Virus record (IMG/VR): IMGVR_UViG_3300042691_011260
Coordinates: 1 to 22,118 of that record
From: a virus
Reading direction: 5' to 3' (one strand)
DNA length: 22,118 bases
Part shown: positions 1-22,118 of the stretch, piece by piece
How the letters are laid out: each line of letters begins with the position of its first letter
Position numbering within the stretch: position 1 is the first letter of the stretch
The notes under the pieces: model-generated
Seen by the model: only the letters and a program-made list of their open reading frames with translations
Database searches by the model: none
Told to the model about the DNA's origin: nothing
Position numbers and translations under genes: made by a program

Positions 1-732
1 ATGGTTTCCAGTGAGGGCAGCCCCGGTGACGCCAGGGAAAGCGTCGCCCGAATTGCTTCGGAAATAGAACGAAGCACTGGTTGCCGTGGCGCTCTCGAAA
101 ATCATGCTCGTGCCGTCATTTGCCAACCCTAGGCGGCGCCGAACGTACACGAAAACCCCAGCGGCCGAAGGCGTTGCGGTGACAGACGGAATGTTGCCGG
201 TCGGCCCTGCGGTACAGGTGAATGTGTTGGTGGTCGGGTTGACGCTGGCGACCACCAGAGAAGCGTAATTGAAACGCGAATCGGCACACCCATAGATCCC
301 AATGCACTGTCCAATGCTCAACCCGTGCGGCGCGGCCGTGGTGACGGTGAGCGTGGTTGTGCTCTGAGAGATTACAGAGACAGCAATGTCCGGGACCGCT
401 GCAATCGGAGTTCCGTCATCCACCACTTCAACGGAAAATTCCTGCCCAAGCGCATTCTGAGAACGGTGGATCCCCAACGAAAGTTCGATAGGCATGGGCC
501 AGCTTTCAGCCGTTTCCACAATCGTTTCCGTGCCAGCGTTGAAGGGCGACTTGGAAATGTCCAAGTAGGACGCACCCAACGCATTCCCTTCGGCGAGCAC
601 AAGGTCGCCGGATCCAAGCGACTGATTCCACAAACCTCCGGTGTTGGGAGCGTATGTTTCAAAAGCTTCCCGGAACGGCGTCACGTTCTTCGGGTTAACG
701 TAATGGTAAGCGGATCCGGCCGTGATGCTCAT
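1..732 (-). CDS. Tail-associated structural protein, beta-rich (3' end beyond window)
   Basis: The frame is open from an ATG at 732 to the left edge, giving 244 codons with no stop, so the C-terminus lies outside the window. The protein starts MSITAGSAYHYVNP. Residues 30-75 contain a block with GLWNQSLGSGDLVLAEGN and GASYLDISKSPFNAGTET, followed by Ser/Thr/Val-rich, beta-strand-like sequence with alternating polar and hydrophobic residues. There is no signal peptide or membrane segment. It begins 12 nt after the fibre stop and is presumably co-transcribed with it. Its position beyond the fibre suggests a virion tail or adsorption component, possibly one that rides on or complements the fibre. 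I recognise the general look of phage tail proteins but cannot name a family. No Shine-Dalgarno sequence precedes the start (CAACACCATG). Reality of the gene is well supported by the long open frame and context; the function is inferred. Confidence 0.8.
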   Translation of the reverse strand, partial: MSITAGSAYHYVNPKNVTPFREAFETYAPNTGGLWNQSLGSGDLVLAEGNALGASYLDISKSPFNAGTETIVETAESWPMPIELSLGIHRSQNALGQEFSVEVVDDGTPIAAVPDIAVSVISQSTTTLTVTTAAPHGLSIGQCIGIYGCADSRFNYASLVVASVNPTTNTFTCTAGPTGNIPSVTATPSAAGVFVYVRRRLGLANDGTSMIFESATATSASFYFRSNSGDAFPGVTGAALTGNH

Positions 733-744
733 GGTGTTGAATGG

Positions 745-2220
745 TTAACGCTGGAAAATGTGAACGCTGAAAAGTGTGCGTTGCTGGCTTCCAAGAAGAC
801 CGCCTGCAACGCCGCCGATGGTTGCGGTCCCTGTGGTAACGCCCATGCGGACGGAGTAGGAAACCGTGGATCCGTTTGCTAAAACTGAGTTCAGCTGATC
901 GAAAAAACTGAATGCCACAACCAGCCGCTGTGAAGCCACTGTCGCTGAAAAAGGTGCCGCGTAAACAAGCGTGGCCGCTCCGCCATCAATCACTCTGAAA
1001 ACTGACACAACAACCGTTGAAACTGCGGAGGCAACGACAGGAGCACTGAACGAAACGACAGCAAACGGATCAGATTCATTTCTGGCTGAAATAGCCGCAG
1101 CCAAAACTCCATTCGCACCGTAATCTGTTGCCGAAGAATAGTTTGCAACCTCCTGACCCTCAGTGATTAAAGGCGGCGTGTCATCGAACGGAATAACCGT
1201 GTTTATTACTTGTGAAAGTAATGCTCCAAGAGTTCCAAATGGAACAAACACATCCTTGAAATAAACCTCATTGGTGCTGTTGCAGGTGTGCTTTAAATAC
1301 CTTGCTCGGAAAGGGGACGTCAAAACAGGAGCCACCAAAGCCCCCCAACCGCCGCTTGTCTGGTTTCTAACCAAAATACGGCCCCCAGCTTGTGTTGGAA
1401 GAGTTTCTAAAGCATTGGAAACGGTGATGTCCTGGACGTCCCCAGTTCCTGCCGACGTCCTACCCTTCAGGGTTCCGCTTGCAATGTGCGCCAGTTTCCC
1501 GTTCGTGACTGCCTGCGTGAGGATCTTTGCGGTAGTCACCGACGAGTCAGATGGGTCAGCTTGTGAGGCAACCCAGTTGCCAGCAGCCACACCGGTGGAG
1601 TGGTAAATCTTGAGCGTGGACCGCTCCAGCCCAAGCTGGCCAAGGAAGTCTGGCACCTTCACCGCCCGCTCCGCAGCGTCTTGCCAAGTGGCAACAGGGT
1701 TATCCACCAAGGGGGCCGTGAGACTCAGGAAGCTGACCATTTCTTGTTGGCTTCGGAAAACCAATTGCCCGGAGCCGTCGAGCCCGAGAACCGAAAGCGG
1801 AATGCTGGGTTTCTCGGTGGGCGTGGTGCTGGCCTCGGTGACCCTGAAGCACTGCCCAATCTTCCGCAAAGTCTGCTGCACCAAGTACGTCAATTTATCC
1901 AGCGCCCTCTCATGGGAAATAGCCGGGAAAGAGTCGTTGTTTGCGTAGGACGTCAACTGGGTGGCCGGAACTTCTCGGTAGAATGTAAGCGTGAAATCAC
2001 TGCCCCACCCAAAATCAAAGTAAACCGTGCATCCAGCAGGATTACCCAAGCTTCCAACAGTATACTGAGCAGGATTTACGGTGGATTCAAACCCAGTCGA
2101 AATCTCTTTTGATACAACAACCAAATCGCTTGCGTTATCAACGCGAAACGGAATGTTGTACGTCACAGGGGAGTCAGACCCGATGAACGCAATTTTGGAG
2201 ACTGAGCTTTCGACGGACAT
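745..2220 (-). CDS. Tail fibre protein, T7 gp17-like N-terminus
   Basis: This 491-residue protein (T7 gp17 has 553) is the likely receptor-binding fibre. Residues 1-125 follow the T7 fibre N-terminal pattern that anchors the fibre to the tail: an opening beta region (YNIPFRVDNASDLVVV), then FTLTFYREVPATQL and a helix with SHERALDKLTYLVQQ. Residues about 215-275 carry fibre-shaft-like sequence (SVTTAKILTQAVTNGKLA, then LKGRTSAGTGDV). The C-terminal 200 residues are beta-rich and unrecognised, and end SVHIFQR. I see no endosialidase-type chaperone tail or enzymatic motif. It lies directly downstream of the giant ejection protein gene, as gp17 follows gp16 in T7. The start at 2220 has no Shine-Dalgarno sequence (CCCCCTAAATG). 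The family call at the N-terminus is firm; host specificity cannot be read. Confidence 0.88.
   Translation of the reverse strand: MSVESSVSKIAFIGSDSPVTYNIPFRVDNASDLVVVSKEISTGFESTVNPAQYTVGSLGNPAGCTVYFDFGWGSDFTLTFYREVPATQLTSYANNDSFPAISHERALDKLTYLVQQTLRKIGQCFRVTEASTTPTEKPSIPLSVLGLDGSGQLVFRSQQEMVSFLSLTAPLVDNPVATWQDAAERAVKVPDFLGQLGLERSTLKIYHSTGVAAGNWVASQADPSDSSVTTAKILTQAVTNGKLAHIASGTLKGRTSAGTGDVQDITVSNALETLPTQAGGRILVRNQTSGGWGALVAPVLTSPFRARYLKHTCNSTNEVYFKDVFVPFGTLGALLSQVINTVIPFDDTPPLITEGQEVANYSSATDYGANGVLAAAISARNESDPFAVVSFSAPVVASAVSTVVVSVFRVIDGGAATLVYAAPFSATVASQRLVVAFSFFDQLNSVLANGSTVSYSVRMGVTTGTATIGGVAGGLLGSQQRTLFSVHIFQR
818..830 (+). repeat. 13-mer ATGGTTGCGGTCC, copy 1 (in fibre gene)
   Basis: Exact copy of the 13-mer found also at 16399-16411 and 17204-17216. 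Here the minus strand codes G-T-A-T-I near the fibre C-terminus. Confidence 0.5.
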
Positions 2221-2228
2221 TTAGGGGG

Positions 2229-2237
2229 TTTTTACGG
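2229..2237 (-). repeat. CCGTAAAAA motif upstream of the fibre start
   Basis: On the minus strand CCGTAAAAA lies 8 nt before the fibre ATG, in the 40-nt gap after the giant gene. It is part of a small hairpin-capable stretch, ACGG-AAAAA-CCGT, on the minus strand. The same nonamer precedes two other starts (at 10111 and 20675). Function is unknown; it occupies the place a ribosome binding site would. Confidence 0.35.
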
Positions 2238-2260
2238 TTTTTCCGTGAGAAAGTCAGCCC

Positions 2261-5200
2261 CTATTTTGAGGACGTTTTTTCTCCGCTCACATTCTGAAGC
2301 AGTTTCGCTGCGTCTGTTGCCACGTTGCCCATCACAGACAAGGCCGCTGCGTTATCGGAAAAAAGACCCATGGCAGAAAGCATCGTGTTCATGCCCTGCA
2401 CCACCTGCGCCGCCGATTGCTCGCCGTCCAACAGGGATTCGACAGCCCGCCCGGTTTGCTTGAGTTTTGAAAACAAGGTTCCACCGTCCCCGGTGAGAGC
2501 GTTGAACCCAGGAATGCCGTTCAGCGGTCCTGTGACTGAAGCAATGGCCAGCCGTTTTGCGCTCCACTTCTCTTCGTCATCGTCACCCTTCATTTCCCTC
2601 CAGAGGTTTTTCAGGATCTGCGTAAACAGCCCCCCCACGATGAATGTCAGAACCATGGTTTTTGAAACCTGAGCGGCATTCCCTCCCTGAACCGCCCATG
2701 CAGTCAAAGCGATCTTCTGCCTTGCTTCACTCGCAAATGACCATCCAAGGCGGGCCATCGGGTGCGTTGCCGTCAATTCAGCAAGCGAACGGTTAGCGGC
2801 ACGGGTGGGCTGCGCCACGGCCTCTGTGTCTTGTGCCGCCTGATCATGCGCAAACCTGTCAGCCTCTTGGCCGGTCAAATTGAGTTCCGCAGCATTGCCT
2901 TTGTGATAATCCAGAAGGATTGCATACGTTCCAGCCGTGAAAAGCGCGTCCGCTCCTGTGATCAGTTTTCCGACTTGTCGAGCGGCATGCTTGATCAAAT
3001 TGGGTTTGCCTGCGTCTCCAAGAGCCTGCATCGCCTGCTGAACGATTGCCGGCGCCTGCTTGATTCTGCGCTGAATGAACTCGGACTTAATTGCGTCTCC
3101 CCACCCAAGTTGACCTGACATCAGCTTTGAAAGCCGAAGAACGTATGCGCCCAACGGCATTTTCACTGACGCCGCAGCAAGCTGGGTTGATTGAACCATG
3201 ACCGTTGAAGCCCGACCAAAAAGCGCCATCATGGACGCACGGCCGAGCATTCTGCTCAACTGCCTGCTGATCGAAAGGCTGGCCGCGGCTTCACGGATCC
3301 CGCCTTGTGCAAAGTAGTTCAGCCACCCAGTCAGCACCGTCTTCCCTTCCGGCCCTGCCTTTGCCTCAACTGCGTTCGTGACGTCCCTATGCGCGAGGAT
3401 GGCTTGTGCATCAACTGCAAGATCGTAATAAGCCGCCCAGTGTTCCATGGACCTCTTGTGCGCAAGAAATACCTTCAGGGCGTCCCTGAAGTTGGGTTCA
3501 GCCACGGCAGTCAAAGACCGGCTGCGAAGTGAGCCAGGGGTGAGGATTGAGCCCGAAACCGGGGCGCCAGAAACAGGGTCAACCGTCTGGCCGAGTTTTG
3601 TCTGTTGCGGGTTTGCCGAGATCGGAGAGTAGTTTTCATGCTTCGGCAGGGAAACCCCGTGGCGCTTTTGATACAACGGATTTAACTCGGCATGCTCTGC
3701 ATCGTATTGCTTTCGCAACCAATCCATGACCTTCACGGCCTCTGGTGAAAGAGACTTGGTAAGAGCATCAACGAAATCTTGGGTGTAATGCCAAGCGCCA
3801 GCGGGCTGCCCATTTCCGTCAAGCTTGCCGATCATGTGCCGCTTCCCGTCCTCCTGCATCCACATCAAGACGGCAGTCAATGCTTCCAGTTCTGAAAACT
3901 CTCCTTGATCGGTTTTGATCGAACGCTGCGAAAGCTTGTAGTGCAGCCGTTCACCGTCAACAACCCCACCGGCCATCTCAGTGAACAGGTCGCTGATTGC
4001 AGTGTTCAGCGAATCCATTTTGTCTTCAAGTTGGTTTGAGGCTTCCACTTCACGCTTTTTAAATTCAGAGCCGAACTTTGATTCTGCCCCAAAAAGGTAG
4101 TCCACAACCTGAGAGAATGACGAAAGGTTCAGAAGCGCGGTCAAAGATTTACCGGCGACAGAAACCGCATTCTTTTCGGCTTCAATCCTCTCAGCGCGGA
4201 CCCCTGTTTTCCCGGTGTCTTGAACAAGTCCCTTCCTTGCAATCTCTCGGTCCTCCTTGAGTTGAAGCTGTTGGAACTTCCAGCGTGCCCATCCTTCGCT
4301 TCCGACAAGCTTCACCGCATCAATCGCTGAGACAAGCCGTGCAGAGTCGGCATTTTTTATGTCACCAAGCAGAGGTAGGATGTCCCGGATGGTTCCGTTT
4401 TTAATGACATCCTCCGGGCTTGCGTCTGGGTCATTTGCAAGCGCGTCGTATTTTGCAACCAGCGCCGCCACCTCCGTGGCATCCATGATCATTGCAGCCT
4501 CTGCCGCATCAAGAATTTCTTGCGCCTGCGCTCCAATCTTTCCTTTGGGTTTCTTTCCGGCTTCACGTTGCGGACGGTATGAGTCAAGAACCCGATCAAG
4601 CTGCGCCCGGTATTCCTTCCGAAGTAGTTTTTCCAGTTCGGTTTCCGCTTTGGCAAGTCGCCTTGAAAGCTCGTTCGCTCTTCCGGTTTCGGTCTTCAGG
4701 CTTGCAAGCTGCACGAACCCGCCCACGCGCCCGCGAACCTCGGCAGGGAATGCGGACAGAATGGCATTGAGTTCTCCGACCACCTGAGCCGTCCGGGCCT
4801 GCCGCGTGCCTTCGCCGGTGGCAGCCGCCAGCGCCTTGGAAAGCGCCATGTTGGCCGCCCTCAGTTTGGTTCCGTGAACCAGTCGGGCGGTGTTTCGCTG
4901 CTTGTCCGTGGTGGCCGCAGCGAGGGCTGCGTCACGCTCTGCGTCGATCCGCGCAACCTCTGCGTCATGCGTGGCCTTCGCCTCTTCGATGATCTCCGCA
5001 GGCTTCCGCGTGTCGGCCGCTTGAGCTTCAGCGATGGCAGCACGGTTTCTTTCCACCAGTTCTCGAAACTTTTTCTTCGCGCGTTCATAGATCTGGATCC
5101 TGACGGTGGGCTTGGTCTTGAGCGCATCCATCTGCGCCGCCAACTGCTCCGCATACGGCGCAGCCCGGCGGCCTACGCTGAAGCGGGCTGACCTCTGAAA

Positions 5201-8200
5201 GTTAGATCCGCGTACAACTCCTTCTTGCTGGAGGGAACCCTCCCGGGGATCCATTGAGGAATCTGCGCCACCAGCTCGGCGTCCAAGGGGAATGAAAGGG
5301 CCCCCGTCGAGAACACTTCCAGCCACGCCGCTTTGTTGGGCATCATACCCGAATTCAGTATTGGCCCAGCTTGGAGGCTGAATTCCGCCTGAGAGATCCC
5401 AAATCCTTCTGCGGACATCATCAATTCCGTATTTTCCTTCTGCGTGTTCATTCCAAAGTGCGTCAAGTTGTTGAGTGAGTTTCCCAGATGTCTTCTGTTC
5501 CTTGGTGAAGAGTAGTCGGACGGCTTCCCATGTCACGCTTTGAACTTCACGGGCAAGCACCTGCCTTCCAAGGATCCTGCTGAGTTCATCTGCAAGCTCT
5601 TTGTATGCTGTCGCGTAAATTCCGTAGGTTCCGCCAACCCCCACAAAAGAGTCACCACCCGCTGCTCCAAAGTTGTCTTTTACCTCCTTTGATGTTCCAG
5701 ACAACGAATTCAGAAGAGCGGCAGCAATCGCGTGGGTGTCAATTGTGACATACCCCTTTGCGTTGTGCGGGTCTGAAATGTTGTTGAAGAAATTCCTGAC
5801 CTTGTGCTCTTCGCCAAGGTTTCTCGAAATGTTCTCAAGGCTTCCATCGTCAAGTATTGAAAAAGCTTTGGCTATGAAGTTGTAGCTGCTCCATGCAACC
5901 ACGGCCGGCTCACCCTTTGACGTCAGAGCAATCTCACCACGCCCGCCTTCTGGCAAAATAATCCTGTAGGATCGGTCGCCCTCCATTTCATCAAGGGCAC
6001 GGAAAAGACGGGCTTTTCCGTCGTAGTCAAGTTGACTCCATGGCTTCCCAACGGTGCGAGGTCTAATGGCTTCCCATTTTGCGTTTTTCTTTATGAACTC
6101 AGCCCTGGCTTCTTCTCGCTTTTCAATAAAAGCGGACTTTCGTTCACGCTCTTTTTTTCTGTGATCCTTTTTGCGCTGTTCTTCTGAAACGTTAAATTCC
6201 TCCTCTGAAACTCCAGAACGCTTACTCCATTTCTTTGGTTTGAAAATGCGGGGCTTGAACTCAGACTCTGCAACAGCTCTGACCTCTTCGACATCGTTGT
6301 TGTAGCAGTAGTCAAATCTTTCTTGGGTAAAGACAAAGTCTTCCTTCATCGCCCGTTTCCAGATCCGCATGATCCGTTCCGCCATGGAAACATTCTGGAA
6401 CCAGTCTTTTTGAGGGCTTTCAACCGCAAGCACACCGGCCGCTTGCTCAACGGTTACCCCGTAAAACTCAGCGCATGCTTCTGCAATTTTGTTTGCCCCC
6501 ACATACCAAAGCTTTGCCCGCTCCTTGTACTCTTCTGGGAACTTATCCCACAACCAGAGCAAATTGCTTTTCACCAAATCAATGAAATGCCGGACGACTT
6601 CATCGTCAGTTCCAGCGGCCTGCTCGTCGGTCAAATACTTTACCGATCTTCCGCCCTCTTGAACTCCATCACGAAGATTCTGGGCAAGCTTTGCCTTTAG
6701 TTCTTCGGACTGGTTGACGGCTTCAAGGTTGATGTGGAGAACCTCTTGTGATTCCACTGCCTTTTTTGCAGTTGGAACCCTAGTGGAAACGGTGCCACGC
6801 CCCCCAATGTACTCAGCCGGTGCAAGGTTCAGGTGCCTTTCATCAATGGCAACTTCCTCCTTGGGTGCCTTTTTCTTCCTGACGCTGAAACGAATGTCCG
6901 GCGTATCCGGGTTGAACCGCTGCGAAAGCGGCATGACATTCCCCTTTTCGTCCCGGGTTACAGGGTCGGCGGATTTGATTTGCAAACTTCCTTTGTATCC
7001 AACTTCCGCTCGATAGTCTTCCCTGCCGTCTGGGAATTCGTCGTCAATCTCTATCTTTGACTCAGGAACCGCAAGGCGAATAACCGATCCATCTCCATAT
7101 CCAGCCCCAGATGGATCGGTGGTTAAATAAACCGCAGGTTCTGCATCAGGTCGCAAAATTCCGGAACGCTCAATCGCAGCTTTGTTGATTGCTGTTGTTC
7201 CATGATACAAGACCTTGAACCCCGCTGCCTCCGCCGCCTCGTCCACCATCTTCTGAGCCGTCTCCATATCTCCACGGTCGACGGCGTCCAGATACTTCCG
7301 GTCGGTTTCTGACACCTGCCGTGCGCCGACGCTGAAGCGCGTGACGATTTCAGCGGGCTGCCCGGTCAGCTCCTGCGCGGCTTTCATTGCTGCCTCCTGC
7401 TCCTGAACGACTTCAGTCAGCCCCACGGACCTATTCAGGAACGCCACCCAGTTTGCATCAATCTTGCCTTCGCGAATCAGCTTCTTCAGCTTGGCTGCGT
7501 TTCGGAATGTCTCCCGAAAAAACTTTGCCATCCTCAAGAAAAACGACCGCACGCTTTGGGGCATGTTTTGGATGAACCGGAAATTTCCTCCAAAGTAGGC
7601 CCGGCCCATTTCAGCAACGGCTTCTTCCAACGCCTGATCGGAAAATGTCTGCGGCGCCTTTTCCCCTTGGAACGAACGCACTGCGGCTTCGGCCTCTTCC
7701 CGCGTGATGATCCCGGCATCCCTTTCCTGTCGAAACCGGAAGTGCACTTCTTCCTCAATGACGTCGAATGGGTTGGAATCAATAAACACTGAGTTGACCA
7801 CACGCACCACTCCGTCCCGGACCTCGGTGACATTCTGTCCGAACACTTGGGCTTCTGAAGGCGCAAGCCCTTCCAACCCCGCAAGCTGCATCCGTTCCGC
7901 GATCTGCTCCGGGGTGGCCAGCGTGTCATCCTCGAGTGTCACAATCTTCGGCACCACCTCCCATTTGCGCTTGTCGGAATCCCGCATTCCAAGCCAGTCG
8001 GCAAGTTCGCGCACCGCCACGGCCGCCCCGGACTCTTCCCACTCGTTACGGCTTTGCAGCGCCAAGGATGCCGTTTCTGGATCGTCAAACGCCATGGACG
8101 AACTACCGTCCGGTTCCACGATCCGAAACTTCCCTCCCTCGTAAACCATGGTGGGCGTCTCGTTCGATGTCGCCGCCGCGGTCTCACGCGCCACCCGCGC

Positions 8201-10111
8201 CTCCGCCTCCGCAATGCCCGCCCTGATGCTTTCCGGGGTGCGCTTGCTCTGTTCCTCGAAAAACACGGCCTGCCGCGCCTCGGGTGTTTCCTGTGACGCA
8301 ATGGAGGCGGCAACCTCCCGGGGCAGCCCGTACTCCACAAGCGCCTGTTCGCTCGCCAGTAGATTTCTGAATGCCGTGGTTTCCCGGATCCCAGCGGCTC
8401 CTGCGCCGAGGATGGCAAGCGGGAGCACGGAAAGGAAAGTCTCCAGCCGGGTGCCGCCGAACTCCTGCCATTCCTCTGCCCAGTTGACGCCATCAATGTC
8501 TTTGTTCAGGGCCGCCCCGATGGCTTTGACCGTCGGCAATGCCAGATCCTGAAGTGCCTCCTCAAGATTCTGCTCCGCGATGTTGGCACCAACCTGAATC
8601 CCAAGGACCTTGAACAAATTGACGTTCGGGGTGCGGATTGCCTGAACCAGCTTCGACGTTGCAGGCAGAAGCCCGACGGCGTTCCGAATTTGAAGCATCT
8701 CAATGCCGCCCTCGATAGTCCCGGCAACGGTTGCCATCGCAAGGGCTGACCTTGGGTCAATGTCAGGTTGGTCCGCCACGATTCGCTCATAGGCGGAATC
8801 GACAAAGCTCGCGGTCATCCAGGGGAGCCCAACACCCGGGATGGCTCCAGCCACCATTTGCGGCGCGGATCCGGCCAGCCCCACAGCCATGGTCTCAGCC
8901 ACCCAGCCCGGGCCTGTCTTGTACGCCGGACGGATCGGGTCAAGGTACTGCCTCGAAACTTGCTCAAGCTGGTTGGTGACTTGGTAGAACTTCAGCGTGC
9001 CTTCCAGCTTTTTTGTCAGCGCCGGAATCTCCGATGCCGGGACCGGATCCGCAGCTTGCAACGAAACCTCCAAACCGAACGCGCCTTGGACAGCCGCCAA
9101 ACTTGTAGCGATCCTTCCTCCGCCCAAATCGTAAACAGGCTTCCCGTCCTTGATCGCCTCAAGCGCACTTGCCGCATCCGCTGCGGACAACGCTTGCGAA
9201 ACCTTGGAAAGCCGCAATGCGTCCAGCCCTCGGGAGGCTGAAATGCCCATGTTCTTGAAGACCTTCTGCAAATTGCTGACGGCCGCCCCGGGATCCTCGG
9301 GTGACATTGAGGCCGCACCGGCGACAATCGCACGGAGCACGTCGGCCCGTTCGGCATCCGGCAATTCCATCAGCCGGGCCGCTGCCTCTTCACTGAGCCC
9401 AGCCCCCTGGTTGATCCACTTGGTGCCACGCTTGAGCGTGTCCAGCGTTTCCAGCACAAGCGGCCGGTTTTCGGTGGCGACTTTGAAAGCCCTCTGGAAT
9501 GCGTCCCGATAGGCCACCGACTGCTCCAACCCAAACCCCCAGTTTGCATCAAATCCCGGCGCCTTCTCAGCGCCTTTCCGCCACTCAGATTCCGGTGTGC
9601 TCCAGTCCGGTGGGGAATTCTCCAGCGCACGCTGGAAGCCACGGGAGGCTGCGTCAGCGTCACGCTGGAAAGCCAGCTTCGCCTTGTCTTCCCCGTCCTG
9701 ATACTGCCGAGATACCTCGGAGTACATTTCCAGATCCCCGGCATCCTTTTTTCCCAGAGTGGCCTGCGCCCACCTAGCCCGGAGCCCCTCGTAAGTCTTC
9801 GCGGCCGTGTCGTAATCCATGCCCCCGGCTTCCGCCAGAAAAGCGGTGTTTGCCACACGGGCTTTCACCTCGTCTGGGTTATCGGTCGGGGGGAGCCGGA
9901 GTTCCTGTTCCTTAGTCCATAGCCCGCCTAAGTCAGACACCGACTTGAAAGACTGCCGGAGCCGGGCGGCCCCATCCCGTGCACGGTCAGCGGCTTCCGC
10001 TTCTGCCGCTGTCACCCATGTCCGAAGCGCCGTTTCAATCTGCGGTTTCCGCTCGGGCGATGCGTTCGGATACTCGTCCGCCAGCCGGTCCGCTTCAAGG
10101 TCGGTGATCAT
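2261..10111 (-). CDS. Giant polyvalent ejection (internal virion) protein, gp16-position, with ART-like and glycosylase-like modules
   Basis: This 2616-residue protein sits where T7 has gp16 (1318 residues), immediately after gp14- and gp15-like genes, and its ATG overlaps the preceding stop (ATGA). Known gp16 proteins leave the capsid with the DNA and help form a trans-envelope channel. Visible layout: 1-400 helical; hydrophobic stretches about 402-440 and 556-575; 925-928 RFSV linker; about 929-1073 ADP-ribosyltransferase-like module (YHGT with H970, YLTTDP with Y995, E1036, ending SADPVTRDEKGNVMPLSQRF); second RFSV at 1074; about 1180-1530 module with VESPQKDW (W1237) and VTIDTHA (D1458); third RFSV at 1643; 1650-1900 charged coiled-coil; 1900-2600 a block typical of podoviral giant proteins, probably including an LPD38-type domain, with a hydrophobic helix near 2486-2505. 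I see no lytic transglycosylase motif. This fits the 'polyvalent protein' class described for phages and conjugative elements. Enzyme activities are inferred from motifs only. Confidence 0.85.
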   Translation of the reverse strand: MITDLEADRLADEYPNASPERKPQIETALRTWVTAAEAEAADRARDGAARLRQSFKSVSDLGGLWTKEQELRLPPTDNPDEVKARVANTAFLAEAGGMDYDTAAKTYEGLRARWAQATLGKKDAGDLEMYSEVSRQYQDGEDKAKLAFQRDADAASRGFQRALENSPPDWSTPESEWRKGAEKAPGFDANWGFGLEQSVAYRDAFQRAFKVATENRPLVLETLDTLKRGTKWINQGAGLSEEAAARLMELPDAERADVLRAIVAGAASMSPEDPGAAVSNLQKVFKNMGISASRGLDALRLSKVSQALSAADAASALEAIKDGKPVYDLGGGRIATSLAAVQGAFGLEVSLQAADPVPASEIPALTKKLEGTLKFYQVTNQLEQVSRQYLDPIRPAYKTGPGWVAETMAVGLAGSAPQMVAGAIPGVGLPWMTASFVDSAYERIVADQPDIDPRSALAMATVAGTIEGGIEMLQIRNAVGLLPATSKLVQAIRTPNVNLFKVLGIQVGANIAEQNLEEALQDLALPTVKAIGAALNKDIDGVNWAEEWQEFGGTRLETFLSVLPLAILGAGAAGIRETTAFRNLLASEQALVEYGLPREVAASIASQETPEARQAVFFEEQSKRTPESIRAGIAEAEARVARETAAATSNETPTMVYEGGKFRIVEPDGSSSMAFDDPETASLALQSRNEWEESGAAVAVRELADWLGMRDSDKRKWEVVPKIVTLEDDTLATPEQIAERMQLAGLEGLAPSEAQVFGQNVTEVRDGVVRVVNSVFIDSNPFDVIEEEVHFRFRQERDAGIITREEAEAAVRSFQGEKAPQTFSDQALEEAVAEMGRAYFGGNFRFIQNMPQSVRSFFLRMAKFFRETFRNAAKLKKLIREGKIDANWVAFLNRSVGLTEVVQEQEAAMKAAQELTGQPAEIVTRFSVGARQVSETDRKYLDAVDRGDMETAQKMVDEAAEAAGFKVLYHGTTAINKAAIERSGILRPDAEPAVYLTTDPSGAGYGDGSVIRLAVPESKIEIDDEFPDGREDYRAEVGYKGSLQIKSADPVTRDEKGNVMPLSQRFNPDTPDIRFSVRKKKAPKEEVAIDERHLNLAPAEYIGGRGTVSTRVPTAKKAVESQEVLHINLEAVNQSEELKAKLAQNLRDGVQEGGRSVKYLTDEQAAGTDDEVVRHFIDLVKSNLLWLWDKFPEEYKERAKLWYVGANKIAEACAEFYGVTVEQAAGVLAVESPQKDWFQNVSMAERIMRIWKRAMKEDFVFTQERFDYCYNNDVEEVRAVAESEFKPRIFKPKKWSKRSGVSEEEFNVSEEQRKKDHRKKERERKSAFIEKREEARAEFIKKNAKWEAIRPRTVGKPWSQLDYDGKARLFRALDEMEGDRSYRIILPEGGRGEIALTSKGEPAVVAWSSYNFIAKAFSILDDGSLENISRNLGEEHKVRNFFNNISDPHNAKGYVTIDTHAIAAALLNSLSGTSKEVKDNFGAAGGDSFVGVGGTYGIYATAYKELADELSRILGRQVLAREVQSVTWEAVRLLFTKEQKTSGKLTQQLDALWNEHAEGKYGIDDVRRRIWDLSGGIQPPSWANTEFGYDAQQSGVAGSVLDGGPFIPLGRRAGGADSSMDPREGSLQQEGVVRGSNFQRSARFSVGRRAAPYAEQLAAQMDALKTKPTVRIQIYERAKKKFRELVERNRAAIAEAQAADTRKPAEIIEEAKATHDAEVARIDAERDAALAAATTDKQRNTARLVHGTKLRAANMALSKALAAATGEGTRQARTAQVVGELNAILSAFPAEVRGRVGGFVQLASLKTETGRANELSRRLAKAETELEKLLRKEYRAQLDRVLDSYRPQREAGKKPKGKIGAQAQEILDAAEAAMIMDATEVAALVAKYDALANDPDASPEDVIKNGTIRDILPLLGDIKNADSARLVSAIDAVKLVGSEGWARWKFQQLQLKEDREIARKGLVQDTGKTGVRAERIEAEKNAVSVAGKSLTALLNLSSFSQVVDYLFGAESKFGSEFKKREVEASNQLEDKMDSLNTAISDLFTEMAGGVVDGERLHYKLSQRSIKTDQGEFSELEALTAVLMWMQEDGKRHMIGKLDGNGQPAGAWHYTQDFVDALTKSLSPEAVKVMDWLRKQYDAEHAELNPLYQKRHGVSLPKHENYSPISANPQQTKLGQTVDPVSGAPVSGSILTPGSLRSRSLTAVAEPNFRDALKVFLAHKRSMEHWAAYYDLAVDAQAILAHRDVTNAVEAKAGPEGKTVLTGWLNYFAQGGIREAAASLSISRQLSRMLGRASMMALFGRASTVMVQSTQLAAASVKMPLGAYVLRLSKLMSGQLGWGDAIKSEFIQRRIKQAPAIVQQAMQALGDAGKPNLIKHAARQVGKLITGADALFTAGTYAILLDYHKGNAAELNLTGQEADRFAHDQAAQDTEAVAQPTRAANRSLAELTATHPMARLGWSFASEARQKIALTAWAVQGGNAAQVSKTMVLTFIVGGLFTQILKNLWREMKGDDDEEKWSAKRLAIASVTGPLNGIPGFNALTGDGGTLFSKLKQTGRAVESLLDGEQSAAQVVQGMNTMLSAMGLFSDNAAALSVMGNVATDAAKLLQNVSGEKTSSK
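5174..5185 (-). repeat. R-F-S-V linker repeat, copy 3 (giant protein residues 1643-1646)
   Basis: The minus strand reads CGCTTCAGCGTA, encoding RFSV followed by Gly. It matches copy 1 (7328-7339) at 11 of 12 bases, and flanking bases agree too (15 of 17 over the longer stretch). It marks the junction between the DTH-motif module and the coiled-coil region. Confidence 0.7.
6881..6892 (-). repeat. R-F-S-V linker repeat, copy 2 (giant protein residues 1074-1077)
   Basis: The minus strand reads CGTTTCAGCGTC, encoding RFSV within DTPDIRFSVRKKK. A D-I-R-F/Y-S ending is, from memory, usual at the C-terminus of this type of ADP-ribosyltransferase-like module, so it marks that module's end. Confidence 0.7.
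7328..7339 (-). repeat. R-F-S-V linker repeat, copy 1 (giant protein residues 925-928)
   Basis: The minus strand reads CGCTTCAGCGTC, encoding RFSV within VTRFSVGARQVSE. It lies about 40 residues before the ADP-ribosyltransferase-like H-G-T motif and marks the start of that module. Confidence 0.7.
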
Positions 10112-11733
10112 CGGTCTTTTTTACGGCTTTCCATGGGGCCGGTCAATGAACCCGGTGCAACAGGTGAAGCGCCTTTGTTTTCAGGCAAAGGAGAGAACAC
10201 CTCGTCCGGGTTCGGTGTCTCCCCAAGGACGCCTTTCACTTTCTTCACGGTGTCGCTTTGGGGCTTCGTCGGAGCCTTGAATGTATTTCGTCCAAAAGTT
10301 TCGGACCCAGAAATGCCAATGATTCGCATGGCCTCTAAAATTGCATCGTTCCTTCCAGCGTTCGGATGTTGTCTCAAATACCGATCGATGCTGTCGCTTG
10401 CTTGGTTGTACCGCTTCAAAGTTTCATTGCGCTCAACAAGCTTTTCCTTCCATTTGTCTGAACCAGTTTTCAAACCCCAATCCTCGAACCAATAATCCCA
10501 CGGGGCATTAGAAGGAGCCTTGTTTTCTTTGAAAAAATCCTCGTGCAGCACCCCGAACTGACCAGCTTCCTTTGCCGCTTTGAGAACGTCACGGGCTGCA
10601 CTTTCAACTTGGCTGGACGGTGTCCTTGGCCCTGCCTTTCTGGAAATCCGATCAAGGAATCCCTGCTTGAAACCATCTGGAACAAACGCCTTTACCTTCC
10701 TTTCAATTTCGTACCGCTTTTTTCCGTCCGGGTCAGATGTCGGATCGTAATCGTCGATGCCTGCATCGAGTTCGTTTTTCAGATCCTCATTCGGCCCCAT
10801 TTTCCTTGAGAAAAGAACTTGAGTTTCAGCTTTCAGCTTTTCGTCCCAGTACGGCCCAGCCAACCGTTCTGCATCTTTAAGAGAATCGAACTGGTTGTTT
10901 TCAAAATAAAGCCGAATGCTTTCCAGTAAATCTGCCTTTCTGCGGTTGATCGACCGTCCCGCTTCATCCTTCAACTGTTCCCTGTTTCTGACCGTCAATC
11001 TTGTGAATTGCTTTGGATCTTCAAGTGAAGGAAGCGCCGTGAGCGGATCCCGATCAATGGCATCTTTTGCAGTTTTGAACTCGGCCTGAGACGCAAGCCC
11101 CTCAGCCATTGAGTTCGCTGTGTCTGTAGAGATGAGCTTTTTCCGTTCCATTTCCGCAACTACCTCCCCGGCCCCGGGCCAATCCCCGCGAGATTTTTTC
11201 TGCTCAAGGATCTGCTCATGTGCGTTCAGCGAACGCTTGAAGACTTCCCGGTTTGCAGCCGTGGTCAGGTTGGCGATGGACTCACCTTCCAGCTTCAATG
11301 CGCTGCGCTCAATCTTCTGCCGGGCCATCGGTGAAAGTTTCTGATCGCCCAGTAACTCCTGCTTCACCTGAGAGAACCGGGACTGCCAGCCGCTCACGAA
11401 CTCGTCAGTGGGAGTGCTAGGGGTCAGCTTTGAAGTGTAGTCCGCAAACTCAACCTGCATCCTGTTGCCCGCCTCGATTGCGGCCGTATCAGCTTCGGCC
11501 TCCATCTTCGCCTCGGAAATTTTACCGAGCATCTTTGCGATTTCACCACCGGCCTGCCCAAGCGCCTGCAAGCCCTTGGCCGGGCCGTCAAAACTTCCCT
11601 GCTGCAACAGGCTGCGCTGGTACTGGCGGCCAATCCCGGCAAGGTTCACCTGACCAAGCGAGCCGATATTCCCGGGGCCTTGCTGCACCGGTGCCGGTGC
11701 GTTCGGAATGTCTGCTAGTGGTATGCGTGGCAT
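10108..11733 (-). CDS. Internal virion (ejection) protein, gp15-position
   Basis: This 541-residue protein (T7 gp15 has 747) begins MPRIPLADIPNAP and has a Pro/Gly-rich first 50 residues, then long charged helices (for example GKISEAKMEAEADTAAIEAG near 70-90). It has no signal peptide or membrane segment. A role as a capsid core protein ejected with DNA is inferred from its place between the gp14-like and giant genes, and from its soluble, helical, charged composition. It starts 3 nt after the gp14-like stop, and its TGA overlaps the ATG of the giant gene (ATGA), so translation of the two is probably coupled. No Shine-Dalgarno sequence is present before its ATG (GTTAACCCATG). I see no enzymatic motif. 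The position is strong evidence; sequence-level family membership is not certain. Confidence 0.75.
   Translation of the reverse strand: MPRIPLADIPNAPAPVQQGPGNIGSLGQVNLAGIGRQYQRSLLQQGSFDGPAKGLQALGQAGGEIAKMLGKISEAKMEAEADTAAIEAGNRMQVEFADYTSKLTPSTPTDEFVSGWQSRFSQVKQELLGDQKLSPMARQKIERSALKLEGESIANLTTAANREVFKRSLNAHEQILEQKKSRGDWPGAGEVVAEMERKKLISTDTANSMAEGLASQAEFKTAKDAIDRDPLTALPSLEDPKQFTRLTVRNREQLKDEAGRSINRRKADLLESIRLYFENNQFDSLKDAERLAGPYWDEKLKAETQVLFSRKMGPNEDLKNELDAGIDDYDPTSDPDGKKRYEIERKVKAFVPDGFKQGFLDRISRKAGPRTPSSQVESAARDVLKAAKEAGQFGVLHEDFFKENKAPSNAPWDYWFEDWGLKTGSDKWKEKLVERNETLKRYNQASDSIDRYLRQHPNAGRNDAILEAMRIIGISGSETFGRNTFKAPTKPQSDTVKKVKGVLGETPNPDEVFSPLPENKGASPVAPGSLTGPMESRKKDR
10117..10126 (-). repeat. 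CCGTAAAAAA motif upstream of the giant gene start
   Basis: On the minus strand CCGTAAAAAA ends 5 nt before the ATG at 10111. Here it also codes for the end of the upstream protein (S-R-K-K-D-R). The same nonamer core precedes the starts at 2220 and 20675. Confidence 0.3.
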
Positions 11734-11736
11734 GGG

Positions 11737-12423
11737 TTAACGTGTTGAGGGCCTTCCGTAGTATGAAGTGGCAGTGCTTCCAGCCTGCGCAACGCCAGAA
11801 ATCAAAGTCGCGTAGCTTTGCGTCTTGTACCCCTCAGCGGCTGCCCGGCCCTGCAACTGCGTCAGCTTTGATTCGTCAATTCCGATTTTCCGGGCGGCCT
11901 CTGCTGCCTTGCTTTGGAGGTCCAGAACATACTGATCCGACTGGAGCCCGAACTTTGTCAGCTCCGCTTCGCGTTGAAGTGCCCGGCTTCTAAGGTCTGC
12001 TTCGTATGCAATATCTTGATTTTGAAGCTCAAAGATCCCAGCCGTTTCGGCCAGAACTGCAATCGGGCTTCCCTCGGTCATCACCCCAGCCTTTGCATAG
12101 GCTGCCCTCTGGGCGGCAAGCATGCGTTGCTGTTCAAGCCTGGCTCGTTTCTGCTGTTCGTTTGCAGTCTGCTCAATTTGCCCTGCCTGCTGCTTAATGA
12201 CCTCAGCCTGTTGCCCCTGAAGCTCAAGTGCCCGCTGGTTGATTTCATTCTGACGGTTCGCAAGCGCGGCATTGATTTCAGCCTGTTGGCGCTGAATGGC
12301 GGCGTTGTATTCAGCGATTTTGCGGGCATTTTCTGCCTGCTGCTGTTGTCCGTAAGCGGTGACGCTCGCCGTTGTGACTGCGGCGATAGCTGTGACGATT
12401 GCGGCGACTGTTCCAACTGCCAT
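11737..12423 (-). CDS. Internal virion protein, gp14-like, with N-terminal hydrophobic helix
   Basis: This 228-residue protein (T7 gp14 has 196) opens with a hydrophobic Ala/Val/Thr-rich helix, residues 1-24 (MAVGTVAAIVTAIAAVTTAS). A strongly Gln/Ala-rich coiled-coil follows at about 25-115 (AENARKIAEYNAAIQRQQAE), and then AAYAKAGVMTEGSPIAVLAE at about 108-127. This layout, with the 'AGVxxxGSP' segment after the coiled coil, is characteristic of podoviral gp14-type ejection proteins, which are thought to form the outer-membrane part of the DNA ejection channel. It is 3 nt downstream of the acetyltransferase-like gene and 3 nt upstream of the gp15-like gene. A weak AAGG lies about 11 nt before the ATG. 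The family call rests on pattern, size and position together. Confidence 0.82.
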   Translation of the reverse strand: MAVGTVAAIVTAIAAVTTASVTAYGQQQQAENARKIAEYNAAIQRQQAEINAALANRQNEINQRALELQGQQAEVIKQQAGQIEQTANEQQKRARLEQQRMLAAQRAAYAKAGVMTEGSPIAVLAETAGIFELQNQDIAYEADLRSRALQREAELTKFGLQSDQYVLDLQSKAAEAARKIGIDESKLTQLQGRAAAEGYKTQSYATLISGVAQAGSTATSYYGRPSTR

Positions 12424-12426
12424 AAG

Positions 12427-12867
12427 TTAAACCTTGATTATCAAATGCTTCATTCCGTCGTCAGTAAGCTGAAAACCATTTTTCTGAAACGCTTTCGCCA
12501 GTGACATCGTTTTGCAGTAGGTCAACATTGTGTGGTATCCATTTTGAGAAGCACACAACCGAGCCGCTGCGGTGAGATGCTCAATCGCGCGGAATACGTC
12601 GCGCGGAGGCGTCGCTGGGTTGCCCACAACGAACTCAAGCATGCAAACCCCGCATGAGTTGTCCATGTAGACCCACCCGGCAAGGCAAGGCTCCCCATTC
12701 CGTTCAACCATGATCCCGAGCTTTGGAACCATTTGCATTGGAAGAGGGTGCGGCCACCCATGCGCCTTCCACCACTCAGAAACCACCGGGTAATCGGTTT
12801 CGATGTCCACCATCCGCACAGACAGAATCGCACGCCCGGCCGGTGTCGGTTTTGCGTCAGTCTCCAT
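12427..12867 (-). CDS. GNAT acetyltransferase-like small protein (gp13 position)
   Basis: Read from the ATG at 12867 this is 146 residues, beginning METDAKPTPAG. An alternative ATG at 12873 adds two residues, and the open frame reaches 12933. I prefer the internal start because longer versions overlap the nozzle gene by 17 nt or more and begin with low-complexity sequence. The fold suggested is GNAT: a beta region (LGIMVERNGEPCLAGWVYMD, then CMLEFVVGNP), a helix (DVFRAIEHLTAAARLCA) and a C-terminal SLAKAFQKNGFQ like the GNAT 'x-x-F-x-x-x-G-F' ending. The acetyl-CoA pyrophosphate loop (Q/R-x-x-G-x-G/A) is not clear, so activity is doubtful. It lies between tail tube B and gp14-like genes, the place of T7 gp13 (138 residues). 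Confidence 0.72.
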   Translation of the reverse strand: METDAKPTPAGRAILSVRMVDIETDYPVVSEWWKAHGWPHPLPMQMVPKLGIMVERNGEPCLAGWVYMDNSCGVCMLEFVVGNPATPPRDVFRAIEHLTAAARLCASQNGYHTMLTYCKTMSLAKAFQKNGFQLTDDGMKHLIIKV

Positions 12868-15127
12868 ACACATCGAACTTCGACACAACCGCCAGCAATG
12901 TAAAGGGCATGGGCTGCCGCTGCCGGATGGCAATGGTGCCTTTGGTTTCGTAGGGCCGGGACAGCATCAACTGCTTGTCCCCCGTGAACGGCGGTGGGCT
13001 TTCGTCCATCAGGTCTGAGGTTGAACGGAAATCCATAACGTCCCACACCCCGGGTTCAACTTCCACCTCGCCCCCCAGGCTCTTGTAAATCCGCAGCGTG
13101 AGCCGGTGCACCTTGAATTGGCGCCCCTGAGCGGATCCATCCTGAAGGTTGCCCGGGTCGAGCGGCATCGTCCGGATCTCGGATGTGTAGGGCAACCCCA
13201 CCACCACGTCAGAAGCGGCGATGTCCAGCGTCAGCGTGGTTCCTGCCAGCACCTTTCCCTGCACCGGCGAACCGTCGGCCAGAACGTCCACCGTCTTCCC
13301 GGTCAGGTGTGGAATGACAAACGTGGTGGCCGGAGCGCCAGAAAACCGGATGGCGGAATCGAGGTAAACCCACTCGGTCTTCACCTCGGACTCAAGGTCT
13401 TCCCGATAGCCAGGGTCGAACCGCTCAACGTATCGTACGGTGGATCCGTTCACGGTTCGATTCACGGCCACCCAAACCTCATCCCCGGCGGGGCCGTAGA
13501 TGCACGCGACGGATTCATAAGTGCCCTGCGTAGTGTGCCGGTGCCACCCCACCACGTTCTGGGTGCGTTCGTAGGTCATGCCGGCCAGAGTGCCGTTCCC
13601 TGTCACCACCCAAACGATTGCATCCGGCTGTTGTTGGAATGCCGTCTGAATGATGGTGCCTTCTGTGACGTGGTCGGCCAGAAGCGTCAGGTCCGGCGAA
13701 ACGTAGCGGTCGCTTTCAAACTGGTAGACGAACTCCCGAATCTTGCGCCCCTGTCGTTGCACGAAAAGCGTCACCTCATTTGCCAGCACGGCTGACTCAT
13801 ACTTGCTGCCGAAATGCGACTGGGGCCGCACGTTGACATTGGAGGGCGTCAGCGGCGACTCGTTGCTTCCTTGGACCACATACTCGTATCCCGAAGTGCC
13901 GACGAAAAGTGCCTGCTGGGAAATCATCCAGTTGATTGGATTCGTCTCGATGCTGGCGATACCGAACTCAAAAGACTCGTCGTCATTCACCCCGAGTCGG
14001 AAATTCTCAAAGTCGTTGATGGCGCTTCCCCAAATCGTCTGCGCGTTGTTCGCCGTTCCGCCAAACACAAGCCGCTGTTCGTGCATCACCACCGTCCTAG
14101 GGTGCCCCCGGCGATCTGACCACGCTCCTTCCGCCCAAAAGGTTGTCGCGGTGGCCGAAAACAAATCTTTGACCACAGTTCCAGTGACCACCGTGGAGCT
14201 TGTGAACCCGGTGATTTTTACAACCCCGTAAACGGAAGGGTCAGTGGCTTCAATGTATGCAACGTCAGCGGTGGTTCCAACTGTTCTGTTACTAACCGTT
14301 ACACGCAAGTTGCACTCTTGGGTTTCGTATCCGGTTGTTGAAATGTTTCTGTCAGAGTTGCCAGCATAAGACCGAATTGGCTCCCACACCGCCGACCCAA
14401 GCTGCTGCCTTTCAACGGCGACCGTTGCTGTCCATGTTTTATAAGTGTTAAACGCCCAGTTGCCGATGACGCGAATCGGGGCGCTGCTGCCATTTGTGGC
14501 AAATGTTTTGATTTCCGAAGTCGAGCTGCGCTTGTGAACAATGACGTAATAACCACCGACGTTTTCAGCCGTGAACGTGGCGGCGCTGGCGGTCAGTGTG
14601 ACCGTCCCGGTGGTTCCGCTCGGCGTGATCGTGGTGGCTGAAATGTTCTGCGGCAGAGCCGCCGGGAACGTCCATTGCACCTCGGCCAGCGTCCAGTTGG
14701 TGTCAGACAACCGGCTCAACTTGTGAACCGGGTGAAGCGGGTGAACGATGTACATGACATCGTTAATCTGCACCCACTGGATATCAAAAAGCTCTGCCTC
14801 AAGGTAAGGGCTGGCTACCTCATAGGGCAGCCCAGCTACCTGCACCTGTACGCCGTTTGAGTAGAACCGAACGTACTGATCACCGAACTCCAACACGAAG
14901 TTGGTGGTGGTGCTGAAGTTGAAGCTGACCAGTCGGCACTTCTTGTTCGCATGCTTGGCCGCAGCGATAAACACGGATCCCGGGCGGCGGTTTACCCCGC
15001 CGTAAGGCATGAGCGTGAAATTCTCAAGCGTCCTGCACCCGGATCCGTACTTGTCGAGGTCTGGACGGGATTCAAGCCGTGCGCTCAGTTCCCCGGCGTT
15101 GAATGAGGAAGTGAGTTGGGAAATCAT
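12857..15127 (-). CDS. Tail tubular protein B (nozzle), gp12-like
   Basis: At 756 residues this is close to T7 gp12 (794), which forms the hexameric nozzle at the end of the short tail. The N-terminus is highly typical: residues 1-50 include SFNAGELSARLESRPDLDKY, then TLENFTLMPYGGVNRRPGS, followed by FVLEFGDQYVRFYSNGVQV around 75-95. The middle includes RVVFGG-type segments (MHEQRLVFGGTANN, then WGSAINDFENF), shared by nozzle proteins as sensors of molecule boundaries. Its ATG at 15127 overlaps the tail tube A stop (ATGA), so the two are translationally coupled, as expected for interacting tail proteins. It overlaps the next gene by about 11 nt. Confidence 0.95.
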   Translation of the reverse strand: MISQLTSSFNAGELSARLESRPDLDKYGSGCRTLENFTLMPYGGVNRRPGSVFIAAAKHANKKCRLVSFNFSTTTNFVLEFGDQYVRFYSNGVQVQVAGLPYEVASPYLEAELFDIQWVQINDVMYIVHPLHPVHKLSRLSDTNWTLAEVQWTFPAALPQNISATTITPSGTTGTVTLTASAATFTAENVGGYYVIVHKRSSTSEIKTFATNGSSAPIRVIGNWAFNTYKTWTATVAVERQQLGSAVWEPIRSYAGNSDRNISTTGYETQECNLRVTVSNRTVGTTADVAYIEATDPSVYGVVKITGFTSSTVVTGTVVKDLFSATATTFWAEGAWSDRRGHPRTVVMHEQRLVFGGTANNAQTIWGSAINDFENFRLGVNDDESFEFGIASIETNPINWMISQQALFVGTSGYEYVVQGSNESPLTPSNVNVRPQSHFGSKYESAVLANEVTLFVQRQGRKIREFVYQFESDRYVSPDLTLLADHVTEGTIIQTAFQQQPDAIVWVVTGNGTLAGMTYERTQNVVGWHRHTTQGTYESVACIYGPAGDEVWVAVNRTVNGSTVRYVERFDPGYREDLESEVKTEWVYLDSAIRFSGAPATTFVIPHLTGKTVDVLADGSPVQGKVLAGTTLTLDIAASDVVVGLPYTSEIRTMPLDPGNLQDGSAQGRQFKVHRLTLRIYKSLGGEVEVEPGVWDVMDFRSTSDLMDESPPPFTGDKQLMLSRPYETKGTIAIRQRQPMPFTLLAVVSKFDVYGD

Positions 15128-15726
15128 ACGATGTCAGAGATGAACCGCCGGCGGACAAGATCCGACTCCGCCCAAGGCAGCTTCCGCTTCCCCCGGGCCT
15201 CTGCGGCGTCCTTCTGCATCGCAAGCTGCCCGATCTGGGCGTTGAAGTCGCTCAGGTATTCCAGCCCCTGCTGACGGCTCCCCGTCAAAGGCTGGCAAAT
15301 CTTGGATGCCAACCGGGTTGCCAGAGCCTCCACGAAAATGGGATCGAACTGGGAGGAGTCCAGAACCTGCGACGTGTAACGGATCTGCGCGGAGTCCGAA
15401 TCAGTCAGAAGCACCTTCCCCTCAATCTCAAAAAGGCCGCGCTGTTCGTGAGACTCCCACGCGTTCAACTGCCGAACCATGAGGCAGTCAATGGGCAGTT
15501 GGTACTGGTATCCCCACCCGAACTCCGGGGCGGTGGCCAGAGCCGCCAGTGTGGCCCGCTTGGATGCGAAATTCCAATCGTGCGCCCGGAGCACTTCGTC
15601 CCGGGTTTGCTCAAAGAAAAGCTTAAGGTATCGTGCCGGCTGGGATGCGTCTTCGAATGACGCCACCCGAATGGAACCGATTTTTGCAAGGGCCAGATTT
15701 CCAATGGTGATTGAGTCGGTTGCCAT
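15124..15726 (-). CDS. Tail tubular protein A (gatekeeper), gp11-like
   Basis: From ATG 15726 the product is 200 residues (T7 gp11 has 196). It starts MATDSITIGNLALAKIGS, then ASFEDASQPARYLKLFFEQ and RDEVLRAHDWNFASKRA, the classic gp11 pattern. The protein forms the ring joining portal to nozzle. A TTG at 15753 would extend it by nine residues, but that codon lies in the T-tail of the terminator upstream, so I use the ATG. No Shine-Dalgarno sequence is present (CTTCAACCCATG). It is the first gene after the terminator, so its expression probably relies on read-through, as for gene 11 downstream of T-phi in T7. Confidence 0.93.
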   Translation of the reverse strand: MATDSITIGNLALAKIGSIRVASFEDASQPARYLKLFFEQTRDEVLRAHDWNFASKRATLAALATAPEFGWGYQYQLPIDCLMVRQLNAWESHEQRGLFEIEGKVLLTDSDSAQIRYTSQVLDSSQFDPIFVEALATRLASKICQPLTGSRQQGLEYLSDFNAQIGQLAMQKDAAEARGKRKLPWAESDLVRRRFISDIV

Positions 15727-15751
15727 GGGTTGAAGCGTTTGAAAACTCTGC

Positions 15752-15797
15752 AAAAAGAAGGGCGGCCCGCCCGGTTTTCAGTCAGACGGGCCGCCCT
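15752..15797 (-). terminator. Intrinsic terminator after the capsid genes (T-phi-like position)
   Basis: A perfect 11-bp stem (15759-15769 with 15787-15797; arm GGGCGGCCCG) closes a 17-nt loop. On the minus strand it is followed by TTCTTTTT. It lies 17 nt past the stop of the small head protein gene, the place of T-phi in T7. On the plus strand no T-run follows. Confidence 0.88.
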
Positions 15798-15813
15798 GAA
15801 TCAGTCGCGCCGA

Positions 15814-16272
15814 TTAGGGCATGATGTACGCAATCCAGAAGGTGATCTTCTGGCCGGCGGTCATCGTGCCGGACGTCAACGCCAGCGTGGCGAGGATGGT
15901 TTCGTTCCCGGCTTCGATTTCGTATGGCGTCAATGCGATGGCGTTGGTGGGCGTGACCGCCGCGGTCCCGGCCGAGGTCACTGCCACCGACGTGGAGGAA
16001 TACCGGTTTGCGGATCCAGCATCCCCGAGGGATGCCAGCGCCGTGCCAGTTCCTCCCATCGCTCCGTAAGCATAACGGCAATCGTGCGGGACCACCACGG
16101 CGCCAACAGGCAGCTTGCAGATTGCAAACGTGTCTGCGGCCACTTCGGTGCCGGTGGCGGTGTAGGTCGCCCGGAGGACTTTGATGTCCCCAAATGCAAC
16201 CGAGTTCTTGAGCCGTGCGCGAAGCTCGGCAGTGTTCTGAGTGTTGAACGTGTCTGCGTTAAACTGAGGCAT
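15814..16272 (-). CDS. Small beta-rich head protein (decoration-like)
   Basis: This 152-residue protein begins MPQFNADTFNTQNTAELRAR and then carries a Val/Thr/Ala-rich beta body: LRATYTATGTEVAADTFAI near 34-52, KLPVGAVVVPHDCRYAYG near 53-70 and ITFWIAYIMP at the C-terminus. Proteins of this size and look directly downstream of the major capsid protein in podoviruses are usually head decoration or minor head proteins; that is the likely role here. It lies 39 nt after the capsid gene and before the terminator, so it would be transcribed at the high level of the capsid gene, fitting a high-copy virion component. No Shine-Dalgarno sequence is present (CACATATCATG). It lacks any enzyme motif. The gene is sure, the role is inferred. 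Confidence 0.78.
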   Translation of the reverse strand: MPQFNADTFNTQNTAELRARLKNSVAFGDIKVLRATYTATGTEVAADTFAICKLPVGAVVVPHDCRYAYGAMGGTGTALASLGDAGSANRYSSTSVAVTSAGTAAVTPTNAIALTPYEIEAGNETILATLALTSGTMTAGQKITFWIAYIMP

Positions 16273-16311
16273 GATATGTGTTTTCTAATGGTTGAGGTTG
16301 ACCGGATCCGC

Positions 16312-17184
16312 TTAGGACTCAAGGCAGGAGATTTCGACAACCTTCTTTTCCTCAAGCCGAACAGATCCGAGGCGGGCCACGCTACGAACCTGCAACGCAT
16401 GGTTGCGGTCCGGGCGGATGTCCATCATGACCTTGTGCCCTGCGTCGCTCAGAACCACGCCGCTCTTCGCGTAGGCAAAAATCCGGCGGGTTGTGGACGC
16501 TTTCGGCAACCGCTGCGAACGCACCCAGGTGAAGCCCATGAACTTGGTAATGGTGCCATCGACCAAGGCGCGGACGTTGTTGAAATCCGAAGATTTCACT
16601 TCGTTCACGTTGTTCAGCAGGTCATCAAGCTGTGCCTGGGTGTAGACCATGATCAGTTCTTCTTCCTCGTCCACGTCGTTTTTGCCGAACAGTGACTTGG
16701 CAGCGATGATCTTGCCGAGGGTCAAACCGGTGCCGCCGATGGCAACCTTCTGGGATGCCGGGAGTGCGGTCAACGTGGTGCCATCGGCGCCGCTGATTGC
16801 GGAACCACCCAAGGCATCAATGATGACCTGATCGCAAGTCCGCTTGTAGGCGGCCGCGTGAGCCTGAACGGTCTGGCTGGAGGGCAACACGATGGTGCCC
16901 AAAAGCCGCTCGTCGAACTCGTCGAAAATGTTGACGCTGTCGTAACCCTTTTCCCGGATCCACCGCTTTGCCAGCGGCAAATCCTGCTCGGTCGTCTGAC
17001 CTGCGCGGGACGTGATTTCGCGCATGGCGATTTCGTTAATCTGGTTGTAGGTCTTTTCCTTCCCGTTGACGGTGTCAAGGGTGACGTACTCTTTCAACCG
17101 GCTCTGCTTCTGTTGCACAAGGTGCATCCAGTTTGTAGAGAACTCGGTCACATAATGTTCGGGAATTTGTTGAATAGCTGACAT
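16312..17184 (-). CDS. Major capsid protein
   Basis: This 290-residue protein has the sequence pattern of podoviral HK97-fold coat proteins: MSAIQQIPEHYVTEFSTNW at the N-terminus, QQKQSRLKEYVTLDTVNGK near 24-42 (before the E-loop), LAKRWIREKGYDSVNIFDEFD near 70-90, and HAAAYKRTCDQVIIDALGG near 108-127 (spine helix). The C-terminal half has GKIIAAKSLFGKNDVDEEE and AKSGVVLSDAGHKVMMDIRP, typical of such proteins. It follows the scaffold gene across a 234-nt gap with a hairpin and a candidate promoter, consistent with separate high expression. The leader just before ATG (AAAACTACCATG) has no Shine-Dalgarno sequence, surprising for what should be the most abundant phage protein. T7 gp10A is 345 residues, so this is on the small side but within range. 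Confidence 0.92.
   Translation of the reverse strand: MSAIQQIPEHYVTEFSTNWMHLVQQKQSRLKEYVTLDTVNGKEKTYNQINEIAMREITSRAGQTTEQDLPLAKRWIREKGYDSVNIFDEFDERLLGTIVLPSSQTVQAHAAAYKRTCDQVIIDALGGSAISGADGTTLTALPASQKVAIGGTGLTLGKIIAAKSLFGKNDVDEEEELIMVYTQAQLDDLLNNVNEVKSSDFNNVRALVDGTITKFMGFTWVRSQRLPKASTTRRIFAYAKSGVVLSDAGHKVMMDIRPDRNHALQVRSVARLGSVRLEEKKVVEISCLES
16399..16411 (+). repeat. 13-mer ATGGTTGCGGTCC, copy 2 (in capsid gene)
   Basis: This is an exact copy of the 13-mer at 818-830 (in the fibre gene) and 17204-17216 (capsid leader). Here the minus strand codes D-R-N-H of the capsid protein, a different reading frame from the fibre copy. Confidence 0.5.
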
Positions 17185-17203
17185 GGTAGTTTTGTGGGTT
17201 GCA

Positions 17204-17216
17204 ATGGTTGCGGTCC
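17204..17216 (+). repeat. 13-mer ATGGTTGCGGTCC, copy 3 (capsid leader)
   Basis: An exact copy of the 13-mer at 818-830 and 16399-16411. On the minus strand it reads GGACCGCAACCAT and lies 20-32 nt upstream of the capsid start codon. It could be a regulatory or RNA-binding site, but no function is established. Confidence 0.5.
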
Positions 17217-17308
17217 CCAGCGTGTCAGCGAGTGTCCCGAAGAATCAGGGTCGAACGTCGCGGGTATTGAAAGCGGAAGGCTCACAAGAGGTCTCTTCCT
17301 TGAAACGA

Positions 17309-17338
17309 CTTGTAGAACCGGAGTGACTGAAAAGTCAA
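17309..17338 (-). promoter_or_regulatory. Candidate promoter for the capsid gene
   Basis: On the minus strand TTGACT (17333-17338) resembles a -35 box (5 of 6) and TACAAG (17309-17314) a -10 box (4 of 6), with an 18-nt spacer. It lies downstream of a hairpin and about 120 nt before the capsid start, where T7 has its strong phi-10 promoter. If the phage encodes its own RNA polymerase the true promoter could look different. Confidence 0.45.
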
Positions 17339-17355
17339 GCCCCGTAAAAGAGGAA

Positions 17356-17390
17356 GGCGCTGAGTGTGAAATGCCAGCACACCCAGCGCC
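17356..17390 (-). terminator. Hairpin between scaffold and capsid genes (terminator or processing site)
   Basis: Arms 17356-17368 and 17378-17390 pair over 13 positions with one A/C mismatch (GGCGCTGAGTGTG against CACACCCAGCGCC), with a 9-nt loop. On the minus strand it is followed by TTCCTCTTTT, a modest T-tract. It lies about 30 nt after the scaffold stop. It may terminate or attenuate transcripts from upstream, or protect the 3' end of the scaffold message. The rest of the 17185-17418 gap holds the candidate promoter and the 13-mer repeat; I see no gene in it. Confidence 0.65.
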
Positions 17391-17418
17391 CCCCTATGAA
17401 TGCGATGTCCTCTCGAAA

Positions 17419-18264
17419 TCAGCCGTTCCGCAACATGTCACGGACCAGCTGAACGATTTCAGAATCGCCGTTCTGATACCGTTCGTAAAGCGGATTCTGC
17501 TTGTTCGTCATTACGTCCTGCGCCCGCAGCTTGCCGGGCATGTTGGTTGCCCCGTCGGCGGGCGATACCAACTTATCCTCGCTGGTGATCTGCGAGACCT
17601 TGAACAGCGCCTGAACCACGGCTGGATCCCGAAGCCCGGGGGACTCAGGGTCTAGCCCGATGCTCTTGGCAACGCGGGACGCGGTGTGCAAGTTCTTCTC
17701 AAAATTCTGGCCCCAGGCGGTCTGCAACTGCTGCTTCCCGTTCAGAAGCTCGGTTTCCATCTGCCGAAATGCTTCTTGAGACCGGGCCTCTTCCATGGCG
17801 ATCTGGTGCGCCGCCAGTTCCTTCATGGCGGCCGCTGGGATGTGGTGTTTGTGGGCGATGGCCGCAAACTGCTTTGCAGAATTATCGTCCCACGCAACGC
17901 CCTCCGGCAGTTTTTCCGGCTTGAATCCATACTCCTCCGGTTTCTCTGGGACGCCCAGGGCTTTGCGGAATGCCGCAATCTCCTCGGGGGTGCTCTTCTC
18001 TCCTGGCACGTTCACTGCCGAAGACTTCTTTCCGAGAAGCTGTTGGAGTTCACCGTGGCTTTTGGCGAGTGAGCTGAAGTCTTTGTACTTGGCCAACGTC
18101 GGCTTGTACGGATCCAGTTCCCCCGGGAGTTTATCAAGCCAGCCCTCGGCGAAACCGCCATCGGCCCCGATGAACCCGCCCTGCGTTTGCTGTGCCTGCG
18201 CGGCCTGCCCGCCCGCTGCCTGTCCTGCGTCTGGTGTGGTCTGTTGCAACAGAGTGTCACTCAT
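17419..18264 (-). CDS. Capsid scaffold (assembly) protein
   Basis: This 281-residue protein (T7 gp9 has 307) should line the inside of the procapsid and direct coat assembly. The first 40 residues are Gln/Ala/Gly-rich and disordered-looking. Then come WLDKLPGELDPYKPTLAKYK and DFSSLAKSHGELQQLLGKK (about 42-80), VNVPGEKSTPEEIAAFRKAL and GVPEKPEEYGFKPEKLPEG (about 83-122), a pattern I recognise from podoviral scaffolds. A charged helical middle (AHQIAMEEARSQEAFRQME) and a C-terminal coat-binding segment (NPLYERYQNGDSEIVQLVRD) follow. It sits between a Bbp19-like gene and the capsid gene. A reasonable ribosome binding site is present (AAGGAAAATCAAAATG), unlike most other starts here. Confidence 0.9.
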   Translation of the reverse strand: MSDTLLQQTTPDAGQAAGGQAAQAQQTQGGFIGADGGFAEGWLDKLPGELDPYKPTLAKYKDFSSLAKSHGELQQLLGKKSSAVNVPGEKSTPEEIAAFRKALGVPEKPEEYGFKPEKLPEGVAWDDNSAKQFAAIAHKHHIPAAAMKELAAHQIAMEEARSQEAFRQMETELLNGKQQLQTAWGQNFEKNLHTASRVAKSIGLDPESPGLRDPAVVQALFKVSQITSEDKLVSPADGATNMPGKLRAQDVMTNKQNPLYERYQNGDSEIVQLVRDMLRNG

Positions 18265-18277
18265 TTTGATTTTCCTT

Positions 18278-18574
18278 TCACTTCTTCACGCGTGGCCGTT
18301 TTGCCTTGGCGTCGTTCTCCCCGGCTGGGGGCGCCGCCAGTTTGGCCTGAACGTGAAGAATAACTTGCCTCTGCCCGTCCCGGATCGCTGCGTGGATCGG
18401 GTCAAACTCTGAGTGGCCGCCCCGTTCGAGGGCGAAGAAAGCTGGGAAGTCGAACCCGAACGAGGCTTTGAGGTCCGCGAGAACTGCGGCGCCATCCTCG
18501 GATCCGAACGTGCGATGGTAGGCGTTGATCAGTTTCTGGGCCGCCCGTGCCCGTGCGTCTGCGGTGTCTGTCAT
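18278..18574 (-). CDS. Bbp19-like small protein
   Basis: This 98-residue protein resembles the Bbp19 family of short phage proteins found next to portal genes: AAQKLINAYHRTFGSEDGAA (about 11-30), then VLADLKASFGFDFPAFFALE and a C-terminal helix (DGQRQVILHVQAKLA), ending in a basic tail (KAKRPRVKK). Its ATG overlaps the portal stop (ATGA), so it is translationally coupled to the portal gene, and it is followed 13 nt later by the scaffold gene. The role in virion assembly is unknown in the family. It has no membrane segment or signal peptide. The family call is from the 'Y-x-x-x-F-G-S-x-D-G-x-x-V-L-x-D-L' pattern. Confidence 0.75.
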   Translation of the reverse strand: MTDTADARARAAQKLINAYHRTFGSEDGAAVLADLKASFGFDFPAFFALERGGHSEFDPIHAAIRDGQRQVILHVQAKLAAPPAGENDAKAKRPRVKK

Positions 18575-20271
18575 AGCCCGAGGCCGCCCATGGCGCCCAT
18601 GATCGGAGAATCAGCCGGCACCTTGCCCACTGCCGCCGCAGCCTTCGCCATCTCAGCCGCCTGTTCCATCTGGGCTTGCTGCGCAGCCGCTGCCGCCCGG
18701 CGTGCCCGGGTTTCATCGACTGCCTTCTGTTCCAGCATCCAATCCGCGTTCAACCCCTCGTTCCTCGCGAGGTCGCGGGCGATCCTGTCCATGTCATAGT
18801 TGTCGAGAACCTCGGGCCTCATCTGGGCGACACTGCCGAGGAAATCCATATGGCGGGCAAACGAGTTGGTTTCCAGTGCCCGGATCGCCAGCGCGATGCG
18901 GCTGTTGAACGTCATCCGTGGAGGCGGCAGAAACACCTGACCGCTGGCCGGATCCTGAACCAGAAGAGACTGAGGCGGCTGCGGGAAATGCCCCCCCCGA
19001 ATCAGGATGCTGAACACCCGTTCAAGCAACGGGTTAAACAACTCCGTGGTCATGCGGGTGAACGTCGGGCTGAACTGCGTCAGTTTCTCCCCGCTCCTCT
19101 CACCGACTTCCCGAGCCGTCATTTGTTTATCCAACCGACTGAACATCTGGAACAGATCGACGTGGAACGCCTCCTCGATGGCTTTCCGCCGGACATCGCC
19201 CCGGATCTGTCCGACATCGTACCGGCCAGAGGTGCCCCATTCCCGGGGGATTGCGCTGGGGTTGGCTGGGTTGTAATAGGTGACGCCGGCTGCGCGGAGG
19301 TCAATCTCCCCATCCATCCCGGACGGAACCAACACCCGAGGGAATGCCGCGAGTTCGGCAAGGGCGTCCATCTGGCGCTCGAGAAAGTTCAGCTGCCGGG
19401 CTTCCGGTAGGGCAACCCACGATGGACTCCAACCGTAAGGGCTGCTGCCCCATTTGAGATACCTGGTTGCGAAGAATGGAAGCTCCCGATACCCGCCGAC
19501 CCGGCAGACGTGCCGCGTTTCTTTTTCGATGTAAACGCTGGCGAACGGCATGTTTTCGCCGTCAACCTTCTGCGGGTCGCGCTCTTCGCGTGGGTAGACG
19601 CAGTGAATGAACCAGTGCTTTTGCAGGTGGTTGTTTACGTCCGTGCTGGCGTAAAGCTTGCGAAGCTTCGGGCTGAGATTCTCTTCCCCAAACTTTTCCT
19701 CCGCCTGAATGGTGGTCAGTTCAAATTCCCGGCACACCGTATCCACGGTGCCTTCCTCGTCTTCAGCGATGCTGTAGAGCCCGACATTCCAAGTGTCAAA
19801 CAAGAGCGGCTGGCGTTTTCCTTCCTCAAGGAACATGCACGCCGTGCCAAACGCGCCCCGGTCCAGATAAAGCTCGTGGATTTCCGTATAGAAATTCGAC
19901 CGGCTCAGAGCCGCCTGCGCGATTTCCGTGCAACGCTTGAACCAGTTCTTGGCCTCGTCGTTATCGTCGAGTTCCGGGGGCGGCTCGAACGAGAACCACC
20001 GGCTTTCGTGCGGTGTCATCCACGCGAGTTGACCGTTTGCCAACACCATGTTTGCCCGGATGGCCGTGGTGTCAAAAAGGACGTCCTGTTTCTCAGTGCT
20101 AGGTTGGAGCGTCAGATTTGTAATCTGCGCCTTCCGGGGCATCACATAGTTTGCGATGTCCTGCCAAAGCGTGTCCCACGTCGCCCGCTGGGCGCGCATC
20201 GCCTCATGCCGCCGCATGACGCTGCGCGAAATCTCAGTTTTCGAGAGTGCCGGGCGTGGGTCCATCCTCAA
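18571..20271 (-). CDS. Portal (head-tail connector) protein, gp8-like
   Basis: At 566 residues this matches T7 gp8 (536), the dodecameric ring through which DNA enters and leaves the head. The N-terminus has RRHEAMRAQRATWDTLWQDI and ANYVMPRKAQITNL (about 19-55), the connector signature 'W-x-x-x-W-x-x-I-A-x-Y-x-x-P'. Residues 268-320 include RYLKWGSSPYGWSPSWVALP and EARQLNFLERQMDALAELAA, also typical. The C-terminal 60 residues are Ala/Gln-rich and helical (RAAAAAQQAQMEQAAEMAK), ending in a small Gly/Met-rich tail. The start overlaps the upstream gene stop and the end overlaps the Bbp19-like start, both as ATGA. Confidence 0.95.
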   Translation of the reverse strand: MRMDPRPALSKTEISRSVMRRHEAMRAQRATWDTLWQDIANYVMPRKAQITNLTLQPSTEKQDVLFDTTAIRANMVLANGQLAWMTPHESRWFSFEPPPELDDNDEAKNWFKRCTEIAQAALSRSNFYTEIHELYLDRGAFGTACMFLEEGKRQPLLFDTWNVGLYSIAEDEEGTVDTVCREFELTTIQAEEKFGEENLSPKLRKLYASTDVNNHLQKHWFIHCVYPREERDPQKVDGENMPFASVYIEKETRHVCRVGGYRELPFFATRYLKWGSSPYGWSPSWVALPEARQLNFLERQMDALAELAAFPRVLVPSGMDGEIDLRAAGVTYYNPANPSAIPREWGTSGRYDVGQIRGDVRRKAIEEAFHVDLFQMFSRLDKQMTAREVGERSGEKLTQFSPTFTRMTTELFNPLLERVFSILIRGGHFPQPPQSLLVQDPASGQVFLPPPRMTFNSRIALAIRALETNSFARHMDFLGSVAQMRPEVLDNYDMDRIARDLARNEGLNADWMLEQKAVDETRARRAAAAAQQAQMEQAAEMAKAAAAVGKVPADSPIMGAMGGLGL

Positions 20272-20675
20272 CCCAGAAGAGTGCGTTTCCCGCCATTTTC
20301 AGCCTGTGCCATCGGACGATAGCCTCCAGTCTCACCGGCAAGCAGCGTTTGTGCGACACCACGCCCCCGGGCGTTCCGCCGGCGTGCGTCCTCGGTGGCC
20401 TGCTGCACGCTGTCCATGTTCTGGGTAGGCGGGGGCGGGGGAGGAAGAGGTTTGGGCATCTGCACGGCCGGAAGCGGTTTCTGGATCTCGGCCACCTGCT
20501 TTTTAGTGTCGGAATCCGACGGAGGCCGCGGGGCGCCGCCGCCCTTGTGCCAAGTCCCGAACGACTGCCGAGACCGGCGCCGATTCAGCCTTGGGCTCAG
20601 TCCGGCAGGTGCAAATTCAGGGGAGCGGTATGCCGCCCACAGAACGATGGCCGAGAAAGCGAGAATTGAGAGCAT
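20268..20675 (-). CDS. Small membrane-anchored or head-associated protein of unknown function
   Basis: From ATG 20675 the product is 135 residues. Residues 1-16 are hydrophobic (MLSILAFSAIVLWAAY), consistent with one membrane segment, followed by a basic stretch, a proline-rich region (MPKPLPPPPPPTQN, about 80-93) and a C-terminal part with RRRNARGRGVAQTLLAGETG and GGKRTLLG. The C-terminal 'G-R-x-x-x-T-x-L-x-x-x-x-G ... G-K-x-T-L-L-G' look recalls small proteins seen beside portal genes in podoviruses. The open frame reaches 20837, but the upstream part overlaps the preceding gene by a further 160 nt and lacks this hydrophobic start, so I take the internal ATG, which has a CCGTAAAAAGG just before it. 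The stop overlaps the portal start (ATGA). A holin or spanin role is possible but not supported by a clear motif. Confidence 0.65.
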   Translation of the reverse strand: MLSILAFSAIVLWAAYRSPEFAPAGLSPRLNRRRSRQSFGTWHKGGGAPRPPSDSDTKKQVAEIQKPLPAVQMPKPLPPPPPPTQNMDSVQQATEDARRRNARGRGVAQTLLAGETGGYRPMAQAENGGKRTLLG

Positions 20676-21010
20676 AGCCTTTTTACGGTTTTGGCGTGAA
20701 AACGCCGCAGGACGTTCTTGCGCTCCCATAGGTAGAATGTCAACGGGAAAGGCTCTTGGAGTAAAACGTCCGCGATGCGTCCGGCTGCGAGGTAAACCAG
20801 CCAGGCGTCGCACTGGGTCGGCTCGAAAGCATGCCACGGATCCACGATCTGCGCCGGATCAGCCCCGCTGTCGACCGGGCGCCCCATGACAAACGCCGTC
20901 GGAGTGCTAATAACGTACCCGTTTTGAAGGTGCGCCTCCAGATCCTCGCGAAACGAGCGGGCGCACGGCTCCGCCTCGTATACCGCCGCCGCCATCCAAA
21001 CCGGAGTCAT
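20597..21010 (-). CDS. Conserved phage protein of unknown function, between terminase and portal
   Basis: This 137-residue protein starts at an ATG that overlaps the terminase stop (ATGA), a strong sign of a real coupled gene. It contains MAAAVYEAEPCARSFREDLE (about 6-25), then FEPTQCDAWLVYLAAGRIA and PFPLTFYLWERKN (about 90-100). The combination of an N-terminal helix and a 'D-A-W-L-V-Y-L-A-A-G-R ... P-x-x-x-Y-x-W-E-R' block recalls short proteins found next to the terminase gene in other podoviruses; no function is known to me. It overlaps the next gene by 79 nt, unusually long for this tightly packed region; the last 25 residues (after about 112) look less protein-like (RLCSQFSLSRPSFCGRH). 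Confident as a gene, unknown as to role. Confidence 0.72.
   Translation of the reverse strand: MTPVWMAAAVYEAEPCARSFREDLEAHLQNGYVISTPTAFVMGRPVDSGADPAQIVDPWHAFEPTQCDAWLVYLAAGRIADVLLQEPFPLTFYLWERKNVLRRFHAKTVKRLCSQFSLSRPSFCGRHTAPLNLHLPD
20680..20688 (-). repeat. CCGTAAAAA motif upstream of start 20675
   Basis: On the minus strand CCGTAAAAA ends 4 nt before the ATG at 20675 (CCGTAAAAAGGCTATG). It is the third copy, after those before the starts at 10111 and 2220. The adjacent AGG could act as a weak ribosome binding site. Confidence 0.35.
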
Positions 21011-22118
21011 CGCAAAACCCTCGGTTTGTTGGATCCGAAATCACCCCGGAACCCGGCCACCACCCGCACCGGTGCCACCCGATGCCGGATCGCCGAGCGG
21101 TCCACCACCAGTCCGGCCCGGATCGCCTGATGGCTCAACGCAAACGCATCAGAGTAGTGGGATGCCCAGTCGTGAACCGGGACATCCCGGATGGTCACCC
21201 CGTCCCGCTCCTCACGCGCGTGGTAGGCATCGAGGGCATCAAGCCCCTCGGCACATCCTGCCGGGTTGAACCGGATCCGAGGGAACGCATCGAGCCCGAG
21301 GTGGATCCCGTCCCAAACGGAGTGTTGCCGGGGCACCGGAACCACGTTGGCGAGGCCGCCCGTGGCGAGCGCCTCCTGCCAGAGGCCGCCCACTTCGGCC
21401 GCTGCGTCGTGAGGAATAAAATGCCCACCGTACCGGTAGCGTTTGCCCATCAGCCGCCCCGCCCAGTCGGCCGGGGTTTTGCAATCGTCGCCGCCAGTGA
21501 GGCTTTCGAGGTAGTTGATTCTGTCGCCGAGCACCTGCCATATCCAGACTTTCTGGTTCCGGGCAGCCCCGACGTCCCAGCTCGTCCAGACCGGTGATTC
21601 CGCGTGCCATTCCACCGTCTCTGTCACCCGGCCATCCGCCCGGGCAGCCTCAATCGCTTGGGCATAAATTGCCCCCGGCCTGCCGACGGCGAAACTGCAC
21701 TCGTACTCCTGTTGAAATATGTGATCCGGGGTGGAGTTTCGGATGGCCGACAACTCCTCTGCCGGGATGAGACCAGAGACACTTGCACGCAGTATAAGGG
21801 TGAACCAGTCTGTCTGTTGTTGCGTGGCCGCCTGCCAGAGTCGCCAGAACTGGTTACGCCCTTTCGGGGTGCCAATAAATGTTGCCCACCCTCTGTAATC
21901 CGTCAGGCACGGCCGCAGCACTGCGTGCCACGCGCTGGGGTCAATATCGGCGTACTCGTCAACTACAACCCCGTCGAGATAGATTCCCCGAAGACGCTCG
22001 TATGACTCGCCGGAGCACAGGCGAAGGGTTGTACCGTTGGCGAGTGTTGCGCACAGGTCTGCCTTGTTTAAATCAACCCCCGGCAACCGTCCTACGAATT
22101 CGCAAATATACCCCCAAG
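21007..22118 (-). CDS. terL: Terminase large subunit (5' end beyond window)
   Basis: The frame is open through the right edge (the codons before 22086 read on without a stop), so the N-terminal part including Walker A is missing. About 369 residues are visible. The ATPase part shows Walker B, LDGVVVDEYADIDP (catalytic Asp-Glu at 21955-21960), and a coupling motif, FIGTPKGRNQFW. The C-terminal RNase H-like nuclease shows its three acidic positions: SWDVGAARNQKVWIWQV (Asp at 21574-21576), HDAAAEVGGLWQE (Asp at 21406-21408) and HYSDAFALS (Asp at 21148-21150). It packages DNA into the prohead through the portal and cuts it. The 3' end overlaps the next gene (ATGA). The T7 protein has 586 residues. 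The identification is firm. Confidence 0.95.
   Translation of the reverse strand, partial: WGYICEFVGRLPGVDLNKADLCATLANGTTLRLCSGESYERLRGIYLDGVVVDEYADIDPSAWHAVLRPCLTDYRGWATFIGTPKGRNQFWRLWQAATQQQTDWFTLILRASVSGLIPAEELSAIRNSTPDHIFQQEYECSFAVGRPGAIYAQAIEAARADGRVTETVEWHAESPVWTSWDVGAARNQKVWIWQVLGDRINYLESLTGGDDCKTPADWAGRLMGKRYRYGGHFIPHDAAAEVGGLWQEALATGGLANVVPVPRQHSVWDGIHLGLDAFPRIRFNPAGCAEGLDALDAYHAREERDGVTIRDVPVHDWASHYSDAFALSHQAIRAGLVVDRSAIRHRVAPVRVVAGFRGDFGSNKPRVLR

Follow-up and report, generated by a model that had tools for sequence, protein, structure and literature searches.

The stretch analysed here, referred to as the window, is a virus record of 22,118 bases taken at its full length. All its recognised virion genes are carried by the minus strand. 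In their order on that strand, they are a terminase (21007-22116), a portal (18571-20271), a scaffold-position protein (17419-18264, with a weak phrog_458 match, 1.6e-6), the capsid (16312-17184), gp11 (15124-15753), gp12 (12857-15127, phrog_376), a gene 13-position protein (12427..12933, phrog_17252, GNAT-like by eye), a gp14-like internal virion protein (11737..12423, phrog_418), an unnamed gp15-position protein of 541 aa (10108..11733, recognised by iterated psiblast across the family loci), the giant ejection-type protein (2261..10111), and a tail fibre with a gp17-type N-terminus (745..2220). The virion operon thus has the order 12-13-14-15-16-17, identical to that of T7 genes 12-17, and the giant gene occupies the gp16 position, as a preliminary description of this DNA had proposed.

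The giant gene is a single open frame of 2616 codons. The coordinates given for it in the preliminary description were right, and its strand, minus, is added here. Its product is indeed twice the length of T7 gp16 (2616 versus 1318 residues). A full-length relative with 97% identity, L001, was found on an independent IMG/VR contig, and 50 distinct full-length relatives possess both halves of the protein. We conclude from this that the open frame is a real gene.

Relatives of the giant protein and their surroundings

The first relatives, L001 and some partial ones, came from a tblastn-confirmed search, and a search with the aligned C-terminal half of the protein (C-half) yielded 79 IMG/VR loci. 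Profiles of the N-half and of the C-half both matched 50 distinct full-length proteins, 2063-3546 aa long, as well as the window protein. These family members are not independent of each other, so that the counts given below make the evidence look stronger than it is; this also holds for the 30 nonredundant proteins kept after thinning by N-half similarity. According to iterated psiblast, 51 of 53 family loci have the gp15-position protein next to the giant gene and 40 of the 53 have gp14, many loci ending early on the 5′ side. ORFs related to the gene 13-position protein were seen in 25 of them.

Unlike T7 itself, which was matched as a control, three near-full-length contigs of relatives gave no match to a T7-type RNA polymerase. 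None was found either in five further relatives, searched without a positive control. On the L001 contig, the initial 17.5 kb (L203) include an early region with a DNA helicase, an exonuclease and a Sak4-like annealing protein, together with a weak polymerase/primase match. At another locus (L010:2-16801), an open frame of 5600 aa, cut at its 5′ end, contains at least one module of the ART type, with DIRYS as its last residues.

Among the isolate phages of the collection, no clear match to the C-half was found, and one record from a fecal sample matched it at 21%. Six loci from bacterial bins contained the C-half, all of them Verrucomicrobia by title and five of them Akkermansiaceae or Akkermansia. 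These bins are weak evidence for a host, because only 1 of the 75 Akkermansiaceae genomes searched carries the C-half. In one Akkermansiaceae bin, the relative of the C-half (L189) sits on an 89-kb contig, the usual family contigs being 35-41 kb long.

Conserved halves and an exchangeable slot

The N-half (residues 1-924, 7340..10111, minus strand) was matched by its profile in the window and in all 50 full-length relatives. It contains a hydrophobic stretch at residues about 404-470 and, just before the slot, a zincin-like stretch (residues 735-850, 7562..7909, minus strand). Where ten relatives have HExxH in this stretch, the window has EEEVH (E786-E-E-V-H790), which means that the first zinc ligand is lost. 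Most relatives have this motif in a degenerate form, and all 51 proteins share a glutamate where the window has E830. No match to Pfam zincin models was obtained in 25 N-half segments. Given the degeneracy of this stretch in the window and in most relatives, a protease acting in cis is not evident.

The C-half (residues 1647-2616, 2264..5173, minus strand) was delimited by alignments and by a predicted model, which is all-helical with a mean pLDDT of 79. Residues 1900-2600 had been named for profile searches alongside the two enzyme-like segments; alignment and model place them not in a third enzyme but within this conserved helical half. The model paired 229 residues with the T7 core protein 9jyy_I (Z 6.8) and 214 residues with the PhiM1 ejectosome protein 8vb2_A (Z 6.7). 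Among the matches listed (50 of 937 re-aligned PDB chains), these were the only two with more than 200 residues at an rmsd under 6 Å, and both fell on residues 352-723 of the model, that is, about 1995-2365 of the protein. A Foldseek search of the C-half against the PDB returned nothing significant. The predicted C-half thus resembles gp16-type core proteins of T7 and PhiM1 by fold only, and for a helical protein a Z near 7 is not decisive. Kinship of either half with T7 gp16 at the level of sequence profiles was dropped, as neither half scored above controls when compared by hhalign with four gp16 proteins. Besides its double length and its cargo slot, the giant protein differs from T7-type gp16 by this lack of detected sequence similarity, and by the lack of any Pfam match to the lytic transglycosylase domain found at the N-terminus of the 1318-residue T7 protein (PMC8954989). 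This domain is also missing from gp16 of P22 and Sf6, and is hence not universal in gp16-like proteins (PMC8954989). What the two share is the gene order 12-17, and a helical C-half may be added to this through its fold match, which has a modest score.

The conserved halves enclose a slot that measures 301-1703 aa across the window protein and its 50 full-length relatives and is filled with effector modules that differ from one relative to the next. The enzyme-like middle region suggested earlier for this gp16-position protein is thus supported, and it lies between conserved halves. The slot of the window holds an ART-type module followed by a DUF7178 module. In L001, exactly residues 925-1073 are absent, which leaves N-half, DUF7178 and C-half; conversely, L027 consists of N-half, ART and C-half, without DUF7178, and L026 has a different type of ART in its slot. 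Differences by whole blocks were also found between L035 and L036 (a block of 402 residues) and between L087 and L099 (blocks of 223 and 101 residues), both ends of each block lying at most 7 residues from a copy of the motif described in the next section. The remaining indels of the same list, obtained by global alignment of unlike slots, did not have their ends on the motif. A scan of 32 slot segments recovered ART-PolyVal, DUF7178, PBECR5, LPD3, LPD23, RadC, Kinase-PolyVal and others.

The ART module (residues 929-1073, 6893..7327, minus strand) had been delimited in the preliminary description as an ADP-ribosyltransferase-like segment with these same boundaries, which fit almost exactly the 149-residue block missing from L001. 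As to its nature, 7 of the 10 members of the module alignment (residues 926-1079) matched ART-PolyVal (PF18760; best 4.4e-20), but the copy in the window matched no ART model and gave only a sub-threshold KptA-like match (NCBIfam 0.067). The assignment rests on the homologues, since the window copy misses the Pfam model. H970 is conserved in 10 of 10 aligned modules and Y995 is plausible; the third residue of the H-Y-D triad was not located. The structural model of the module was built without aligned ART rows, and its low confidence is therefore uninformative. A BFVD entry named ART-PolyVal-like, A0A6J7WBL0, aligned with the model of ART plus DUF7178 over 723 columns. In two relatives (L089:9188-9649 and L036:8846-9304), ART-type flanks, VExGDMETAQ and GNVIPLSxRFNP, surround an unlike core.

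The second module (residues 1078-1642, 5186..6880, minus strand) was characterised by Pfam, model, fold comparison and alignment. Its match to DUF7178 (PF23802) is clear, with 1.7e-20 and 74.2 bits against a curated cut-off of 27. The segment 1180-1530, for which a glycosylase had been guessed earlier, falls within it. The predicted model is confident over about residues 1126-1585 (pLDDT about 95), and K1437, D1458 and H1460 are invariant in the alignment. We give even odds to the reading that the module is a glycosylase of the HhH-GPD type or an enzyme that transfers bases, which would be injected and have nucleic acid of the host or the phage as its target. The best fold match of the model was DUF2419 (Z 9.1, 239 residues, rmsd 5.0), a queuosine-salvage enzyme described as similar to 8-oxoguanine DNA glycosylases (PMC11592518), and hOGG1 came next to it in support (Z 6.7, 165 residues, rmsd 3.7). 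Lys1437 and Asp1458 (IDTHA) moreover recall the K...VDTH arrangement of HhH-GPD proteins from MAGs. Against this, hhalign with six genuine HhH-GPD proteins, from three MAG genomes, and plain Foldseek against the PDB were not significant, a sequence comparison with the PDB gave no match, and Z values of 7-9 can arise by chance, so that the glycosylase guess stands at the level of fold. Fold matches ranked 3-11 involved mainly one long helical stretch, and phage PUGT gp46 gave a Z of 3.9 over 200 residues. DUF7178 is common in IMG/VR, where at least 580 stretches of it were confirmed, in ORFs of 2000-3500 aa and in shorter ones. At four loci (L116, L150, L155 and L157), the ORF that bears it is not giant but of about 520-730 aa.

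A short motif at the module joints

The feature that stands out, and that the preliminary description had not seen, is the two-ended carrier with its exchangeable slot, combined with a repeated motif at the joints. The window has three copies of [FY]S[ILV][GARK] and no more, at residues 926, 1075 and 1644, one for each of the three joints. Each joint reads RFSV: joint 1 (residues 925-928, 7328..7339, minus strand) links the N-half to ART, joint 2 (residues 1074-1077, 6881..6892, minus strand) links ART to DUF7178, and joint 3 (residues 1643-1646, 5174..5185, minus strand), which adjoins a stretch predicted to be disordered, links DUF7178 to the C-half. A fourth [FY]S[ILV] of the window is inside DUF7178 and lacks the final [GARK] residue.

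The same distribution was found across the family. In the 30 nonredundant proteins, the four-residue motif was counted 84 times in slots, once in N-halves and 5 times in C-halves. With the shorter form [FY]S[ILV], all 51 proteins gave 215 copies in slots versus 35 in shuffles, 6 versus 25 in N-halves, and 21 versus 29 in C-halves. After thinning to 30 proteins, the corresponding values were 119 versus 21.2 +/- 4.3 in slots, 6 versus 15.7 +/- 3.9 in N-halves (about 0.4% of shuffles were as low), and 12 versus 15.9 in C-halves. Tripeptides with the same residues permuted were present 9-30 times each in the slots of these 30 proteins. In 50 unrelated giant ORFs of polyvalent type, [FY]S[ILV] was not enriched (98 versus 101). 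Only the longer form [RK][FY]S[ILV] was, about twofold (26 versus 12), a few of the copies coming from the L001 protein.

Shared blocks were identified independently of the motif, through an all-against-all BLAST comparison. Of the ends of these blocks, 26% lay at most 5 residues from a motif, versus 10% at random. Left ends were placed at −1/0 relative to the motif, and right ends mostly at +2 to +4 and +7. On the grounds of these sequence comparisons, we regard as established the two-ended architecture of the protein, the exchange of modules, and the presence of the motif at the swap points.

Possible roles of the protein and of its motif

The reading that we favour, with a probability of roughly 0.6, is that the giant protein serves as an ejected carrier whose cargo can be exchanged, this cargo being held in a slot between conserved halves and each module being bounded by the joint signature. 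Residues 1-924 and 1647-2616 would form a two-part carrier, which is probably housed in the virion core and would leave the particle before the DNA or together with it. Different phages would fill the slot with one to about seven effector modules, presumably enzymatic, which would be gained and lost as motif-to-motif blocks. The joint signatures appear, in the window, to lie in or beside stretches predicted to be disordered. For the role of the motif, our first guess is a cleavage site, which would free the modules after assembly or entry, and our second guess is a docking or packing linker.

The motif might instead be a side effect of recombination, in which modules are exchanged, homologously or illegitimately, through a short stretch of DNA that is repeated. 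The window itself offers an argument for this, as the 12-base copies at joints 2 and 3 each differ by one base from the copy at joint 1, and L001 is joined precisely there. However, across the family the codon shares of the motif are near background and its serine is encoded by both TCN and AGY, so that there is no common DNA site, and the depletion of the motif in N-halves is not predicted by such a process. We consider this origin improbable, and a DNA recombination site as the cause of the motif was set aside on codon use, which points to selection on the protein rather than on the DNA. As it is maintained in the protein sequence and scarcely present in either carrier half, the motif most likely acts on the polypeptide. 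Under the processing reading, some protease (zincin in cis, phage enzyme or host enzyme) would cut at it and free the modules during maturation or after entry. This accounts for its location at module borders, its conservation in the protein and its depletion in the N-half. The predicted disorder before joint 3 and the HExxH kept by ten relatives just before the slot fit as well; PMC5512222 proposes zincin-type cleavage for polyvalent proteins and mentions the cleavage of P1 DdrB. Nevertheless, the joint motif persists in the window and in most relatives although their zincin motif is degenerate, and the window has no conspicuous protease of the prohead type, its scaffold-position protein showing only the weak phrog_458 match. 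We therefore hold processing tentatively, at somewhat less than even odds.

Alternatively, the motif may be a docking or packing linker, which would anchor the modules or keep the chain threadable through portal and tail, without being cut. A short hydrophobic-serine element that adjoins a predicted-disordered stretch and is conserved in the protein would suit this function, and its indifference to the state of the zincin motif is then expected. Still, a linker alone leaves the avoidance of the motif in the N-half unexplained, and we find this role possible but doubtful. It may also be that the giant protein is not injected at all, and is a structural core or scaffold with inert remnants of domains in its middle. 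Loss of the zincin site and failure of the ART core of the window to match the Pfam model go in this direction. On the other hand, modules are swapped whole and keep H970 (10 of 10 rows) as well as K1437 and D1458 (all rows), which inert filler would not need; this speaks against such a view, which we judge very unlikely. The most specific form of the carrier reading, in which [FY]S[ILV][GARK] would be a release signal of uncultured podoviruses, enzymes being cut from one tail-delivered polyprotein with DUF7178 as a glycosylase-fold cargo, is itself rather unlikely as a whole.

Injected proteins with several functions are not new. Polyvalent proteins of phages and conjugative elements, described in 2017 with zincin processing as a proposal (Iyer et al., PMC5512222), likewise unite a number of enzyme-like domains, unrelated to each other, within a single large phage chain whose entry along with the DNA is predicted. 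The combination of modules in one chain, put forward earlier as the unusual feature, therefore belongs to a class already described. In the window chain, DUF7178 is such a domain by its clear match, and ART would be a second one through its homologues. The giant family shares with the polyvalent set ART-PolyVal, PBECR, RadC, kinase and LPD domains in its slots and a zincin-like stretch in its N-half, and differs from it in having a single slot within a two-ended carrier, which is fixed and stands at the gp16 position, and a repeated border motif. The main text of PMC5512222 uses neither linker nor short motif nor processing site as a term, and glycosylase is absent from it as well. In the openly accessible literature that was searched, no description turned up of a carrier with two ends, a single slot and its own joint motif. 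The MuF polymorphic toxins of temperate phages (PMC5576092) also join a constant transport part to variable enzymatic modules; their variable domain is C-terminal, whereas the giant protein has several modules in series between two conserved halves. T4 Alt, an ART likewise packaged and injected with phage DNA, had been invoked as an analogy. The parallel is good for timing only; Alt, with its R-S-E active site, belongs to another clade than the polyvalent ARTs, which have H-Y-D (PMC5512222).

In the literature consulted, the release of separate enzymes from polyvalent phage proteins is only a proposal. The motif marking the borders, together with natural empty-site pairs of near-identical phages, makes such release directly testable. 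The family also provides an inventory of the effector modules exchanged within a single slot, from which candidate enzymes of early infection, such as DUF7178, may be found by their position.
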